This document shows positions 1-64,000 of a stretch of 64,000 nucleotides of DNA, piece after piece (positions within the stretch are counted from its first letter, which is position 1; every line of letters starts with the position of its first letter). The translations under genes and the position numbers were made by a program. Origin of the DNA: Roseovarius mucosus DSM 17069 (lineage in GTDB: Bacteria > Pseudomonadota > Alphaproteobacteria > Rhodobacterales > Rhodobacteraceae); NCBI RefSeq assembly GCF_000768555.3, contig NZ_KN293975.1, positions 620,001 to 684,000 of the forward strand, given 5' to 3'. The notes below the pieces were generated by a model. The model was not told the DNA's origin, did no database searches, and worked only from the letters and a program-made list of their open reading frames with translations.

Positions 1-97
1 AAAAGCCACATTGTGGCATGTCCTTGGTGCCCTTCATGTAGAGCACGACATCGGCGGATTTCACGGTGTCTTCGATGCGGGTCTTGGCGTCAGTCAT
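1..97 (-). CDS. grxD: Monothiol glutaredoxin, Grx4 type (5' part only)
   Basis: Only the first 32 codons are in the window; the rest runs off the left edge. The visible protein begins MTDAKTRIEDTVKSADVVLY and reaches MPQCGF, which is the start of the CGFS active site of monothiol glutaredoxins. These proteins bind and transfer 2Fe-2S clusters, usually together with BolA-type partners. A bolA-family gene lies 250 bp upstream on the same strand, which fits that partnership. The start is the ATG at 95-97. Identification is firm from the CGF motif and context, although the conserved C-terminal glutathione-binding part cannot be checked. Confidence 0.88.
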   Translation of the reverse strand, partial: MTDAKTRIEDTVKSADVVLYMKGTKDMPQCGF

Positions 98-118
98 GAT
101 GTGTGTCCTATCGGTCTG

Positions 119-337
119 TCAATCGGCCTTGGCCGAGGTGTCGGTCTCTTCTGGGTCATACCCGGTTTCATCGTCGCCCAAAAGCGTTACATGGGTGCTG
201 TCGGTTTCTTCGCAATAGCTAAGGCCATAGGCGGCGCGCCCGTCGCGGCGATAGCGGAGGATTTCATGCCACATCGTATAGGCAAAAATTCCAGCGAAGG
301 GTAAAATCAGCAAGGCAACGAGAAGGCGGGGTTCCAT
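119..337 (-). CDS. Small single-pass membrane protein, unknown function
   Basis: The 72-residue product begins MEPRLLVALLILPFAGIFAY. It has one N-terminal hydrophobic segment (about residues 4-22), a short basic stretch (RYRRDGR) and an acidic tail rich in D and E. This suggests one transmembrane helix with a cytoplasmic tail. I chose the ATG at 335-337. A longer open frame runs upstream to 694, but it overlaps the bolA gene and has no protein-like composition. The gene sits between bolA and grxD with only 5 bp to bolA, so it is probably co-transcribed with them. I do not recognise a domain. Confidence 0.7.
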   Translation of the reverse strand: MEPRLLVALLILPFAGIFAYTMWHEILRYRRDGRAAYGLSYCEETDSTHVTLLGDDETGYDPEETDTSAKAD

Positions 338-342
338 CAGGC

Positions 343-579
343 TCAGTCGGGTGCCTTGGTCGTCAAAGCGAGTGCATGAACGGCACCATTGGGGCCGTCC
401 ATCTTGCCCTTGAGCGCGGCGTAGACGGCGCGCTGCTGCTGAACGCGATTCATGCCGCGAAAGCTCTCGTCGATCACTTCGGCGGCGAAATGCACGCCGT
501 CGTCGCCTTCGACGGTGATCTTGGCATTGGGCAGGGCCTGGCGGATCAGGGCTTCGAGATCGGAGGCGAGCATGGCCAT
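343..579 (-). CDS. BolA family protein
   Basis: The 78-residue protein begins MAMLASDLEALIRQALPNAK and has the BolA layout: an N-terminal helix, the central segment ending HFAAEVIDESFRGMNRVQQQ with the conserved F-x-G-x-x-x-V-x-Q-Q-R-x-V-Y core, and the C-terminal HALALTTKAP strand. This is the YrbA/IbaG-like short class. BolA proteins bind monothiol glutaredoxins through a shared 2Fe-2S cluster and act in iron sensing or cluster transfer. The grxD gene lies just downstream on the same strand, separated by one small membrane-protein gene. Family assignment is secure; the precise role is inferred from context. Confidence 0.9.
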   Translation of the reverse strand: MAMLASDLEALIRQALPNAKITVEGDDGVHFAAEVIDESFRGMNRVQQQRAVYAALKGKMDGPNGAVHALALTTKAPD

Positions 580-654
580 CGGTGGTCTCCTTGTCAGGTC
601 TTGCCCAAGATGTAGAGCGCCGCCGGGAGGAGTGCAAGAGAGCGTGGCACCTGC

Positions 655-718
655 CTTTCATCTGGCGCAAAATACCTCGGGGGGAGCGCCGCAAGGCGCG
701 TGGGGGGCAGCGCCCCCC
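655..718. repeat. REP-like intergenic element of Rhodobacteraceae type
   Basis: Read on the minus strand this stretch has a G6/C6 hairpin (702-707 with 713-718), then a GCGCC-GCAA-GGCGC hairpin with a GNRA-type loop (686-699), and then the motif CCGAGGTATTTTGCGCCAG followed by ATGAAAGG. From memory, this arrangement is common downstream of genes in Rhodobacteraceae genomes. It lies between the YbjN-like gene and bolA. A shorter related motif (CCTGAGTATTTGGAGAA) occurs near 34078. Repeat status is inferred, because only partial copies lie in this window. Confidence 0.5.
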
Positions 719-729
719 TCTGGCGAGGT

Positions 730-1263
730 TCAGATTTCCTCGCCCTTCTTGAGCAGATCGTCGATGAGCGCGCGTTGCAGCGCGCCGCTGTCGCCGCCAC
801 CATATTGCAGCGCGCCGCCGGAATAGAGCGTGCCGTAACTCTGGGCGAGGTTCACCACCTGACCAAGACCCGAGATGAATTCGTCCTTTTCCAGAGGTTT
901 GAGCGGATGGATGAAGGCGGCCCAGAGAATATCCTTGGCAATGGCGTAGCGCGCATCGAGAGCGGTGTCGAAATTGGCCTGCAGGACGCGGCTGAGGTCC
1001 TCGGGCGCAAGGTCTTCGGTCTTGGCCACGGGGGTCATGGCGCGCATCCGGTCGGCGGTTTCATCCGTGACGATGAGAACCTGCACGTCATTGATGCTGA
1101 GCTGCCAGACGGTGCCGTTGCTCTGCGCTTGCGGATCGAGGGCGCGGATGATCGTATCGAGCCGGTCGAGCGTCATCGCGGGTTCTGGCTCTGGGGGGGT
1201 GTCCTGTGCTGTGAGGGGCGTGGCGAGCAGGACAAGGCTGGCAAGAAGCAGACGACGGAGCAT
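730..1263 (-). CDS. Exported YbjN/secretion-chaperone-like protein
   Basis: The product is 177 residues and starts MLRRLLLASLVLLATPLTAQ, a clear signal peptide with probable cleavage near the TAQ. The mature part has an alternating strand/helix pattern (LDTIIRALDPQ, WQLSINDVQVLIV, then LQANFDTALDARYAIAKDIL), which resembles the YbjN or type III secretion chaperone-like fold. That match is a fold-level inference, so no function is claimed. The start at 1263 was preferred over upstream in-frame ATGs because AAAGGA lies just before it and the signal peptide begins there. It lies between purL and bolA on the minus strand and may be co-transcribed with them. Confidence 0.65.
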   Translation of the reverse strand: MLRRLLLASLVLLATPLTAQDTPPEPEPAMTLDRLDTIIRALDPQAQSNGTVWQLSINDVQVLIVTDETADRMRAMTPVAKTEDLAPEDLSRVLQANFDTALDARYAIAKDILWAAFIHPLKPLEKDEFISGLGQVVNLAQSYGTLYSGGALQYGGGDSGALQRALIDDLLKKGEEI

Positions 1264-1433
1264 GGACGATCCTTTCATGGCTGGCACGAGCCTGCCACGG
1301 TGGCCGTGTCTGCGCCATGGGGCTCCGGATAATGTGAAGGGGAGAGAGGGCGGTCTTAAGGGATCGTTGCGCTTATGCGATGAGCCGCGCGGGGCCCGTC
1401 CGCCGGGTGGGCGCAGCAACCTCATCGGCTGGC

Positions 1434-1451
1434 ACTTTATGCCTGTAAAGT
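1434..1451. other. Perfect inverted repeat in the purL downstream gap
   Basis: The gap 1264-1610 (347 bp) between purL and the YbjN-like gene holds no convincing ORF. It contains ACTTTA-TGCCTG-TAAAGT, a perfect 6-bp inverted repeat with a 6-base loop, about 170 bp upstream of the YbjN-like start. It also contains the purL terminator. The repeat could be an operator or a small RNA hairpin; nothing in the sequence decides between these. Confidence 0.3.
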
Positions 1452-1483
1452 ACGTCCCCGTTATCAGCGTGTTCAGACCTTGC

Positions 1484-1515
1484 AAAAGCGCCCGCCCGAG
1501 GGGGCGGACGGGCGC
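1484..1515 (-). terminator. Rho-independent terminator downstream of purL
   Basis: On the minus strand GCGCCC pairs with GGGCGC around a further GC-rich stem, and the hairpin is followed immediately by TTTT (AAAA at 1484-1487 on the plus strand). It lies about 95 bp after the purL stop codon and in the correct orientation. Confidence 0.7.
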
Positions 1516-1610
1516 TGCGCGGCGGCGCTACGCGCCTTGATTCCGCGCTTTGGAGATTGGGGCGAACGTCAGAAACAGGCCAAAATCGCCATCCTGATGT
1601 GCCTGCCTCC

Positions 1611-3776
1611 TCAGCCGAAGGTCGCCCCGAAAGTGCCCCGGAAGAGGGCCGACAATTCGGCCAGCGGCGCCTCGGATTTGCCCAAGCGCACGGTGTCGCC
1701 GGTGAAGCGCCCCACGGAGGTGAGAGGCACGCCCGCTTGACCTGCGGCGATCATGAGCGCCTCGGCCTGATCGAAATTGCAGGCGATGATATAGCGCGCC
1801 TGATCCTCGCCGAAAAGCGTGGCGGCATCATCGCTGTCGAGCTGCACGCCCACGCCAGCGGCCTCTGCCATCTCGAAGGCCGCGAGGGCCAGACCCCCAT
1901 CGCTAAGGTCGGTGCAGGCCTTGATCAGCGCATGGTTGGCGCGGATGAAATCGCCGTGGCGTTTTTCTGCGGCCAGATCCACGGGGGGGGCGTCGCCCTC
2001 GACCCGGTTGAACACCTCGGCCAGAAGTGCCGATTGGCCCAGATGCCCATGGGTTTCGCCCAAGACAAGCGCCACATGCCCATCCCGCGCCTGACCGGTG
2101 ATGGCGGTTGCGGGGTCACGGATGATGCCCACAGCGCCGATGGTCGGCGTGGGCAGGATCGCAGTGCCATCGGTTTCGTTATAGAGCGAGACGTTGCCTG
2201 ACACGATGGGCATGTCGAGGGCGGCAACCGCCTCGCCGATGCCTTTGATGGCGCCGACGAACTGCCCCATGATCTCGGGTTTTTCGGGGTTGCCGAAGTT
2301 GAGGTTGTCGGTTGTGGCAAGCGGGACTGCGCCCAGGGAAGAGAGATTGCGATAGGCCTCGGCCACCGCCTGTTTACCGCCCTCGAAAGGGTTGGCTTTG
2401 ACGTAGCGCGGGGTCACGTCGGAGGTGAAGGCCAGAAGTTTGTCGGTGCCATGCACGCGGATGAGGCCTGCGCCTTGCCCCGGCGTGCGGGCTGTGTCGG
2501 CCATGACCATGGTGTCATATTGCTCATAGACCCATTGCCGCGCGCAGTAATTGATCGAGCCGATCAATGCCTTGAGACCGTCGATGGGATCGACGCCCGG
2601 CACGCTGGCCGCATCGAGCGGAACTGCGGGCGCTGTTTCCACCCATGGCCGGTCATATTCCGGGGCAGAGCCCGAGAGGGTGGCCAAGGGCAGATCGGCC
2701 TTGATGTCATTGCCATGCAGGATGAGAAAGCGGTCTTCGGCGATGGTTTCGCCGACGATGGCGAAATCGAGGTCCCATTTCTCGAACACCGCGCGTGCCA
2801 CGGCCTCAAGCTCGGGACGCAGGACCATGAGCATGCGCTCCTGAGATTCCGAGAGCATCATCTCGTAGGCGGTCATGTTCACCTCGCGCTGCGGCACAGC
2901 GTCGAGTTGCAGCTTGACGCCCAGACCGCCCTTGTCGCCCATTTCCACGGCAGAGCAGGTGAGGCCCGCAGCACCCATGTCCTGAATGGAAATCACTGCG
3001 CCCGTGGCCATCAATTCGAGACAGGCCTCCATCAGACGCTTTTCGGTGAAGGGGTCGCCCACCTGCACGGTGGGGCGTTTTTCCTCGATGCTGTCGTCGA
3101 ATTCGGCGCTGGCCATGGTGGCACCGCCAACCCCGTCGCGTCCCGTCTTGGCCCCGAGATAGACCACGGGCATACCCACGCCCGACGCGGCGGAGTAGAA
3201 AATCTTGTCTGCCTTGGCCAGACCTGCGGCAAAGGCGTTCACAAGGCAGTTGCCGTTATAGGCCGGGTCAAACCGCACTTCGCCGCCCGCGCAGGGCACG
3301 CCAAAGCAGTTGCCATAACCGCCAACGCCCGCCACGACGCCATGCACGAGCTGGCGTGTCTTGGGGTGTGACGGCATGCCAAAGCTGAGCGAATTCATCG
3401 AGGCGATAGGGCGCGCGCCCATGGTGAATACATCGCGCAGGATGCCGCCCACGCCGGTTGCGGCCCCTTGATACGGCTCGATATAGGAGGGGTGATTGTG
3501 GCTTTCCATCTTGAAGACCACGGCCTGACCGTCCCCAATGTCGACCACGCCGGCATTTTCGCCTGGGCCGCAGATCACTTGCGGGCCGGTGGTGGGCAGG
3601 GTGCGCAACCATTTCTTGGACGACTTGTAGGAACAGTGTTCGTTCCACATGGCCGAAAAGATGCCCAGTTCGGTAAAGGTCGGCTCGCGCCCGATGATCT
3701 CGAGGATACGGTCGTATTCCTCTGGCTTGAGGCCATGGGCCGCGACGAGATCGGGGGTGATGGACGGTTCCTGCAT
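1611..3776 (-). CDS. purL: Phosphoribosylformylglycinamidine synthase subunit PurL
   Basis: This 721-residue protein is the small, multi-subunit form of FGAM synthase, which acts with PurS and PurQ and converts FGAR plus glutamine plus ATP to FGAM in purine synthesis. Recognisable blocks are [15 protein letters not shown] near residue 40, the catalytic/ATP region [20 protein letters not shown] near 85, [20 protein letters not shown] and [19 protein letters not shown]. The length matches the family. I chose the ATG at 3774-3776 ([16 protein letters not shown]), preceded by GGAG. The longer open frame to 3875 adds a proline-rich, non-conserved extension. Confidence 0.97.
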
Positions 3777-3881
3777 CGGGCGGGCTCCTTCGGGGATGTG
3801 CATGCGCGGGTCTTTAAAGCACCCGCGCGGCGGGGGGAAGGGGCGCGTGATCGGCTGTGGGAGATTTTGGGGCATGGCAGC

Positions 3882-3910
3882 AAAACGGCCCGGCCGCTGA
3901 GGGCCGGGCC
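3882..3910 (-). terminator. Terminator after the exported acidic protein gene
   Basis: The inverted repeat GGCCCGGCC (3887-3895) with GGCCGGGCC (3902-3910) has a 6-base loop. On the minus strand it is followed by GTTTT. It lies 45 bp after the stop of the gene at 3955-4491 and upstream of purL, so it separates the two. Confidence 0.7.
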
Positions 3911-3954
3911 ATAGGCGCGCCGGGAGGGAGGAGCGCGCCGTGAAACGCGGGGCG

Positions 3955-4491
3955 TTACTGCGTCATCGTCGCGACTTTTTCTGCCACGGCGGTGCGCAAT
4001 TGTTCGAGCGTCATGGCATATTCCAAGCCACCGTTTTCCCCGACGCTGAGCGTGCCTGCCTCAAAGCCGATACGCTTGGCCTGAATCTGGGCATCCGAGT
4101 TGATATCGACATAGATCAGGTGCTCGGTGCTCTCGTCGCCTTCATGCGCCACGACCTCGCCGATGATCTTGTCATCCACAGACGTGAGCGTTGCACCGGT
4201 TTCGGCCTCTGCCAGAATATTCTCGACGAGGGTCTTGCCGGCTTCGCGCTCGTCTTTTGCTGTCAGGTCCAGTTCGGTGGGCGCGTGAATGTCACCATTC
4301 TCGGCAATTGTGGCCTCTGACCAGGTGTCGGACTGCGCAGGTGCGGCAGTGTCCGCGCCTTGTTCATAGATGGCATCCACGCCGCTGTTGTCTTGCGCTT
4401 GCCGTTCAGTGCCGCCTTCGTCTGCGGCCAAGGCCGTCAGGGCGGAAACGCTTGTAAGGGCCGTTGCAAGAGCCAGTGTGCGGAACGTCAT
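3955..4491 (-). CDS. Exported acidic protein, possible PRC-barrel-like domain
   Basis: The 178-residue product starts [20 protein letters not shown] with a typical Sec signal peptide ending near LAA. The mature protein is strongly acidic. After a low-complexity segment (about 23-60), the C-terminal half contains [20 protein letters not shown] and [19 protein letters not shown], which resemble the strand pattern of PRC-barrel proteins common in alphaproteobacteria. That resemblance is weak and is offered only as a lead. The gene lies upstream of purL on the same strand but has its own strong terminator, so it is probably a separate transcription unit. Confidence 0.6.
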
Positions 4492-4651
4492 AGTATCCTC
4501 CGTTTCTGCAGGGTCAGTCCTGCGATTGCATCAACGCGCCGAATGCGCGCTTGGAAGATCAACGCCGGAGGCACGGCGCGGTTCCAAACGGAATGAGAAA
4601 AGTTGAGATTCTTTCCCTCGCAGGCTCTGACGACCGCGCGGGAGGGCGCTG

Positions 4652-7131
4652 CTACTGCATCTCGGGGCGAAGGATCGTTATCCCCACCGCTGCCGCGCGG
4701 GCCAGATCGGGGTCGAGAGACATGGGGATATATTCGCCACGCCGCCAGAGTTGCGACAGGTTGTCGTAATAGCGGCTGAGGAAATGCCCCGATTGGCCGG
4801 TGGCGATGATGAACACGCTGCTGTCGGGATCGGCAAAGTCGTAGACCCCGCGATAGCCCGCGCCATGGACGTTGTGGAACGGATCCGGGCCGTTGCCGCC
4901 GCGCGTGCGCCCGCGCAAGAGCGTGTTGTCGCCCCCCGAGGTGGATTGGCGGATATTCACGAAATAGCGCAGAAGCGGCACATCGCCCAGAACCTGATGA
5001 TCATGGGTGGCCTGATGCGCGTCGCCCCATCGCAGGCTTTCGAGCGACGCGCCATAGCGCTCGGAAATCCAGATCAGCGCATCGTCGAGCGCCATGCGGG
5101 CGGTGTCGGTGCAGGTCTCGACCGCCGTTGACTGCTTGACATCGCACCAGGCGGCGGCCCCGTCGACATTACGGAACACGCGTTCGATGAAGATCGGGTC
5201 GGGATGGTCGAACTCGCGCGAGAGGGGGCCGAGGTCGTCGCGAATGAGGCGGTCCATCAGCGCGCGCATCCAGGCTGCGTAGATCAGCGGCTCGGGCAGA
5301 TGTTCGTTCATCTCGCCGTTCCAGTCGGCCAGCATGGTCAGCGCCCTTTGGCGCAGGCGTTCGGGGGTGCCTTCGGGGGCGGCTTCGCCGGTGAACCAAA
5401 GATCGGCGCCGATGAGTGGCAAGAGCGAACGGGCGGTAAAGCTGACGGTGTCCAGCTGCGCCTCGATAAAGCTGTCGCGGGTATGCACTTCGCGGCCCTG
5501 CATGAGCCTGCGCCAGCGATGGACGCGCTGCGTATCCCCCCAGAGGTGGCTTACGTGCATGGGAAAGGGGCGATCCACCACCTTGTTGTTGGTATTGCCG
5601 AGAATGCCACCCGAGGGGGGCGATGAATTCGGGGTTGGCGGCAAAGGGCAGCATGCCCTGCCAGCGGTTTTCCGGCAGCCAGCCACGCGCGGGCATGCGC
5701 CCCCTCGCTCTCGTGGCGGGCGTCGCGGCGCGGCATGGCGCCGATCAGGCGCAAGGCGATGGTGTTCTGGTCTACAAGGGTGAGGTTCTGGGAGGGCGCG
5801 ATATAGAGCCGGCTGAGGTCGATCGCCTCTTGCACGGTCTGCGCGCGCATCAGGCCGATGGCCGAGGATATGGTGGTATCCTCGGGGCTGAGCGCTGTCC
5901 AGGCGAGCGAGGCCACATGGCCCGCCGGGGTCACTTCGGCCAGATCGTAATGGCTGCCGGGCAGGACGGGGCCGTTGTCTGTCCAGCGCAGGGTGAGGGT
6001 GACGGGATCGGCATCCTTGATCTCGATGATGGAGCGCGCGGTGCGGAACTCTTTCCAGCCGTCCGGCGTGCGGTACTCATCGGGATTGTCGGGGTTCACC
6101 TCTTCGATATAAAGGTCCTGATCGTCGAGATAGGACGAGGTGACGGCCCATCCCAGCCGCGCGCTGCGCCCGGTCAGGATCGCGGGAATTCCGGGAATGG
6201 TGCCGCCGATCACGCCACCGGTTTTCAGGTCAAGCCGGGCGAGATACCAGATGTTCGGCGCGGAAAAGCCCAGGTGCGGATCATTGGCGAGAAGTGTCCC
6301 GCCCGAGGCCGAGCGCGAGGGAGCAGCGGCAAAGGCATTCGAGGCCCCGGCGAAGGCGCGGTGTTTGAAGGGCGAGAGCGGATCGTCTGTTTCGGGTTCG
6401 CTCTGCGCGACGCGCGACCAGTCCGCACCGGGAAAGAGGGCGGCATATTCAGGCAGGGCGGCGATGCCGCTGCCGGGCGCAAGAGGCATGATGTCCGCCA
6501 GACGGTCCGGGTCTTCCAGCGCCAGAGCGGCGCGGGCAAAAAGCACTTCGTTTTCGAGATGCGAAGAAAGCTGAACCGCCATGAGCTTGATCAGCGCGAT
6601 GGAGTCGGCGGGTTGCCATGGGGCGATGGGGGCGTTGAAAATGAACTGTTCCGGGGCACCGCGCCCCAGAGCCTCGCGGTTGATCTCGGTCAGGCGGGCG
6701 TTGACGCCATCGGCATAGGCCTTGAGTGCCGCCAAGGTATCGGCATCCTGCGCCGCGACCGACTGGCGCGCGAGCGTATAGAGGTCGAGCCGGCGCAGGG
6801 TGCTGTCGATCTTGACGGTGCGGGAGCCGAACACCTCTGAAAGCCGCCCCTGCACGGTGCGGCGCATGGTCATCATCTGCCAGAGCCGGTCCTGCGCGTG
6901 GGCATAGCCCAGCCCAAAGAAACTGTCGGCATCGGTTTGGCCGAGAATATGCGGCACATTGGCATTGTCGCGCACGATCTCGACCGGGGCGGAGATGCCC
7001 GAAACGGTCAGCGTCTTGTCATAGTCTGGCAGCGAGCGCGACAGCAGGAAATAGGTGCCGACCAGCGCCAGCAGCGCCAGCAGGATGGCACCGCCTGCCA
7101 ACCTCAACAACCATTTCAAGACCCCTGACAT
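4652..7131 (-). pseudogene. Penicillin acylase family hydrolase, two +1 frameshifts
   Basis: Read through, this is one gene of about 825 codons. The first frame (from 7131) gives an N-terminal membrane anchor (residues about 11-31), AHAQDRLWQMMTMRRTVQGR and GASNAFAAA with the expected N-terminal nucleophile Ser of the beta chain (S264). It also has LLANDPHLGFSAP and later PGIPAILTGRSARLGWAVTS. The frame breaks at a C5 run (5700-5704), continues for about 30 codons (RGWLPENRWQGMLPFAANPE), and breaks again at a G6 run (5615-5620). The rest, to 4652, is in a third frame and includes FHNVHGAGYRGVYD and TGQSGHFLSRYYD. Removing one base from each run restores a single uninterrupted protein. These Ntn hydrolases cleave amides such as beta-lactams or acyl-homoserine lactones. 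Confidence 0.85.
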
Positions 7132-7229
7132 GCCCCGGCACCGCCCTATTTTCCGCTTGCATCACCTGCCGGGGATAGTCAGAAAACCCCGGCAAGACAA
7201 TGGCACACAGTATGGGAGAGGACAGGACA

Positions 7230-8103
7230 ATGGCAAAACTGGCGTTTCTGGGGCTCGGGGTTATGGGCTATCCGATGGCGGGGCATCTGGCGGCAGCGGG
7301 ACATGAGGTCTGTGTCTATAACCGCACGGCGGCCAAAGCCGAAGCATGGGCGGCCCAGCATGGCGGGCGGCACGCCGCGACCCCGCGCGAGGCCGCAGCG
7401 GGGGCCGACTTCGTGATGGCCTGTGTGGGTAATGACGACGATCTGCGCTCGGTCTGTCAGGGGGCTGATGGGGCGTTTGCCGGGATGGGGCCGGGGGCGA
7501 TCTTCGTGGACCACACCACGGTGTCGTCGAAGGTCACGGCCGAGCTTTACGCCGAGGCCAAGGCGGCGGGGCTGAATTTTGTCGATGCGCCGGTGTCGGG
7601 CGGTCAGGCGGGGGGCAGAGAATGGCCAGCTTTCGATCATGTGCGGCGGTGATGAGGCGGCTTATGCGGCGGCGGAACCGGTGATGCAGGTCTATGCCAA
7701 GCTCTGCCGCCGGATCGGCGAGAGCGGGGCCGGTCAGATGACCAAGATGTGCAACCAGATCGCGATTGCCGGTCTGGTGCAGGGGCTGGCCGAGGCGCTG
7801 CATTTCGCTGAGAAGGCGGGGCTCGACGGGCGCGCGGTGGTCGAGGTCATTTCTCAGGGGGCGGCCGGATCTTGGCAGATGTCGAACCGCTATGAGACCA
7901 TGATCGACGACAAGTGGAACCACGGCTTTGCGGTCGACTGGATGCGCAAGGACCTGGGCATTTGCCTGAGCACCGCAGACGAGACCGGCGCGAGCCTGCC
8001 GGTGACGGCGCTGGTCGATCAGTTCTACAAGGATGTGCAGAAGATGGGCGGCGGGCGTTGGGATACGTCGAGCCTGTTCGCGCGCTTGCGCAAGCTGGGC
8101 TGA
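7230..8103 (+). pseudogene. 3-hydroxyisobutyrate-dehydrogenase-family oxidoreductase, frameshifted
   Basis: With one base removed from the G6 run at 7610-7615 this encodes a 290-residue NAD(P)-dependent beta-hydroxyacid dehydrogenase. It shows the N-terminal Rossmann motif LAFLGLGVMGYPMAG, the family block VDAPVSGGQAGAENGQLSIM (spanning the break), and the catalytic lysine in GAGQMTKMCNQ. The typical C-terminal helical domain ends in DTSSLFARLRK. The family reduces or oxidises substrates such as 3-hydroxyisobutyrate, tartronate semialdehyde or succinic semialdehyde; which one cannot be told here. I chose ATG 7230 because AGGACA precedes it and the Rossmann fold begins there. As written the gene is split into about 128 and 160 codons. 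Confidence 0.88.
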
Positions 8104-8114
8104 ACAAACAGGGC

Positions 8115-8140
8115 GTCAGGCGATCTTGCGGTCGCCTGAC
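8115..8140. terminator. Hairpin between convergent genes
   Basis: GTCAGGCGA (8115-8123) and TCGCCTGAC (8132-8140) form a perfect 9-bp stem just after the dehydrogenase stop. The stem overlaps the last codons of the convergent membrane-protein gene. No clear T-run follows on either strand, so termination is plausible but not certain. Confidence 0.4.
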
Positions 8141-8502
8141 AGCCATTTGCGGGTGTCGATGACGTCGAGGATGAGCGAAAAGACATCGACCGCCAGCAGG
8201 ATCAGGAGATAGGTCCGAAAGCCATCGGCGATGTCTTGGGTCAAGAGCCACAGGATCAGCCCCAGCATCGGCGTCCAGATCAGAACATGCGGCAGGGCCA
8301 TCACCTTGGAAAAGCCGCGCTCGACCAGCATCAGCACACCATTGCAGAGCATCGCGCCCACCGCCATGAGCGCCAGCCACGCGCCTGCGGGCTGTGTGAT
8401 AAAGAAGAGCGACGCGGCATTGACCGGCACGAGGATGAGCGCGACCCAAAGCTGCACCCAGAGGGGGAGGCGGCGGTAGCTCTGCCAGATTTGCAGTATC
8501 AT
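8116..8502 (-). CDS. Small polytopic membrane protein, unknown function
   Basis: The product is 128 residues and begins MILQIWQSYRRLPLWVQLWV. Four hydrophobic segments are visible: around LWVALILVPVNAASLFFI, LALMAVGAMLCNGVLMLV, VLIWTPMLGLILWLL and TYLLILLAVDVFSLILDVI. The rest is short polar loops with a basic C-terminus. ATG 8502 is chosen because AGGGG lies upstream on the minus strand. It follows the MFS gene by 14 bp and is probably co-transcribed with it. I recognise no named domain with confidence. Confidence 0.7.
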   Translation of the reverse strand: MILQIWQSYRRLPLWVQLWVALILVPVNAASLFFITQPAGAWLALMAVGAMLCNGVLMLVERGFSKVMALPHVLIWTPMLGLILWLLTQDIADGFRTYLLILLAVDVFSLILDVIDTRKWLSGDRKIA

Positions 8503-8516
8503 ATGTGCCCCTTCTA

Positions 8517-9734
8517 TCAGGCGTCCTTGGGGCGCAGCGTCAGCCATATCAGCGCGCCGCCCGCCAGCATCAGGAACGGGGCCATCGCGAGGTTTACGGA
8601 CGTCCAGCCGGCCTGAGGCGTGCCGCCGGAGCAGTTCATCAGCCCACCTGACGAGAGCGAGGCAAAGGTCACGCCGCCAAAGACGATCAGGTCGTTGAGG
8701 CCCTGCATGCGGCCACGCTCGTGCGGCGCATGGGCCCCGGCGAGCATGGTGGTGGCCCCGATAAAGCCGAAGTTCCAGCCGATGCCCAAGAGGATGAGGG
8801 CGACGAAGAAGTTTTCCAGTTGCACGCCGTTGAGGGCCACAGCCCCCGCACCGGCGAGGATGACAAGGCCGGTGGCCACGATCTTTTCCACGCCAAAGCG
8901 GGCAATCAGGTGGCCGGTGAAGAACGAGGGGATATACATGGCCAGCACATGCGCCGTGACCACATCCGCCGCGTTGCCCGCGTCAAAGCCGCAGCCGACC
9001 ACGGCGAGCGGTGTCGACGTCATCACCAGATTCATCAAAGCGTAGGACACCGTCGCGCAGATCACTGCCACGGCGATGCGCGGGGTTTTCAGGAGTTCCA
9101 TCCGTGTGCGGCCATGGGGGGCATCCACGGCGGGCACGGGTGGTTTCGGGATGTCGAGCATCAGAAAGAGGAACGCGCCTGCGATATTCAGGGCAATGAC
9201 CGCAAGATAGGTTCCGAGGAACGGGATCACCATGGCCTGCGAGGTGGCCTTGACCAGTTGTGGGCCGATCACGGCGCTGAGCAGGCCACCTGCCATGACA
9301 TAGGAAATCGCCTTGGCGCGGAAAGCGTCGCTGGCGGTATCTGCGGCGGCAAAGCGGTAAAAACCTTGGGCCGACATATAGGTGCCGGTGATCAGGCTGC
9401 CCAACAGGAAGATCGGGAATGAGGCGGTGTAAAGACCGTATGCGCCAATCGCCCCGCCGATGGCCCCGGCACAGGCGCCGATCACAAAGCCGGTGCGGCG
9501 ACCATAGCGCTGCATCAGGTGCGAAATGGGCGTGGCGGACAGCATCGAGCCCAGCACGATGAGCGATATGGGCAGGGTGGCGAAGCAGATGTTTGACGCC
9601 AGAGATTGCCCGGCAAGCCCGCCCACAACGAAGATCATCGGCATTTGCGCGCCAAGGATCGCCTGTGCGGCGACGAGAACGGCCACATTGCGCTTGGCGC
9701 GGCTGTCGTCAGGAAGGAGGGCTGTATCGGTCAT
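8517..9734 (-). CDS. MFS transporter
   Basis: The 405-residue protein has about twelve hydrophobic segments and the layout of a major facilitator. It has an MFS motif-A-like loop after helix 2 (HLMQRYGRRTGFVIGA) and an internal repeat of the same type in the second half (GHLIARFGVEKIVATG). A helix 11 region reads RMQGLNDLIVFGGVTF. The start at 9732-9734 (MTDTALLPDDSRAKRN) gives a short cytoplasmic N-terminus. It lies 43 bp after cobB and 14 bp before the small membrane protein, all on the minus strand. Substrate is unknown; placement next to cobalamin genes is not enough to call a corrinoid transporter. Confidence 0.85.
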   Translation of the reverse strand: MTDTALLPDDSRAKRNVAVLVAAQAILGAQMPMIFVVGGLAGQSLASNICFATLPISLIVLGSMLSATPISHLMQRYGRRTGFVIGACAGAIGGAIGAYGLYTASFPIFLLGSLITGTYMSAQGFYRFAAADTASDAFRAKAISYVMAGGLLSAVIGPQLVKATSQAMVIPFLGTYLAVIALNIAGAFLFLMLDIPKPPVPAVDAPHGRTRMELLKTPRIAVAVICATVSYALMNLVMTSTPLAVVGCGFDAGNAADVVTAHVLAMYIPSFFTGHLIARFGVEKIVATGLVILAGAGAVALNGVQLENFFVALILLGIGWNFGFIGATTMLAGAHAPHERGRMQGLNDLIVFGGVTFASLSSGGLMNCSGGTPQAGWTSVNLAMAPFLMLAGGALIWLTLRPKDA

Positions 9735-9777
9735 GGCGCAAGTGCTAGACCCGTCGCGCGAGGCCTGCAAGCGTAAT

Positions 9778-11043
9778 TCAGGTGCGGTCGATGAGATGCG
9801 CGAAAGAGCCGCTGACCCGGCCAAGGGTAAGACCCATGGGGGCAAGAGCCGTGCCTTCGGCATCGGTGGCGGTGAAAAGCGCCGGGCCATCGGCACGCAG
9901 GGTCGTGGCATAGTGGAATTCATGCGCCGCCCATGTGCCGGGAAATGGGCCTTGGGCTGCGGTCAGGGTGCGATAGCCCAGATGTAGCCGACGTGTGGCA
10001 AAGCTGGTTTCGAGCGGCAGCAGACCGGCCATGGCATGAGGGGTGCCCGAGGCGTCGATCAGGCCATTTCCCAGCGTCATGTATCCGCCGCATTCTCCAT
10101 AAATATCTGCGTGTTTCACGGCATTTCTGAGGCTATGCATGAAGATATGGTTGGACGAGAGGCGGCCTGCGTGCAGCTCCGGGTAGCCGCCGGGCAGAAA
10201 GATGAAACCGGCCTCTGGCACCGGATCGTCGGCGAGGGGCGAGAAGGGTTTGATTTCGGCCCCGGCCGCACGCCAGTCGGCGAGCATGTGCGGATAAGTG
10301 AAGCCGAAGGCGCAGTCCTGGGCCACGGCGATGACCTGTGCCGGTGGGGTAAGGCGCGGGGTGGGTGTGGGCCCGGGCAATGGTGCAGCCAGCGACAATA
10401 GCGCGTCACGGTCGAGGGTTGCGGCCAATGCGTCGGCGGCGGTGTCGAGGAACTGTTCAAGGTCGGGGCGCTCAGCGGCCTGCACCAGCCCCAGATGGCG
10501 AGAGGGTTGCGCGAGTGCCGGAGTGCGCCGGAGTGCTGCCAGAACGGGCAGGCCAAGGGGGGCAAGTGCGCGGCGCAGCATCGCTTCGTGCCGGTCGGAG
10601 CCTGTGTTGTTGAGGATGATGCCGGACACGCGCACCATTGGGTCAAACCCTGCGAATCCGGCCACGAGCGGCGCGATCGAGCCTGCCATACGGCCTGCGT
10701 CCACCACCAGAACGACCGGCAGGCCCAGATGTCGCGCCAGATCGGCCACAGCGCCGCGCCCGTCTGGGGGCGCTCCGTCGAAGAGGCCCATTGCCCCCTC
10801 GATGATCAACAGGCCGTCGCCTGCCGCAAGGCTGCTCAGGCGCGCAGGAGTCATGGCCCAAGCGTCGAGATTGGGGCAAGGCGCGCCGCAGGCGGCCTCG
10901 TGAAAGCGGGGGTCGATATAATCGGGGCCGGATTTCGCGCCGCGTACATGCAAACCCTCGCGGGAGAGAAGGCGCAGCAGGGCGAGGGTGAGCGTGGTCT
11001 TGCCCGCCCCGGAGGAGGGCGCGGCGAGGATCAGCCCCCGCAT
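9778..11043 (-). CDS. cobB: Cobyrinate a,c-diamide synthase
   Basis: The protein of 421 residues starts MRGLILAAPSSGAGKTTLTL, the P-loop of the DethioBiotin-synthetase-like domain. The conserved YIDPRFHEAACGAPCPNLDA region follows. The C-terminal class I glutaminase domain has the motif FLPGGYPELHA and the nucleophile Cys in YGECGGYMTLG. CobB amidates cobyrinic or hydrogenobyrinic acid at the a and c positions using glutamine and ATP. The start overlaps the end of cobA by 13 bp, indicating translational coupling. Upstream in-frame ATGs would lie inside cobA and read as an arginine-rich shadow, so they were rejected. Confidence 0.94.
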   Translation of the reverse strand: MRGLILAAPSSGAGKTTLTLALLRLLSREGLHVRGAKSGPDYIDPRFHEAACGAPCPNLDAWAMTPARLSSLAAGDGLLIIEGAMGLFDGAPPDGRGAVADLARHLGLPVVLVVDAGRMAGSIAPLVAGFAGFDPMVRVSGIILNNTGSDRHEAMLRRALAPLGLPVLAALRRTPALAQPSRHLGLVQAAERPDLEQFLDTAADALAATLDRDALLSLAAPLPGPTPTPRLTPPAQVIAVAQDCAFGFTYPHMLADWRAAGAEIKPFSPLADDPVPEAGFIFLPGGYPELHAGRLSSNHIFMHSLRNAVKHADIYGECGGYMTLGNGLIDASGTPHAMAGLLPLETSFATRRLHLGYRTLTAAQGPFPGTWAAHEFHYATTLRADGPALFTATDAEGTALAPMGLTLGRVSGSFAHLIDRT

Positions 11044-11906
11044 GCGGTCTCGGCTGGCAGGCCGCGCCCGAGCGGGTCGAGATCGCGCGGCGCGGCACCG
11101 GCCATCATGCCTTGCCAGTCGAGCACCTGACGCATGAGCACCGAACGCCCGATGCAGAGGATCGCGGGCGGCTCGAAGCCGCTGGAGTCGATATCGGCGG
11201 CAAGCCGCCCGAGGGTGGTTTCCAGCACGCGCTGATCCGGGGTGGTGGCAGAGGACACGACCGCGCAAGGCTCATCCGCCGGGCGGCCTGCGTCGAGAAG
11301 TGCCGCGCTGATCTGGCCTGCGTGTTTCATGCCCATGTAGATCACGATGACCTGACTGCCTTGGGCAATCGCCTGCCAGTTCAGGGACGAGGGCGTGAGG
11401 CCGGATTGATCGTGGCCGGTGACGAAGGTCACGGATTGGTTCACGTCGCGGTGGGTCACGGGGATTCCGGCATAGGCCAGCCCGCCGATGCCTGCGCTGA
11501 TGCCCGGAATGATGCGGATGGGCACGCCGTGCTGCACCAGCGTCTGCGCCTCTTCGCCGCCGCGGCCAAACACGAAAGGATCGCCGCCCTTGAGGCGCAG
11601 CACGCGCTTGCCCTCGCGGGCGAGGTCCACAAGTTGCAGGGAAATGTCGCGCTGTTTTGCCGAGGGTTTGCCGCCGCGCTTGCCTGCGTATATGTGGCGG
11701 GCCTGCGGCGCCCAGTCGAGGATGCAGTCCTGCACCAGCGCGTCATAGATCACCACATCGGCCTGTTGCAGCGCGTTCACCGCGTGGAGGGTCAAAAGGC
11801 CGGGATCGCCAGGGCCTGCACCACAAAGCCAGACCCAGCCGGGTTCCATCCGGGGCCAGTCATTGCCGGGGAGCGAGGGAAGAGAAGAGCGGTGCGAGTC
11901 GGTCAT
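11031..11906 (-). CDS. cobA: Uroporphyrinogen-III C-methyltransferase
   Basis: The 291-residue SUMT carries the family motifs in order: WLCGAGPGDPGLLTL (SAM-binding glycine loop, near residue 27), VVIYDALV, YAGKRGGKP, RLKGGDPFVFGRGGEEA, IIPGISAGIGGLAYAGIPVTHR and VIYMGMKHAG. It transfers two methyl groups from SAM to uroporphyrinogen III, making precorrin-2, the branch point to cobalamin and siroheme. It overlaps cobB and leads a minus-strand run cobA-cobB-MFS-membrane protein. There is no CysG-type Fe-chelatase domain, so this is the single-function form. Confidence 0.95.
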   Translation of the reverse strand: MTDSHRSSLPSLPGNDWPRMEPGWVWLCGAGPGDPGLLTLHAVNALQQADVVIYDALVQDCILDWAPQARHIYAGKRGGKPSAKQRDISLQLVDLAREGKRVLRLKGGDPFVFGRGGEEAQTLVQHGVPIRIIPGISAGIGGLAYAGIPVTHRDVNQSVTFVTGHDQSGLTPSSLNWQAIAQGSQVIVIYMGMKHAGQISAALLDAGRPADEPCAVVSSATTPDQRVLETTLGRLAADIDSSGFEPPAILCIGRSVLMRQVLDWQGMMAGAAPRDLDPLGRGLPAETACGG

Positions 11907-11988
11907 GTCTTTCTATGCCGCGAGTTTCATCCGGTGGAAAGGTGGCAAACGACCATGCACCGGGGTCAGAGCGACATGCCGGGAGTGA

Positions 11989-12009
11989 CCGGGCCTTGGG
12001 AAGGCCCGG
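11989..12009 (-). terminator. Hairpin downstream of the binding-protein gene
   Basis: CCGGGCC (11989-11995) and GGCCCGG (12003-12009) form a 7-bp stem with a 7-base loop, 12 bp after the stop of the substrate-binding protein gene. No T-run follows on the minus strand, so it may act as an mRNA-stabilising or Rho-assisted end. Confidence 0.4.
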
Positions 12010-12021
12010 CCGGGGTGTGTG

Positions 12022-13155
12022 TTACATCTTGCACTCAGCCGCGTAGGCGTCGACGTGATCTTCGAGCGCCACGCCGATGATCTTGTTGGTGTACACGTCG
12101 CCTTCCTTGATCACTTCGCGAACATAGATGTCCTGAATCGGGTGATGGTTGTTGCCAAAGGCGAAATCGCCGCGCGTGCTGGCGAAATCGGCGGATTTGA
12201 GGGCTGCGCGGAAGGCGTCAGCATCCGAGGGTTGTGCCTGATCCAGAGCGGAGATCAGGAGGTTGGCGGTATCGAACCCCTGGCTTGCATAGAGCGAGGG
12301 CAGGCGGCCATATTTCTCCTGAAAGCTGGCAACAAAGGCCACGTTGGTTTCGTTGTCGATATCCTTGGACCATTGCGAGGTGTTGACCACGCCAAGCGCC
12401 GCGTCGCCCACGGCCTGAAGGATGCCTTGGTCAAAGCTAAAGGCCGGGCCGACCACGGGCAGGCCGACGCCGCTGTCGGCATATTGCTTGAGGAAGGAAA
12501 TGCCCATGCCGCCGGGCAGGAAGAAAAACACAGAGTCGGCACCTGACGCGCGGATCTGGGCGATTTCAGCGGCATAGTCGGTCTGGCCGAGCTGGGTGTA
12601 GATTTCGCCTGCCAAATCGCCCTTGTAGAACCGCTTGTAGCCGGTCAGCGCGTCCTGACCTGCCGGATAGTTGGGCGCCAGGATGAAGCTGTTTTTATAC
12701 CCTGCGTCATTGGCATAGGCCCCGGCGGCTTCGTGCAGGTTGTCGTTCTGCCAGGCGACGTTGAAATAGTTGGGCAAGCAGCCTTGCCCCGCCAGCGCCG
12801 AGGGGCCCGCGTTGGGCGAGAGATAGAACTTGCCTTGGGCCACAGCGCCGGGGATCACGGCCATGGCGAGGTTGGACCAGATGATGCCCGTCATCACGTC
12901 GACCTTGTCGGACTGGATCATCTTATCCGAGAGTTGCACGGCGATGTCGGGTTTGCGTTGATCGTCCTCGATGATCACCTCGATGTCGGTGCGCCCGGAT
13001 TGTTCCAGTGCGAGCATGAAGCCGTCGCGCACGTCGATGCCGAGGCCCGCGCCGCCGCCCGACAGGGTGGTAATCATGCCGACCTTGATGTCAGCCTGCG
13101 CAGTGACGGCGGCGAGGCTGAGCGCGCCAGCGATGGCCAGTGTCTTGAATGTCAT
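12022..13155 (-). CDS. ABC transporter substrate-binding protein, LivK type
   Basis: The 377-residue protein has a signal peptide (MTFKTLAIAGALSLAAVTAQ) and then a type I periplasmic-binding fold of the branched-chain amino acid/amide class. It has IKVGMITTLSGGGAGLGIDV at the first strand, EVIIEDDQRKPDIAVQLSDK, and YKNSFILAPNYPAGQDALTG at the start of the second lobe. No permease or ATPase genes lie nearby, so it is an orphan in this window. It lies 121 bp after the TetR gene on the same strand. Likely ligands are amino acids, amides or aromatic acids; the sequence does not decide. Confidence 0.88.
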   Translation of the reverse strand: MTFKTLAIAGALSLAAVTAQADIKVGMITTLSGGGAGLGIDVRDGFMLALEQSGRTDIEVIIEDDQRKPDIAVQLSDKMIQSDKVDVMTGIIWSNLAMAVIPGAVAQGKFYLSPNAGPSALAGQGCLPNYFNVAWQNDNLHEAAGAYANDAGYKNSFILAPNYPAGQDALTGYKRFYKGDLAGEIYTQLGQTDYAAEIAQIRASGADSVFFFLPGGMGISFLKQYADSGVGLPVVGPAFSFDQGILQAVGDAALGVVNTSQWSKDIDNETNVAFVASFQEKYGRLPSLYASQGFDTANLLISALDQAQPSDADAFRAALKSADFASTRGDFAFGNNHHPIQDIYVREVIKEGDVYTNKIIGVALEDHVDAYAAECKM

Positions 13156-13276
13156 GTGTCATCTCTCCCTGATGTCGGGCGGTTTTGTCCGTCCCGGTTT
13201 GCCTTTGGTCCCCCAGAAGGCGATGCTCAATCCTTTCCACAGCTTTGACAAAAGGTCCAGATGCGAGCGGAATGGA

Positions 13277-13924
13277 TCAGGGGCTGGTATGGCGCGCCAT
13301 GAAGCGGTCGGTCTCGGCGGGGGTCGGGGGATGGCCCGAGAAATTCTCAACATAGGCAGGCATGCGGGCGATGCGGATGTCGCGCGGTTCGGCCACCATC
13401 ATCGAGATATAGCCGATCTGGGTGTAATAGACGGTATGGGCGCGGGTGTCTGCGTGATCCGGAGGGTAGCCGAATCGCTCGAACATGGTGCGGATGGCGG
13501 CGATGCGGGTTTCGTCCGTGCGTTGCAGCTTGGCCTTGACCACTGGATCGCCGAGGGCCCAGTTGCGGATCGCGAAATCAAGGCGGGAATCAAAGAGGTC
13601 GCGGGTGAGCCAGCAGTCGAAGAGATTGTAGAGCGCCTCGTTGATGGATTCGGCATAGGCCTCGGTGCGGGCGACGAGATTGCCGGTATTCTGCGCTTCC
13701 CAACGGTCGAGCAGGGCGGCCAGCAGCGCCTCGCGGTCCTTGAAATGCCAATAGAAACTGGTGCGCGAGAGGCCGAGCATCTGGGCCAGCGGCATCACCT
13801 TGACCGCATCCACCCCATTGGTGACGAGCACCTCATAGGCGGCGTTGAGCCATAGATCCTCGGATCCGCGGGTTGCGGGATCGGGGGCGGGTTTGGGGCG
13901 GCGCGTGGTTGGGGCGTTGGTCAT
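13277..13924 (-). CDS. TetR/AcrR family transcriptional regulator
   Basis: The 215-residue protein has a basic N-terminal tail, then a TetR DNA-binding domain: LWLNAAYEVLVTNGVDAVKV, with the recognition helix in LAQMLGLSRTSFYWHFKDRE and the hallmark YWHFKDREALLAAL. The remaining helices (about 75-215) would form the ligand-binding and dimer domain. The gene is divergent from the methyltransferase/oxidoreductase operon starting at 14054, with 129 bp between them. That is the usual layout for a local repressor of a catabolic operon. A perfect palindrome lies in the shared gap. The inducer is unknown. Confidence 0.93.
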   Translation of the reverse strand: MTNAPTTRRPKPAPDPATRGSEDLWLNAAYEVLVTNGVDAVKVMPLAQMLGLSRTSFYWHFKDREALLAALLDRWEAQNTGNLVARTEAYAESINEALYNLFDCWLTRDLFDSRLDFAIRNWALGDPVVKAKLQRTDETRIAAIRTMFERFGYPPDHADTRAHTVYYTQIGYISMMVAEPRDIRIARMPAYVENFSGHPPTPAETDRFMARHTSP

Positions 13925-13964
13925 GGGCCGAACCTAGACGGTTTTGACGGCGGTGGCAAATCTC

Positions 13965-14001
13965 TTGACAGGTTCGTGGATTTTCTCGACAGTTGTGTCG
14001 A
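13965..14001 (+). promoter_or_regulatory. Candidate TetR operator and promoter
   Basis: The divergent gap 13925-14053 holds TTGACA at 13965-13970, a possible -35 box for the plus-strand operon. It is followed by a perfect palindrome TCGACA-GTTG-TGTCGA at 13986-14001, about where the -10 region would fall. A protein bound there would block RNA polymerase. No good -10 match is seen at 17 bp. Binding by the divergent TetR is an inference from position and symmetry. Confidence 0.45.
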
Positions 14002-14053
14002 TTGCTTTTCCCACTATCGCCGGGTACTGCCCGGCCAGCTCAGGACCAGGCCG

Positions 14054-15659
14054 ATGCCGCACGCCATTTCCACCGACAGTCTTGTTGATATGCCCGCCCC
14101 GTCCCCTCGTCGGGCACGCGGTGGGCGGGCCGCCATGCAGGTGCGGCGCGGCACGGGTGCGGGGGCTGTGGCGAACCCGCTGCATGTGCCCTATATCACC
14201 CGCGGCATTCCCACCCATGGCATCGCGTCGGAGGAGGGGCTTGATGCGATCATCGCCACCGCCGATCGGATTCTGGCCGAGATCGGCATCGAGTTTCGCG
14301 AAGACCTAGAGACAGTGCGCCTCTTTCAGCAGGCGGGCGGCAAGGCGCGGGACGTTGGGCCAGAGGCGTGGAATGTGACCTTTGAACCGGGGCTCATTCG
14401 CGGTCTGTTGGCCACCGCACCGACGGAATTCACGCAATACGCGCGCAACCCGGCCAAGTCGGTTCGGATCGGCGGCAAGTCGATGGTGTTTGCGCCTGCC
14501 TATGGCTCGCCCTTCGTGATGGATCTGGACAAGGGGCGGCGTTATGGCACGATCGAGGATTTCCAGAACCTGATCAAGCTGGCGCAATCCTCGCCCTGGC
14601 TGCATCATTCGGGCGGCACGATCTGTGAGCCTACGGATATTCCGGTGAACAAGCGGCATCTGGATATGGTCTATGCGCATATGCGCTATTCGGATCGGGC
14701 TTTCCTCGGGTCGATCACCGCGCCGGAGCGGGCCGAGGACAGTATCGAGATGTGTCGCATCCTGTTCGGGGCGGAGTATGTGGACAGCCATTGCGTGATC
14801 ATGGGCAATTTCAATTCGACCTCGCCCCTTGTCTGGGATGGGGTGAGCACGCGGGGCATCCGCGCCTATGCCGCCGCCGGTCAGGGATCCATCCATCTGC
14901 CGTTTCTGTTGGGCGGCGCTGTATCGCCGCTGACCATGCCGGGGGCGATTGCGCAATGTCTGGCCGAGAGCATGGTGGGCTGTGCGCTGACGCAATTGGT
15001 GCGGCCCGGCGCGCCCGCGATTTTGGGCAGTTTTCTCTCGTCGATGTCGCTGCGCACCGGATCGCCCACCTTTGGCACGCCCGAGCCTGCGCTGGGATCG
15101 CTGGTGATGGGGCAAATCGCGCGGCGGCTGAACATGCCCCTGCGCTGTGCGGGCAATTTCAGCACCTCGAAGCTGCCCGACGCGCAGGCGATGACGCAAT
15201 CCATGATGTCGATGATGTCGGCGGTGAATGGGGGGGGCGAATTTCATCCTGCATTCCGCCGGGTTCCTCGATGGGTTGCTGTCGATGTCCTATGAAAAGC
15301 TGATGCTGGATATGGATATGTGCGGCGCGCTGCATGCCTGGCTCAAGGGGTTGGACGTGAACGAGGACACGCTGGCGTTTGAAGCCTTGGCCGAGAAGGG
15401 ACCGGGTGAGCATATGTTCGGGTGTGCCCATACGCTGCGCCATTACGAGACCGCCTATTGGGACAGCGGGCTGGACGACAACAACACCTATGAGACATGG
15501 TCGGAGGCAGGCGGGGTCGATGCGATGACCCGTGCCAATCGGGCGTGGAAAGACGTGTTGGCGAACTACGAGGCACCGCCGCTTGATCCGGGGATTGATG
15601 GCGCGCTCTGCGAGTTCATCGCGCGGCGCAAGTCCGAGATGGCCGACGCCTGGTATTGA
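14054..15659 (+). pseudogene. Trimethylamine methyltransferase (MttB) family protein, frameshifted
   Basis: With one G removed from the G8 run at 15230-15237, this is a 534-residue protein of the MttB superfamily (non-pyrrolysine branch). Supporting blocks are PYITRGIPTHGIASEEGLDA near the N-terminus, ADRILAEIGIEFREDLE, WLHHSGGTICEPTDIP and PGAPAILGSFLSSMSLRTGS. After the break come NFILHSAGFLDGLLSMSYEK and a C-terminal REA/MTRANRAWKDVLANYEAP region. No in-frame TAG occurs, so pyrrolysine is not used. Family members transfer methyl groups from quaternary amines to a corrinoid protein, but no corrinoid protein gene is present here. ATG 14054 is preceded by AGGACCAGG. First gene of the operon divergent from tetR. 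Confidence 0.88.
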
Positions 15660-15685
15660 AACGAATTGACGAGAGGCAAGCCCCC

Positions 15686-17731
15686 ATGTCGCGTGATCCG
15701 CTGCTGCAACCCTATCAACTCAAGCATCTGACCCTGAAAAACCGGATTATGACCACGAGCCATGAACCGGCCTATCCTGAGGACGGCATGCCCAAGGCGC
15801 GCTATACCGCCTATCACGCCGAGCGCGCCCGCGCGGGCGTGGCGCTGGCGATGACCGCAGGCTCGGCGGCGGTGTCCAAGGACAGTCCGCCCGTGTTCAA
15901 CAATGTTCTGGCCTATAAAGACGAGGTGGTGCCCTATATCCGGCAGTTGACCGACGCCTGTCACGAGCATGGCTGCGCGGTGATGATCCAGCTCACGCAT
16001 TTGGGGCGGCGCACCGGCTGGTCCAAGGGGGATTGGCTGCCATCCGTGTCCTCGACCAAGCACCGCGAACCCGCGCACCGCGCCTTTCCCAAGCTGGCGG
16101 AGGATTGGGATATCGCGCGCATCATCTCTGATTTCGCCGATGCCACCGAGCGGATGAAAGAGGGGGGCATGGACGGGATCGAATTGCAGGTCTATGGCCA
16201 TCTTCTCGATCAGTTCTGGTCGCCGCTGACCAATGATCTTGATGGGCCTTATGGCGGTCAGAGTCTCGACAGCCGAATGAAGCTGCTCTTGGACGTGCTG
16301 GCCGCCATTCGCAAGCGGGTGGGGTCGGAGTTCATCGTCGGCCTGCGCTACACGGCGGATGAGGCCGAGGCGGGGGGGATCACGCCCGAGGAGGGTTTGG
16401 AGATTTCCAAACGGCTCGCGGCCACCGGCATGGTCGATTTCCTCAACGTCATCCGGGGGCGTATCCATACCGACCCGGCGATGACCGATGTGATCCCGGT
16501 GCAGGGGATGAAAAACGCGCCGCACCTGGATTTCGCGGGCGCGGTCAAGGCCGCGACGGGGATGCCCACGTTTCATGCCGCCAAGATCCCTGATGTGGCC
16601 ACCGCGCGGCACGCGATCCAGGCGGGGCTACTCGATATGGTCGGCATGACGCGGGCGCATATGGCGGACCCACATATCGTGAAGAAGATCATCGAGGGGC
16701 GCGAGGATGATATTCGGCCCTGCGTAGGGGCGACGTTCTGTCTGGACCGGATCTATGCCGCCGGAGAGGCACTGTGTATCCACAACGCTGCGACGGGCCG
16801 TGAACTGACCATGCCGCATACGATCGCACCGGCTGAGACACGCAAGAAGGTGGTGATCGTCGGCGCGGGGCCTGCGGGGCTTGAGGCGGCGCGGGTGGCG
16901 GCCGAGCGCGGCCATGACGTGACGGTGTTCGAGGCGCAGCCCGATCCGGGCGGGCAAATCCGGTTGACCGCGCTCAATCCTCGTCGTCGCGAGATGATCA
17001 GCATCATCGACTGGCGCATGGCGCAATGTGCGGCGCGCGATGTGGCGTTTCACTTCAACACCTTCGCCGAGGTCGAGGATGTGACCGCGCTCAACCCCGA
17101 TGTGGTGATCGTGGCCACGGGGGGCCTGCCCAACCGCGAGCTGTTCGAGAGCGGCAAGGAGCAGGAGCTGGTTGTCACCGCATGGGATCTGATCTCGGGC
17201 GATGTGAAGCCGGGGCAGAACGTGCTGATCTATGACGAGAGCGGCGATCATCCGGGGTTGATGGCGGCGGAGGTCGCGGCCAATGCCGGGGCAAGCGTCG
17301 AGGTGATGACGCCGGACCGGGTATTCGCGCCGGATGTCATGGCGATGAATCTGGTGCCTTATATGCGCAGCCTTCAGGACAAGGACGTGACATTCACCGT
17401 GACGCGACGGCTCTTGGATGTGACGCGGGATGGCAATCGGCTGAAGGCCAAGATCGGGACGGATTACAGCAAGTTCACCTCTGAGAAGACCTATGATCAG
17501 GTGGTGGTGAACTATGGCACCTTGCCGCTTGATGATCTTTACTTCGAGTTGAAGCCGCTGTCGCGCAACCTGGGGGAAGTGGATCACGACGCGCTGATTG
17601 CGGGGCGTCCGCAGGAGGTCGAGAGCAATCCGGAGGGGGCATTCCAACTCTTTCGGATTGGCGATGCGGTGTCCGCGCGCAATACCCATGCGGCCATATA
17701 CGATGCGCTTCGGCTGATGAAGGACATCTGA
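15686..17731 (+). CDS. FMN/FAD oxidoreductase, DgcA/stachydrine demethylase type
   Basis: The 681-residue protein has an N-terminal old-yellow-enzyme TIM barrel (MSRDPLLQPYQLKHLTLKNR; MDGIELQVYGHLLDQFWSPL) and a C-terminal FAD/NAD domain (KKVVIVGAGPAGLEAARVAA near residue 385). This architecture is shared by trimethylamine dehydrogenase, dienoyl-CoA reductase and N-methylproline/dimethylglycine demethylases. The Fe-S segment reads CVGATFC then C after 11 residues, so one cysteine of the canonical CxxCxxxC is replaced by Ala. I chose ATG 15686 (GAGAGG upstream), 27 bp after the methyltransferase. A TTG at 15656 overlapping the upstream stop is possible but unlikely. Likely removes N-methyl groups as formaldehyde. 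Confidence 0.85.
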   Translation: MSRDPLLQPYQLKHLTLKNRIMTTSHEPAYPEDGMPKARYTAYHAERARAGVALAMTAGSAAVSKDSPPVFNNVLAYKDEVVPYIRQLTDACHEHGCAVMIQLTHLGRRTGWSKGDWLPSVSSTKHREPAHRAFPKLAEDWDIARIISDFADATERMKEGGMDGIELQVYGHLLDQFWSPLTNDLDGPYGGQSLDSRMKLLLDVLAAIRKRVGSEFIVGLRYTADEAEAGGITPEEGLEISKRLAATGMVDFLNVIRGRIHTDPAMTDVIPVQGMKNAPHLDFAGAVKAATGMPTFHAAKIPDVATARHAIQAGLLDMVGMTRAHMADPHIVKKIIEGREDDIRPCVGATFCLDRIYAAGEALCIHNAATGRELTMPHTIAPAETRKKVVIVGAGPAGLEAARVAAERGHDVTVFEAQPDPGGQIRLTALNPRRREMISIIDWRMAQCAARDVAFHFNTFAEVEDVTALNPDVVIVATGGLPNRELFESGKEQELVVTAWDLISGDVKPGQNVLIYDESGDHPGLMAAEVAANAGASVEVMTPDRVFAPDVMAMNLVPYMRSLQDKDVTFTVTRRLLDVTRDGNRLKAKIGTDYSKFTSEKTYDQVVVNYGTLPLDDLYFELKPLSRNLGEVDHDALIAGRPQEVESNPEGAFQLFRIGDAVSARNTHAAIYDALRLMKDI

Positions 17732-17732
17732 G

Positions 17733-18455
17733 GTGCGGCTTGGGTTTCTGGGCACCGGCACCATTGCGGAGGCGGTGGTGCGGGGGCTGGCACCGGACGG
17801 GCATGAGATCACGGTATCGGAGAGGAGTGCGGCGCGCGCGGCGCGGCTAGCGGCGGAATTCCCAAATGTAAGTGTCGCCACCAATCAGGACGTGGTGGCG
17901 GCAAGCGAGATCGTGTTTCTGGGGCTGATGGCAGAGCATGCGCCAGAAGTTCTGCGCGCGCTGCGGTTCCGGCCGGATCAGCGTGTGGTCTCGTTCATGG
18001 CGGGGCTGTCGCTGGAGGAGGTCGGGCCGCTTGTCGCCCCGGCGCGGGCAGAGGCGGTGATGCTGCCCTTTCCGGGCATCGCGCGGGGTGGATCGCCCAT
18101 TCTGGCGCTGGGTGAAGTCGGCGTGATCGAGGCGCTCTTTGCGCCTGCCAACACGGTTTACCGCCTGCGCGATGCGGCGGAACTGGAGGCGTATCTCTGT
18201 GCGCAGGCTGTATTGTCGCCGGCGGTGCAGATGGTCGGCGTTGCGGCAGAGTGGTTGGGCGGCGAGACCGCGCAGGGCGAGGCGTTCCTGCGGCATCTGG
18301 TAGGAAGCAGCCTGTTGAGCGGTGAGTGTCAGAGCATGTTGGCGGCGCTCGACACGGCCGGTGGATATAATCAGAGATTGCGGCAGCATATGGAGACGGC
18401 GGGGATGCGTGAGGCATTGCGCGAAGGCTTGGACCGTCTTGGGGGCAGGGTATGA
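17733..18455 (+). CDS. Pyrroline-5-carboxylate reductase-like NAD(P) oxidoreductase
   Basis: The 240-residue protein begins with a GTG start, one base after the previous stop, and shows a Rossmann motif LGFLGTGTIAEAVVRGL followed by ERSAARAARLAAEFP, as in ProC. The block VVSFMAGLSLEEV matches the ProC second domain start. Key ProC positions have changed, however: the MPN stretch is LPF, and the C-terminal GGTT substrate-binding signature reads GGYN. It overlaps the next gene by 4 bp (ATGA). I read it as a ProC relative acting on a substrate of this operon rather than the housekeeping proline enzyme. Confidence 0.78.
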   Translation: MRLGFLGTGTIAEAVVRGLAPDGHEITVSERSAARAARLAAEFPNVSVATNQDVVAASEIVFLGLMAEHAPEVLRALRFRPDQRVVSFMAGLSLEEVGPLVAPARAEAVMLPFPGIARGGSPILALGEVGVIEALFAPANTVYRLRDAAELEAYLCAQAVLSPAVQMVGVAAEWLGGETAQGEAFLRHLVGSSLLSGECQSMLAALDTAGGYNQRLRQHMETAGMREALREGLDRLGGRV

Positions 18456-20431
18456 GCGGGTTTTCGCATGTGTTTCGCCCGGCGGTGCTGGCGGGGCATA
18501 CCCTGCGCAACCGGGTGGTGTTTGGCGCCCATACCACGAATATGGCCGAGGATGGTCTGCCGGGCGCGCGCCATATTGCCTATTACGAGGAAAGGGCCAT
18601 TGGCGGGGCCGCGATGATCGTGGTCGAGCCGATGCCGGTGCATCCGACGGCGGTGTTGACGCGCGGCAATTTCCGACATTCCAGCGACGCGGTGATCCCG
18701 GCCTTTGCCAAGCTGACGCAGGCGGTCAAGCGGCATGGGGCCGTGGTGGTGCAACAGCTGTATCATGTCGGCGCGCATGGGGATCAGGACAATAGCTGGC
18801 ACGCGGCGTGGTCGCCTTCGGGTGGGCCAAGCTGGCATGACAGTGATGGCAGCCACGAGATGAGCGGGGCAGAGATCGAGGAGATCATAGAGAGCTTTGT
18901 CGCCGCCGCGGTGCGGTGTCAGAAAGCTGGGTTCGACGGGGTCGAGATTTGGGCCGCCTATCACTGTCTGCTGGATCAGTTCTGGACGCCGATGTCGAAT
19001 ACGCGCGAGGATGAGTGGGGCGGGAGCCTAGAAAACCGCACGCGGTTTTCACGAGAGATCCTGCGCAGGGTGCGCGCGGCCTGTGGGCCGGGATTCATCG
19101 TCGGGCTGTCTGTCAGTGACGGATCGAGCGCTGAGGCGATGTTGGACCATGACGCGATGGCCGAGATCGTGGCGCTGCATGATGCCGAACGGCTGATGGA
19201 TTACGTCACCTGTGGATCGGGCAGCTATCTGGATTTTCATCCGCTGATGCCGACGTTTCTCTATCCCGAAAAGCTGGGTGTCGATCTGGCGGTGCGGCTG
19301 AAGCACGTTGTGAAACACGCGTTGGTGACAGCCGAAAGCCATATTCGGACTCCGGAGAATGCGAATACCGTGTTGGGGGCGGGCGAGGCGGACATGGTCT
19401 CGATCGTGCGCGGGCAGATCGCCGATCCGCATCTGGTGGTCAAGGCCGAGGCGGGCAGACCGGAGGATGTGCGCGGCTGCATTTCCTGCAATCAGCAATG
19501 CTGGGGGCGGCGGAGCCGGGATTACTGGATTTCCTGTCTGATCAACCCGTCGGTGGGATGGGAGCATGACTGGGGCGGGGATCGGTTCAGCCCGGCGGCG
19601 CAGGTGCGCGATGTGTTGGTTGTCGGCGCAGGACCTGCGGGGCTGGAGGCGGCGCGGGTCGCAGCCGAGCGCGGCCACCGTGTGAGATTGCATGAGGCGG
19701 GGCCGGCGCTGGGCGGGCAATTCCGTCTGGCAGGGTTGCAGCCGAGGCGGGCGCAAATCCTCGACCTCTTGGCGTGGTACGCGCGGCAATTGACGCGGCT
19801 GGGTGTAGAGGTGCAGTTCAACAGCTATCTGGATGCGGATGACATCGCGGGGATGGGGGCGGATCATGTGATCCTCGCCACAGGGTCGTTGCCCGCCGGC
19901 ACCGGATTTCAAAAGGCAATCCCGCATGTGGCGGAATTGCCGGGGCTGGATGGCAATGTCTGGCCGGTCGAGGATGTGATGGGGCGCGCGGCGCGTCTGG
20001 GCAAGCGGGTGATCGTGCTCGATGAGGGCGGCAATTGGCGCGGGTGCGGCACGGCCTGGCATCTGGCGGAAGCTGGGCATGAGGTGGTGATCGTCACGCC
20101 GCAAGCGATGGTGGGGCGCGAATTGGAGCGTTCCGCTGCCGATCTGCCGCTCCGGCGGCGGCTGGCGGCGCTGGGCGTGCGTTTTGTGACCGAAAGTGCG
20201 ATCACCGGCTGGCAGAACGGTGGGGCCGAGGTGGTGGACCTCTTGACCGGAGAGCGATCGCATATCGCGGCGGATAGTCTGGTGTTGGCCACGACCAATC
20301 GGGCGGACGTGAGTTTGCGCGAAGAACTTGCCGATCAGGGCATTCCCGCGCTTCTGATTGGCGATGCCCATGCGCCGCGGCTGGCGGCGCAGGCGTTTCA
20401 CGATGGGCGCAAGGCGGCGCTGACGCTCTGA
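18452..20431 (+). CDS. FMN/FAD/4Fe-4S oxidoreductase, trimethylamine dehydrogenase family
   Basis: The 659-residue protein repeats the architecture of the gene at 15686. It has an OYE barrel (VLAGHTLRNRVVFGAHTTNM; GVEIWAAYHCLLDQFWTPMS), a 4Fe-4S motif and an FAD domain (VLVVGAGPAGLEAARVAAER near residue 390). Here the cluster ligands are complete: CISCNQQC and a fourth Cys in YWISCLINP. Overall identity with the first oxidoreductase looks modest, so they are likely different enzymes rather than a recent duplication. It ends the operon. The substrate is probably a methylated amine or betaine intermediate; electrons may pass to an ETF, which is not encoded here. Confidence 0.86.
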   Translation: MSGFSHVFRPAVLAGHTLRNRVVFGAHTTNMAEDGLPGARHIAYYEERAIGGAAMIVVEPMPVHPTAVLTRGNFRHSSDAVIPAFAKLTQAVKRHGAVVVQQLYHVGAHGDQDNSWHAAWSPSGGPSWHDSDGSHEMSGAEIEEIIESFVAAAVRCQKAGFDGVEIWAAYHCLLDQFWTPMSNTREDEWGGSLENRTRFSREILRRVRAACGPGFIVGLSVSDGSSAEAMLDHDAMAEIVALHDAERLMDYVTCGSGSYLDFHPLMPTFLYPEKLGVDLAVRLKHVVKHALVTAESHIRTPENANTVLGAGEADMVSIVRGQIADPHLVVKAEAGRPEDVRGCISCNQQCWGRRSRDYWISCLINPSVGWEHDWGGDRFSPAAQVRDVLVVGAGPAGLEAARVAAERGHRVRLHEAGPALGGQFRLAGLQPRRAQILDLLAWYARQLTRLGVEVQFNSYLDADDIAGMGADHVILATGSLPAGTGFQKAIPHVAELPGLDGNVWPVEDVMGRAARLGKRVIVLDEGGNWRGCGTAWHLAEAGHEVVIVTPQAMVGRELERSAADLPLRRRLAALGVRFVTESAITGWQNGGAEVVDLLTGERSHIAADSLVLATTNRADVSLREELADQGIPALLIGDAHAPRLAAQAFHDGRKAALTL

Positions 20432-20545
20432 AGGTCAAGAGCCTTGTAAGGTCCGCAGTGGCGACATACGATCCGGACAAAAGGGAGGAAGAGCGCGGCA
20501 ACGGCGGTCGGTGCTCTTGCGGTATGCTCAGGCCGTTGGATCGAC

Positions 20546-21646
20546 ATGGAATTTCTGGAGTATTCGCATAATCTCTGGTTGGTCGTTGCGTCATTGAGCG
20601 TGTCGCTCGTGGCAGCCTTTACCGGGTTTTCACTGACCCGCGGCATTGCGGCGCAACCCGTAGCGATGCGCAAACTTTCTGTGACCTTAGCGGCGATTGC
20701 GCTGGGCGGCGGCATCTGGTCGATGCATTTCGTGGCGATGCTGGGGCTGCAGCTGCCGATCCCGATCTATTACGATGCGATGATCACGCTCGGCTCGGCG
20801 CTGATTGCGATCCTGATGGTGGGCGCGGCGCTGTTGCTATTGCATTTCTACCCGCGCACACGGGCGAGCCTGACGGCGGCGGGCTGTATCATTGGCCTTG
20901 GTATCGTGGCGATGCATTATCTGGGCATGTCGGGGCTGCAACTGTGCCGGGCGGTCTATACGCTGCCGGGCGTGGTCTTGGCGGTGCTGGCAGCCTGTGG
21001 GCTGAGCGTGGCGGCGATATGGGTGGCCTATGGTCAGAGGCGGCCGCGCAATATCCTGCTGGGCACGCTGGCCTTTGGTTTCGCCGTGTTCCTTGTGCAT
21101 TTCGCGGCGGTATTCGGCACGCGGTTCGTGGCGGTGCCGACGGTGCAGGAAATCGGGCCGCTCATGGGAAATGAGGTGCTGGCGCTGGGGGTATTGGTCA
21201 GTTCCTTCGTGCTCTGTGGCGCGTTCTTGCTGACGGGGGTCACGTTTTTGGCGCAGGGGAGCAAGGATGCGGAGGTGTCGCCCGCAGCGCCCGAGGTGAA
21301 ACCTGCCCAGGTCATGCAGAGGATACCCTATGAGCAGCATGGGCAGACGCATTTCATCGACGCGCGCGACGTGGCGTTTCTGCGCGCCGAGGGGCATTAC
21401 ACGCTGCTATACGCCGGGGCCAACAAGCATTTCTGCACCTGGTCGATCACCGAAGCCGAGCGGCGGCTGAGCCCCGGTCCGTTTCTCAAGGTGCATCGCA
21501 GCTATCTGGTGAACCCCGCCCATGTGGCCCATTTCGAGCGGCGCAAGGACAATGGCCTGTGCCATTTTCACCTTGGCGGGCAGGACGTTACCGCGCCCGT
21601 CAGCCGCTCGCGTCTTGCGGAGTTGCGTGAGGCGCTGGGCCTCTGA
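20546..21646 (+). CDS. MHYT-domain membrane sensor with LytTR DNA-binding domain
   Basis: The 366-residue protein has seven hydrophobic segments over residues 1-235 carrying the repeated MHYT-type motifs IWSMHFVAMLG, IVAMHYLGMSG and FLVHFAAVFG, whose Met/His residues are proposed to bind copper and sense O2, CO or NO. Residues about 258-366 are a LytTR domain (IDARDVAFLRAEGHYTLLYA; PFLKVHRSYLVNPAHVAHFE). This one-component membrane-bound regulator resembles CoxC/CoxH of carboxydotrophs. The ATG at 20546 has a poor ribosome site. It lies 115 bp after the oxidoreductase operon and 78-105 bp before the GTA portal gene, the place where terminase is usually found. Confidence 0.88.
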   Translation: MEFLEYSHNLWLVVASLSVSLVAAFTGFSLTRGIAAQPVAMRKLSVTLAAIALGGGIWSMHFVAMLGLQLPIPIYYDAMITLGSALIAILMVGAALLLLHFYPRTRASLTAAGCIIGLGIVAMHYLGMSGLQLCRAVYTLPGVVLAVLAACGLSVAAIWVAYGQRRPRNILLGTLAFGFAVFLVHFAAVFGTRFVAVPTVQEIGPLMGNEVLALGVLVSSFVLCGAFLLTGVTFLAQGSKDAEVSPAAPEVKPAQVMQRIPYEQHGQTHFIDARDVAFLRAEGHYTLLYAGANKHFCTWSITEAERRLSPGPFLKVHRSYLVNPAHVAHFERRKDNGLCHFHLGGQDVTAPVSRSRLAELREALGL

Positions 21647-21751
21647 GTGGCGCGCGCGCGGTCTGATTTACTTTCCTTAAACCTTTGACGGTCTGATGCC
21701 TCTCAAGCGGGCAAGAGGCCTGACATGAGCGGGATCAAGGAGAGCAGCGCG

Positions 21752-22942
21752 ATGATACTGGATTTCTTTCGGCAAGGGGCCATGGCGCCGGACGCGGTGC
21801 CCGAGCAGAAGGCAAGTGCCACGGGCCGCGTGATGGCCTGGCATGGCGCGGGGCGCGTGGCCTGGAGCCCGCGCGATACGGTCAGCCTGACGCGCACCGG
21901 GTTTGCCGGGAATCCGGTGGGGTTTCGCTGTGTAAAGATGATTGCCGAGGCTGCGGCGGCACTGCCGCTTGTCTTGCAGGATTGCGAGCAGCGTTTTGCT
22001 GTGCATCCGGTGCTGAGCCTGATCAAATGTCCCAATCCGGCGCAGGGTCGGGCGGAGCTGTTCGAGGCGCTTTACGGGCAACTCTTGTTGACCGGCAATG
22101 CCTATATCGAGGCGGTGGGGGTGGGCGGCGTACCGGCGGAATTGCATGTGCTGCGCTCTGACCGGATGAGTGTGGTGCCGGGGGCGGACGGTTGGCCTGT
22201 GGCCTATGAATATGCGGTGGGTGGGCGCAAGCATCGGTTCGATGTGCGCGAGGGTGTGCCTTGTGTCTGTCACATCAAGAGCTTTCATCCGCAGGACGAT
22301 CATTATGGGCTGAGCCCGCTTCAGGCGGCGGCGCAGGCGGTGGATGTGCATAATTCGGCAAGCCGATGGTCCAAGGCTCTCTTGGACAATGCCGCGCGGC
22401 CGTCGGGGGCGATTGTCTACAAGGGCCCTGAGGGACAGGGAGCGATGTCGGGCGATCAGTACGACCGTTTGGTGAGCGAGATGGAGGCGCATCATCAGGG
22501 CGCGCGCAATGCCGGGCGTCCAATGTTGCTCGAAGGCGGGCTGGACTGGAAACCGATGGGGTTCAGCCCGTCGGACATGGAATTCCAGAAGACCAAGGAG
22601 AGTGCCGCGCGCGAGATTGCGCTGGCCTTTGGGGTGCCGCCGATGCTGCTTGGCATTCCCGGCGATGCGACCTTTGCCAATTATCAGGAGGCGAACCGGG
22701 CCTTCTATCGGCTGACGGTTCTGCCGCTGGCGATGCGGGTGACGGCGACGGTTGCGGCGTGGTTGGGGCGCATGAGTGGCGCGGCGCTGGACCTTGCCCC
22801 CGATCTCGATCAGGTGCCCGCCCTGGCCGCTGAACGCGATGCGCAATGGGCGCGGGTGAGTGCGGCGGATTTCCTGACGGAAGCGGAAAAGAGGCGGCTT
22901 TTGGGCCTGCCTGCCGTGGCGGCGGAGGAAGTTGATGGCTGA
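21752..22942 (+). CDS. GTA portal protein (ORFg3)
   Basis: The 396-residue HK97-type portal begins MILDFFRQGAMAPDAVPEQK and continues KASATGRVMAWHGAGRVAWS, NPVGFRCVKMIAEAAAALPL and DATFANYQEANRAFYRLTVL, as in Rhodobacter GTA portals. It forms the dodecameric DNA gate of the head. I chose ATG 21752 because AAGGAG lies 9 bases upstream and the length equals the usual 396 residues. An in-frame ATG at 21725, with its own AAGAGG, adds nine residues. The gene opens the cluster; no terminase precedes it. The next gene overlaps by 8 bp. Confidence 0.95.
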   Translation: MILDFFRQGAMAPDAVPEQKASATGRVMAWHGAGRVAWSPRDTVSLTRTGFAGNPVGFRCVKMIAEAAAALPLVLQDCEQRFAVHPVLSLIKCPNPAQGRAELFEALYGQLLLTGNAYIEAVGVGGVPAELHVLRSDRMSVVPGADGWPVAYEYAVGGRKHRFDVREGVPCVCHIKSFHPQDDHYGLSPLQAAAQAVDVHNSASRWSKALLDNAARPSGAIVYKGPEGQGAMSGDQYDRLVSEMEAHHQGARNAGRPMLLEGGLDWKPMGFSPSDMEFQKTKESAAREIALAFGVPPMLLGIPGDATFANYQEANRAFYRLTVLPLAMRVTATVAAWLGRMSGAALDLAPDLDQVPALAAERDAQWARVSAADFLTEAEKRRLLGLPAVAAEEVDG

Positions 22943-23180
22943 ACGGGGCACAGCGCCGCCGCGCTACGGGTTTGAGGCGTTCGATTGCGCGCCTGGGCTG
23001 CGGTTGGAGGCGCATGAACGGGTGTCGGAATTGCAGACGCGGGCGCTGACCGAACGCCAAGAGCGAATGGAGGCGGCTTTGGAGCGTCTGGAGCGACGGC
23101 TTTGGTTGGCGGTTTACGGCGTGGCGGCGGCGATACTGGCGCAGGCGTTTCAACCTCTCTTGGCTGTATTGCCGGGGTGA
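22935..23180 (+). CDS. GTA head formation protein (ORFg3.5, rcc01685 family)
   Basis: The 81-residue protein starts MAERGTAPPRYGFEAFDCAP. It has an amphipathic helix in the middle (VSELQTRALTERQERMEAAL) and a hydrophobic C-terminal segment (LWLAVYGVAAAILAQAF). This matches the small gene always found between portal and protease in Rhodobacterales GTAs, which is needed for head formation. It overlaps the portal gene; ATG 22935 has GGAGGA directly upstream. Confidence 0.85.
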   Translation: MAERGTAPPRYGFEAFDCAPGLRLEAHERVSELQTRALTERQERMEAALERLERRLWLAVYGVAAAILAQAFQPLLAVLPG

Positions 23181-23203
23181 AGTCGAACGAAAGGAGGAAG
23201 CGG

Positions 23204-23761
23204 ATGGAAATGGAACCGGGATTGGAGCGCAAGTTTGCGCGGCTGGATGGCACGATGCTGAGCGTGAGCGAGGCAGGACAGATCGAGGGCTATGCAAGCC
23301 TCTTTGGCGCGCCCGATCAGGGAGGCGATATTGTCGAGCGCGGGGCCTATGCGGCCTCGCTCGATCGGTTGGCCAAGGAGGGTCGGCGCGTCAAGATGCT
23401 GTGGCAGCATGATCCGGCGCAGCCCATCGGCATCTGGGACGAGGTGCGCGAGGACGCGCGCGGTCTCTGGGTCAAGGGGCGGCTTTTGGAGCCTGTGGAA
23501 CGGGCGCGCGAGGCGGCGGCACTGATCGCGGCGGGGGCGATTGACGGGCTGAGCATCGGTTATCGCACGCTGCGCGCGGCGAAGAATGACAAGGGCCAGC
23601 GGCTCTTGCGGGAACTGGAGCTGTGGGAGGTGTCGCTGGTGACATTTCCGATGCTGCCCAGTGCGCGGGTGACGGTCAAGGGCGATGCCCTCGACGTCCA
23701 AACCCTGCGCGAGATGGCGGCGGCGTTTGACGCGGCCCGCCGGGAGATGGCGCAGGTGTAG
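23204..23761 (+). CDS. GTA HK97-family prohead protease (ORFg4)
   Basis: The 185-residue maturation protease shows the U35/HK97 pattern: an early strand-rich region GQIEGYASLFGAPDQGGDIV, the catalytic His in MLWQHDPAQPIGIW, the catalytic Ser in IDGLSIGYRTLR and the conserved ELELWEVSLVTFPMLPSARV. It trims the capsid N-terminal scaffold during head assembly. I chose ATG 23204 because AAAGGAGG precedes it by 6 bases; upstream in-frame starts overlap g3.5 and look non-coding. Confidence 0.95.
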   Translation: MEMEPGLERKFARLDGTMLSVSEAGQIEGYASLFGAPDQGGDIVERGAYAASLDRLAKEGRRVKMLWQHDPAQPIGIWDEVREDARGLWVKGRLLEPVERAREAAALIAAGAIDGLSIGYRTLRAAKNDKGQRLLRELELWEVSLVTFPMLPSARVTVKGDALDVQTLREMAAAFDAARREMAQV

Positions 23762-23793
23762 CGCCCGACAACGACCCAAACCTGAAGGATGGA

Positions 23794-24975
23794 ATGATGA
23801 TGACCCAAGCGAAGGCTCGGGCCGGGGAAGATCTGTCTCCGGTGGCCGAGGTGAAATCCGCAGTGGCGGGTTTCTTGAGCGAATTCAGCGGCTTTCGGGC
23901 CGAAATTCACAACCGACTGCAACAGCAAGAAGAGAAAATGACTATGTTTGAACGCAAATCCATCGCGCTTGCACGTCCGCATCTTGCCGCGACCACAGAC
24001 GGCTCTGCGCCGCACCGCAAGGCGTTTGACGCCTATCTGCGGGGTGGCGACGATGACGGGCTGCGCGGCCTCGAATTGGAGGGCAAGGCGCTCAATACCG
24101 CGATTGCGGGTGAGGGCGGCTATCTGGTCGATCCGCAGACCGCCGAGACGATCCGCTCGGTGCTGAGTTCCACCGCGTCGATCCGGGCGGTTGCCAATGT
24201 GGTGGCGGTTGAGGCCACCAGCTTTGACGTGCTGGTGGATCACACCGATGTCGGCCATGGCTGGGCCACGGAGAGCGGCACGGTGTCCGAGACCGACACG
24301 CCGGTGATCGACCGGATCAGTATCCCGCTGCATGAGCTGAGCGCGTTGCCCAAGGCAAGCCAGCGGCTCTTGGATGACAGCGCCTTTGACGTCGAAGGTT
24401 GGCTTGCGGGGCGTATCGCCGACAAATTCGCGCGCGCAGAGGCGGCGGCCTTTGTTTCGGGCGACGGGGTGGACAAACCGCGCGGGTTTCTGACCCATCC
24501 GAATCTTGACAATGATGTCTGGGTCTGGGGCAATCTGGGCTATGTGCCCACGGGCGTTGCGGGCGCGATTGCCGGGCCCGATCCGATTGTCGATCTGGTC
24601 TATGCCCTGGGCGCGCAATACCGGGCGAACGGCACCTTCGTGATGAACTCCAAGACCGCAGGCACCATTCGCAAGATGAAGGATGCCGATGGGCGGTTCC
24701 TGTGGTCGGATGGGCTTGCGGCAGGAGAGCCTGCGCGGCTGATGGGCTATCCGGTGCTGATCGCCGAGGACATGCCGGACATTGCCGCCGGGGCCAATGC
24801 GATTGCCTTTGGGGATTTCCATGCCGGATACACGGTGGCCGAGCGCCCTGATCTGCGCGTGTTGCGCGATCCCTACAGCGCCAAGCCGCATGTGTTGTTC
24901 TACGCGACCAAGCGGGTGGGTGGCGATGTGTCTGATTTCAAGGCGATTAAGCTGTTGAAATTCGCCGTTTCCTGA
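23794..24975 (+). CDS. GTA major capsid protein (ORFg5)
   Basis: The 393-residue HK97-fold capsid protein has a helical, Glu/Gln-rich N-terminal scaffold (about 1-48), which the neighbouring protease would remove. Typical blocks follow: IAGEGGYLVDPQTAETIRSV, TTESGTVSET-like WATESGTVSETDTPVIDRIS, LHELSALPKASQRLLDDSAF and the C-terminal ERPDLRVLRDPYSAKPHVLF. Three ATG codons stand in a row at 23794-23802; I used the first. A 150-bp gap follows, the longest inside the cluster. Confidence 0.96.
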   Translation: MMMTQAKARAGEDLSPVAEVKSAVAGFLSEFSGFRAEIHNRLQQQEEKMTMFERKSIALARPHLAATTDGSAPHRKAFDAYLRGGDDDGLRGLELEGKALNTAIAGEGGYLVDPQTAETIRSVLSSTASIRAVANVVAVEATSFDVLVDHTDVGHGWATESGTVSETDTPVIDRISIPLHELSALPKASQRLLDDSAFDVEGWLAGRIADKFARAEAAAFVSGDGVDKPRGFLTHPNLDNDVWVWGNLGYVPTGVAGAIAGPDPIVDLVYALGAQYRANGTFVMNSKTAGTIRKMKDADGRFLWSDGLAAGEPARLMGYPVLIAEDMPDIAAGANAIAFGDFHAGYTVAERPDLRVLRDPYSAKPHVLFYATKRVGGDVSDFKAIKLLKFAVS

Positions 24976-25051
24976 GGACGCGGCGACGGGGCGGGGGGTG
25001 ATCCCCTTGCCCCGGGGCGCGTGCCGTTCGGGCGAGGCGTTGTCCAACTGT

Positions 25052-25102
25052 CCCCTCCGTCCGTGCAACGCGGAATGGCGCGCGCCTGAACCACCGGAGG
25101 GG
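25052..25102 (+). other. Long-range inverted repeat between capsid gene and g6
   Basis: In the 150-bp gap after the capsid gene, CCCCTCCG (25052-25059) can pair with CGGAGGGG (25095-25102), enclosing 35 bases. A GC-rich stretch with GGGGCGGGG and CCCC blocks lies just before it (about 24988-25018). These may partly terminate transcription or protect the capsid mRNA, so that capsid is made in excess over the connectors. No T-run is present. Confidence 0.35.
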
Positions 25103-25125
25103 TCCGGGATATATGGAGTAGGTCC

Positions 25126-25725
25126 ATGATGTTAATCGAAGAAACTGCGGTGTCCCCGGCCGCGCTGCCGTTGGCGGAGTTCAAGGCGCATCTGCGGCTG
25201 GGCACAGGGTTTGCCGATGACGATATCCAGGACCCGGTTCTGGAGAGTTTTTTGCGCGCGGCGATTGCGGCCATCGAGGGACGCACGGGCAAGGTGCTGC
25301 TGGAGCGCGAATTTTCCTGGGCGCTGCATCAGTGGCGGGATGCGGCGGGGCAGGCCTTGCCGGTCGCCCCCGTGAGCGCTGTGTTGAGCTTTAGTTTGCG
25401 CAACCGGGCGGATGAGGTCGAGGTGATCGACCCTGCACTCTACAGGTTGGAGCAGGACGCGCATCGGCCCTTGGTGCGGCCTGTGGGCACGTTCCTGCCA
25501 GCAATCGGGCGCGGCGCTGTGGCGGAAATCAGGTTTCGCGCGGGTTATGGTGCGGGTTGGCCTGATATTCCCGCCGATCTGGCACAAGCGGTGCTGATGC
25601 TGGCGGCGCATTATTACGAATACCGGCACGAGACCAGTCTGAGCAGCGGCTGCATGCCCTTTGGGGTGGCCAGCCTGATCGAGCGCTATCGCACGGTGCG
25701 TTTATTGGGTGGGGGGGCGCGGTGA
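25126..25725 (+). CDS. GTA head-tail connector (ORFg6, gp6-like adaptor)
   Basis: The 199-residue protein matches the Phage_gp6/YqbG-type connector in GTAs. It has LPLAEFKAHLRLGTGFADDD, then FLRAAIAAIEGRTGKVLLER, WRDAAGQALPVAPVSAVLSF and the conserved FRAGYGAGWPDIPADLAQAV. A C-terminal HYYEYRHE segment follows. It lies just below the portal in the neck of the particle. The stop codon overlaps the start of the next gene. Confidence 0.92.
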   Translation: MMLIEETAVSPAALPLAEFKAHLRLGTGFADDDIQDPVLESFLRAAIAAIEGRTGKVLLEREFSWALHQWRDAAGQALPVAPVSAVLSFSLRNRADEVEVIDPALYRLEQDAHRPLVRPVGTFLPAIGRGAVAEIRFRAGYGAGWPDIPADLAQAVLMLAAHYYEYRHETSLSSGCMPFGVASLIERYRTVRLLGGGAR

Positions 25726-26063
25726 TGGCGCGTCCGAGGTTGAACCGTCGTCTGGTGCTTGAGGGCGCTTCGCGTCTGGCGGATGGGGCGGGCGGGTTCG
25801 CGGAAGTCTGGGAGGCGCGTGGGACGCTCTGGGCCGAGGTCAGCGCACGGTCGGGCCGAGAGGCCGAAGCCGCGGGGTTGGCTGTGGCGCGGGCAGGCTA
25901 TCGGATCACGGTGCGCGCGGCGCCCCAAGGGGTGGCGTCGCGGCCTGTGGCCGGACAGCGGCTGCGCGATGGTGCGCGGATTTTCGCGATCCTGTCGGTG
26001 ACAGAGGCCGATGGGGCGGGCCGATACCTGAGCCTCTGGGCGCAAGAGGAGGTGGTGCCATGA
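25725..26063 (+). CDS. GTA head closure/adaptor protein (ORFg7)
   Basis: The 112-residue protein (MARPRLNRRLVLEGASRLAD) resembles SPP1 gp16-type head closure proteins: GGFAEVWEARGTLWAEVSAR, then YRITVRAAPQGVASRPVAGQ and FAILSVTEADGAGRYLSLWA. It would stop DNA leakage and join head to tail. The ATG at 25725 shares its A with the upstream stop; a GTG one codon earlier is also possible. Confidence 0.9.
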   Translation: MARPRLNRRLVLEGASRLADGAGGFAEVWEARGTLWAEVSARSGREAEAAGLAVARAGYRITVRAAPQGVASRPVAGQRLRDGARIFAILSVTEADGAGRYLSLWAQEEVVP

Positions 26064-26473
26064 GCTATGCGATGGCGGCGGGATTACAGACGGCGGTCTA
26101 TCAGCGGCTGGTGCAGGATGCGGCGCTGAGCGCGTTGGTGGGCGGTGCGATCCATGACGCGGTGCCGCCGGGCCGGGTGCCGCCGCTCTATGTGACGCTT
26201 GGTCCTGAAGAGGCGCGCGAGCGCGGCGATGGCACGGCGGGCGGGGCCTGGCATCGGTTCACGATCACGGTCGTGAGCGAAAGCGCCGGCTTCCAACAGG
26301 CCAAGGCGGTCGCAGGTGCCGTCAGCGATGCGCTGGTGGGCGTGGAGCTGTCGCTTGCTCGCGGGCGACTGAGCAGTCTGAATTTTCTGCGCGCCCGCGC
26401 GCGGCGCGAAGCGGGCGGACAGGCGCGACGGATCGACCTGATCTTTCAGGCGCGCGTCGATGAGGGCGCGTAA
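26060..26473 (+). CDS. GTA tail terminator/stopper, DUF3168 (ORFg8)
   Basis: The 137-residue protein has the DUF3168 pattern: LQTAVYQRLVQDAALSALVG, AIHDAVPPGRVPPLYVTLGP, then WHRFTITVVSESAGFQQAKA and a C-terminal RRIDLIFQARVDE strand. It overlaps g7 by 4 bp. In GTA particles it sits at the head-tail joint and ends tail polymerisation. Confidence 0.92.
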   Translation: MSYAMAAGLQTAVYQRLVQDAALSALVGGAIHDAVPPGRVPPLYVTLGPEEARERGDGTAGGAWHRFTITVVSESAGFQQAKAVAGAVSDALVGVELSLARGRLSSLNFLRARARREAGGQARRIDLIFQARVDEGA

Positions 26474-26497
26474 CCTTTAATCTCTGGAGTGACGACT

Positions 26498-26911
26498 ATG
26501 GCGGTACAGAATGGCAAGGACCTGCTGGTCAAGATCGACCTGAACGGCAGCGGTAATTTTCAGACGGTGGCGGGACTGCGCGCCACGCGGGTCAGTTTCA
26601 ACGCCGAGAGCGTGGATGTGACCAGCCTCGAATCCGCAGGCGGCTGGCGCGAGTTGCTGGCCGGTGCGGGTGTGAAATCCGCGAATATCAGTGGCTCGGG
26701 CATTTTCCGCGATGCGCAGAGTGATGCGCGCGCGCGGCAGATCTTCTTTGACGGCGAGATGCCGGATTTTCAGGTGGTGATCCCGGATTTCGGCACCATC
26801 GAGGGGCCATTCCAAGTGACGGCGATCGAATATGGCGGCACCCATGATGGCGAGGCGACCTATGAGTTGGCGCTCGCCTCGGCGGGGCAGTTGACCTTTA
26901 CGGTGCTGTGA
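26498..26911 (+). CDS. GTA major tail protein (ORFg9)
   Basis: The 137-residue tail tube protein starts MAVQNGKDLLVKIDLNGSGN and continues RVSFNAESVDVTSLESAGGW, VKSANISGSGIFRDAQSDAR and EGPFQVTAIEYGGTHDGEAT, as in TP901-1-like tail tube proteins of GTAs. I chose ATG 26498; an ATG nine bases upstream is in frame but sits too near GGAG. Expected to form stacked hexameric rings of the short tail. Confidence 0.93.
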   Translation: MAVQNGKDLLVKIDLNGSGNFQTVAGLRATRVSFNAESVDVTSLESAGGWRELLAGAGVKSANISGSGIFRDAQSDARARQIFFDGEMPDFQVVIPDFGTIEGPFQVTAIEYGGTHDGEATYELALASAGQLTFTVL

Positions 26912-26916
26912 ACGTG

Positions 26917-27240
26917 ATGGCCAACCCCTGGGCAGGCGAAGTGGCGCTGGTCATTGGCGGCGAACGGCAGGTGATGCGGCTGACGCTAGGGGCCTTGGCC
27001 GAGTTGGAGGCGGCGCTGGAGAGCGGTTCGCTCGTCGATCTGGTGGCACGGTTCGAGGGCGGTGCGTTTTCCACCCGCGATGTGCTGGCGCTGATCGTGG
27101 CGGGGTTGCGCGGGGGCGGCTGGCGCGGATCGGCGGCGGATTTGCTGAGTGCCGACATCGAAGGCGGGCCCATGGCGGCGGCGCGGGCGGCGGCGGAACT
27201 CTTGGCGCGGGCCTTTGCGCTGCCTGAGGTGGGCGGATGA
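26917..27240 (+). CDS. GTA gene 10 protein (tail assembly, DUF3356-like)
   Basis: The 107-residue protein MANPWAGEVALVIGGERQVM has the typical RLTLGALAELEAALESGSLV and STRDVLALIVAGLRGGGWRG stretches of GTA gp10, thought to be a tail assembly chaperone. A GTG at 26908, overlapping the upstream stop, would add three residues; the ATG start matches homologous N-termini. It overlaps the next gene by 4 bp, as paired tail chaperone genes do. Confidence 0.88.
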   Translation: MANPWAGEVALVIGGERQVMRLTLGALAELEAALESGSLVDLVARFEGGAFSTRDVLALIVAGLRGGGWRGSAADLLSADIEGGPMAAARAAAELLARAFALPEVGG

Positions 27241-27443
27241 GTGGGCGGTTTGATTGGCCAGCCTTGATGCGCGCGGGGATGCAGGGACTGGGTCTGCGAC
27301 CGGCGGAGTTCTGGGCACTTACGCCAGCCGAATTGCGCTTGATGCTGGGCGAGCGGCAGGGCGTGCAGCCCATGGCGCGCGCGGGGCTTGAGGCGCTGTT
27401 GCGCGCCTTTCCCGACAGACAAGGAGAGATGAGCGATGGATGA
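27237..27443 (+). CDS. GTA gene 10.1, phage tail assembly chaperone family
   Basis: The 68-residue protein (MSGRFDWPALMRAGMQGLGL) contains RPAEFWALTPAELRLMLGER, the hallmark of rcc01693/DUF2376 tail assembly chaperones. With gp10 it likely coats the tape measure protein during tail assembly. It overlaps both neighbours (4 bp and 8 bp). No slippery sequence was needed to read either frame. Confidence 0.9.
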   Translation: MSGRFDWPALMRAGMQGLGLRPAEFWALTPAELRLMLGERQGVQPMARAGLEALLRAFPDRQGEMSDG

Positions 27444-28095
27444 GTTGGAACGGGCCGACGAGCTTGAGGCGCAGATTGCAGCCCTCGATGACGCAATGGG
27501 GCAGGCTACGGGGATGGCGGCGGCCTTTGGCGCGGAACTTGCGCGGGTGAAGGGCGGCTTTGCCAGTGCCGGGCAGGACGTGCAGTCGCTGGAACGGGGC
27601 CTGAGCCGGGGATTGCGCGGTGCCATACGCGGCGCTGTGGTCGATGGCGATGGCCTGTCGGACAGTTTGCGAAGGTTGGCCACGATCATGGTCAACACTG
27701 CCTTCAACGATGCGACACGTCCGGTGACGGATCAGATTGGCGGGCTGATTTCGCAGGGGATCGGCAGCCTCGTGGGCGGGCTGTTTCCGTTTGCCAAGGG
27801 GGCGTCGTTTTCGCAAGGCCGCGTGCAGCCCTTTGCCAATGGCGGCGTGGTGAGCGGACCTGTGAGCTTTCCGATGCGTGGCGGCACGGGGTTGATGGGC
27901 GAGGCGGGGCCGGAGGCGATCATGCCGCTCAGCCGTGGCCCGGATGGGCGTTTGGGCGTGCGCGCGCAGGGCGGCGGGGGCGTGAGTGTGGTGATGAATA
28001 TTCAGACGCCTGACGCCGAAGGGTTTCGCCGCTCTCAGGGGCAGATCGCGGCGCAGCTTGGCCGCGTGATCGGACGCGGTGGGCGCAATCGCTGA
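27436..28095 (+). CDS. GTA tape measure protein (ORFg11)
   Basis: The 219-residue protein is short, as in GTAs with short tails. It has a helical N-terminal half (MDELERADELEAQIAALDDA), a hydrophobic glycine-rich middle (GGLISQGIGSLVGGLFPFAK) and the conserved C-terminal region FANGGVVSGPVSFPMRGGTG and LMGEAGPEAIMPLSRGPDGR, which is shared by lambda-family tape measures. It sets tail length and threads the tail tube. Confidence 0.92.
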   Translation: MDELERADELEAQIAALDDAMGQATGMAAAFGAELARVKGGFASAGQDVQSLERGLSRGLRGAIRGAVVDGDGLSDSLRRLATIMVNTAFNDATRPVTDQIGGLISQGIGSLVGGLFPFAKGASFSQGRVQPFANGGVVSGPVSFPMRGGTGLMGEAGPEAIMPLSRGPDGRLGVRAQGGGGVSVVMNIQTPDAEGFRRSQGQIAAQLGRVIGRGGRNR

Positions 28096-28108
28096 AAAGG
28101 AGCGGGAC

Positions 28109-28741
28109 ATGGGATTTCACGAGGTCAGATTTCCGGCGAGCCTGAGTTTCGGCTCGCTTGGCGGGCCGGAGCGGCTGACGGATATTGTCACGCTGGCCAA
28201 CGGGTTTGAGGAGCGCAACACGCCCTGGGCGCAGGCGCGCAGGCGGTATGACGCGGGCGTGGCGCTTCGGTCGCTGGATGATATCGAGGCGTTGATTGCA
28301 TTTTTCGAGGCGCGGCGTGGGCAGCTTTTCGGGTTTCGCTGGAAGGACTGGACCGATTTCAAATCTGGCCGGGCCAAGGCGGCGCCGGATTACCGGGATC
28401 AGGAGATTGGTGTGGGGGATGATGCAACGGTCGCCTTTCCGCTTTTGAAATCCTATCGGTCTGGCGATCAGGTGGCGGTGCGCCCCATCGTCAAACCGGT
28501 CAAGGGCACGGTGCGCATGGGCCTCGATAATGTCGAAATGCAGGAGGGCGTGCATTACGCGGTTGATACATTTACGGGCATCGTCACGTTCTCTGAGCCG
28601 CCAAATCGCGGCGTTCCGGTCACGGCGGGGTATGAATTCGATGTGCCGGTGCGGTTCGATACGGACCGTATTCAGACCAGCCTTGCCAGCTTTCAGGCGG
28701 GCGAGGTGCCCAATGTGCCGGTCGTGGAGATCCGGGTATGA
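28109..28741 (+). CDS. GTA distal tail protein, DUF2460 (ORFg12)
   Basis: The 210-residue protein starts MGFHEVRFPASLSFGSLGGP, with AAGGAG 7 bases upstream. DUF2460 landmarks are RLTDIVTLANGFEERNTPWA, LIAFFEARRGQLFGFRWKDW, and VTAGYEFDVPVRFDTDRIQ. It closes the tail tube and carries the baseplate. An ATG 30 bases upstream, inside g11, was rejected. Overlaps g13 by 4 bp. Confidence 0.94.
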   Translation: MGFHEVRFPASLSFGSLGGPERLTDIVTLANGFEERNTPWAQARRRYDAGVALRSLDDIEALIAFFEARRGQLFGFRWKDWTDFKSGRAKAAPDYRDQEIGVGDDATVAFPLLKSYRSGDQVAVRPIVKPVKGTVRMGLDNVEMQEGVHYAVDTFTGIVTFSEPPNRGVPVTAGYEFDVPVRFDTDRIQTSLASFQAGEVPNVPVVEIRV

Positions 28742-29613
28742 GCGGGCTTCTGGAGCATCTCAAGTCGGGTGTCACCACGACCTGCCGGTGTTGGGCACTG
28801 ACCCGCCGCGACGGGGTGGTGATGGGGTTCACCGATCACGACCGGCCATTGACGTTCGAGGGCGTGACGTTTCGCCCCGATACCGGGCTGAGTGCGCTGG
28901 CCCTCCAGCAGACCACAGGGCTGTCGGTGGACAACACCGAAGCCCTCGGCGCGCTGAGCGATGCGGCCATCCGCGAGGCGGATATCGAGGCCGGGCGATA
29001 TGACGGCGCGGAGTTGCGCGCGTGGCTTGTCAATTGGCAGGATGTGACAGCGCGCAGCTTGATATTTCGCGGCACCATGGGCGAGTTGCGCCGCGCAGGT
29101 GGGGCCTTCGAGGCCGAGTTGCGCGGGCTGACCGATGCGCTCAATGTGCCGTTGGGGCGGGTCTATCAAAAGGCGTGCAGCGCCATTCTGGGGGATCGGA
29201 CCTGCACCTTTGATCTGGATACGCCGGGGTATGCTGCGGAGCGTCCCGCCGAGGAGGTTGAGGAGAACCGTGTGTTTCGCTTTGCCGAGATGGGCGGCTT
29301 TGAAGACGATTGGTTTCGGCATGGCGTGATCCGGGTATTGAGCGGGGCGGCCACGGGGCTGATCGGGCTGATCAAGCGCGACCGGAACGACGGCGCGGGA
29401 CGGGTGATTGATCTTTGGCATCCGTTTGGGGCGACAGTCGCGCCGGGGGATGCGCTGCGCATCGAAGCGGGGTGTGACAAGCGCATGGCAACCTGTCAGT
29501 TCAAGTTTGACAACCTTATGAACTTTCAAGGGTTTCCGGATATTCCCGGGGATGACTGGACGATCACGGATCCGACCAAGAGTGCGCATCTGGACGGTGG
29601 GAGCCGCAGATGA
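28738..29613 (+). CDS. GTA baseplate hub protein, DUF2163 (ORFg13)
   Basis: The 291-residue protein carries the N-terminal DUF2163 block (CRCWALTRRDGVVMGFTDHD), the middle VYQKACSAILGDRTCTFDLD with two conserved Cys, and the C-terminal CDKRMATCQFKFDNLMNFQG and GFPDIPGDDW. The four cysteines probably bind an iron-sulfur cluster, as shown structurally for the Rhodobacter GTA hub. Overlaps g12 and g14 by 4 bp each. Confidence 0.94.
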   Translation: MSGLLEHLKSGVTTTCRCWALTRRDGVVMGFTDHDRPLTFEGVTFRPDTGLSALALQQTTGLSVDNTEALGALSDAAIREADIEAGRYDGAELRAWLVNWQDVTARSLIFRGTMGELRRAGGAFEAELRGLTDALNVPLGRVYQKACSAILGDRTCTFDLDTPGYAAERPAEEVEENRVFRFAEMGGFEDDWFRHGVIRVLSGAATGLIGLIKRDRNDGAGRVIDLWHPFGATVAPGDALRIEAGCDKRMATCQFKFDNLMNFQGFPDIPGDDWTITDPTKSAHLDGGSRR

Positions 29614-30053
29614 GCGGGCAGGACACGCGGATTGTCGCGGCAGCGCGGGGCTGGATCGGTACACCCTACCGGCATCAGGCGGCCTGTCGCGGGGCGGGCT
29701 GTGATTGTCTGGGGCTGGTGCGAGGCCTCTGGCGAGAGATCAAGGGTGCCGAGCCAGAGCAACCGCCGGCCTATTCGATGGACTGGTCCGAACCGGCGCG
29801 GGACGAGGCGCTGTGGCGGGCCGCGGCGCGGCATTTGCTGGCCAAGGATCTGGCCCAAGAGGCGGTGGGTGATGTGATCCTCTTTCGCATGCGCGAAGGG
29901 TCGGTTGCCAAGCATCTGGGCGTGGTCGCGGGCGTCGGCGCGCGCGCGTCTTTCATTCATGCCTATTCGGGGCATGGCGTGGTTGAGACCGCGCTGAGCG
30001 CCCCGTGGCGGCGGCGCATCGTAGCGCGATTTGCATTTCCCGAGGAGGGCTGA
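29610..30053 (+). CDS. GTA cell wall peptidase, NlpC/P60 family (ORFg14)
   Basis: The 147-residue protein has the NlpC/P60 pattern: WIGTPYRHQAACRGAGCDCL with nucleophile Cys33, the His in KHLGVVAG (about 102) and a second polar/His position in FIHAYSGHGVVE (about 117). It would open recipient peptidoglycan during DNA delivery. It overlaps g13 by 4 bp and is followed by the giant tip gene after 3 bp. Confidence 0.94.
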   Translation: MSGQDTRIVAAARGWIGTPYRHQAACRGAGCDCLGLVRGLWREIKGAEPEQPPAYSMDWSEPARDEALWRAAARHLLAKDLAQEAVGDVILFRMREGSVAKHLGVVAGVGARASFIHAYSGHGVVETALSAPWRRRIVARFAFPEEG

Positions 30054-30056
30054 GCC

Positions 30057-33000
30057 ATGGCAACCATTCTGTTATCCGCCGCGGGGGCAGCGATTGGCGG
30101 CGCGGTGGGCGGCACGGCGCTTGGCCTGTCGTCGGTGGCGATCGGGCGCTTTGCCGGGGCCGTGATCGGCCGTTCGATTGACCAACGGCTGTTGGGCCAA
30201 GGATCGGAAGTGGTCGAGACAGGGCGCGTCAGCCGGTTGCGCCTGACCGGCGCGGGCGAGGGTGATGCCATCCCGCAGGTTTACGGGCGCATGCGTGTGG
30301 GCGGACAGGTGATCTGGGCCACCGAGTTTCGCGAAAATGTAACCGTAACCCAAGGCAGCCGGGGCGGCGGCAAGGGCAATCCCCGCCCCGCCACGCCCGA
30401 TACGCGCGCGATCAGCTATTCACTGAGTTTGGCGCTTGCGCTCTGCGAGGGGGAGATTACCCGTGTCGCAAGGGTCTGGGCGGATGGGACCGAGGTGGCG
30501 CCCAGCAGTCTCAACATGCAGGTCTACAAGGGCACGCGCGATCAATTGCCCGATCCCCGGATCGAGGCGGTGGAAGGGGAGGGCAATGTTCCCGCCTATC
30601 GTGGCACCGCCTATGTGGTGATCGAGGATCTGGACATCAGCCAGTTCGGCAACCGTGTTCCACAGTTCAGTTTCGAGGTGTGCCGCCCGTCGCAGGCGGG
30701 CAGCCCGGGGGCCGATCTTGATCCGATGCGGGCGGTGCGGGGCGTGGCGCTGCTGCCCGGCACGGGGGAATACGCGCTGGCCACGACGCCGGTCACGATG
30801 AATTTTGGCCTTGGATCGAGCGGGATCGCAAATATCAACAGCCCCTCCGCGCGCGCGGATATGACCACGGCGCTGGAGGGCCTGGTTGAAGAACTGCCGG
30901 GATGTGGGGCGGTGTCGCTGATCGTCAGCTGGTTCGGGGACGATCTGCGCTGCGGGGTTTGCCAGATCAGGCCGAGGGTGGAGCAAAAGCAATTCGAAGC
31001 GACGAACATGCCCTGGCAGGTTTCAAGCCTGAGCCGTGCCGAGGCGGGGGAAGTGCCCAAGGATACGCAGGGTCGCGAGGTCTATGGCGGCACGCCGACC
31101 GACCAGGCGGTGATCGAGGCCATTCTTGCGCTGCAACAGGCGGGGCAAGAGGTGCTTTACTATCCGTTCATCCTGATGGAGCAGATGCCGGGTAATGGCC
31201 TGCCCGATCCGTGGAGCGGGGCCGAGGATCAGGCGGTGCTGCCATGGCGCGGGCGGATTACCACCTCCAAGGCCCCAGGGCAGGCGGGCAGCCCGGATGG
31301 CACGCCAGAGGCGGAGGCGGAGGTCGCTGCGTTCTTCGGCACCGCGCGCGCCGTAGATTTCACGGTGACTCCCATTGCGGCGCAGGTGGCGGAGAGACCC
31401 GGCACCGGTGCGCTGGACCTTTTGAGCTTTGGCGGCGCGGTCAAGCTGAGCCCGGTGGCCTATCATGGCCCCGATGAGTGGTCTTACCGGCGGTTCATCC
31501 TGCATCAGGCCGCACTTTGTGCTGCTGTGGGGGGCGTCGAAAGCTTTTGCATCGGGTCGGAAATGCGTGGCCTCACGCAGATCCGGGGGGCGAACAACAG
31601 CTTTCCGGCGGTGGCACAGCTGATCGCCTTGGCGGCAGAGGTGCGCGCGTTGATGGGGCCAGAGGTCAAGATCAGCTATGCGGCCGATTGGTCGGAATAT
31701 TTCGGTTATCAACCGGGGAATGGGGATCGGTTCTTTCACCTCGATCCCCTGTGGGCGGATGGCAATATCGACTTTATCGGCATCGACAATTACATGCCCC
31801 TCAGCGATTGGCGCGACGGGGACGCGCACCTTGACGCGCGAGACTGGCCGTCGATCTATGATCTGGACTATCTGCAAGGCAATATCGCGGGGGGTGAGGG
31901 CTATGACTGGTTCTACCCAACGGCAGAAGCGCGCGCGGCGCAGCGGCGGGTGTCGATCACGGATGAGGCCCATGGCGAGCCGTGGATCTGGCGCTTCAAG
32001 GATCTGCGAAGCTGGTGGGAAAACCGGCATTTCGAGCGGGTGGGCGGGCTGCGTGTGCCTGAGCCAACCGCATGGGTGCCGCAATCGAAACCGATCCGTT
32101 TTACTGAATATGGCTGTGCGGCCGTGGACAAGGGCACCAACGAGCCGAACAAGTTTCTGGACCCCAAATCGTCGGAGTCGCGCCTGCCGCGGCATTCGAC
32201 AGGGCAGCGCGATGAGTTGATCCAGGTGCAATACTTGCGGGCTATGGCGGCCTTTTGGACTGATCCGGCGCGGAATCCGACGTCAGAGGAATTCGAGGGT
32301 CGGATGGTCGATATGGATCACGCCTATGTTTGGGCGTGGGACGCGCGGCCTTATCCCTATTTTCCGAGCAATCTCGACCTTTGGTCGGATGGTGCGAATT
32401 ACGCGCGCGGGCATTGGATCAATGGGCGGGTAAGCGGGCGGCGATTGGCGGATGTGCTTGCCGAAGTGGCGGCGCGCGCGGGCCTGAGCGATCTGGACAC
32501 AAGCCGCGCCGAGGGATTCCTGCGCGGCTACCTAGTGGATCAGGTCAGCGAGGCGCGTGCAACCTTACAACCCTTGATGCTCGCCTATGGTCTTGATGCA
32601 ATCGAGCGGGCTGGTGTGCTTGAATTCCGCAAGCGGCACGGGCGAGTGGATCACGCCGTCGATCTCAATCGGGTGGTGCGCGATCCGGAATTGGGGGGGG
32701 TGATAGAGGAACTGCGCGGCAGCGACCTGGAACTTGCGGGCCGGGTGCGATTACGGTTTCTGCAGGCGGATGCCGATTATGAGGCGATTTCTGAAGAGGC
32801 GATCCTGCCCGATGAGGAGACGCATGCGGTGGCAACTTCGGAGATGCCGCTGGCGCTGACGCGGGCCGAGGGGCGGCAGGTGGTGGAGAGGTGGCTCTCG
32901 GAAGCGCGGCTGTCGGTCGATACGCTGCGCCTGACGTTGCCGCCCTCGCAACTGGCCGTTGGCGCGGGGGATGTGATTGAGATGCCCAAAGGCGACGCTG

Positions 33001-34064
33001 GCGCGCGGTTTCGGATCGACCGGGTTGAGCAGATGGGCAATGCGCAGCGCGTCGATGCGGTGCGGATCGACCCTGAAAGTTATCGGCCCATTCTGATCGA
33101 CGACAGCCCGGCGCGGTTGCGCCCTTTTGTGGCCCCGGGGCCGGTGACGCCACTTTTTCTTGATCTGCCACTCTTGACCGGCGAGGAGGTGCCACATGCG
33201 CCGCATATCGCGGTGCTGGCCAATCCCTGGCCTGGGACGGCGGCGATCTATTCTGCCTCGGAGGATGCCAATTATCGGCTCAACACCTTGGTTGCAGCGC
33301 GCAGCACGGTAGGGGTGACGCAAACGCCGCTCTTACCAGCACCCATGGGGAGGATCGACCGGGGCGATGGGTTGTTCGTGCGGATGCGGTTCGGGACCTT
33401 GGAGAGCGTGGGCGATGCGGCGCTCTTGAACGGCGGCAATCTCTGCGCCATTGGCGACGGCACGCCGGGGGGCTGGGAATTGTTCCAGTTCCGCGATGCG
33501 GAGTTGGTGGCGCCGGAGACGTATGTTCTGCGCCACCGGTTGCGCGGGCAGGCGGGAACGGAACGGGCAGGCGGGGGCGTCTGGCCTGCGGGGTCACTTT
33601 TCGTGCGGCTCAACGGCGTGCCGCAGCAGATCGAATTGACCGAGGCGCAGCGCGGACAGGCGTTGCATTACCGGATCGGGCCGGGGGGACGGCCGGTGGA
33701 TGATCCGAGCTTCGCCCATGCGGTGCTGGCCTTTGACGGGGTGGGTCTGCGCCCTTATGCGCCGGTTCATCTGCGGCTGGTTGAGGTCGATGGCGATCTG
33801 GCAGTCTCATGGATCAGGCGAACGCGGATTGGCGGGGATCGGTGGGACACGCCCGAGGTGCCGCTAGGCGAAGAGAGCGAGCGCTATCTCGTGCGGGTGA
33901 TGCGGGGGACGCAGATCCTGCGAGAGGTCACTTTGGAGCGTTCGGAATGGATTTACTCGGCGACGGCGCGGGTTGCGGATGGGCCGGACGCGGGCAAAAG
34001 GATAGAGGTGGCGCAGATGTCTGCCAGTTTTGGGCCGGGCACATTCGCGGTCCGTGAACTCTGA
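30057..34064 (+). CDS. GTA megatron/host specificity protein (ORFg15)
   Basis: The 1335-residue tail tip protein starts with a glycine-rich hydrophobic stretch (LSAAGAAIGGAVGGTALGLS). It then has the GTA TIM-barrel-like domain (about residues 430-750), recognisable from IGSEMRGLTQIRGANNSFPA, YAADWSEYFGYQPGNGDRFF and FIGIDNYMPLSDWRDGDAHL. The later part matches the phage-tail hub domain (DLDTSRAEGFLRGYLVDQVS) and ends in an Ig-like or receptor-binding region. The TIM barrel is proposed to act on surface sugars. The frame is intact throughout, including a G8 run near 32693, and a terminator follows at 34107. Confidence 0.95.
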   Translation: MATILLSAAGAAIGGAVGGTALGLSSVAIGRFAGAVIGRSIDQRLLGQGSEVVETGRVSRLRLTGAGEGDAIPQVYGRMRVGGQVIWATEFRENVTVTQGSRGGGKGNPRPATPDTRAISYSLSLALALCEGEITRVARVWADGTEVAPSSLNMQVYKGTRDQLPDPRIEAVEGEGNVPAYRGTAYVVIEDLDISQFGNRVPQFSFEVCRPSQAGSPGADLDPMRAVRGVALLPGTGEYALATTPVTMNFGLGSSGIANINSPSARADMTTALEGLVEELPGCGAVSLIVSWFGDDLRCGVCQIRPRVEQKQFEATNMPWQVSSLSRAEAGEVPKDTQGREVYGGTPTDQAVIEAILALQQAGQEVLYYPFILMEQMPGNGLPDPWSGAEDQAVLPWRGRITTSKAPGQAGSPDGTPEAEAEVAAFFGTARAVDFTVTPIAAQVAERPGTGALDLLSFGGAVKLSPVAYHGPDEWSYRRFILHQAALCAAVGGVESFCIGSEMRGLTQIRGANNSFPAVAQLIALAAEVRALMGPEVKISYAADWSEYFGYQPGNGDRFFHLDPLWADGNIDFIGIDNYMPLSDWRDGDAHLDARDWPSIYDLDYLQGNIAGGEGYDWFYPTAEARAAQRRVSITDEAHGEPWIWRFKDLRSWWENRHFERVGGLRVPEPTAWVPQSKPIRFTEYGCAAVDKGTNEPNKFLDPKSSESRLPRHSTGQRDELIQVQYLRAMAAFWTDPARNPTSEEFEGRMVDMDHAYVWAWDARPYPYFPSNLDLWSDGANYARGHWINGRVSGRRLADVLAEVAARAGLSDLDTSRAEGFLRGYLVDQVSEARATLQPLMLAYGLDAIERAGVLEFRKRHGRVDHAVDLNRVVRDPELGGVIEELRGSDLELAGRVRLRFLQADADYEAISEEAILPDEETHAVATSEMPLALTRAEGRQVVERWLSEARLSVDTLRLTLPPSQLAVGAGDVIEMPKGDAGARFRIDRVEQMGNAQRVDAVRIDPESYRPILIDDSPARLRPFVAPGPVTPLFLDLPLLTGEEVPHAPHIAVLANPWPGTAAIYSASEDANYRLNTLVAARSTVGVTQTPLLPAPMGRIDRGDGLFVRMRFGTLESVGDAALLNGGNLCAIGDGTPGGWELFQFRDAELVAPETYVLRHRLRGQAGTERAGGGVWPAGSLFVRLNGVPQQIELTEAQRGQALHYRIGPGGRPVDDPSFAHAVLAFDGVGLRPYAPVHLRLVEVDGDLAVSWIRRTRIGGDRWDTPEVPLGEESERYLVRVMRGTQILREVTLERSEWIYSATARVADGPDAGKRIEVAQMSASFGPGTFAVREL

Positions 34065-34077
34065 GGTGGGCGCGGCT

Positions 34078-34105
34078 TACCTGAGTATTTGGAGAACGCA
34101 AATGC
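34078..34105. repeat. Roseobacter-type intergenic motif
   Basis: The stretch TTACCTGAGTATTTGGAGAA followed by CGCAAATG lies directly after the GTA cluster. It resembles the GAGGTATTT element at 655-718 and a motif often seen at gene ends in roseobacters. Repeat status is inferred from two partial copies and general knowledge. Confidence 0.4.
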
Positions 34106-34106
34106 A

Positions 34107-34134
34107 GGGGCGGGTGGTGATCCCGCCCCGTTTT
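34107..34134 (+). terminator. Terminator of the GTA cluster
   Basis: GGGGCGGG (34107-34114) pairs with CCCGCCCC (34122-34129) across a 7-base loop, followed by GTTTT. It lies 43 bp after the last GTA gene and just before the convergent small-gene stop, so it may act in both directions. Confidence 0.8.
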
Positions 34135-34137
34135 CAG

Positions 34138-34308
34138 TCAGCTCGAAGTTTGCGGCACGCAGCTATTGGTCGCTGCGTCCCATGCGGTTCCAGCTACACA
34201 GGAAATCGCCTGTTTCTGCTTGCTGTAGTTGCAGCCCCCCGTGGCCAGGGCCAAGCTGGGTGTGACAACAAGTGCGAGGGCGGCCAATCCGAATTTCAAC
34301 TTCATCAT
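34138..34308 (-). CDS. Small secreted two-cysteine-pair protein downstream of purB
   Basis: The 56-residue product starts MMKLKFGLAALALVVTPSLA with a signal peptide ending near ALA. The mature part of about 33 residues has CNYSKQKQAISCVAGTAWDA and a final Cys in NSCVP, a C-x(9)-C-x(9-12)-C pattern with a G-x-x-W-D core. That recalls small chitin-binding-like folds but is too short to assign. AGGGAGAC precedes the ATG at 34308. It follows purB by 31 bp on the same strand and seems to be a conserved companion of purB in Rhodobacteraceae; this last point is from memory and unverified. Confidence 0.65.
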   Translation of the reverse strand: MMKLKFGLAALALVVTPSLALATGGCNYSKQKQAISCVAGTAWDAATNSCVPQTSS

Positions 34309-34339
34309 ATGTCTCCCTGTTGGACAGGGGTTCAAACTA

Positions 34340-35647
34340 TCATGATTCCCCGAAAACTCGGGCAAAAATCGTGTCCACATGCTTGGTATGATAGCCCAAG
34401 TCGAATTTTTCAGCAATTTCCGCCGGGCTGAGCGCGGCTGTGACCTCTGCATCATTCAGCAACTCGGTTTTGAAGTCGCAGCCGGTTTCCCAGACCTTGA
34501 GCGCGTTGCGCTGCACGAGGCGGTAAGCATCCTCGCGGCTCACGCCCGCTTGGGTCAGGGCTAGAAGAACGCGTTGGCTCATCACGAGGCCGGGAAACTT
34601 GTTCATATTGGCCATCATGTTGTCAGGGTAGACCAACAGCTTGTCGATGACATTGGTCAGGCGGGCGAGCGCGAAATCGAGCGTGATTGTGGCGTCCGGA
34701 CCGATCATGCGCTCGACAGAGCTGTGCGAGATGTCGCGCTCGTGCCAGAGGGCCACGTTTTCCATCGCAGGCACAACGGCCATGCGCACGAGGCGAGCCA
34801 GGCCGGTGAGGTTTTCGGTCAGCACCGGGTTCTTCTTGTGCGGCATGGCCGAAGAGCCCTTTTGCCCCATCGAAAAGAACTCAGCGGCCTCGAGCACTTC
34901 GGTGCGCTGCATGTGGCGGATCTCGATGGCGACATTCTCGATGCTACTGGCCACGACACCAAGAGCGGCAAAAAAGGCGGCGTGGCGGTCGCGCGGGATC
35001 ACTTGGGTGCTGATGGGCTCTGGCGTCAGGCCAAGCTGGGCGCAGACATGCGCCTCGACGCGTGGATCGACATTCGCAAAGGTGCCGACGGCGCCGGAAA
35101 TGGCGCCTGTGGCGATCTCTTCGCGGGCGGTCTGCAGGCGGCGCAGGTTGCGCTGCATCTCGGCGTAAAAGCGGGCAAAGGTCAGGCCCATGGTGGTGGG
35201 CTCTGCGTGAATGCCATGGCTGCGCCCGATGCGCAGCGTGTCCTTGTGCTCGTAAGCGCGGCGTTTGAGCGCGGCCAGGAGCGCCTTCATATCCGCGATC
35301 AGGATATCGGCGGCGCGGGTCAACTGGATATTGAAGCAGGTATCGAGGACGTCCGAAGATGTCATGCCCTGATGTACAAAGCGCGCCTCGTCGCTGCCTA
35401 CATGCTCGGCCAGATGTGTGAGAAAGGCGATAACGTCGTGTTTTGTCTCGGCTTCGATCTCGTCGATCCGCGCGACGTTGAACTCGACATCCTTGGCTTT
35501 CCACACCGCTTGCGCGTTCTCACGCGGAATAACGCCCAGATCAGCCATGGCGTCACAGGCATGCGCCTCGATTTCGAACCAGATGCGGAATTTGGTAGCG
35601 GGTTCCCAGATGGCGACCATATCGGGGCGGGAATAACGAGGTATCAT
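34340..35647 (-). CDS. purB: Adenylosuccinate lyase
   Basis: The 435-residue enzyme carries the fumarase/aspartase superfamily signature SSAMPHKKNPVLTEN, the catalytic region FVHQGMTSSDVLDT (near residue 85) and IGRSHGIHAEPTTMGLTFA. It cleaves SAICAR to AICAR and adenylosuccinate to AMP, both with release of fumarate. The start MIPRYSRPDMVAIWEP is typical of PurB; the open frame to 35713 adds a non-conserved extension and was not used. It is the second purine gene of the window. Confidence 0.97.
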   Translation of the reverse strand: MIPRYSRPDMVAIWEPATKFRIWFEIEAHACDAMADLGVIPRENAQAVWKAKDVEFNVARIDEIEAETKHDVIAFLTHLAEHVGSDEARFVHQGMTSSDVLDTCFNIQLTRAADILIADMKALLAALKRRAYEHKDTLRIGRSHGIHAEPTTMGLTFARFYAEMQRNLRRLQTAREEIATGAISGAVGTFANVDPRVEAHVCAQLGLTPEPISTQVIPRDRHAAFFAALGVVASSIENVAIEIRHMQRTEVLEAAEFFSMGQKGSSAMPHKKNPVLTENLTGLARLVRMAVVPAMENVALWHERDISHSSVERMIGPDATITLDFALARLTNVIDKLLVYPDNMMANMNKFPGLVMSQRVLLALTQAGVSREDAYRLVQRNALKVWETGCDFKTELLNDAEVTAALSPAEIAEKFDLGYHTKHVDTIFARVFGES

Positions 35648-35703
35648 GCGGCGATCCTTGATGAGACTAACGGAATTTGCCGCGCTTGTAGTCGCAAGAG
35701 GGG

Positions 35704-35721
35704 GGCGCGGCAAGCCGCGCC
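35704..35721 (-). terminator. Hairpin downstream of the glycosidase-like gene
   Basis: GGCGCGGC and GCCGCGCC form an 8-bp stem with a 2-base loop, 14 bp after the stop of the gene at 35735-37534. The minus-strand sequence after it (CCCTCTTGCG) has no T-run, so this is weak as an intrinsic terminator. Confidence 0.4.
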
Positions 35722-35734
35722 GCGGGATCCCGGC

Positions 35735-37534
35735 TCAGGCCGCCAAGAGAAGGATCGGCAAGAACGCCAGAGCCAAGGCCCCAAAGCCGAAATCGCCGCC
35801 GCCGCTGCTGCCACCCTCGTCGTCGCCGATTCCCGCAGCGGAATCGGGGGCCTCCTGCGGCTCTTCGGGGGAGGGGATCACTGGGATCACGCTCTCGGCG
35901 CTGTCTGTCTCGGAGATGTTGGCCTGTAGGTAATCAGCAAAGTTTAGAACATTGCTGGCGACCTCGTTGTCGCTGTCCTCTACTTCAATCTCTTCCGGAT
36001 TGTCGTCGGTGTCCGCGACCATGCGGGCAAGTTCCGCAGTAAAGATTGGGTTGAGCATCTCGATCATCAAGATTTCGTGGGGGGCGAGGTCGGCGATCAA
36101 TATGCCGTCCTCGATCAGGTCCTGAGGGTTTTCGTTGGTAACTACGGGTACAGCGGTCGAGGCGCTCGGGATTTCGCCCTCAGCCACCCCTAGTCGAGTG
36201 ATGGTGACGTCGCCCAAATCACGCAGGATGCCCATAAAGTCTACGACTTCTTCGCTTGCCTCGTCGCTGGTAGACGCAACGAAAGTAACCAGACGGTCAG
36301 GGGCATAGAACACATGCACATCCGCCGTTTCGCCCGACAATTCCGTTTCGCGCCCTTCGCTGCCGGCAAGGCCGAGGGGGCGGGTGCCGGGCAAGGTTTC
36401 GTTCAGCATGCGAAACATTTCCCCAGGCGCACGGATATCTGCGTCGCCTTCGCCATCGGCGAGGCCGGTTCGGCTGTTCATCTGAATTGGCCAGACATGT
36501 GCGGCATCGACGCCGCCCCAAGAAAACGCCTCGAGCACGTTGAGCATTTCATGCGCCTGTTTGAGACCGAACTCTTCTTGCGGGTCCTCGGACACTGAGC
36601 GTTTGAGATTCCATTCGGTCGCATAGATATCCAGCCCCGGCATTTCCTTGAGCCAGGTATCAGCGATCTGTGACAGTTCGAAATACCGGCTGTTCGGTGT
36701 GTCGGCACCTTTGGAATAGACATGGGCGACTACGCCGTCGATGGCGCTTTGTTCCGCGCCGGTGTCGAACTCGTTCAATATAACGGCGTTGGCAACCTTG
36801 GCCCAGGCCACATCACCAGAGGAATAGATATACTCTTCTTCTGACAGGTTCAGACCATAGGTCTCATTCAACTCGGTAAGTTGATCTTCGCCGGTCCCTG
36901 AGAACAAGTTAGACAGGGCGAACTGTCCATAATTCGTGCCCATCTGGACCAGAATGTCGGTTTCCGACAGATGTTCCGCTTCGGGGTGATGACGGATCTC
37001 ATCCTTGACCATGACCGCCATTTCCGAGGCGAGGCGGCCATATTCAAAGGTATTCATGCCACCGCTGCCCCAGTATTCGTTGCCGATCTCGATGGCTTGA
37101 ATATCCGGCGCGCCGTAATGCCCGTCGAACACGTCGCGCAAGAACCCGCGCAGGGCCGCTTCGTCGATGTCGGGCAAGCGATTGCCATTTTCATCCACTT
37201 CGTCGCTCAGGAAATGCCGGGTTGGAAGCACGATCGTGACCGCGATCCCTTCTTCTTCGGCAAAGCCGAGCGCATCGCTGATCGGCAGAAATGACGTCTC
37301 TTCGCCGGTCTCAGAATTCACGGCGATATCGCTGTCCGGGTTGCGGATGTCGAAGTAATATTCGGTGAGGCTGCCGCCGGGATAGCGGACATGTTCAACG
37401 CCGAGCGCGCGCGCGACGTTGTCATAGGTGCCCTCTTCCCCGACACGGTCGCGCAGGGCAAGCGCGTTGGCGCCGAAATGCGCCTGTGAAAAGGTCGTAT
37501 CGGACAGATAACCCGCTGAAATCGAAAATGGCAT
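35735..37534 (-). CDS. Glycosidase-like protein with C-terminal hydrophobic anchor
   Basis: The 599-residue protein starts MPFSISAGYLSDTTFSQAHF without a signal peptide. The pattern YPGGSLTEYYFDI (near 51), AIEIGNEYWGSG with an Asn-Glu pair (152-153) and IYATEWNLKRS with Glu307 fits a clan GH-A TIM barrel (acid/base and nucleophile), as in GH39, GH44 or GH51-like enzymes. Residues about 400-520 form a beta-rich domain. The end is acidic, then GGSSGGGD, then a hydrophobic stretch FGALALAFLPILLLAA with no basic tail. From memory, the N-terminal part resembles type I secreted proteins of Rhodobacteraceae that end in RTX repeats, which are absent here. Local sequence is less GC-rich than its neighbours. 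Function unproven. Confidence 0.7.
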   Translation of the reverse strand: MPFSISAGYLSDTTFSQAHFGANALALRDRVGEEGTYDNVARALGVEHVRYPGGSLTEYYFDIRNPDSDIAVNSETGEETSFLPISDALGFAEEEGIAVTIVLPTRHFLSDEVDENGNRLPDIDEAALRGFLRDVFDGHYGAPDIQAIEIGNEYWGSGGMNTFEYGRLASEMAVMVKDEIRHHPEAEHLSETDILVQMGTNYGQFALSNLFSGTGEDQLTELNETYGLNLSEEEYIYSSGDVAWAKVANAVILNEFDTGAEQSAIDGVVAHVYSKGADTPNSRYFELSQIADTWLKEMPGLDIYATEWNLKRSVSEDPQEEFGLKQAHEMLNVLEAFSWGGVDAAHVWPIQMNSRTGLADGEGDADIRAPGEMFRMLNETLPGTRPLGLAGSEGRETELSGETADVHVFYAPDRLVTFVASTSDEASEEVVDFMGILRDLGDVTITRLGVAEGEIPSASTAVPVVTNENPQDLIEDGILIADLAPHEILMIEMLNPIFTAELARMVADTDDNPEEIEVEDSDNEVASNVLNFADYLQANISETDSAESVIPVIPSPEEPQEAPDSAAGIGDDEGGSSGGGDFGFGALALAFLPILLLAA

Positions 37535-38032
37535 TCTAACCCCCGGTATCCAATCGTGCTGCCGGAGAGCGTTGTGCATCTTTGTGGATGGTGCCGGATC
37601 GAAGCGGCGCAAACTCTAGCAGTCCTTGGAATTTCTAAAGAAAACAGGGATTTAAGATACTATTCGGCCGGATAGGCGATGCTTCCGGATAGGGTGTTAA
37701 GCATGTTTCCGAGTTTGGTCCGATTGTTGCATTTTCTTGTCCCTTCACGCGGCGAGACCGAGGGCATGCGCAGTGCGGCTGCGCAAATTATGCAGTAAAA
37801 TCAGATAAATTATCTTAGGTTGTGCTGTTTTGGCTCTTTGATGGCTAAGGGCGAGTCGAGGTTGTCAGGTGAGACATTTTTGCACGCCACGCCAATGACG
37901 GGATCGGGCTGAGGGCGAGAATCACCTTGGTTAATGCCCTTGTTTTCCGGAATTTCGGTGCCGTGCGACTCAAGTGTCGGCCTCTAACAGCCCATATTGC
38001 ACCGCCTCTGCCACCCCTCTATATCCGGCCCT
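37535..38032. other. AT-richer 498-bp intergenic region with two inverted repeats
   Basis: No convincing ORF is present. It lies between the divergent glycosidase-like gene and prfC, and should hold both promoters. Two structures are visible: TGCGCAG-TGCGG-CTGCGCA (37767-37785, perfect 7-bp stem) and the near-adjacent AGATAA-A-TTATCT (37803-37815, perfect 6-bp palindrome in an AT-rich stretch). Base composition around 37620-37850 is clearly lower in GC than the flanks. The repeats could be operators or part of an untranslated RNA. Confidence 0.4.
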
Positions 38033-39640
38033 ATGTTGGACACCCTTTCAAACCGCCCCGATCTACCGGCAGAGATTGCCCGCCGCCGTACCTTTGCGAT
38101 CATCTCGCATCCAGATGCGGGCAAGACGACCCTGACCGAGAAATTCCTCCTCTACGGGGGTGCCATTCAGATGGCCGGACAGGTGCGCGCCAAGGGCGAG
38201 GCGCGGCGCACGCGCTCTGACTTCATGCAGATGGAAAAGGACCGGGGCATTTCGGTCTCGGCCTCGGCCATGTCTTTTGACTTTGGTCGTTTCCGGTTCA
38301 ACCTCGTGGACACGCCGGGCCACTCGGATTTCTCCGAGGACACCTATCGGACACTGACGGCCGTCGATGCCGCCGTTATGGTGATCGACGGGGCCAAGGG
38401 GGTGGAAAGCCAGACGCAGAAGCTCTTTGAGGTCTGCCGTTTGCGCGATCTGCCGATCCTGACTTTTTGCAACAAGATGGACCGCGAGGCGCGCGATACG
38501 TTCGAGATCATCGACGAGATCCAGCAGAACCTTGCCATTGATGTAACGCCCGCAAGCTGGCCTATCGGCATGGGCCGCGATTTTGTGGGTTGTTACGACA
38601 TGCTCAATGACCGGCTGGAATTGATGGACCGCGCCGACCGCAACAAGGTGGCGGAGTCGATCAAGATCGACGGGTTGAACGATCCGAAACTGGCCGCGCA
38701 TGTGCCCGCCAACCTGATCGTCAAGCTGCGTGAAGAGATTGAGATGGCGCGTGAACTCTTGCCCGCGCTTGATCCGCAATCGGTGCTCGAAGGGCATATG
38801 ACGCCCATCTGGTTCGGCTCTGCGATCAACTCCTTTGGCGTCAAGGAACTGATGGATGGAATCGGCACCTATGGCCCCGAACCACAGGTGCAAAAGGCCA
38901 CCCCGCGTGCGATTGCGCCGGAAGAAACTGCCGTGACCGGCTTTGTCTTCAAGGTGCAGGCCAATATGGATCCCAAGCATCGAGACCGCGTGGCTTTTGT
39001 CCGCCTCGCCTCGGGGCACTTCAAACGCGGCATGAAGCTAACCCATGTGCGCTCGAAAAAGCCCATTACCGTCTCGGCACCTGTGCTCTTTCTGGCGGCG
39101 GATCGGGAACTGGCAGAAGAGGCTTGGGCTGGCGATATTATCGGTATCCCCAACCATGGCCAGTTGCGTATCGGGGATACGTTGACCGAAGGTGAGGCAC
39201 TGCGCGTGACCGGCATCCCGTCCTTTGCGCCGGAACTGCTACAACAGGCGCGGGCGGGCGATCCGATGAAGGCCAAGCATCTGGAAAAGGCGCTGATGCA
39301 ATTCGCCGAAGAAGGGGCTGCCAAGGTCTTTAAACCGGCGTTCGGCTCGGGTTTTATCGTGGGCGTCGTGGGCGCGCTGCAATTCGAGGTGCTGGCCAGC
39401 CGGATCGAGCTGGAGTACGGCCTGCCGGTGCGCTTTGAGGGATCACAGTTCACCTCGGCACGGTGGGTATCGGGCGACAAGCTGGCGGTTGAGAAGTTCA
39501 CCGCTGCGAATAAGCAGCACATCGCCCATGACCATGATGGCGACATCGTCTATCTGACGCGCCTGCAATGGGACATTGACCGCATCGCACGCGATTATCC
39601 CGATGTCACGCTGACTGCGACCAAGGAAATGATGGTCTAG
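38033..39640 (+). CDS. prfC: Peptide chain release factor 3
   Basis: The 535-residue GTPase shows G1 SHPDAGKTTLTEKFL, G2/G3 in MEKDRGISVSASAM and NLVDTPGHSDFSEDTYRTLT, and G4 CNKMDREARDTFEIID. The EF-Tu-like domain 2 and the RF3 C-terminal domain (FKPAFGSGFIVGVVGALQFE) follow. RF3 recycles RF1/RF2 from the ribosome. I chose ATG 38033 (MLDTLSNRPDLPAEIARRRT), which matches the family N-terminus; an in-frame start 36 bases upstream adds a non-conserved extension. Confidence 0.97.
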   Translation: MLDTLSNRPDLPAEIARRRTFAIISHPDAGKTTLTEKFLLYGGAIQMAGQVRAKGEARRTRSDFMQMEKDRGISVSASAMSFDFGRFRFNLVDTPGHSDFSEDTYRTLTAVDAAVMVIDGAKGVESQTQKLFEVCRLRDLPILTFCNKMDREARDTFEIIDEIQQNLAIDVTPASWPIGMGRDFVGCYDMLNDRLELMDRADRNKVAESIKIDGLNDPKLAAHVPANLIVKLREEIEMARELLPALDPQSVLEGHMTPIWFGSAINSFGVKELMDGIGTYGPEPQVQKATPRAIAPEETAVTGFVFKVQANMDPKHRDRVAFVRLASGHFKRGMKLTHVRSKKPITVSAPVLFLAADRELAEEAWAGDIIGIPNHGQLRIGDTLTEGEALRVTGIPSFAPELLQQARAGDPMKAKHLEKALMQFAEEGAAKVFKPAFGSGFIVGVVGALQFEVLASRIELEYGLPVRFEGSQFTSARWVSGDKLAVEKFTAANKQHIAHDHDGDIVYLTRLQWDIDRIARDYPDVTLTATKEMMV

Positions 39641-39654
39641 GCGGCCCGTCCGAC

Positions 39655-40743
39655 CTAGAGCAAATGCCCCGATTTTGCGGCCTTGGTCGCGAGATAGGCG
39701 TGGTTATGCGTGTTTTCGCCAAGTTTCAACGGCACGCGCTCAACCACCTTGATGCCGTTCTGCTCCATCATCGCGATCTTGGCGGGGTTGTTGGTCAAGA
39801 GGCGCACGGCTGAAAAGCCCATCAATGACAGGATGCGCGCGCCAATGCGAAAGTCGCGCTCGTCATCCTCAAAGCCAAGACGATGATTGGCCTCGACCGT
39901 ATCGAAGCCCTGATCCTGCAAGCTGTAGGCGCGCATCTTGTTGGCAAGCCCGATGCCGCGTCCCTCTTGGTTGAGGTAGAGCAGCACGCCAGCGCCTTCG
40001 GCCCCCATCTGTGCGAGTGCTCCGCGCAGTTGCGGGCCGCAATCACATTTCAGGCTTCCCATGAGGTCGCCCGTGAAACAGGCAGAATGCAGTCGCGCCA
40101 GCACGGGCGCGTTGCGGTCGGGCTGACCGATCTCGATGGCGTAATGTTCCTCGCCGCCATCTTCGGGGCGGAAGATATGCAGCCGTCCTGCCTCGGACAC
40201 GGCAAGCGGCAGGCGCGCGCTGACCACCGGATGCAGCGGGCTTGTCATCTCGAGCTGCGGGGCTGCGGCGGTGTCGAGCAGGGTGAGCCCGTGACAGCGG
40301 GCAAATTCTGCACCCTCGGTTAACGGCATCACCAATGCGGCAGGCAAGAGCCGCGCGGATTTCACTAGGCCAATTGCCAGCCGATGCAGATCGACTGGGC
40401 CACCGCGCTCGGACGTCAGCGGGCCCTTCATCGGGGTTTTGAGATCATCCGCAGGATCGGCCACGGCGATGATCCAGCTGAGCGACACGTCGGGCGGCAC
40501 GATCACCCGCGCAAGATCGCCATCATAGGCCCGTGCCTTGAGCGTGGCGGCACGCCGCGCGGTAATCGCGAGAACCGGTGCGCCGCCCAAGGCCCGCAAA
40601 TCCGCCAATCTCTGTGCCTCCAGCGTTTCAGCCGCCATGATCAGCGCAGCCCCTCCTGGCCCGCGCAACACCACGGGCACGCCCATGCGCAGGTCGCTGC
40701 GCGCGCGCGCAGCAATTTCAGTGAGATCCGGGGCAAGGCTCAT
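39655..40743 (-). CDS. ribA: GTP cyclohydrolase II (RibA), with degenerate N-terminal domain
   Basis: The 362-residue protein has the GTP cyclohydrolase II domain in its C-terminal 200 residues: zinc ligands in HSACFTGDLMGSLKCDCGPQ, the catalytic NQEGRGIGLANKMRAYSLQD and the end region KLGENTHNHAYL. It converts GTP to the first riboflavin intermediate. The N-terminal 150 residues lack clear RibB catalytic motifs but keep a RibB-like size and position, as in other alphaproteobacterial RibA proteins. The ATG at 40743 has AGGAG upstream. It is convergent with prfC (14 bp apart) and divergent from the response regulator. Confidence 0.94.
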   Translation of the reverse strand: MSLAPDLTEIAARARSDLRMGVPVVLRGPGGAALIMAAETLEAQRLADLRALGGAPVLAITARRAATLKARAYDGDLARVIVPPDVSLSWIIAVADPADDLKTPMKGPLTSERGGPVDLHRLAIGLVKSARLLPAALVMPLTEGAEFARCHGLTLLDTAAAPQLEMTSPLHPVVSARLPLAVSEAGRLHIFRPEDGGEEHYAIEIGQPDRNAPVLARLHSACFTGDLMGSLKCDCGPQLRGALAQMGAEGAGVLLYLNQEGRGIGLANKMRAYSLQDQGFDTVEANHRLGFEDDERDFRIGARILSLMGFSAVRLLTNNPAKIAMMEQNGIKVVERVPLKLGENTHNHAYLATKAAKSGHLL

Positions 40744-40756
40744 GCGGGGCTCCTGT

Positions 40757-40771
40757 CTGTCAGCCTGACAG
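40757..40771 (-). promoter_or_regulatory. Palindrome in the ribA leader
   Basis: CTGTCAG-C-CTGACAG is a perfect 7-bp inverted repeat with a single central base, 14 bp upstream of the ribA start codon and in the gap shared with the response regulator gene. It may be an operator or a leader hairpin near the ribosome site. No FMN riboswitch consensus was seen. Confidence 0.4.
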
Positions 40772-40900
40772 TGATATAGTCTTTTGTAATGAATGGAAAG
40801 AAACGCTCGCGTTGCAACACTAGGGCGTGAGGGGAATGTTGCACATCTTGCCGCTGCGCCGCTTGTGCCGCATGCTCGGACAAAGAAAGAGGAAACCGAT

Positions 40901-41587
40901 ATGGCACAAGTCAAAAAGATCCTGCTCGTGGATGACGATGACGACCTGCGCGAAGCGCTTGGCGAGCAACTGGTCATGACCGAGGATTTCGACGTGTTCG
41001 AGGCGTCAAGCGGTGCCTCTGCGATGAGCAAGGTCAAAGACATGATCTATGACCTCGTGATCCTGGATGTGGGGTTGCCCGATACCGATGGGCGCGAACT
41101 GTGTCGTCTGATGCGCAAGCAGGGAATCAAGGCACCGATTCTGATGCTGACCGGGCATGACGGCGATGCCGACACGATCCTTGGACTCGATGCGGGGGCA
41201 AATGACTATATTACCAAACCCTTTAAGTTTCCGGTGTTGCTGGCGCGCATACGTGCGCAACTGCGCCAACATGAGCAATCCGAGGATGCTGTGTTCCAGC
41301 TAGGACCGTATACGTTCAAGCCGGCGATGAAGATGCTGATCACCGATGATGAACGCAAGGTAAGGTTGACTGAGAAGGAAACAAATATCCTTAAATATCT
41401 GTATCGTGCGACCGAAGGCGTGGTGCCGCGTGACATCCTCTTGCACGAAGTTTGGGGATATAACGCTGGGGTCACGACCCACACGCTCGAGACTCATATC
41501 TACCGGCTGCGGCAAAAAATCGAACCCGATCCCGGTAATGCGCGGCTTCTGGTCACGGAATCGGGCGGCTATCGCCTTGTGGTCTAA
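40901..41587 (+). CDS. OmpR-family response regulator, CenR-like
   Basis: The 228-residue protein has a receiver domain with the acidic pocket DDDDD (about 9-13), phospho-acceptor Asp in LVILDVGLPDTDG, Thr in LMLTGHDGD and Lys in YITKPFKFP. A winged-helix OmpR/PhoB effector follows (VRLTEKETNILKYLYRATEG; HEVWGYNAGVTTHTLETHIY). Overall it resembles CenR, the essential cell-envelope regulator of Caulobacter and Rhodobacter, but the name is from memory of sequence similarity. No histidine kinase lies next to it, as is usual for cenR. ATG 40901 is preceded by GAGGAA. Confidence 0.88.
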   Translation: MAQVKKILLVDDDDDLREALGEQLVMTEDFDVFEASSGASAMSKVKDMIYDLVILDVGLPDTDGRELCRLMRKQGIKAPILMLTGHDGDADTILGLDAGANDYITKPFKFPVLLARIRAQLRQHEQSEDAVFQLGPYTFKPAMKMLITDDERKVRLTEKETNILKYLYRATEGVVPRDILLHEVWGYNAGVTTHTLETHIYRLRQKIEPDPGNARLLVTESGGYRLVV

Positions 41588-41656
41588 AAGGCACGGTACC
41601 TTGACCAAGATCAAAGTCGTATCTGCGGTTCAGGTTTAATCTGCTATTATCCGTGA

Positions 41657-41722
41657 TGTGTGCGGTTACACACATGAACCTCCCTGTTGGACTGCCCCGG
41701 CCCCTGTGCCGGGGTTTCTTTT
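41657..41722 (+). terminator. Double hairpin ending the response regulator transcript
   Basis: A first stem TGTGTG-CGGTTA-CACACA (41657-41674) precedes a strong intrinsic terminator: CCCCGGC (41695-41701), loop CCCTGT, GCCGGGG (41708-41714), then TTTCTTTT. The region between is short and could be a 3'-derived small RNA; only the terminator is well supported. Confidence 0.8.
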
Positions 41723-41812
41723 GTCGGGGGGCGGTGTGATCCGTGACAATAGCGGCTGGAATCCGCGGACGCATCGCTCTACTGTCCGGGCGAACCGCAC
41801 AGGAGACGCCAG

Positions 41813-42601
41813 ATGCCCTTTACTATCGCCACATGGAACATCAATTCGGTGCGACTGCGCGAAGGTCTGGTGGCGAGGTTGATGCAGGAAGAAGGGCCGG
41901 ACATTCTATGCCTTCAGGAATGCAAGAGCCCGGTGGACAAGATGCCGCTCGCGGCCTTTGCCGAGCTTGGGTATGGCCATGTCGTGGCGCGCGGGCAAAA
42001 GGGCTATAACGGCGTCGCGATCCTCTCGAAGTTTCCACTTGAGGATGCGGGCGACATGGATTTCGCAGATCTGGGCCACGCCCGGCATGTTGCGGCCCGT
42101 CTCGAGAATGGCGTCGTGATCCATAACTTTTACGTGCCCGCCGGGGGCGACGTGCCTGACCGCAGCGTGAATGACAAGTTTGGCCAGAAACTCGATTACC
42201 TCACCGGGATGCGGGACTGGTTTCGCGACAGTCGCCCTGAAAAGGCGATCCTTGTTGGGGATCTCAACATTGCCCCGCGTGAGGACGACGTCTGGAATCA
42301 CAAGCAACTGCTCAAGATCGTGAGTCACACGCCGATCGAGGTAGAACACCTGAGCGATGTTATGGCAGCGGGCGGCTGGCAGGATGTGACCCGCGCCGAT
42401 ATCCCCGACGGGCCGCTTTATAGCTGGTGGTCCTACCGCGCGAGCGATTGGGACGCCGCAGACAAGGGGCGCAGATTGGATCACGTCTGGGCCAGTGACG
42501 ACATTGCTCGGGCCGCGCATTCCAGCCGCATTCTGCGCGGCGCGCGAGGTTGGGAGCAACCGTCGGATCACGCCCCGGTGTTTGCAACATTTGATCTTTG
42601 A
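41813..42601 (+). CDS. xth: Exodeoxyribonuclease III
   Basis: The 262-residue AP endonuclease/exonuclease shows FTIATWNINSVRLREGLVAR, the metal-binding Glu in LCLQECKSP, FYVPAGGD, the catalytic GDLNIAPREDDVW and the C-terminal RLDHVWASDD and SDHAPVFATFDL. It repairs abasic sites and oxidised 3' ends. The gene lies after the strong terminator at 41722, so it has its own promoter. It may lead a run with the thioredoxin-like gene 52 bp downstream. Confidence 0.94.
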   Translation: MPFTIATWNINSVRLREGLVARLMQEEGPDILCLQECKSPVDKMPLAAFAELGYGHVVARGQKGYNGVAILSKFPLEDAGDMDFADLGHARHVAARLENGVVIHNFYVPAGGDVPDRSVNDKFGQKLDYLTGMRDWFRDSRPEKAILVGDLNIAPREDDVWNHKQLLKIVSHTPIEVEHLSDVMAAGGWQDVTRADIPDGPLYSWWSYRASDWDAADKGRRLDHVWASDDIARAAHSSRILRGARGWEQPSDHAPVFATFDL

Positions 42602-42653
42602 CACCGCCCGCCGCGCCCACATATAGGGGGCAAATCTGTGAAGGAGGCTGAAC

Positions 42654-43571
42654 ATGCTGGAACTGGGTAAAACCGCAAGCGCCCCAGGGGCGGGCGACCT
42701 GATCAAGGATGTGTCCGAAGCCAGCTTCATGGCGGATGTCGTGGACGCGTCGCAAACCGTGCCGGTTATCGTTGATTTCTGGGCGCCATGGTGTGGCCCC
42801 TGCAAGACTCTCGGACCGGCGCTTGAGGCGGCCGTGAGCCGCGCCAAGGGCGCGGTCAAAATGGCCAAGGTCAATGTCGATGAGAACCAGATGATTGCAG
42901 GGCAGATGCGGGTGCAATCGATTCCCACCGTCTACGCCTTTTGGCAGGGTCAGCCGATTGACGGGTTTCAGGGGGCCTTGCCCCCGTCCGAGGTCGAGGC
43001 CTTTGTCGCGCGCGTGATCGCTGCGGCGGGGGGTGCGGCAGATGATGGACTGGATGAGGCATTGGATGCCGCCGATGAAATGCTAGAGACCGGCGCTGTG
43101 GCCGATGCAGCCCAAACCTATGCCGCAATCCTGCAAGAGGATCCGGTGAATGCGCGTGGCTACGCCGGCCTTGCGCGGGCGCATATCGCATTGGGCGAGC
43201 TTGAACAGGCCGAAGCGATCCTGAACGGTGCCCCGGCCGAGATCAGCCATGCCGCCGAGATTGACGCGGCCCATGCGCAACTGGCACTGGCACGTCAGGC
43301 ACAGGATGCAGGACCAGTAAACGAGTTGCGGGCTGCGGTTGATGCCGATCCGGCAAACCCGCAGGCGCGTTTCGATCTGGCGCAGGCGCTCTATGCCAAT
43401 GGGCAGGCGCAAGAGGCGGTGGATGAATTGCTTGAACTGTTCCGTCGGGATCGCGAGTGGAACGACGGCGCGGCCAAGGCCCAGCTTTTCACCATCTTTG
43501 AGGCCCTCAAACCGAATGATCCGGTCCTGTTGAGCGGGCGGCGAAAATTGAGCTCGATGATATTTGCCTGA
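42654..43571 (+). CDS. Thioredoxin-TPR co-chaperone (CnoX/YbbN family)
   Basis: The 305-residue protein has a thioredoxin domain (about 15-120) with an intact WCGPC redox site in FWAPWCGPCKTLGP and the cis-proline in QSIPTVYAF. TPR-like helices follow (AAQTYAAILQEDPVNARGYA; AQALYANGQAQEAVDELLEL). CnoX proteins protect substrates from over-oxidation and pass them to GroEL. The E. coli version lost the CxxC, while this one keeps it. AAGGAGG precedes the ATG. It is followed by the LON-domain and Trm112-like genes, a conserved alphaproteobacterial order. Confidence 0.92.
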   Translation: MLELGKTASAPGAGDLIKDVSEASFMADVVDASQTVPVIVDFWAPWCGPCKTLGPALEAAVSRAKGAVKMAKVNVDENQMIAGQMRVQSIPTVYAFWQGQPIDGFQGALPPSEVEAFVARVIAAAGGAADDGLDEALDAADEMLETGAVADAAQTYAAILQEDPVNARGYAGLARAHIALGELEQAEAILNGAPAEISHAAEIDAAHAQLALARQAQDAGPVNELRAAVDADPANPQARFDLAQALYANGQAQEAVDELLELFRRDREWNDGAAKAQLFTIFEALKPNDPVLLSGRRKLSSMIFA

Positions 43572-43597
43572 ACCCTTGCACGGGCTAGGTTAGCGGC

Positions 43598-44245
43598 ATG
43601 ACACATACGCTCGATCTTCCAGAGATCATCCCCGTCTTTCCGCTGTCCGGTGCGCTTTTGTTGCCGCGCTCGCGCCTGCCACTGCATCTGTTCGAGCCGC
43701 GTTATCTGGCGATGCTTGAAGATGCGCTCAAAACGCCGGGACGGCTGATCGGGATGATCCAGCCCAACCGTGTTCCAGGGCGCGAAGGAGGCACCGGGCT
43801 GCACGCCATCGGCTGCGTCGGGCGCGTCACGCAATTCTCGGAGACCGAGGACGGGCGCTACATGATCACGCTCACCGGCCTGTCGCGCTTTCGCGTGCTG
43901 GAAGAGGTCGAGGGGTTTACACCCTATCGCCGGGCGCGCATCTCTTGGAGCGGGTTTGAGCGCGATTTGGGGCCAGTGGACAACGATCTCGGTTTCGACC
44001 GGCGCGCGTTTCTCAAGTTGCTGGCACGTTATTTTGAGGCGCGCGACCTCCAGACCGATTGGGATTCGCTGAAAGAGGCAGAGGATGAGCTGCTCATCAA
44101 TTCGCTCTCGATGCTCTTGGGTTTCGAGCCCGAGGATAAGCAGGCTCTGCTCGAGGCCCCCTCGCTCAGCACACGGCGCGAGACGCTGGTGACATTGATC
44201 GAATATGTGCTGCGTGGCGGCGACAATGAGGATATGATGCAATGA
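43598..44245 (+). CDS. LON peptidase substrate-binding domain protein
   Basis: The 215-residue protein is a stand-alone LON N-terminal (LAN) domain: [20 protein letters not shown], then [40 protein letters not shown] and [20 protein letters not shown]. It lacks the AAA and protease domains, as expected for this short family of unknown function. It overlaps the next gene by 4 bp and follows the CnoX-like gene by 26 bp. Confidence 0.93.
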
Positions 44246-44436
44246 CGAACGATATGTCGCCGCCCCCAGCCTTTGACCGGCGGATGCTCGAGGCGCTCAT
44301 CTGCCCGCAGACCCACAGCACGCTCGAGTATGATGCAGCTGCGCAGGAATTGATTAGCCGCGCCGCCAGCCTGGCCTTTCCGATCCGTAACGGTATCCCG
44401 GTCATGCTTATCGACGAAGCGCGCAGCTTGGATTAA
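44242..44436 (+). CDS. Trm112 family zinc-ribbon-like protein
   Basis: The 64-residue protein shows the Trm112/YcaR pattern: [20 protein letters not shown], then [20 protein letters not shown]. Only one of the usual Cys residues is present, so metal binding is probably lost, which is common in bacterial members. It may act as a partner of methyltransferases. Its stop codon shares TTAA with that of the convergent b561-YceI gene. Confidence 0.88.
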
Positions 44437-45644
44437 GGCGCACGCACGGCGGTCAGGTCGAAGTTGACATCAACCCCGAAACCCAGCGACTTCTCGTCTT
44501 TTACCCCGTTACCGATATTGAAGTTGCGTCGGTCCAGAGCAAGCGCGCCGTTCGCCGTGGCGCTATCGCCCGTGATGGTCAATTCAAAGGGCATCTCGAC
44601 CGGTACGGATTGATCGCGGATGGTCAGCGTGCCGCGTGCCACCGGGCCGTTTTCGGTGCCCATCAGATCGGCGGCAAACACGGCGGTTGGGAATTCCGCG
44701 GCGTTGAAGAAATCCGCGCCCATCGCCTGTTGTGTGACAGACCCAAGAGAGAGCGAGGCGATGCTGATCGTCACGGTGACATCGCCGTGTTTGCCATTCT
44801 CATCCGGTGTTTCCGAATAGGCGATCTCGGCGGTCCACTCGCCAAAGCTGCCGGTCACGGCAGAGCCCAATTGCTGCACCGTCACCTGCAATTGGCCGCT
44901 TTCGACCTGCCAATCGCTCTCGACCGCCGCTAGTGTGGTGGGCCCATCCTCGGCGCTGCCGAACCAGCCAAGCGCCGCAGCGCCCCCCAGCGTTGCGAGC
45001 CAGACCACCGCGGCGGCCAGAATGGGCAGGACGTGATTGGGTTGACGCGCGGTGGGAATCGCGTCGATGCGCCCCGGCAACATCCGTCGCAGCGTGGCAT
45101 CTCCATCCAGCAGGTGATGCTTGAGAGCGCCGCCCACATGCGCGGCAATCGTTGCGACCAATACCAGCACAAAGACAAAGTGCAGAGTCGACGCCAGTTC
45201 AGAGAGCGTTTCCGATTTGGGCACCAGCGGCAGGCTCTGCCCCAAGGGCCACCAGATCGGCGCAAAACCAGAGGTTGCAGCGTGATGCACCCAGCCAGAG
45301 AGCGGGACCAGCACCAAGGAGCCATATAGCAACCAATGCGCGGTTTCTGCGGCCCAGGCCTCAATCCCGCGATCCCCGTTGAGCAATCCGGGCTTGGGCT
45401 GCGACAGAGCCCAGAGGATACGTGCGAGCGCCACGAAGAAAATTGCCACTCCAAGAGTTTTGTGAAGCGAAAACAGGAAAGTAGCCCGTGCGATTAACGG
45501 CTCCGTCGGGGATGTCGCCACCGCCTCTGCGACCTCTGTCGCATACCAGCCCAATGGCAGATTCGACAGGATCAAGAGCGCGGTGAGCCAATGAAAGCTC
45601 TTGGCGACACTGCCGTAGCTGGTGGCGGAATTGGTGCGTGGCAT
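44433..45644 (-). CDS. Cytochrome b561-YceI domain fusion protein
   Basis: The protein of about 403 residues has an N-terminal b561 domain with four transmembrane helices and heme-ligand His residues ([67 protein letters not shown]). A fifth hydrophobic segment ([20 protein letters not shown]) follows. The C-terminal 190 residues are a YceI lipocalin-like domain ([32 protein letters not shown]), which binds isoprenoids such as ubiquinone-8 in the periplasm. A quinone carrier fused to a membrane electron-transfer unit is biochemically sensible. I chose ATG 45644 with GAGGA upstream; 45659 is possible. Confidence 0.88.
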
Positions 45645-45839
45645 CGCGAATGTCCTCATGGTTGCAGCGCTACTCTAGCGGCATACGGCACGGGCGCAAT
45701 CATCGCCCATGCACAGGGCCTCTGCGTCTTTGCGTGCCTGCTGAAAGACCGGGCAACCTTTGGTAACATTGGGCAAATACGTTGCCTTAGCCTGCGTGCC
45801 GATGTATCGGGAGGCACTTTTTCAAGGGAGGGGCAGGCC

Positions 45840-46787
45840 ATGAGCCGAGCATTCGTTTTTCCGGGGCAGGGCGCGCAGGTGATCGGCATGGGCGCGGATT
45901 TGGCCGCTAGCTATCCGGCGGCGCGCGCGGTGTTCGATGAGGTGGATGAAGCGCTTGGGCAAAAGCTGTCCACGTTGATATGGGACGGTGCGCAAGAGAC
46001 TCTTACTCTGACCGAAAATGCACAACCGGCGCTGATGGCCACCTCGCTTGCTGCGCTACGCGCGCTGGAGGCCGAAGGCGTGGACCTTTCAAAGGCCGCA
46101 AGCCATGTGGCGGGGCATTCGTTGGGCGAATACTCGGCTCTTGCGGCTGCAGGGGCGATCAGCGTGGCCGATACCGCGCGGCTTTTGCGTATTCGGGGAC
46201 AGGCGATGCAACAGGCCGTGCCGGTGGGCGTCGGCGCGATGGCCGCGTTGTTGGGGCTCGATTTCGAAACCGCACGCACTATCGCGCAAGAGGCTGCAGA
46301 GGGCGAAGTGTGCCAGGCGGCCAATGATAATGATCCTGCGCAGGTGGTGATCTCTGGGCACAAAAGCGCGGTAGAGCGTGCGGTGGAGTTGGCCAAGGCA
46401 CGCGGAGCGAAACGCGCGATGCTCCTGCCTGTAAGCGCGCCCTTTCACTGTGCCCTGATGGCTCCTGCCGCCGATGTGATGGCACAGGCCCTCTCCGAGG
46501 TCGCAATCCATGCGCCGGCAGTACCTCTCGTGGCCAATGTGCGCGCGCAAGCTGTGACGGACCCGGCGGAGATCCGCGCGCTTTTGGTTGAGCAGGTTAC
46601 GGGCTCTGTCCGATGGCGCGAGTCAGTGCAATATATGGAAGCACAAGGCGTCACCGAAATTTGGGAAATCGGCGCGGGCAAGGCGCTCTCGGGCATGGTG
46701 CGCCGCATCGCGCGTGACCTCACCTGCCGGACCATTGGCACGTCTGACGAGGTCGCAGCGGCAATGGCCAGCCTGACCGCGAACTGA
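45840..46787 (+). CDS. fabD: Malonyl-CoA:ACP transacylase
   Basis: The 315-residue enzyme starts MSRAFVFPGQGAQVIGMGAD and carries the catalytic Ser in VAGHSLGEYSALAAAGAI, the conserved His in SAPFHCALMAPAADVM and the arginine region RLLRIRGQAMQQAVP. It loads malonate onto ACP for fatty acid synthesis. It heads the fabD-fabG-acpP run; the long open frame upstream of ATG 45840 crosses the b561 promoter region and was rejected. A GGGAGGGGCAGG ribosome-site region precedes the start. Confidence 0.96.
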   Translation: MSRAFVFPGQGAQVIGMGADLAASYPAARAVFDEVDEALGQKLSTLIWDGAQETLTLTENAQPALMATSLAALRALEAEGVDLSKAASHVAGHSLGEYSALAAAGAISVADTARLLRIRGQAMQQAVPVGVGAMAALLGLDFETARTIAQEAAEGEVCQAANDNDPAQVVISGHKSAVERAVELAKARGAKRAMLLPVSAPFHCALMAPAADVMAQALSEVAIHAPAVPLVANVRAQAVTDPAEIRALLVEQVTGSVRWRESVQYMEAQGVTEIWEIGAGKALSGMVRRIARDLTCRTIGTSDEVAAAMASLTAN

Positions 46788-46819
46788 TTTGCGTAACGTT
46801 TACCAAGGAAGGACTGAAC

Positions 46820-47557
46820 ATGTTTGATCTGACAGGGAAAACCGCGCTTGTCACCGGCGCGTCAGGTGGCATAGGCGCGGCGATAGCCCGCGCGTTGCAT
46901 GGTGCGGGCGCAACCGTCGGGTTGAGCGGGACGCGGATCGAGCCGCTGGAGTCTTTGGCTGCGGAGTTGGGCGGTCGGGCGCATGTCCTGCCCTGCAACC
47001 TTGGAGATGCCGAGGCGGTCGAGGCGCTGACCAAGGACGCCGCCGCCGCTATGGGCGGGCTCGATATTCTGGTGAACAATGCAGGCATCACCCGTGACCA
47101 GCTTTTCATGCGGATGTCCGACAAGGACTGGCATGATGTGCTCGATGTCAATCTGACCTCAGCGATGCGTCTCTGCCGAGGGGCCGTGCGCCCGATGATG
47201 AAGGCACGGTGGGGGCGGATCATCAATATCGGTTCGATCGTGGGATCAAGTGGCAATCCTGGCCAGGCCAATTACGCCGCCGCCAAGGCGGGGCTCGTGG
47301 GCATGACCAAATCGATAGCTGCAGAGGTCGCCAGCCGGGGTATCACTGTCAATGTCGTGGCGCCGGGCTTTATCGCCACGCCGATGACCGAAAAGCTCAA
47401 TGACGAGCAGAAGGCCGCGCTCAATGTCCAGATCCCTATGGCTCGCATGGGAACACCCGAGGAGATTGCCGCCGCGGTTCTTTATCTCGCAAGCCCCGAG
47501 GCAGGCTATGTCACCGGGGCCACGCTGCATGTGAATGGTGGCATGTCGATGTACTGA
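46820..47557 (+). CDS. fabG: 3-oxoacyl-ACP reductase FabG
   Basis: The 245-residue short-chain dehydrogenase shows LVTGASGGIGAAIARALHGA, NNAGITRDQLFMRMSDKDWH, and the catalytic Ser-Tyr-Lys set in IINIGSIVGSSGNPGQANYA followed by AAKAG. The C-terminal GMSMY end is typical of FabG. It performs the first reduction of each fatty acid elongation cycle with NADPH. It lies 32 bp after fabD and 230 bp before acpP. Confidence 0.96.
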   Translation: MFDLTGKTALVTGASGGIGAAIARALHGAGATVGLSGTRIEPLESLAAELGGRAHVLPCNLGDAEAVEALTKDAAAAMGGLDILVNNAGITRDQLFMRMSDKDWHDVLDVNLTSAMRLCRGAVRPMMKARWGRIINIGSIVGSSGNPGQANYAAAKAGLVGMTKSIAAEVASRGITVNVVAPGFIATPMTEKLNDEQKAALNVQIPMARMGTPEEIAAAVLYLASPEAGYVTGATLHVNGGMSMY

Positions 47558-47787
47558 GCCAAGGCTTTGTCCCTCCTGCTCCTCTGGCCTGAGTGAAAGC
47601 ATTTGCCATTGCCCGCGCATATGCTATAGGCCACCGAGATCAGCCGGAGGGATATGCGGATTCTCCCGGTGGCCTGTGTATTCAGGTAGTCGAGAACGGC
47701 CCACTGGGGCAAAATCATCGCCACCTCCCGGGCTGGGCGGGGGCAGACAACGGGCAAAACAGCCCAAGACAAAACGAGGAACAAGAC

Positions 47788-48021
47788 ATGAGCGATATCG
47801 CAGACCGCGTTAAGAAGATCGTTGTGGAGCATCTGGGCGTCGAAGAGGACAAGGTCGTCGACAAAGCCTCTTTCATTGACGATCTCGGCGCGGACAGCCT
47901 CGACACGGTCGAGCTGGTCATGGCATTCGAAGAAGAGTTCGGCATCGAGATCCCCGATGACGCGGCGGATACGATCCAGACCTTTGGCGACGCGGTCAAG
48001 TTCATCACCGAAGCGTCCTGA
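47788..48021 (+). CDS. acpP: Acyl carrier protein
   Basis: The 77-residue acidic protein [20 protein letters not shown] contains the phosphopantetheine attachment Ser in [20 protein letters not shown] and ends [19 protein letters not shown] plus a short tail. It carries growing fatty acyl chains. The 230-bp gap before it suggests its own strong promoter, and a good terminator follows. ATG 47788 is preceded by GAGGA. Confidence 0.98.
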
Positions 48022-48042
48022 TTTCGCGCTCATGCGCCAATC

Positions 48043-48078
48043 AAGAGCCCTGCCAATCGGTAGGGCTCTTTGCGTTTG
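48043..48078 (+). terminator. Terminator of acpP
   Basis: AAGAGCCCTGCC pairs with GGTAGGGCTCTT across the loop AATC (48043-48070), followed by TGCGTTTG. The stem is 12 bp with one G-T pair and lies 22 bp after the acpP stop. Confidence 0.75.
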
Positions 48079-48132
48079 CCCCTTGATACGTTTCACAATC
48101 GCGTGAGACAGATTGGCCTGTGGCCGTTTACA

Positions 48133-48167
48133 GGCACCGTGACGGTGCCATGACATGCCGTTAACGG
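48133..48167 (+). promoter_or_regulatory. Two palindromes upstream of the beta-helix gene
   Basis: GGCACCGT-G-ACGGTGCC (48133-48149) is a perfect 8-bp inverted repeat. It is followed 8 bases later by CCGTTAACGG (48158-48167), a perfect 10-bp palindrome. Both lie 90-125 bp before the start of the gene at 48258 in a gap with no ORF. They are good operator candidates; the binding protein is unknown. Confidence 0.45.
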
Positions 48168-48257
48168 TCCGTTGATACATCCCTTTCCCATCGCTCTGGA
48201 CGGTCTCTATGGCCAAGAGCAGCACGCATGCGGCGCGGCAACAGGAAAGGGATAACC

Positions 48258-50546
48258 ATGAACAAGGCAATCACCGACGGCATCGTTTTCATGCCGCAAC
48301 CCTTCGCAAACGGTCTGGACCAATGGTCGCGTGGTGACGGGCAACCGGGGTCTGACACATATGCCAACGCCGCCGACGCGGCGTTCGTCCCTGCTGATCA
48401 GGATTTCGGTGGCGCGCTGGAGTTGCAAAAGACGGAAAGCGTCCAACGTCTGCGCTACATGGGCGAAACGCCGATCCTGCCTGGCTGCTATCTGCAAATC
48501 CGGGCGCGGATCAAGGCGATTGCGGGCAACTTGCCCAGCGTGCGTATCGCGGCATTTGCGGGCGGGGCAGGGGGCGCTGCCCTGCCCGGAGTTACCGTGA
48601 CCGGACCAGCGGTCGCGCTGACCACCTATGGAGCGGTGGCCGAGGTGACGGCCATCGTTGGCACGGGCAGCCGCACGGGTGTGGACATGCCGTGGGGGCG
48701 CGGGGCTATTTTCGGCCATTTCGGGCTTGATCTGACCGGGCCAAGCGGGGGCGTTGTGCGCATTGATGACATCATCATTGAGGATGTCAGCCGCTTTTTC
48801 CTGCGGGATGTCATAAGCACGGTTGATGTGCGCGACTACGGGGCGATTGGCGATGGGGTGACGGATGATCATGCCGCTTTTGAGGCCGCCGATACCGCTG
48901 CCGAGGGCCGCGAGATTATTGTTCCCGCAGGCGATTATTTCCTTGGGCAGAGCACGACGCTCCAAAACCGCATCCGGTTTGAGGGCACGCTCGTGATGCC
49001 GGACGCGGCCATCTTGACCCTGACCAAGAATTACGATCTGCCCGCCTATATCGATGCCTTCGGCGACAGCGAGCTTGCCTTTAAGAAGGCCTATCAGGCG
49101 CTTTTGAACAATCCCGATCATGTGACGCTTGATCTGGCCGGACGCAAGGTGGTCCTGCGCGCGCCCGTTGACATGGCGGCAGCGGTTGCCAACCGCACTA
49201 CATATAACCAGCGCCACGTGATCCAGAATGGGCAATTCACGATTCGGGGCGGCCCCGCCTGGACGACCGAGGTTGTGACGTCACAAGCCAGCTATGACAT
49301 CGGGGACCCCCGACGTCTGACCAATGTGGTCAACGTGGCAAATATTCCCGTGGGTGCGCTGATCGACGGCAATGGTGTGGGGCGAGAGGTTTATGTAACC
49401 GCAAAAAATGAGGCGGCTCAGCGGCTTGATATAAGCCAGCCGCTATTTGATGCGGCTGGCACTCAGGTCTTTACGTTCCGGCGGTTCAAATATCTGCTGG
49501 ATTTCAGTGGCTTTGGCGATGTCTCGCGCATGGTCTTTTCCGAGGTCGATTTTCAATGCACTGGCGATTGCAGCGGGGTTCTCTTGCCGCCACAGGGCTC
49601 GGCCAATCATTTCCGTGACTGTTTTTTTACCCGTCCCAAGGATCGCGCCATCACCAGCCACGGCGAGGGGGATCAGGGTATGATGATCGACCGCTGTCAG
49701 TTCATTTCGGACGAAGGGCCGCTTCTATCGACCGAGCGGCGCAGCATCGCGTTCAATGCCAATGCCAATGACCTCAAGATTCGCGACAATCGCAGCGTGC
49801 TCTTTCGACATTTCGCCGTGCTTGCGGGAAGCAGTTCGTTGATTTCCGGCAATCATGTGTTTCAGGGGGATAGCTCTCAGGGAGGGGCGCGCGTTGCGGG
49901 CTTTGTGCTGACCCGGATCAATAATCGCGGTAGCATCAGCGGGAATTATATCGACAATTGCTTTATCGAATGGGTGAACGAGCATGATGCAGAACCCGAG
50001 TTTGCAAGCGAGTTTTCGTTCAGTGCGCTGAGCATCACCGACAATGTCTTTCTTGCGGGTAATATGGCACCATGGTTCACCTATATCGTGCTCAAGCCGC
50101 ACGGGGCGGGGCATTTCATCGACGGCCTGACTGTCACCGGCAATACGTTCCGCGCGATCGGTACCATTACGCGGGTCGAGACGGTCGATACCAGTTTCGC
50201 TGATTTGAACTATGACCGGGTGCGCAATGTCACCTTTGCCAACAACAGCTTTCACAACATCGACATTCCCGTCGCAAATCCGCTGGTGATGCAACACACC
50301 GAGGACAGTGCAAGCGTCACTTGGGTGGTCACCCCGGCACCGCGCTTGCCGTTTGGAGCTTGGGCGCAGACGGTCGAGGCGGTCGTGCCCGTCGGTCCTC
50401 TGCGTAATTCGGCGAATGCGGTGATCCATGCGTCCCCTTACTTCGAGGCGCAACAAGGCCCAAACCGGGATCGGATCAATTTGCGCTGGCCCAGTCCGGT
50501 TTTGGGGTCGGTGGTGCTGCGGGTTCGGATAGACGATCCGCTCTGA
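48258..50546 (+). CDS. Right-handed beta-helix protein, pectate lyase 3/GH28-like
   Basis: The 762-residue protein has an N-terminal carbohydrate-binding-like beta domain (about 1-185). It is followed by the junction motif VDVRDYGAIGDGVTDDHAAF near 196, the standard opening of pectate-lyase-superfamily beta-helices and of phage tailspikes. Repeated N-and-G-rich coils follow to about 690 (ISGNHVFQGDSSQGG; RGSISGNYIDNCFIEWV; VTGNTFRAIGTITRVET). There is no signal peptide, so export would need a type I or other leaderless route. Such proteins in this family bind or cleave polysaccharide. ATG 48258 is chosen with AGGAAAGGG upstream. Stands alone between acpP and a convergent gene. Confidence 0.8.
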   Translation: MNKAITDGIVFMPQPFANGLDQWSRGDGQPGSDTYANAADAAFVPADQDFGGALELQKTESVQRLRYMGETPILPGCYLQIRARIKAIAGNLPSVRIAAFAGGAGGAALPGVTVTGPAVALTTYGAVAEVTAIVGTGSRTGVDMPWGRGAIFGHFGLDLTGPSGGVVRIDDIIIEDVSRFFLRDVISTVDVRDYGAIGDGVTDDHAAFEAADTAAEGREIIVPAGDYFLGQSTTLQNRIRFEGTLVMPDAAILTLTKNYDLPAYIDAFGDSELAFKKAYQALLNNPDHVTLDLAGRKVVLRAPVDMAAAVANRTTYNQRHVIQNGQFTIRGGPAWTTEVVTSQASYDIGDPRRLTNVVNVANIPVGALIDGNGVGREVYVTAKNEAAQRLDISQPLFDAAGTQVFTFRRFKYLLDFSGFGDVSRMVFSEVDFQCTGDCSGVLLPPQGSANHFRDCFFTRPKDRAITSHGEGDQGMMIDRCQFISDEGPLLSTERRSIAFNANANDLKIRDNRSVLFRHFAVLAGSSSLISGNHVFQGDSSQGGARVAGFVLTRINNRGSISGNYIDNCFIEWVNEHDAEPEFASEFSFSALSITDNVFLAGNMAPWFTYIVLKPHGAGHFIDGLTVTGNTFRAIGTITRVETVDTSFADLNYDRVRNVTFANNSFHNIDIPVANPLVMQHTEDSASVTWVVTPAPRLPFGAWAQTVEAVVPVGPLRNSANAVIHASPYFEAQQGPNRDRINLRWPSPVLGSVVLRVRIDDPL

Positions 50547-50573
50547 TCGGTGTAGCGGGCCTCCGGGGATGCG

Positions 50574-51233
50574 TCAGAAAGACCGCCAGAGACCCAGTTT
50601 GATACCGCGCTCGCCGCCACCCGATAGCGGCAGGATCAACCCGACTTCCAGATGCGCGCCAGGTTTGGTTGCATACACATAGGATGGTGCAAACCGGGTA
50701 TAGGCACGCCCCGCGGCGGGTCGGCCGGTTTGCACCTGTGCCATCACCTTGCCTCGCGCGGTGATGTCGAGACCAAGGGTGATGTCGCTTTCGAGCGTCA
50801 CCTGACCTCCGCCAAAGACAACCACCCGCCCGTCGAACGCAGCCCAACCCTGCCGCCTCCAGAGCGTCAGGCCCCGTCCGAGCGACAGGCCGGGGCGCAG
50901 CGCGTTGACCTCGGACACTTGACCCAAGCCCAATTCAACCGCGATCTTGATCTGCTGTGCGGGTCGCCCGATGGGCCAGCGGGCAAAGGCGATCGTCTTG
51001 GTCATCCGCAGTGCATCGCCCCCCAGATCGAGGCCCAAGGTCAAACGCTCCGTTGCACCATATTCGGCGTAGAGAGTAAAACTCTGCCGTCTGAGGCCGG
51101 TTTCGTCTGGCGCATCGACCTGTCCCGTTGTTGCGAGAAAGGTTTGCCCTTTGGCCCGCGGCCACGCGCCTGCCTTTGCCGTGCCGTTCAGCAAAGGCAG
51201 TATCAAGACAGCAAGAAGCAGGATCAACCGCAT
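50574..51233 (-). CDS. Outer-membrane-barrel-like exported protein
   Basis: The 219-residue protein has a signal peptide (MRLILLLAVLILPLLNGTAK, cleavage near AKA) and then alternating amphipathic strands such as QSFTLYAEYGATERLTLGLD, AFDGRVVVFGGGQVTLESDI and GAHLEVGLILPLSGG. The last residue is Phe (GIKLGLWRSF), the usual signature of an outer membrane beta-barrel recognised by BamA. About ten short strands can be counted. ATG 51233 has GGAGG upstream; the open frame further upstream is not protein-like. Function is unknown. Convergent with the beta-helix gene (27 bp), so a link is possible but unproven. Confidence 0.7.
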   Translation of the reverse strand: MRLILLLAVLILPLLNGTAKAGAWPRAKGQTFLATTGQVDAPDETGLRRQSFTLYAEYGATERLTLGLDLGGDALRMTKTIAFARWPIGRPAQQIKIAVELGLGQVSEVNALRPGLSLGRGLTLWRRQGWAAFDGRVVVFGGGQVTLESDITLGLDITARGKVMAQVQTGRPAAGRAYTRFAPSYVYATKPGAHLEVGLILPLSGGGERGIKLGLWRSF

Positions 51234-51344
51234 CGTTACCTCCGCGTTAACCCTCGTTAAAAAGGGTAAAGCGCAGGTTAAGACGGGCTGGGAATTTACC
51301 GGAGGAGGGGCGCATGCTAGGCTTGGCTGAAAAGGAGGTTTCCC

Positions 51345-51665
51345 ATGCCCCACATCACCACCGACACCGATCACCAGACCGTGCTCACCACCTTCGAGGT
51401 GACGCCGGGCACCTGTCAGGATCTGATGGATCTGCTGACCGCCGCCTATCGCGACTTCATCTCGCATCAGCCGGGATTCATTGCCGCGGGTCTGCATGTC
51501 AACGATGCCCAGACCCGTATTGCCAATTACTCGCAATGGCGGGCGCGTGGGGATTTTCAGGCGATGCTGCGCTCGGACGAAATGCGCGCCCGCAACCGTG
51601 AGATCAGCGCGCTATGCAAGGGGTTCGAGCCGGTGATGTATGACGTGGTGGCGACCTTCGGATGA
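51345..51665 (+). CDS. Antibiotic biosynthesis monooxygenase (ABM) domain protein
   Basis: The 106-residue protein MPHITTDTDHQTVLTTFEVT has the ferredoxin-like ABM pattern: CQDLMDLLTAAYRDFISHQP, then GFIAAGLHVNDAQTRIANYS and QWRARGDFQAMLRSDEMRAR. Family members are small dimeric oxygenases, or stress proteins that act on quinones or heme. AAGGAGG stands just before the start. It overlaps the next gene by 4 bp. Confidence 0.88.
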   Translation: MPHITTDTDHQTVLTTFEVTPGTCQDLMDLLTAAYRDFISHQPGFIAAGLHVNDAQTRIANYSQWRARGDFQAMLRSDEMRARNREISALCKGFEPVMYDVVATFG

Positions 51666-51949
51666 CCCAAGACAACGGGCCGACCGAGGAATTGACGCGC
51701 GAGGTGGCGGCGCTGCGTCGCGAAGTGCAGCGGCTGAACGCGCATCGCTTCATTCGTGTTCATAATTCATTTCCGCGCATGTTGGCCTTTAGCTTGGCGC
51801 GCGGTCTTGCCGCCGGGCTTGGCACGGTGCTTGGGGCGACGGTGCTTTTGTCCGTGATGATCTGGGCTCTCAGTCAGATCGAATTTTTGCCGATCATTGG
51901 CGATTGGGCGGCACAAATCGCGGCGCAGGTGCGCGACATGCAGAACTGA
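51662..51949 (+). CDS. DUF5665 membrane protein
   Basis: The 95-residue protein has a charged coiled segment (TEELTREVAALRREVQRLNA), the family core HRFIRVHNSFPRMLAFSLAR, a transmembrane helix (GLGTVLGATVLLSVMIWALS) and the C-terminal QIEFLPIIGDWAAQIA. This fits DUF5665, of unknown function. The 4-bp overlap with the ABM gene shows co-translation. An FNR-like site follows its stop. Confidence 0.85.
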   Translation: MTQDNGPTEELTREVAALRREVQRLNAHRFIRVHNSFPRMLAFSLARGLAAGLGTVLGATVLLSVMIWALSQIEFLPIIGDWAAQIAAQVRDMQN

Positions 51950-51956
51950 ACCGGGG

Positions 51957-51970
51957 CTGATCTGGATCAT
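51957..51970 (+). promoter_or_regulatory. FNR/FnrL-like site upstream of the Usp gene
   Basis: CTGATCTGGATCAT keeps the inner FNR core TGAT-N4-ATCA, with mismatches only at the two outer bases. It sits 56 bp before the universal stress gene start, a usual activator distance. FNR control of usp genes is common in proteobacteria; binding here is inferred. Confidence 0.4.
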
Positions 51971-52025
51971 GGCAGAGCGCGGCCGGCTGACGGATTGTCA
52001 GCGTAGTCAACAGAAAGGACAGGCC

Positions 52026-52433
52026 ATGTACGCTCATATTCTGGTTCCCGTGTCATTCGACCAAGACCGCGACTCCAAAGCCGCACTGCGCGCGGCGCAG
52101 CTCCTTGCGGGCGAGACGGGCCGCATCAGCCTATTGCATGTCATCGAGCAGGTGCCGAGCTATGCTATCTCCTATTTGCCGCAAGGCTATGTGAACGAGG
52201 CGCGCAAGGCAATCGAGGCAGAGTTGGCCGAGATCGCCACCACCCTGCCCAATGCCTCGGCGCATGTGGTGGAGGGGCATTCGGGCCGCACCATTCTTGA
52301 TTGGGCAGAGGCCCACAATCCCGACTGCATTGTGATTGCCAGCCATCGGCCCGGCATGCAGGACCTCTTGCTTGGCTCGACCGCGGCCAAAGTGGTGCGC
52401 CATGCGCCCTGCGCGGTGCATGTGATCCGCTGA
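52026..52433 (+). CDS. Universal stress protein, UspA family
   Basis: The 135-residue single-domain Usp begins MYAHILVPVSFDQDRDSKAA, continues SLLHVIEQVPSYAISYLPQG and has the ATP-binding-type end CIVIASHRPGMQDLLLGSTA with HAPCAVHVIR. The G-x2-G-x9-G-S/T pattern is mostly kept (GHSGRTI; RPGMQDLLLGSTA). An FNR-like box lies upstream. It starts a run with a zinc-ribbon and a VanZ-like gene. Confidence 0.93.
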   Translation: MYAHILVPVSFDQDRDSKAALRAAQLLAGETGRISLLHVIEQVPSYAISYLPQGYVNEARKAIEAELAEIATTLPNASAHVVEGHSGRTILDWAEAHNPDCIVIASHRPGMQDLLLGSTAAKVVRHAPCAVHVIR

Positions 52434-52515
52434 GGTGCCTTGATTGGAGGCTTTGGGTTGCACCGTTGCTGGCGCGACCCCACATGCCCCATAAGGCAAC
52501 AAGAGGAGAGCGCCC

Positions 52516-52758
52516 ATGCAATGCCCGATTGACGGCACGCAACTGGTTCTGGCGGAACGCGCCGGGGTCGAGATCGACTATTGCCCGCAATGCCGGGGTG
52601 TCTGGCTGGATCGGGGCGAGTTGGACAAGATCATCGACCGCTCAGCCTCAGCTTCTGGGACTGCGGCACCGGTGCAGGGCGCGCGCGAGCAGCACGGTCA
52701 CGGAGAACGTCCCCGCAAAAAGCGCGGTGGCTTTCTCGAAGATCTTTTCGATTTCTGA
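52516..52758 (+). CDS. zf-TFIIB domain protein
   Basis: The 80-residue protein has a zinc ribbon of the zf-TFIIB family: MQCPIDGTQLVLAERAGVEI and DYCPQCRGVWLDRGELDKII. It has Cys at 3, a CPQC knuckle and the invariant G-x-W-L-D-x-G-E-L. A low-complexity linker with His/Gly leads to a basic-acidic tail ending GGFLEDLFDF. Function is unknown. AGAGGAGAG precedes the start. Confidence 0.9.
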   Translation: MQCPIDGTQLVLAERAGVEIDYCPQCRGVWLDRGELDKIIDRSASASGTAAPVQGAREQHGHGERPRKKRGGFLEDLFDF

Positions 52759-52776
52759 TACGACCCTTGAAGGGCC

Positions 52777-53133
52777 ATGATGGCAAGGGTATGCGCGGGA
52801 ATGCCACAAATCCTGACAGCCCTGATAACGCTTGTGATCGGTGTTACCACTCTGATGCCCTCCACTGGGGGGCATTCCACACTTCTCGGGTTGGACAAGG
52901 TGGCGCATTTGCTGGCTTTTGCCGGTCTGGTCATCCCGATGACCCTTGCGCAGCCGCGCCGCTGGCCTCTGATTTTCGCTTTGGCTCTGGCCTATGGGGG
53001 CCTGATCGAGATTGTGCAACCGCATGTCGGACGTAGTGCGGAATGGGCGGACCTTGTGGCGGATGGGCTAGGGGCTGCCCTGGGAATCGCCTTGGCCCTG
53101 ACTTTGCGGCGACGTTTGATCGACGATAGGTAG
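52777..53133 (+). CDS. VanZ-like membrane protein
   Basis: The 118-residue protein has three or four hydrophobic segments (ILTALITLVIGVTTLMP; HLLAFAGLVIPMTLA; LIFALALAYGGLIEIVQ; GLGAALGIALALTL). It carries the VanZ-like motif GLDKVAHLLAFAGL and the later EIVQPHVGRSAEWADLVADG. Such proteins are often of unknown function. The start could also be ATG 52801 (MPQILTA); I kept the longer form because GAAGGG precedes it. Confidence 0.82.
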   Translation: MMARVCAGMPQILTALITLVIGVTTLMPSTGGHSTLLGLDKVAHLLAFAGLVIPMTLAQPRRWPLIFALALAYGGLIEIVQPHVGRSAEWADLVADGLGAALGIALALTLRRRLIDDR

Positions 53134-53154
53134 TAATGTGCATGCTGCACGTGC

Positions 53155-53184
53155 AAAAAGAGCCCTTTTGGGTCATCTTTTTTC
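53155..53184 (+). terminator. Probable terminator after the VanZ-like gene
   Basis: AAAAAGA and GCCC pair with GGGT and TCTTTTT around a TTTT loop, with a two-base bulge, and the hairpin ends in a T6 run. It lies about 22 bp after the VanZ-like stop. Confidence 0.55.
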
Positions 53185-53201
53185 CTCCGGCGCTTCAAAA
53201 G

Positions 53202-53215
53202 TTGATTTTGATCAA
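53202..53215 (+). promoter_or_regulatory. Perfect FNR/FnrL box upstream of the ApbE-like gene
   Basis: TTGATTTTGATCAA matches the FNR consensus TTGAT-N4-ATCAA at all ten defined positions, with perfect symmetry. It lies 139 bp before the ApbE-like start in a 220-bp gap, so oxygen-responsive activation of that gene is likely. The distance implies a leader of roughly 100 bases if the box sits near -41. Confidence 0.75.
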
Positions 53216-53353
53216 GTTTCACCTCCGGGATTGCACCTAGGGTCAAGTCGGGCCCTAGGGTTGTGTCGGTTTTGCAGGTGTCACGAGTGGTTCAGGTTTT
53301 TTGTATTTCGTGAGTGGGTCTTGCCCTGACATTGATTTTGAAGAGAGAATGCC

Positions 53354-54241
53354 ATGACAACGACCCGCCGCCGCTTTCTCAGCATGACCGCCGCCGCGCT
53401 TGCGGTTCCATCTACCGCCTTGGCCGCGCAGAGTGCCCATTGGCAGGGCCGTGCCATGGGGGCTCCGGCGCGCCTGGCCGTTGCAGGCCTTTCTCCGGAT
53501 GAGGCGCGTCCTGTATTCGCGGCGCTTGAGGTAGAGTTAGAGCGTCTTGAACAGATTTTCAGCCTCTTTCGCCCCGACAGTTCCTTGAGTTGGCTTAACC
53601 GCTCTGGCCGTTTGGTCGCGCCCCCGTCCGAATTGCTCGACGTCCTTGTTTTGTCGGACAGGCTATACCAAGCATCTGGCGGTGTGTTTGATCCCACGGT
53701 CTTGCCTTTGCTTGAGGCTGGCACATTTGGACGTGCCCGCGCCAAGGTTTTCGGGTTGATCGGCTGGGATAAGGTCAACATCGACCCGCGCGAGATCTCC
53801 TTTGCAAGCGAAGGCATGGCGCTGACGCTCAATGGTGTCGCCCAAGGATATATCAACGATAAGATCGCGGCTCTTTTGCGGGCTCACGGCCTGAACGACG
53901 TCATGCTCGATATGGGTGAGTTGCAGGGTATTGGCCAGTGCCCCTTGCGCAGGCCGTGGCAGGCGCGGATCTTTGCCACGGACGGGGCATACGAGGATCA
54001 CATCACGCTGCGCAACCGGGCAGTATCCACAACACGGCCGTTTGGTGGACTTCGTCCTGGACGTTGTGGTCATGTTGTCGCCGCTTCGGGGCAGAGGCCG
54101 TATCACTCGATTGTCACAGTCTCTGCACCCAGTGCGGCGGTTGCGGATGGTCTTTCGACCGCTCTTGCCCTCATACCGCGCAATAAGACCTTAGGGGTTG
54201 TGGCACAGTTTGAAGGTGCCCGCATCGAGATGATCCGCTGA
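53354..54241 (+). CDS. ApbE/NosX-like FAD:protein FMN transferase
   Basis: The 295-residue protein starts with a twin-arginine-type signal (TTTRRRFLSMTAAALAVPST). The ApbE fold is visible in HWQGRAMGAPARLAVAG, LERLEQIFSLFRPDSSLSWL, SGGVFDPTVLPLLEAG and LNGVAQGYINDKIAALLRAH, with ADGLSTALALIP at the end. The usual DIGG is DMGE, as in NosX-like branches rather than canonical ApbE. These enzymes attach FMN to Thr in periplasmic domains of NosR, NqrC or RnfG. No target gene is nearby. A perfect FNR box upstream suggests low-oxygen expression. Confidence 0.85.
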   Translation: MTTTRRRFLSMTAAALAVPSTALAAQSAHWQGRAMGAPARLAVAGLSPDEARPVFAALEVELERLEQIFSLFRPDSSLSWLNRSGRLVAPPSELLDVLVLSDRLYQASGGVFDPTVLPLLEAGTFGRARAKVFGLIGWDKVNIDPREISFASEGMALTLNGVAQGYINDKIAALLRAHGLNDVMLDMGELQGIGQCPLRRPWQARIFATDGAYEDHITLRNRAVSTTRPFGGLRPGRCGHVVAASGQRPYHSIVTVSAPSAAVADGLSTALALIPRNKTLGVVAQFEGARIEMIR

Positions 54242-54309
54242 GGCGATCGGCTCTACCTTTGACCGTTGGCTGAGTTTTTTCGCCCCTGTGAACCGGTGCA
54301 CGAGCCCGG

Positions 54310-55398
54310 ATGGACGTTGCGCCTGCGATCTTCCACGGCTACTTTATGCCCGTCTCCTGCGGAACCAAAGGGCTGGTCGTGACAATAAAAGTTCATCCCT
54401 TTGGCGATTACGCGCACCGGCAGCCCTTGGCCTATGATCCCATTCGCCGGGCCTGCATGCCAATGGTCACGATCACGGATGCGTTTGATGCGGCTGATAT
54501 TATCCTGCTTGCACATACCAAAGATCTTGAGCGTCATGCCGAAACGCTATTTTCCCGCCTGGCCGCGCATCAGCGTGTTGTGCTCTTGTCCGAAGAGCCG
54601 CTCTGGGATTGTGTCTGGGCAAAAGATCCAATCACCCGCGCGCAGGTCTTTGATACCGAGGCAGGGTCATTGCCCTATGTCTATCTCAATCATGTGACGT
54701 CAGATATCTACGATTTCGAGCGGATACCCTATTTCCTTCTGACGGACTATGCCTATCCCACGCGCTATGGCTGCTGGTTCATGGAAAATGCGCGTCTGTC
54801 CCAGCAGGATTGGGTGGCGCGGTTTGCCGGGGCGAAGTGGGATCTGGCCTTTGTCGCCGAATACCGGAACGAGCCGCGCTTTGATGCGGCCTATCCCGAC
54901 GCGGGGATTTACGGTCTGGGGCGTTGGCGGACCCGTCTGGCATTGGCCTGCACCGGCGAGCGGTTGCTGCGGATGGGGTCAGGCTGGAATGAGTTGCCGC
55001 GCAGGCAGACCCTGCCGGATTGGCATCTTGAGAAATACCTTGATCTGCGCGGTCGCTGCGTCGTGCTGTCTGCCGTCGAGAACACCTATCACCGCGCGTA
55101 TATAACGGAGAAAATCTTTGATAGTTTCGCAATTGGGGCCATGCCGCTCTATGTCGCGGGAGCGGATCACCGGATTAACGACCTCTTACCGCCGGGGGCG
55201 TTCGTCAACCTCTACGGTCTTACACCAGAGGCGGCCGCAGAACAGATAGCCAGATATACCGCCGACCCACAGGGCTTGTCCGCGTATTGCGAGGCGCAGG
55301 CGCGCTTGGCGGCGCTGTTCAACACGCCGTCGCTGCTCTGTGCGGAATACGACCGCTTGGCGCAGGCACTGACGCGCAATCTTGCTGCGCTGATCTGA
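54310..55398 (+). CDS. Glycosyltransferase, family 10 (fucosyltransferase) type
   Basis: The 362-residue protein has the GT10 C-terminal motif in CVVLSAVENTYHRAYITEKI and FDSFAIGAMPLYVAGADHRI, then LPPGAFVNLYGLTPE. It corresponds to the E-N-x-x-x-x-x-Y-x-T-E-K core that binds GDP-sugar. The N-terminal half (LPYVYLNHVTSDIYDFERIP; YAYPTRYGCWFMENARLSQQ) is less conserved. It would add fucose or a similar sugar to a surface glycan. The start is uncertain: ATG 54310 has no clear ribosome site, and ATG 54346 or GTG 54378 are possible. Its stop abuts that of the convergent coiled-coil gene. Confidence 0.78.
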   Translation: MDVAPAIFHGYFMPVSCGTKGLVVTIKVHPFGDYAHRQPLAYDPIRRACMPMVTITDAFDAADIILLAHTKDLERHAETLFSRLAAHQRVVLLSEEPLWDCVWAKDPITRAQVFDTEAGSLPYVYLNHVTSDIYDFERIPYFLLTDYAYPTRYGCWFMENARLSQQDWVARFAGAKWDLAFVAEYRNEPRFDAAYPDAGIYGLGRWRTRLALACTGERLLRMGSGWNELPRRQTLPDWHLEKYLDLRGRCVVLSAVENTYHRAYITEKIFDSFAIGAMPLYVAGADHRINDLLPPGAFVNLYGLTPEAAAEQIARYTADPQGLSAYCEAQARLAALFNTPSLLCAEYDRLAQALTRNLAALI

Positions 55399-55674
55399 TC
55401 AATCGTTATTCTGCCGTTCGAACAGACGCCGCAGGGGGGCCGTAATGCGCCAACTGCGCGAGGTCAAAACGGCGCTGAGATGCGCCTTGAGTTGCGCCAA
55501 TTCAACCTCGAGTGCTTGGACCCTCTGGGCGCAGGCGGCGGTCTCTGCCTCTTGCTGTCGCCGGTCGGCGTAGGACTGTTCCAGCGCACGTTGCACCTGA
55601 TGCAACTGCGCAAGAAGAATTTGCTCGCCCGGTGTTGCTTGCGGGTTGAGAACAGTTTCTTTTGCCGTGCTCAT
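55399..55674 (-). CDS. Small coiled-coil protein with SWRxTAPLR tail
   Basis: The 91-residue protein has a long heptad-like helix (about 18-68: ILLAQLHQVQRALEQSYADR; EVELAQLKAHLSAVL) and ends SRSWRITAPLRRLFERQNND. The S-x-SWR-x-TAPLR sequence is known as a linker in large multi-domain glycosyltransferases, where it follows a coiled coil. Here it stands alone. It is tail-to-tail with the GT10 gene with no gap. A role as partner or targeting factor of glycosyltransferases is an inference. Confidence 0.72.
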   Translation of the reverse strand: MSTAKETVLNPQATPGEQILLAQLHQVQRALEQSYADRRQQEAETAACAQRVQALEVELAQLKAHLSAVLTSRSWRITAPLRRLFERQNND

Positions 55675-55792
55675 GGCCTCTCCTGCCTTTCCCAGCGATC
55701 CTATGCCGCTTGAATGGCGACGTCCATTGCCCTCTGGATCAATTGTGCCGCTCCGCTTGCGAATCGCAAAGGACTACCGCAGGGAATGGAAC

Positions 55793-56233
55793 ATGGCACA
55801 CACCGTCACCCTCGATGACTTTACAGGCGTCTGGACGCTTGAGCGAACCATCCAACACGCGGATGGCACAGGGGCCTGTTTCACCGGGCGCGCGGTCTGG
55901 CGGCCTGATCCAAACGGTTTGGCCTATCATGAGACCGGCGAGATGGTGTTGGCAGAGGGCGCGCGTTTCTTGGCTGAGCGGCGGTATCTGTGGTCTGCGG
56001 ATCTATCGGTCTGGTTTGACGATGGGCGCTTTTTTCATAACGTGCCACCCCATGGCGGGACGACCGCGCATTGGTGCGATCCCGATCAGTATGACGGGCA
56101 GTACGATTTTGCCGATTGGCCCGCCTTTAGGGTCACATGGCGCGTGCGTGGACCGCGCAAGGATTACCGGATGGAGACACTCTATCGCCGTGCCGACGAT
56201 TTTGCGGATGCAGCGGCACGGGCGCTTGGCTAA
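55793..56233 (+). CDS. DUF6314 family protein
   Basis: The 146-residue protein begins MAHTVTLDDFTGVWTLERTI. It has GRAVWRPDPNGLAYHETGEM, a DDGRFFHNVPPHG block and the C-terminal HWCDPDQYDGQYDFADWPAF followed by VRGPRKDYRMETLYRR, matching DUF6314, a lipocalin-like beta barrel of unknown function. ATG 55793 has AGGGAATGGAAC before it. The following DUF3445 gene starts 9 bp downstream, so the two are co-transcribed. Confidence 0.85.
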   Translation: MAHTVTLDDFTGVWTLERTIQHADGTGACFTGRAVWRPDPNGLAYHETGEMVLAEGARFLAERRYLWSADLSVWFDDGRFFHNVPPHGGTTAHWCDPDQYDGQYDFADWPAFRVTWRVRGPRKDYRMETLYRRADDFADAAARALG

Positions 56234-56242
56234 GTTTGCCGT

Positions 56243-56977
56243 ATGGCAGAGATTCTTCAGACACGATTACCCTATGATCCGGCGGGTCGGCATGCCTTGC
56301 CGGGTATTTCTCCGCTCTTGATGGCCGACTGGTTGCAGGTTGACGAGGCCTTTGCAGGGCAGATGGCCGAACGTGCCCGGCTCTTGTCCGAGCAGCGCGC
56401 CGAGGTGGTGGCGATCACAGAGGGTGCGGGCCCCGCGGCAGCAGAGCTTTTGCAATTTGTGCTGGACTGGTTGCGGGACCACGGCCAAGGCTATGGCATT
56501 TCCGCAAATCAGGTACAACGCCCCGATGGTGTGATCGTTCCCATCGACAGGACGGACCCGATGGGAACTCTGGGCCATCTGGTGCAAGAGGATCTTTGCC
56601 TCATGGAGCGGCGCGGCGACGAGCATGTGTTGACCGCCGCCGTCCTGTGCTTTCCGGCGAGTTGGCATCTGGCGGACAAGATTGGTCGTCCGCTGACCAC
56701 CATTCATGTTCCGGTCAAAGCTTATGATGATGCTCTTGCGCGCCGGGTGCAGCGGCTCTTTGACGGGGTGCAGGTGGGGCGGCCGCTCTGGCGGTTCAAC
56801 GCGCTGCGCTATGCCAGTCCGACGTTGCATCAGCCCCGATCGCGCGTGCAACCGAGTGCGGACGCCGAGTATCCCTATCTGCGCAGCGAACGGCAATGCG
56901 TGCTGCGCCTGCCGCAAACGCGGGCCTGCGTGTTTTCGATACATACCTATGTTCTGGCACGTACGACCGCGCAGTAA
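56243..56977 (+). CDS. DUF3445 protein, heme-dependent N-demethylase-like
   Basis: The 244-residue protein matches DUF3445, the family of the alpha subunit of heme-dependent oxidative N-demethylase. Landmarks are RHALPGISPLLMADWLQVDE near the start, LGHLVQEDLCLMERRGDEHV, VLCFPASWHLADKIGRPLTT, with HVPVKAY, and RSERQCVLRLPQTRACVFSI at the end. The alpha subunit acts with flavin and Fe-S partners on dimethylamine; those partners are absent here, as for many DUF3445 homologues. Function therefore stays open. It follows the DUF6314 gene by 9 bp. Confidence 0.83.
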   Translation: MAEILQTRLPYDPAGRHALPGISPLLMADWLQVDEAFAGQMAERARLLSEQRAEVVAITEGAGPAAAELLQFVLDWLRDHGQGYGISANQVQRPDGVIVPIDRTDPMGTLGHLVQEDLCLMERRGDEHVLTAAVLCFPASWHLADKIGRPLTTIHVPVKAYDDALARRVQRLFDGVQVGRPLWRFNALRYASPTLHQPRSRVQPSADAEYPYLRSERQCVLRLPQTRACVFSIHTYVLARTTAQ

Positions 56978-57003
56978 CCCGCAAAGCCGGCTTGTCTGAT
57001 TGC

Positions 57004-57696
57004 TCAGGTCAGAAGCGGTTGCGCTTCGCGCAGGGTGGTATAGGCCAAAAGCGCCGCACCAAGCGGTGGCACATGCAAAAAGAGCGTAAGGCCGAAGGTG
57101 ATAATCGTCAATCGCATCGGCAATGAGGCGTCAGGAATTGCCAACTGTGCGTCCACTGCATCCTCGGGAATGGTATACTTGGGACCCTCAGAGCTCTGGC
57201 CTGTGTCCTTTTCACGGCGGGGCCTGGATGGGCGCGCGCGTGGCGTCTGTCGACGGCGCTCCGTGGCGTCATTGGCGCACCCGGACAACAGCTCGAATGT
57301 CATGTCGAGAAGCGCACTGCCGATGGGACGGTTTGCTGCCCCATGCAGAACCGCGTCAAAGGGCAGATAGCCGCGCACCCGTTCGACCAAGCGTCGGGTC
57401 AGCATTTCATAGGCTTCGGGGTCAAGTGTGATGGTGCGCTTGGTGTTGCGCGGTCCTACGGCCAGCACCAGATAACTTGGCTGATCGCGGTCTTGGCCCG
57501 GTAGCCAGCCAAGTGCGATGCGCACCGCGTCCCGGTCGATGAGAGCAATGTCCTCGCCATCCCACGTCAGGCGGCGCAACTGCGGCGCAAGACGCTGAGA
57601 TGCGATGTCGAATTCCTCGACAATGTCGGGAAAGTCCATTTCCGGAGGGTCAAAGAACTCTAGTGCGGCGATCTGGCCGTAATGCTGTCTGCTCAT
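57004..57696 (-). CDS. C-terminally anchored protein, paralogue of the 58690-59574 product
   Basis: The 230-residue protein has a mixed N-terminal domain (about 1-140: RDAVRIALGWLPGQDRDQPS; RLVERVRGYLPFDAVLHGAA), a basic-rich linker (RRRQTPRARPSRPRREKDTG) and a C-terminal membrane segment in SLPMRLTIITFGLTLFLHVP with PLGAALLAYTTLRE. The C-terminal layout, and weakly the N-terminal domain, resemble the gene at 58690-59574 on the same strand. A lytic transglycosylase lies between them. No known domain is recognised. Confidence 0.68.
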   Translation of the reverse strand: MSRQHYGQIAALEFFDPPEMDFPDIVEEFDIASQRLAPQLRRLTWDGEDIALIDRDAVRIALGWLPGQDRDQPSYLVLAVGPRNTKRTITLDPEAYEMLTRRLVERVRGYLPFDAVLHGAANRPIGSALLDMTFELLSGCANDATERRRQTPRARPSRPRREKDTGQSSEGPKYTIPEDAVDAQLAIPDASLPMRLTIITFGLTLFLHVPPLGAALLAYTTLREAQPLLT

Positions 57697-57779
57697 ATCA
57701 TGCCCTGTTTTTGAGAGGGTTCAGATGAAACCGGACATACTTGGCACGTTACCTGTAGATTAGTGCGGACGATTACCCG

Positions 57780-58598
57780 TCAGCCCCCGTCGATTTGCGC
57801 GCCCATCAGGGCAATCGCCTTTTGATAGACACCGGCGGCGTTCCATTGCTGGATCACAGCGAAATTCGGCTGACCTTCCTGATAACCCTGTCCGGGCTGC
57901 CAGCCCTTTTGGCGCAAGAAGTTCGCGGTCGAGGCCAGCGCGTCGGTGAGATTGTAGAAATCCACGCGCCCGTCGCCATTGGCATCAACCCCATATCTGA
58001 GGGCATTGCCCGGCAAGAATTGCGTATGTCCCAACTCGCCGTGCTTCGCCCCTTTGGTCTGAGCGGTGATAGCCCCCTGATCCACCAGTTTGAGCGCACC
58101 AAGAGCATGAGGTCGAAAGAAGTCAGAGCGGCGGCAATCATAGGTGAGAGTGACGATGGCAGACACCACAGCACTATCCCCCATGAATCCGCCAAATCCT
58201 GTCTCCATTCCGTGAATGGCGATGAGCACACCGGCTGGCACGCCATATTGCCGCTCCAATGCGTCGTAAAAGGCGGCATCCCGCGCGCGACGCTTGCGGC
58301 CCTGGGCCACGATGGTGGTGGCGCCGCGCACCTGCAAGAATTTCTCGAGACTGTATTTGAAGCTCTTTTGATTGCGATCCGCCGCTATGGTGCCGCTCGC
58401 ATATTGCGCCCCTGCCAAAGCTTGGAGCCCTCTTTGGCCGACACCTTCGGCGGCGGCCTCCCTGGCAAAGGCGGCCTTCCAGTTGGAGAACCCATCAGCG
58501 CTGTTGCCGCAGGTTGCGGCCAGCGCGCTGTTGGCCAAAAGGCCAAAGCCAAGGGCCATGGCAAAGGGCCGAAGGCGACGCATTGTCGACGTGAACAT
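57780..58598 (-). CDS. Lytic murein transglycosylase, MltB family
   Basis: The 272-residue protein has a signal peptide (MFTSTMRRLRPFAMALGFGL, ending near ALA). The SLT-type catalytic domain shows the catalytic Glu in VLIAIHGMETGFGGFMGDSA, then TLTYDCRRSDFFRPHALGAL, GELGHTQFLPGNALRYGVDA and NGDGRVDFYNLTDALASTAN. It cleaves peptidoglycan glycan strands with formation of anhydro-MurNAc. I used ATG 58598 with GGGAGA upstream; 58655 adds a non-signal extension. No C-terminal peptidoglycan-binding domain is present. Confidence 0.92.
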   Translation of the reverse strand: MFTSTMRRLRPFAMALGFGLLANSALAATCGNSADGFSNWKAAFAREAAAEGVGQRGLQALAGAQYASGTIAADRNQKSFKYSLEKFLQVRGATTIVAQGRKRRARDAAFYDALERQYGVPAGVLIAIHGMETGFGGFMGDSAVVSAIVTLTYDCRRSDFFRPHALGALKLVDQGAITAQTKGAKHGELGHTQFLPGNALRYGVDANGDGRVDFYNLTDALASTANFLRQKGWQPGQGYQEGQPNFAVIQQWNAAGVYQKAIALMGAQIDGG

Positions 58599-58689
58599 TA
58601 CAATCTCCCGTGAAATAGCTTTCGGACAGAGTGTAACGCGCCACGCGCGCGCCACAAGTCCACCTCAGCGGGGAATTTTATTGTTCCGG

Positions 58690-59574
58690 TCATCCCAAAA
58701 GGTCCTGCACGGTTTGAAGAGCCTGCGCCGTGGCCCCATGGACCTGCAAGGTCAGGAACAATCCGGTCATCGCCGCCGTCTGAGAGGCAAGTCGCAGGTT
58801 CTCGCCGCGCATCAGGTTGATGATGGCTAGGGCAGCGGCAACCGGAAGCGCAAAGAGGCCAAGCGTGATGGTCATTAACCAGACACTGAGGCGCAGGGGC
58901 GCCGTGCTCTCGCGGATGTTGTCTGACTGGAACGCGGCGGCATCTGCTGGTTCGAGATTGTCTCGAAAAACCGCACGCAATGCGCCTGTCATACGATCCC
59001 CTGGCATTGCGTCGCTCTCTGACACAAAGCGCGCGTGTAGCGCCTGATGTGTCGTATCGATGTCTGGCAAACGACACCGCGCCGCGGTTGCCGTGGGAAG
59101 GGGCACGATTTCAGCTTGGGGCGCGGGTGCCTCATGTTCGTCCTGAAAGGTGATAGCCTCCAGAAATTCGGCATGGCTGAGCAGGGCCAGTGGATGAATC
59201 CACTGCACATAATCCGGGGCCAGCGTGCTGTGCAACGCGCGCAGAACATGCGCCAATATCGAAAGGGCCAATTGCGTCTGGGGCGATGCCTCTGGGTCGG
59301 TGTGTGAAAGGCTTAGTGCAAGAAAGTGTTCAGCAGGCTGATCCAACGCGGTCAGTTTGTATTCCTGATGGATTTCGATCCTTAGAACAAAGTGATCGGA
59401 ATGCAGGTGGGCCGCACAATCCGAGAGGACGCGCAAGCCCGTCGTTTGCTCGCCCAACCAGTCGAGGACCATGCTGATCCGATTTCCGATCCTGACGATG
59501 TCGAAGCTTCTCGTACCGAGAAATACTAGCCCTGCCGTTACCCTGTGAGTGGAGTTGGCCATGGGAGGTTCCAT
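58690..59574 (-). CDS. C-terminally anchored protein with two hydrophobic segments
   Basis: The 294-residue protein has an N-terminal mixed domain (RSFDIVRIGNRISMVLDWLG; HFVLRIEIHQEYKLTALDQP; ILAHVLRALHSTLAPDYVQW), a polar linker, and two hydrophobic segments near the C-terminus (LSVWLMTITLGLFALPVAAA; AAMTGLFLTLQVHG). The segment APLRLSVWLMTITLGLFALP aligns with LPMRLTIITFGLTLFLHVPP of the gene at 57004. The start is ATG 59574 or 59562. It leads the minus-strand run that continues with the lytic transglycosylase and then the paralogue. Role unknown, perhaps in cell wall work. Confidence 0.68.
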   Translation of the reverse strand: MEPPMANSTHRVTAGLVFLGTRSFDIVRIGNRISMVLDWLGEQTTGLRVLSDCAAHLHSDHFVLRIEIHQEYKLTALDQPAEHFLALSLSHTDPEASPQTQLALSILAHVLRALHSTLAPDYVQWIHPLALLSHAEFLEAITFQDEHEAPAPQAEIVPLPTATAARCRLPDIDTTHQALHARFVSESDAMPGDRMTGALRAVFRDNLEPADAAAFQSDNIRESTAPLRLSVWLMTITLGLFALPVAAALAIINLMRGENLRLASQTAAMTGLFLTLQVHGATAQALQTVQDLLG

Positions 59575-59705
59575 TATCTGCGTTGTGAGTGAACCATCAA
59601 TGACAACCGAAGGTGGAGCTGATTTGTTTCAAATGAGGATTAATTTGGGCAATTCTTCAAAAATGCTGATATTGATGCCGATCACGCAACGGTGAACTGT
59701 CCGTG

Positions 59706-59732
59706 AAAAAGGGCACCCCAGATGGGGTGCCC
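59706..59732 (-). terminator. Terminator of glnBA
   Basis: GGGCACCCC (59711-59719) pairs with GGGGTGCCC (59724-59732) across a 4-base loop, and the minus strand continues TTTTT. It lies 27 bp after the glnA stop. A strong intrinsic terminator. Confidence 0.9.
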
Positions 59733-59758
59733 TGATTTTGCAACTGCACGTTGAGTGG

Positions 59759-61165
59759 TCAGCAGCTGTAGTACATGCCGAACTCGACCGGGTGCGGCGT
59801 GTGCTCGTATTTGTGGACCTCATCCATCTTAAGGGCAATGTATGCCTCGATCTGGTCCTTGGTGAAGACATCGCCAGCCAGAAGGAAATCGTGGTCTGCC
59901 GCCAGGCATTCCAGAGCTTCGCGCAGGCTACCGCAGACAGTCGGAATGTCCTTCAGTTCTTCTGCGGGCAGGTCATAGAGGTTCTTGTCCATGGCTTCGC
60001 CGGGGTCGATTTTGGACTTGATCCCATCGAGGCCAGCCATCAGCAGGGCCGAGAACGCCAGATAGGGGTTCGCGCTCGGGTCGGGGAAACGGGCCTCGAC
60101 GCGCTTGGCTTTCGGGCTTTCGGTCCACGGAATACGCACGCAACCCGAGCGGTTACGGGCCGAATAGGCGCGCAGAACGGGGGCTTCGAAACCGGGGATC
60201 AACCGCTTGTAGCTGTTGGTGCCGGGGTTGGTAAAGGCGTTCAGCGTCTTGGCGTGCTTGAGAATGCCACCGATGAAGTAGAGCGCCTCTTGGCTGAGAT
60301 CGGCATATTTGTCACCGGCGAAGAGCGGCTTGCCGTCTTTCCAGATCGACATGTTCACATGCATGCCCGATCCGTTGTCGCCATAGATCGGCTTGGGCAT
60401 GAAGGTGGCCGATTTGCCATAGGCATGGGCCACGTTGTGAATGATGTATTTGTATTTCTGAATTTCGTCGGCCTGCTTGGTCAGCGTTCCGAAAATAAGA
60501 CCGAGTTCGTGCTGGCAGCTTGCGACTTCGTGGTGATGCTTGTCCACCTTCATGCCGATACGCTTCATGGTCGAGAGCATTTCGGCGCGCAGGTCCTGTG
60601 CATCGTCCACCGGGTTCACGGGGAAATAACCGCCCTTGAGGCCGGGGCGATGACCGGTGTTGCCCATCTCATATTCGGTGTCGCTGTTCCAGGAGGCGTC
60701 AACGGCGTCCACCTGATACGAGACCTTGTTGATCGTGTTCGAGAAGCGCACGTCGTCGAAGATGAAGAATTCTGCCTCGGGGCCGAAATAGGCGACATCG
60801 CCGATGCCGGAGGACTTCAGATAGGCCTCGGCCTTTTCTGCCGTGCCGCGCGGATCGCGGTCATAGGATTCGCCGGTGTCGGGCTCGACCACCGAGCAAT
60901 GGATGCAGAGGGTCTTTTCCGCGTAGAACGGATCGACATAAGCGCTTTCGGTGTCGGGCATCAGTTTCATGTCCGAGGCTTCGATCGACTTCCAGCCGGC
61001 AATCGAAGAGCCGTCGAACATGAAGCCTTCCTCGAGGAAATCCTCATCGACCAGGTCGGCGACCACGGTCACATGCTGAAGTTTGCCGCGCACGTCGGTA
61101 AAGCGGATGTCGACATAATCAATGTCCTCATCCTTGATCAGCTTGAGAACTGCGTCCTTGCTCAT
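59759..61165 (-). CDS. glnA: Glutamine synthetase, type I
   Basis: The 468-residue enzyme carries all GSI blocks: [40 protein letters not shown], the ATP motif [40 protein letters not shown] and the adenylylation Tyr in [11 protein letters not shown]. It makes glutamine from glutamate, ammonia and ATP, and would be controlled by PII and GlnE. It follows glnB by 30 bp, forming the standard alphaproteobacterial glnBA operon. A 484-codon open frame on the opposite strand is a codon-bias shadow. Confidence 0.98.
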
Positions 61166-61195
61166 TCTCTTGTCCTTTTCTTGTTAGAGTAGATT

Positions 61196-61552
<357 letters not shown>

Positions 61553-61706
61553 TTACGTTCGGAACGTGCAGACCACTTCTCAGGACAAGGCTCAATCGGT
61601 TAAGCTGGATTTTGCAGCGCTTACGAGGGGGTGAACGAATTTATTGCCTAATAATTGTGCAGAATGCGTAAAAGGACAGCGATAAAAAAACGTAAAAGGG
61701 CCAGGG

Positions 61707-63221
61707 ATGTTTGAAATTTTGTCAGCCGCCGAAATGCGCGCCCTAGAACAGGCGGCTATCGAGTCGGGTTCAGTTACAGGACTTGAGCTGATGGAGCGTG
61801 CAGGTCGGGCCGTGGTCGACGCGGTGTTTACCGAGTGGCCGGATCTGGCCAAGGCGCCGCAAAAGGCAGTTGTCCTCTGTGGTCCCGGCAACAATGGCGG
61901 CGATGGCTTTGTCATCGCGCGGCTCTTGCAAGATTGGGGATGGGAGGCGGCAGCTTTTCTCTATGGCGACCCGGCGCTGCTCCCACCGGACGCGCGGATG
62001 AACTACGATCGTTGGTGCGCCATGGGGCCTGTGCACGACCTGGCGCAGGCCTCTGTCGAAGGGCCAAAAGTGGCATTGTTGGTCGATGCACTGTTTGGCA
62101 CCGGACTGCGGCGGCCGCTGCAAGGTGTGACGCTGACGGTCTTGGATCTCTGGGCGGAGCACAGAGTCGCGGTGGACCTGCCCTCTGGACTATGTAGCGA
62201 CAGTGGGCGCGTGCTGGGTAAGGTGGGGGCCACCGTGCGGGCGGCGCTAACTGTGACGTTTCATGCGCCCAAGCTGGGTCATGTGCTGGCCGATGGGCCT
62301 GCGGTCTGTGGGCGGCTTGAGGTTGCGGACATCGGCCTTGCGACAACGGCTGTGGGCGCGGCCAGGCTGGTTGCGTCACCGGATGTGAAGCTTCTCGGTA
62401 AAACGGTAGGGGCGCATAAATACGGCCATGGTCACGCGCTGGTCCTGACAGGCGGCGCGGGCACAACCGGCGCGGCGCGGTTGGCTGCGCGCGCGGCGCT
62501 CCGAATTGGGGCAGGGGTGGTGACACTGGGCGTGCCACCGGCCGCGCAGCTGGAGGTGGCCTGCCAGATCACTGCCCTGATGCTGCGGCGGGTCAGGGAT
62601 GGTGCGGATTTGACCTCTGTGCTTGGGGATGCGCGCATCAACGCGCTCTGTCTCGGGCCGGGGATGGGGTTGAGCGCTGACAAAGCGGGCTTGCTCAGGG
62701 TGGCTTTGCAGAGTGGTCGGGCACTGGTGTTGGACGCGGACGCGCTGACCATGATTGCGCGCGATGCTGACCTCTTTGCGCTGTTACATCCGGGCTGTGT
62801 CCTGACACCCCATGCGGGGGAATTCGCGCGGCTCTTTCCCGATCTTGCGCAAAGGCTAATAGGCGTACCGGAAACGGGGCCTGCTTATTCCAAGGTAAAT
62901 GCCACGCGTGAAGCGGCCAAGCGGGCAGGCTGCGTCGTGCTCTTCAAAGGTCCGGACACGGTCATTGCGGCACCGGACGGGGATTGCGCCATTCACCCGG
63001 CGGCCTATGGGCGTCAGGCTCCCTGGCTGGCCACGGCGGGCGCGGGCGATGTGCTGGCCGGGTTTATCGCGGGGCTATTGGCGCGCGGTTTTGACCCGAT
63101 GCAGGCCGCCGAGACCGCGGCTTGGCTGCATGTCGAATGCGCGCGCCTGTTTGGCCCCGGTCTGATTGCCGAAGACCTGCCCGAGATGCTGCCCAAAGTG
63201 CTGCGCGCCTTACCAGATTAG
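61707..63221 (+). CDS. nnr: Bifunctional NAD(P)H-hydrate epimerase/dehydratase
   Basis: The 504-residue protein fuses the YjeF N-terminal epimerase (AVVLCGPGNNGGDGFVIARL near residue 54; LLVDALFGTGLRRPLQG) to the ribokinase-like ADP-dependent dehydratase. The latter shows VLTGGAGTTGAARLAARAAL, LTPHAGEFARLF, VLFKGPDTVIAAPDGDC and WLATAGAGDVLAGFIAGLLA. It repairs hydrated NADH and NADPH. ATG 61707 follows AGGG. It is divergent from glnB, and its stop overlaps that of the convergent Hint gene by 4 bp. Confidence 0.95.
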   Translation: MFEILSAAEMRALEQAAIESGSVTGLELMERAGRAVVDAVFTEWPDLAKAPQKAVVLCGPGNNGGDGFVIARLLQDWGWEAAAFLYGDPALLPPDARMNYDRWCAMGPVHDLAQASVEGPKVALLVDALFGTGLRRPLQGVTLTVLDLWAEHRVAVDLPSGLCSDSGRVLGKVGATVRAALTVTFHAPKLGHVLADGPAVCGRLEVADIGLATTAVGAARLVASPDVKLLGKTVGAHKYGHGHALVLTGGAGTTGAARLAARAALRIGAGVVTLGVPPAAQLEVACQITALMLRRVRDGADLTSVLGDARINALCLGPGMGLSADKAGLLRVALQSGRALVLDADALTMIARDADLFALLHPGCVLTPHAGEFARLFPDLAQRLIGVPETGPAYSKVNATREAAKRAGCVVLFKGPDTVIAAPDGDCAIHPAAYGRQAPWLATAGAGDVLAGFIAGLLARGFDPMQAAETAAWLHVECARLFGPGLIAEDLPEMLPKVLRALPD

Positions 63222-63715
63222 GCGGCGCGGGCGTCAAGCCGCATGTCGGCGTTGCTGGCCAATTCCAACCCGTCGACGTAGAGGATATGGGGCGTTGCGA
63301 AATCGAGACTGAAGATGGTCATTTCCTGCGCCGCCTCGAGTGTCACAAATTCGCCATCCACAAGCCGCGTTGCGGGAACCAGCGCCTGCGCATCGCCAAA
63401 CAGCGCGTTTGCCCGCCAGTCGCGCACCAAGAGGAGTTGTCCGGCGGGCAGGGTCACATCGCGTTCAGGTCGCGTGTGTCCGAGGGTGCCTGCCATGATC
63501 CGCACCGCCGCCGAGCGCACCCGGTGGCGGGTGATACCGCGCAAAACCGCTGTGCCGCTGTCGCGGGTAATCACACGATCCCCCACTCTAAGATCAGTGA
63601 CGCGTCGCTCGCCGTCGAGGGTGAGAATGATGCTATCGGCCAAGAGGCCGCATGTGTCCACAGGGGGAAAGATGGCCAATCCACCATCTGACCGCCCGAC
63701 CGTTTTCGGTTTCAT
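63218..63715 (-). CDS. Hint domain-containing protein
   Basis: The 165-residue protein has a Hint-type (hedgehog/intein) domain as found in many Rhodobacteraceae proteins. It has CGLLADSIILTLDGERRVTD after a short N-terminus, DLRVGDRVITRDSGTAVLRG, LPAGQLLLVRDWRANALFGD and ATRLVDGEFVTLEAAQEMTI. The domain begins at a Cys (about residue 21 of this start), as required for N-S acyl shift, but no repeat or extein partner follows. ATG 63715 (MKPKTVGRSD) is chosen; the frame further upstream runs into the tRNA-Leu region and is not coding. Confidence 0.82.
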   Translation of the reverse strand: MKPKTVGRSDGGLAIFPPVDTCGLLADSIILTLDGERRVTDLRVGDRVITRDSGTAVLRGITRHRVRSAAVRIMAGTLGHTRPERDVTLPAGQLLLVRDWRANALFGDAQALVPATRLVDGEFVTLEAAQEMTIFSLDFATPHILYVDGLELASNADMRLDARAA

Positions 63716-63890
63716 GGCGTGTCTCGCTTGTTTTCTGCCTCGAATTAGAACCAGAATATGGCAATATTGGGTTAATGTCCTGCCTTTTTTTCGCCATGAT
63801 CCTGTCGGCCAGTGCTGAATTTTCCCCTCGCATCCGGCGAGGCGCTTTGCTAGATACCGCGCCAGCAGCCTGAAAGGGCGCGCTACGGAT

Positions 63891-63975
63891 GCGGGTGTGG
63901 CGAAATTGGTAGACGCACCAGATTTAGGTTCTGGCGCCGCAAGGCGTGGGGGTTCAAGTCCCTCCACCCGCACCA
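63891..63975 (+). tRNA. tRNA-Leu (anticodon UAG)
   Basis: The 85-base gene starts GCGGGTG and ends CACCCGC-A-CCA, a perfect 7-bp acceptor stem with encoded CCA. The anticodon arm CCAGA-TTTAGGT-TCTGG carries TAG at 63925-63927. A long variable arm (GCGCCGCAAGGCG region) and the T-loop GGTTCAAGTC fit a class II leucine tRNA. Confidence 0.97.
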
Positions 63976-64000
63976 ACAGACTGGCGTAAGAACGCCGGAT

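Follow-up and report, generated by a model that had tools for sequence, protein, structure and literature searches.

The closest described systems are the GTA of Rhodobacter capsulatus (RcGTA, with the head–tail cluster rcc01682–rcc01698) and that of Caulobacter crescentus (CcGTA). According to passages of PMC10883770, g1 and g2 head one cluster in RcGTA, and a common promoter was described for it. The scattering of GTA genes is already known: the RcGTA genome consists of at least five loci (parts of PMC10883770 and PMC7947584), and head spikes, tail fibres, lysis genes and gafA occupy separate loci (parts of PMC6209664 and PMC6363796). In CcGTA, regulated by GafY/GafZ anti-termination, the GafZ site is situated between −35 and −10, and the terminator is bypassed (sections of PMC11150451). 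One survey, as stated in a portion of PMC10883770, dropped regions without core genes, so that a cluster devoid of g2 would be lost from it. In the excerpts of the literature covered, including word searches of PMC3419701, PMC6363796, PMC9638019, PMC11150451, PMC10883770, PMC7947584, PMC6854486, PMC6209664, PMC9836097 and PMC6821227 (the last without a match), no report of a split between g2 and g3 or of a TerL–megatron fusion was found.

The window, a stretch of 64,000 nucleotides from Roseovarius mucosus DSM 17069, contains a particle cluster, g3–g15 (21725–34064), which is intact and in canonical order, as the original prediction had claimed. It is contiguous and entirely on the plus strand, with matches to Pfam/NCBIfam families (Table 1). 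Its tape measure and megatron proteins are of RcGTA type, since both exceed curated cut-offs (NF058675, NF048004). It was also correctly claimed that neither g1 nor a terminase gene stands before the portal, the upstream neighbour being a MHYT-LytTR ORF, and that the gap is 78–105 bp: it amounts to 105 bp from the ATG at 21752, which is the portal start common to relatives and is preceded by AAGGAG, and to 78 bp from the longer ORF start at 21725.

Table 1. Features of the particle cluster and its upstream flank (positions in the window)
Feature	Position	Strand	Basis and remarks
MHYT-LytTR gene, host neighbour unrelated to GTA, upstream flank of particle module	20546..21646	+	PF03707, PF04397
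Conserved control-like element before g3: GCGCGCGGT core, TTTACTTTCCTTAAACCTTT, TCTGATGC	21654..21700	+	Conserved in relatives
g3 portal	21752..22942	+	PF04860, E 5.7e-88; longer ORF from 21725
Small ORF in g3.5 position, 81 aa	22935..23180	+	Same cluster at this place in most GTA clusters compared; without Pfam family
g4 prohead protease, S78	23102..23761	+	PF04586; start uncertain
g5 major capsid protein, HK97	23794..24975	+	PF05065, TIGR01554
g6 head-tail connector	25126..25725	+	TIGR02215
g7 head completion protein (HCP)	25722..26063	+	PF05521
g8 tail completion protein	26060..26473	+	PF11367
g9 tail tube protein	26489..26911	+	PF06199
g10 tail protein (TAC)	26908..27240	+	PF11836
Tail assembly chaperone in g10.1 position, 68 aa	27237..27443	+	PF09550
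g11 tape measure protein	27436..28095	+	NF058675 RcGTA_tape, above cut-off
g12	28079..28741	+	PF09343 DUF2460
g13 baseplate hub	28738..29613	+	PF09931, PF09356
g14 NlpC/P60 peptidase	29610..30053	+	PF00877
g15 megatron tail-tip protein	30057..34064	+	NF048004 GTA_megatron, 1833 bits; PF13547, PF13550, PF23666

At the level of the whole genome, the designation of this cluster as one without a terminase gene was wrong, and the suggested alternative of a terminase encoded elsewhere was right. A search of the genome with PF03237, alone among terminase families, gave a single match, C1:731751–732356 on the minus strand, outside the window. An intact RcGTA-type g1 and a 470-aa TerL (g2) are located there, 89 kb from the particle cluster, on the opposite strand and beside trpA. 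The g1 gene was assigned by its position and homology to g1 of relatives, with no trusted family match. The position of g1–g2 directly before the portal in one cluster, by which RcGTA-type GTAs are recognised, is not found here; this is a feature of layout, and the GTA is a variant rather than a non-member.

In the distant pair, TerL retains 175 out of 176 residues that are invariant in 32 unsplit TerLs, and the motifs GGRGAGKT at 80 and GAWVDE at 178 are present; M357R was found in the split clade alone, and a PDB search with TerL as query gave no match. Within this clade, dN/dS is 0.04–0.11 for TerL, 0.05–0.07 for the portal and 0.04–0.06 for the capsid. Open frames and mostly low dN/dS values characterise both packaging genes and ten structural genes, namely all of the g3–g15 series but g7, g10 and g15; for the most closely related pair, the small genes g1 and g4, which have few sites, reach values of 0.42 and 0.57. 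TerL, g1 and the structural genes examined are under purifying selection. The distances of TerL and of the portal to 45 other genomes correlate with r of 0.84–0.88 for four clade members; judging from these sequences, the two proteins share one history. The tree omits Thalassococcus profundi (G070), since the histories of TerL and portal differ in that genome.

The g1–g2 pair has thus not been lost: it lies on the opposite strand at a distance of about 89 kb, and there is good reason to expect that it still packages host DNA into the g3–g15 particles. The earlier suggestion of empty or differently packaged particles found no support, as TerL is constrained and its conserved residues are kept; empty particles are unlikely. 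A related explanation assumes that the particle genes are in decay, or that the particles they form are empty, and that the distant terminase is a remnant no longer participating. Stages of such decay do exist in relatives of the same genus or in named ones: the portal is truncated in G069 and contains stops in G018, G021 and G022, TerL is in two pieces in G031, the cluster has collapsed in five genomes, and in three neither TerL nor portal was found. However, the open frames and mostly low dN/dS of the clade, the retained invariant residues of TerL and the common history of TerL and portal make this explanation very unlikely.

Collapsed GTA clusters deserve separate mention: in several genera, one in-frame TerL::megatron fusion remains, with the same junction each time. 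In five genomes of the same genus, frames of 840–893 aa match only residues about 3–184 of TerL. An intein in TerL was considered and rejected, since the remainder of these frames is megatron, hence a fusion. This fusion is possibly more surprising than the split GTA itself.

The arrangement in R. mucosus is not unique. The comparison with related genomes, proposed together with the original prediction, revealed both junctions in Roseovarius sp. 217 (same layout, 88.9 kb apart, on a single 4.1-Mb scaffold), in the MAG G067 (same layout, about 92 kb apart, on a single 448-kb contig) and in the MAG G019, where both local junctions were recognised by their flanks on two short contigs. The assembly to which the window belongs is a draft of 17 contigs, in which wrong ends might have been joined, but both junctions are within one 789-kb contig and recur in these three genomes, the first two having each layout on one contig; misassembly is unlikely, and an artefact of this kind has a negligible probability. 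Further Roseovarius genomes are also split, and the breakpoint is always between g2 and g3. The gap survey was made without duplicate loci and without the five collapsed clusters.

The flanks give some indications of how the split arose. The MHYT-LytTR gene also stands before the portal in G035, G067, G019 and G061. About 15 kb around the MHYT gene contain no GTA gene in the unsplit G001, G005 and G020 and in G010, a genome where neither GTA TerL nor portal was found. A similar stretch around trpA is GTA-free in the unsplit G001, G005, G020 and G023 and in the split G061 and G062. In G061, the junction of MHYT and g3 is present, and g1–g2 are still beside an ispG-like gene, which is their flank in unsplit relatives. 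Among the neighbours, trpA, purB and RF3 were identified by Pfam; ispG, fabD, fabG, acpP, fabF, mltG, dksA and cysE are host genes that we presume to be such from reading their sequences. The particle genes may first have left their place after g2 for one next to the MHYT gene, a junction shared with G061, and g1–g2 would have arrived later beside trpA. Inversion as the sole cause was rejected: opposite strands fit it, but the GTA-free surroundings of trpA and MHYT and the layout of G061 fit two steps better. A repeat-mediated move was rejected as well, because the three REP-like palindromes are near or downstream of a small transposase behind g2 and none occurs in the window, which leaves the breakpoint at the portal unexplained by them. 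How many splits took place, and in which direction the genes moved, is uncertain, since the unsplit G023/G005 fall inside the split clade with a support of 0.38 and the unsplit L082 nests among split genomes.

The break may have occurred between g2 and g3 because g3 already carried its own control element. A strict pattern of this element has a single match in the genome, at 21659–21686; it is present once per genome, always at g3, in five of the six genomes scanned and absent from G065. The motifs were picked out visually before being counted, on loci that overlap. With this purely descriptive meaning, the combined motif stands upstream of g3 at 24 of 90 loci, and none of the 14 other GTA genes has it there; the core GCGnnCGGT alone is nonspecific, occurring before other GTA genes in as many as 15 of 81 regions. 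Counted likewise, the bipartite motif, whose sole match in the window is at 21659–21680, was found at g3 in 18/90 loci (15 genomes), at g1 in 7/85 loci (4 genomes), once more at g1 in the other orientation, and at 0/13 other GTA genes. It has five matches in the genome, two of them being the g1 and g3 halves; its exact form is absent from eight of ten split g1 regions and five of ten split g3 regions. A regular expression with TTAAA at a fixed distance from TCTGATG had zero matches anywhere, and a sigma-70 scan before g3 gave no recognisable −35/−10. Conservation of the element suggests that it acts as a promoter.

The relocated g1–g2 pair retains a promoter-like block, TTGACT-N17-TATAGG, with a GCGnnCGGT-like core inside the −35/−10 spacer, and, after the block, a strong leader hairpin with a T-run. 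TTGAC and a GC-rich hairpin with a T-run are present in all ten split g1 leaders, and the exact core in three. The hairpin was shown by RNAfold, alignment and a direct pattern. At g1, the promoter/terminator scanner reported a different 9-of-12 match and missed both the block and the bulged hairpin; the stem finder missed the hairpin in 10/10 split leaders, being positive in 19/85 leaders, and at nine other genes it gave between 0 and 9 positives.

The genome search for regulator and lysis genes, also proposed earlier, yielded a GafA-type PF20057 protein and two PF05838+PF11351 endolysin–holin pairs. As a test of function these genes were discarded as uninformative: seven genomes that yielded no GTA-type portal retain GafA and holin, and having these genes is therefore not proof of an active GTA. 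GafA would activate both start sites, at g1 and at g3, perhaps by an anti-termination that lets transcription pass the g1-leader hairpin; the packaging enzyme and the particle would then be made together and meet in trans. On the strength of its sequences, this is likely a bipartite GTA, in which the packaging module and the particle module each have a promoter and act in trans. It may also be supposed that both halves are intact but uncoupled, with g1–g2 under GafA and g3–g15 silent or read through from MHYT-LytTR, giving few transducing particles. The MHYT gene is indeed on the same strand, 105 bp before g3, and no sigma-70 promoter can be recognised in the g3 element; however, the element precedes g3 also in relatives with an upstream neighbour other than MHYT, and the strict pattern is confined to g3 in the five of six scanned genomes that have it, which leaves uncoupling quite improbable.

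The two modules differ in size. RcGTA particles contain about 4 kb of DNA. The packaging module, about 1.8 kb long and with a promoter to itself, would fit a GTA particle and the 12-kb particle module is too long, and they might move separately within Roseovarius genomes, tied only by shared GafA-type control; this extended reading is improbable. If it is true, packaging alleles could spread via particles and particle genes could not.

Taken together, a clade with separated halves indicates that linkage is dispensable for the conservation of both, and a terminase missing beside a GTA cluster does not necessarily mean a dead GTA. The split provides a natural border between modules, which has a control element to itself, and it opens GafA co-regulation and anti-termination to direct testing. 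Like RcGTA, the element has the g3–g15 set and order, a g1–g2 pair of the same type, and a GafA-type regulator and endolysin–holin genes encoded at separate loci; unlike it, the packaging genes are 89 kb off, and a separate conserved element precedes g3. Compared with the multi-locus RcGTA, the packaging pair itself stands apart from the head–tail cluster, an arrangement not met in the parts of the literature covered. With respect to CcGTA, where the GafZ site is placed between −35 and −10 and a terminator is bypassed, the g1 region has a GCGnnCGGT-like core in the corresponding spacer and, after the promoter-like block, a strong hairpin with a T-run, a putative likeness at the level of sequence; the exact core, however, is present here in just three of ten split leaders, the hairpin precedes g1 within its leader instead of following the first gene, and the cluster is split.

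The genome of Roseovarius mucosus DSM 17069 (4.24 Mb, 17 contigs) carries an RcGTA-like head-tail cluster in the window (C1:620001-684000), and family searches found it complete and in the canonical sequence from portal to megatron, in agreement with the original prediction of intact, ordered structural genes. The portal start common with relatives leaves an upstream gap of 105 bp to the MHYT-LytTR gene, 5' of which lie FMN oxidoreductases. The terminase had been described as missing, which holds beside the portal, but not genome-wide: a PF03237 search of the whole genome gave a single match, the large terminase TerL (g2), situated with g1 89 kb off on the minus strand, so that the suggestion of a terminase encoded elsewhere proved right. 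The g1 gene lies directly 5' of TerL and overlaps it as in relatives, and trpA is 5' of g1. In other genera the usual g1 neighbour is fabF-mltG. Behind the fabD-fabG-acpP-like genes of the window, no fabF- or mltG-like ORF is labelled within it. The transposase behind the relocated g2 is presumably of the RAYT type, and three REP-like palindromes lie around and downstream of it. Two GTA-type endolysin-holin pairs are located on different contigs.

Coordinates of the features (C1, contig of the window; L142, L253 and L254, fetched stretches)
Feature	Coordinates	Strand	Remarks
Portal start (g3)	window 21752		ATG
fabD-fabG-acpP-like genes	window 45840-48021		
TerL (g2), 470 aa	C1:731178-732587	minus	PF03237 + PF17289; 89 kb from portal
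IS200-like transposase	L142:8515-9159		~30 bp behind relocated g2; PF01797, below family cut-off
g1 leader hairpin with T-run	L142:10838-10920	(-)	directly after promoter-like block
Endolysin-holin pair	L253:3850-5027		
Endolysin-holin pair	L254:4149-5323		

The separated terminase is well conserved. Between members of the split clade its dN/dS was 0.04-0.11 (0.07-0.08 for the adjoining trpA), and 175 of the 176 positions invariant in 32 unsplit TerLs are kept, the sole exception, M357R, being common to the window-type clade. TerL and portal distances correlate in 11 Roseovarius split genomes (r 0.75-0.90).

Comparison of the junctions with related genomes revealed the same layout elsewhere. 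In Roseovarius sp. 217 the two halves share one 4.1-Mb scaffold: the portal, at 2929690 (+), is preceded by the same MHYT gene, and TerL, at 3018619 (-), by g1 and trpA. The metagenome-assembled genome (MAG) G067 repeats the layout on a single contig with halves ~92 kb apart, and in another MAG, G019, both junctions are found, on two short contigs. In a contig-checked survey of 36 same-genus genomes, including that of the window, TerL and portal were both present in 27, spaced by up to 1.4 kb in 21, by 9.5 kb in one and split in five. The remaining nine comprise five collapsed clusters, three genomes with neither gene (G010, G011 and G017) and G018, whose portal has a stop and which is without TerL. 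Among 80 named TerL loci, the portal was inside the fetched stretch in 69 (67 at up to 1.4 kb, the other two at 9.5-9.8 kb) and absent in 11, two of these stretches stopping within 1.2 kb of TerL; all 11 genomes have a portal elsewhere, truncated in R. aestuarii, and all except Thalassococcus profundi are labelled Roseovarius. Every split falls between g2 and g3 as far as contigs reach, those of G061 and G032 stopping short of g15. In a survey of gaps between neighbouring GTA genes, 12 of the 69 loci examined at g2|g3 had more than 400 bp there (maximum 9.8 kb); across the 13 remaining junctions, with 69-77 loci each, a single gap was that long, 627 bp at g3|g4 in one locus.

In T. profundi (G070; L103, L168) TerL and portal are ~84 kb apart. 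Their histories disagree there (r -0.01), and therefore this TerL may be foreign in origin. GTA gene decay was also seen: besides the truncated R. aestuarii portal, there are portal stops in G018, G021 and G022, and a TerL in two pieces in G031 (loci L169, L053, L055, L057, L028). G003, G010, G011, G012, G016, G033 and G034 retain GafA-type genes (DUF6456) as well as GTA-type holin genes, and no GTA-type portal was found in them, which hints at another possible role of these genes.

In a tree of TerL and portal from 45 genomes, with T. profundi dropped, the Roseovarius splits fall within a single region, interspersed with the unsplit G023, G005 and L082. Support is 1.0 for a clade of the four window-type genomes and 0.38 for the placement of G023/G005. 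The MHYT|g3 junction is common to the window genome and G061, in which g1-g2 still stand behind an ispG-like gene, which is also the flank found in G001 and G020, both unsplit. No GTA gene was present in ~15 kb fetched around MHYT (four relatives) or around trpA (six relatives), and G008 retains the older anchor of the cluster, in which g1 is preceded by fabF-mltG-like genes and g15 is followed by dksA- and cysE-like ones. On these grounds we infer that g3-g15 probably relocated first and g1-g2 afterwards. Since flanks differ in other split species, additional moves are suggested for them.

A block TTGACT-N17-TATAGG, common to many Roseovarius loci, lies ~135-112 bp upstream of g1, with a GCGnnCGGT-like core in its spacer and a GC-rich hairpin with a T-run 3' of it. 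In split g1 leaders, TTGAC and the hairpin with T-run occur in 10/10 and the exact core in 3/10; the promoter-like block travelled together with g1-g2. Mean column identity was 85% in an alignment of 14 chosen leaders. The leader of the window genome folds at -40.9 kcal/mol (z -3.45), and a strong hairpin was found in most of 22 chosen loci, being weaker in L076 and lacking in L083 and L087.

Another conserved block, GCGnnCGGT, TTTACTTTCCTTAAACCTTT and TCTGATGC in this order, stands 5' of g3. It overlaps the terL end in tight clusters and is kept in relatives with terL 0.25-10 kb off or absent. As descriptions rather than tests, because loci overlap and motifs were picked after inspection, the counts are as follows. 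The combined motif precedes g3 in 24 of 90 loci and none of 14 other GTA genes (76-98 loci each), and the core alone is less specific (g3 47/90, g1 31/85, other GTA genes 2 to 15). A strict pattern matched once each in five of six genomes scanned, always at g3, with zero matches in G065. Read on the opposite strand, the g3 block contains a bipartite motif, TTAA-N4-7-TAA-N2-6-ACCG, that is also present in the block upstream of the g1 promoter: it occurs in 18/90 g3 regions (15 genomes), in 7/85 g1 regions (4 genomes; one more in the other orientation) and at none of 13 other GTA genes. Two of its five occurrences in the window genome are before g3 and before g1; beyond the clade of the window, the majority of split genomes have no exact match at g1.

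In the five collapsed genomes the cluster is reduced to g1 and a single ORF in which TerL residues 1-184 continue in frame into the last half of the megatron. Against the intact R. atlanticus cluster, ~12 kb are missing, with end points equal within a few bases in 5/5, and in G034, whose sequence matches that of Roseovarius sp. THAF9, identity does not drop before the junction is reached. A protein search, which by its nature favours intact proteins, gave 5521 matches; 101 of the best 120 listed are fusions of this type from many named genera, all passing from the TerL Walker-B stretch at once to megatron G-C. From 150 genomes of 150 genera, 134 with a TerL match, 12 were fetched in which the match stops around residue 184 or before it. 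The same junction is present in ten of these (eight with an open frame, one truncated at a contig end and another broken), and two have different deletions. Loci L146-L150, L260-L268 and L270 and proteins P0001-P0120 make up the material on collapsed clusters and fusions as a whole. Either one deletion recurs again and again, or a single GTA-deletion allele spreads by recombination, possibly carried by GTA particles. Fusions and intact TerLs alternate in the short, weakly resolved N-part tree (31 changes; 101 fusions, 80 intact) and less so in the C-part tree (11 changes; 96 fusions, 27 intact); most GTA clusters exceed what the particles can carry (PMC6209664). Fusion dN/dS was 0.08 for the closest pair and 0.17-0.37 for others. 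The frame stays open, which hints at a function, possibly that of a new protein.

Genes, junctions, conservation and a shared motif are what we observe for the split GTA; its two halves would, to judge from sequence, be co-expressed, dock and package together. Most likely, GafA would activate g1-g2 and g3-g15 in stationary phase, each from its own start site, and TerL with g1 would dock on portals encoded by the other locus. From R. capsulatus, GafA binding 75-125 bases upstream of g1 is reported (PMC9638019). Terminators are bypassed by GafZ in Caulobacter, and the authors of that work raise the same action as a possibility for GafA (PMC11150451). The leader hairpin agrees with such suspected anti-termination, without proving it. 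In the GTA literature searched, no description of the split layout or of the putative g3 control element was found; these two would be new, and all parts are of RcGTA type. The Caulobacter GafZ site lies between -35 and -10 (PMC11150451), and here it is a sequence feature, the GCGnnCGGT-like core, that occupies the spacer of the g1 block.
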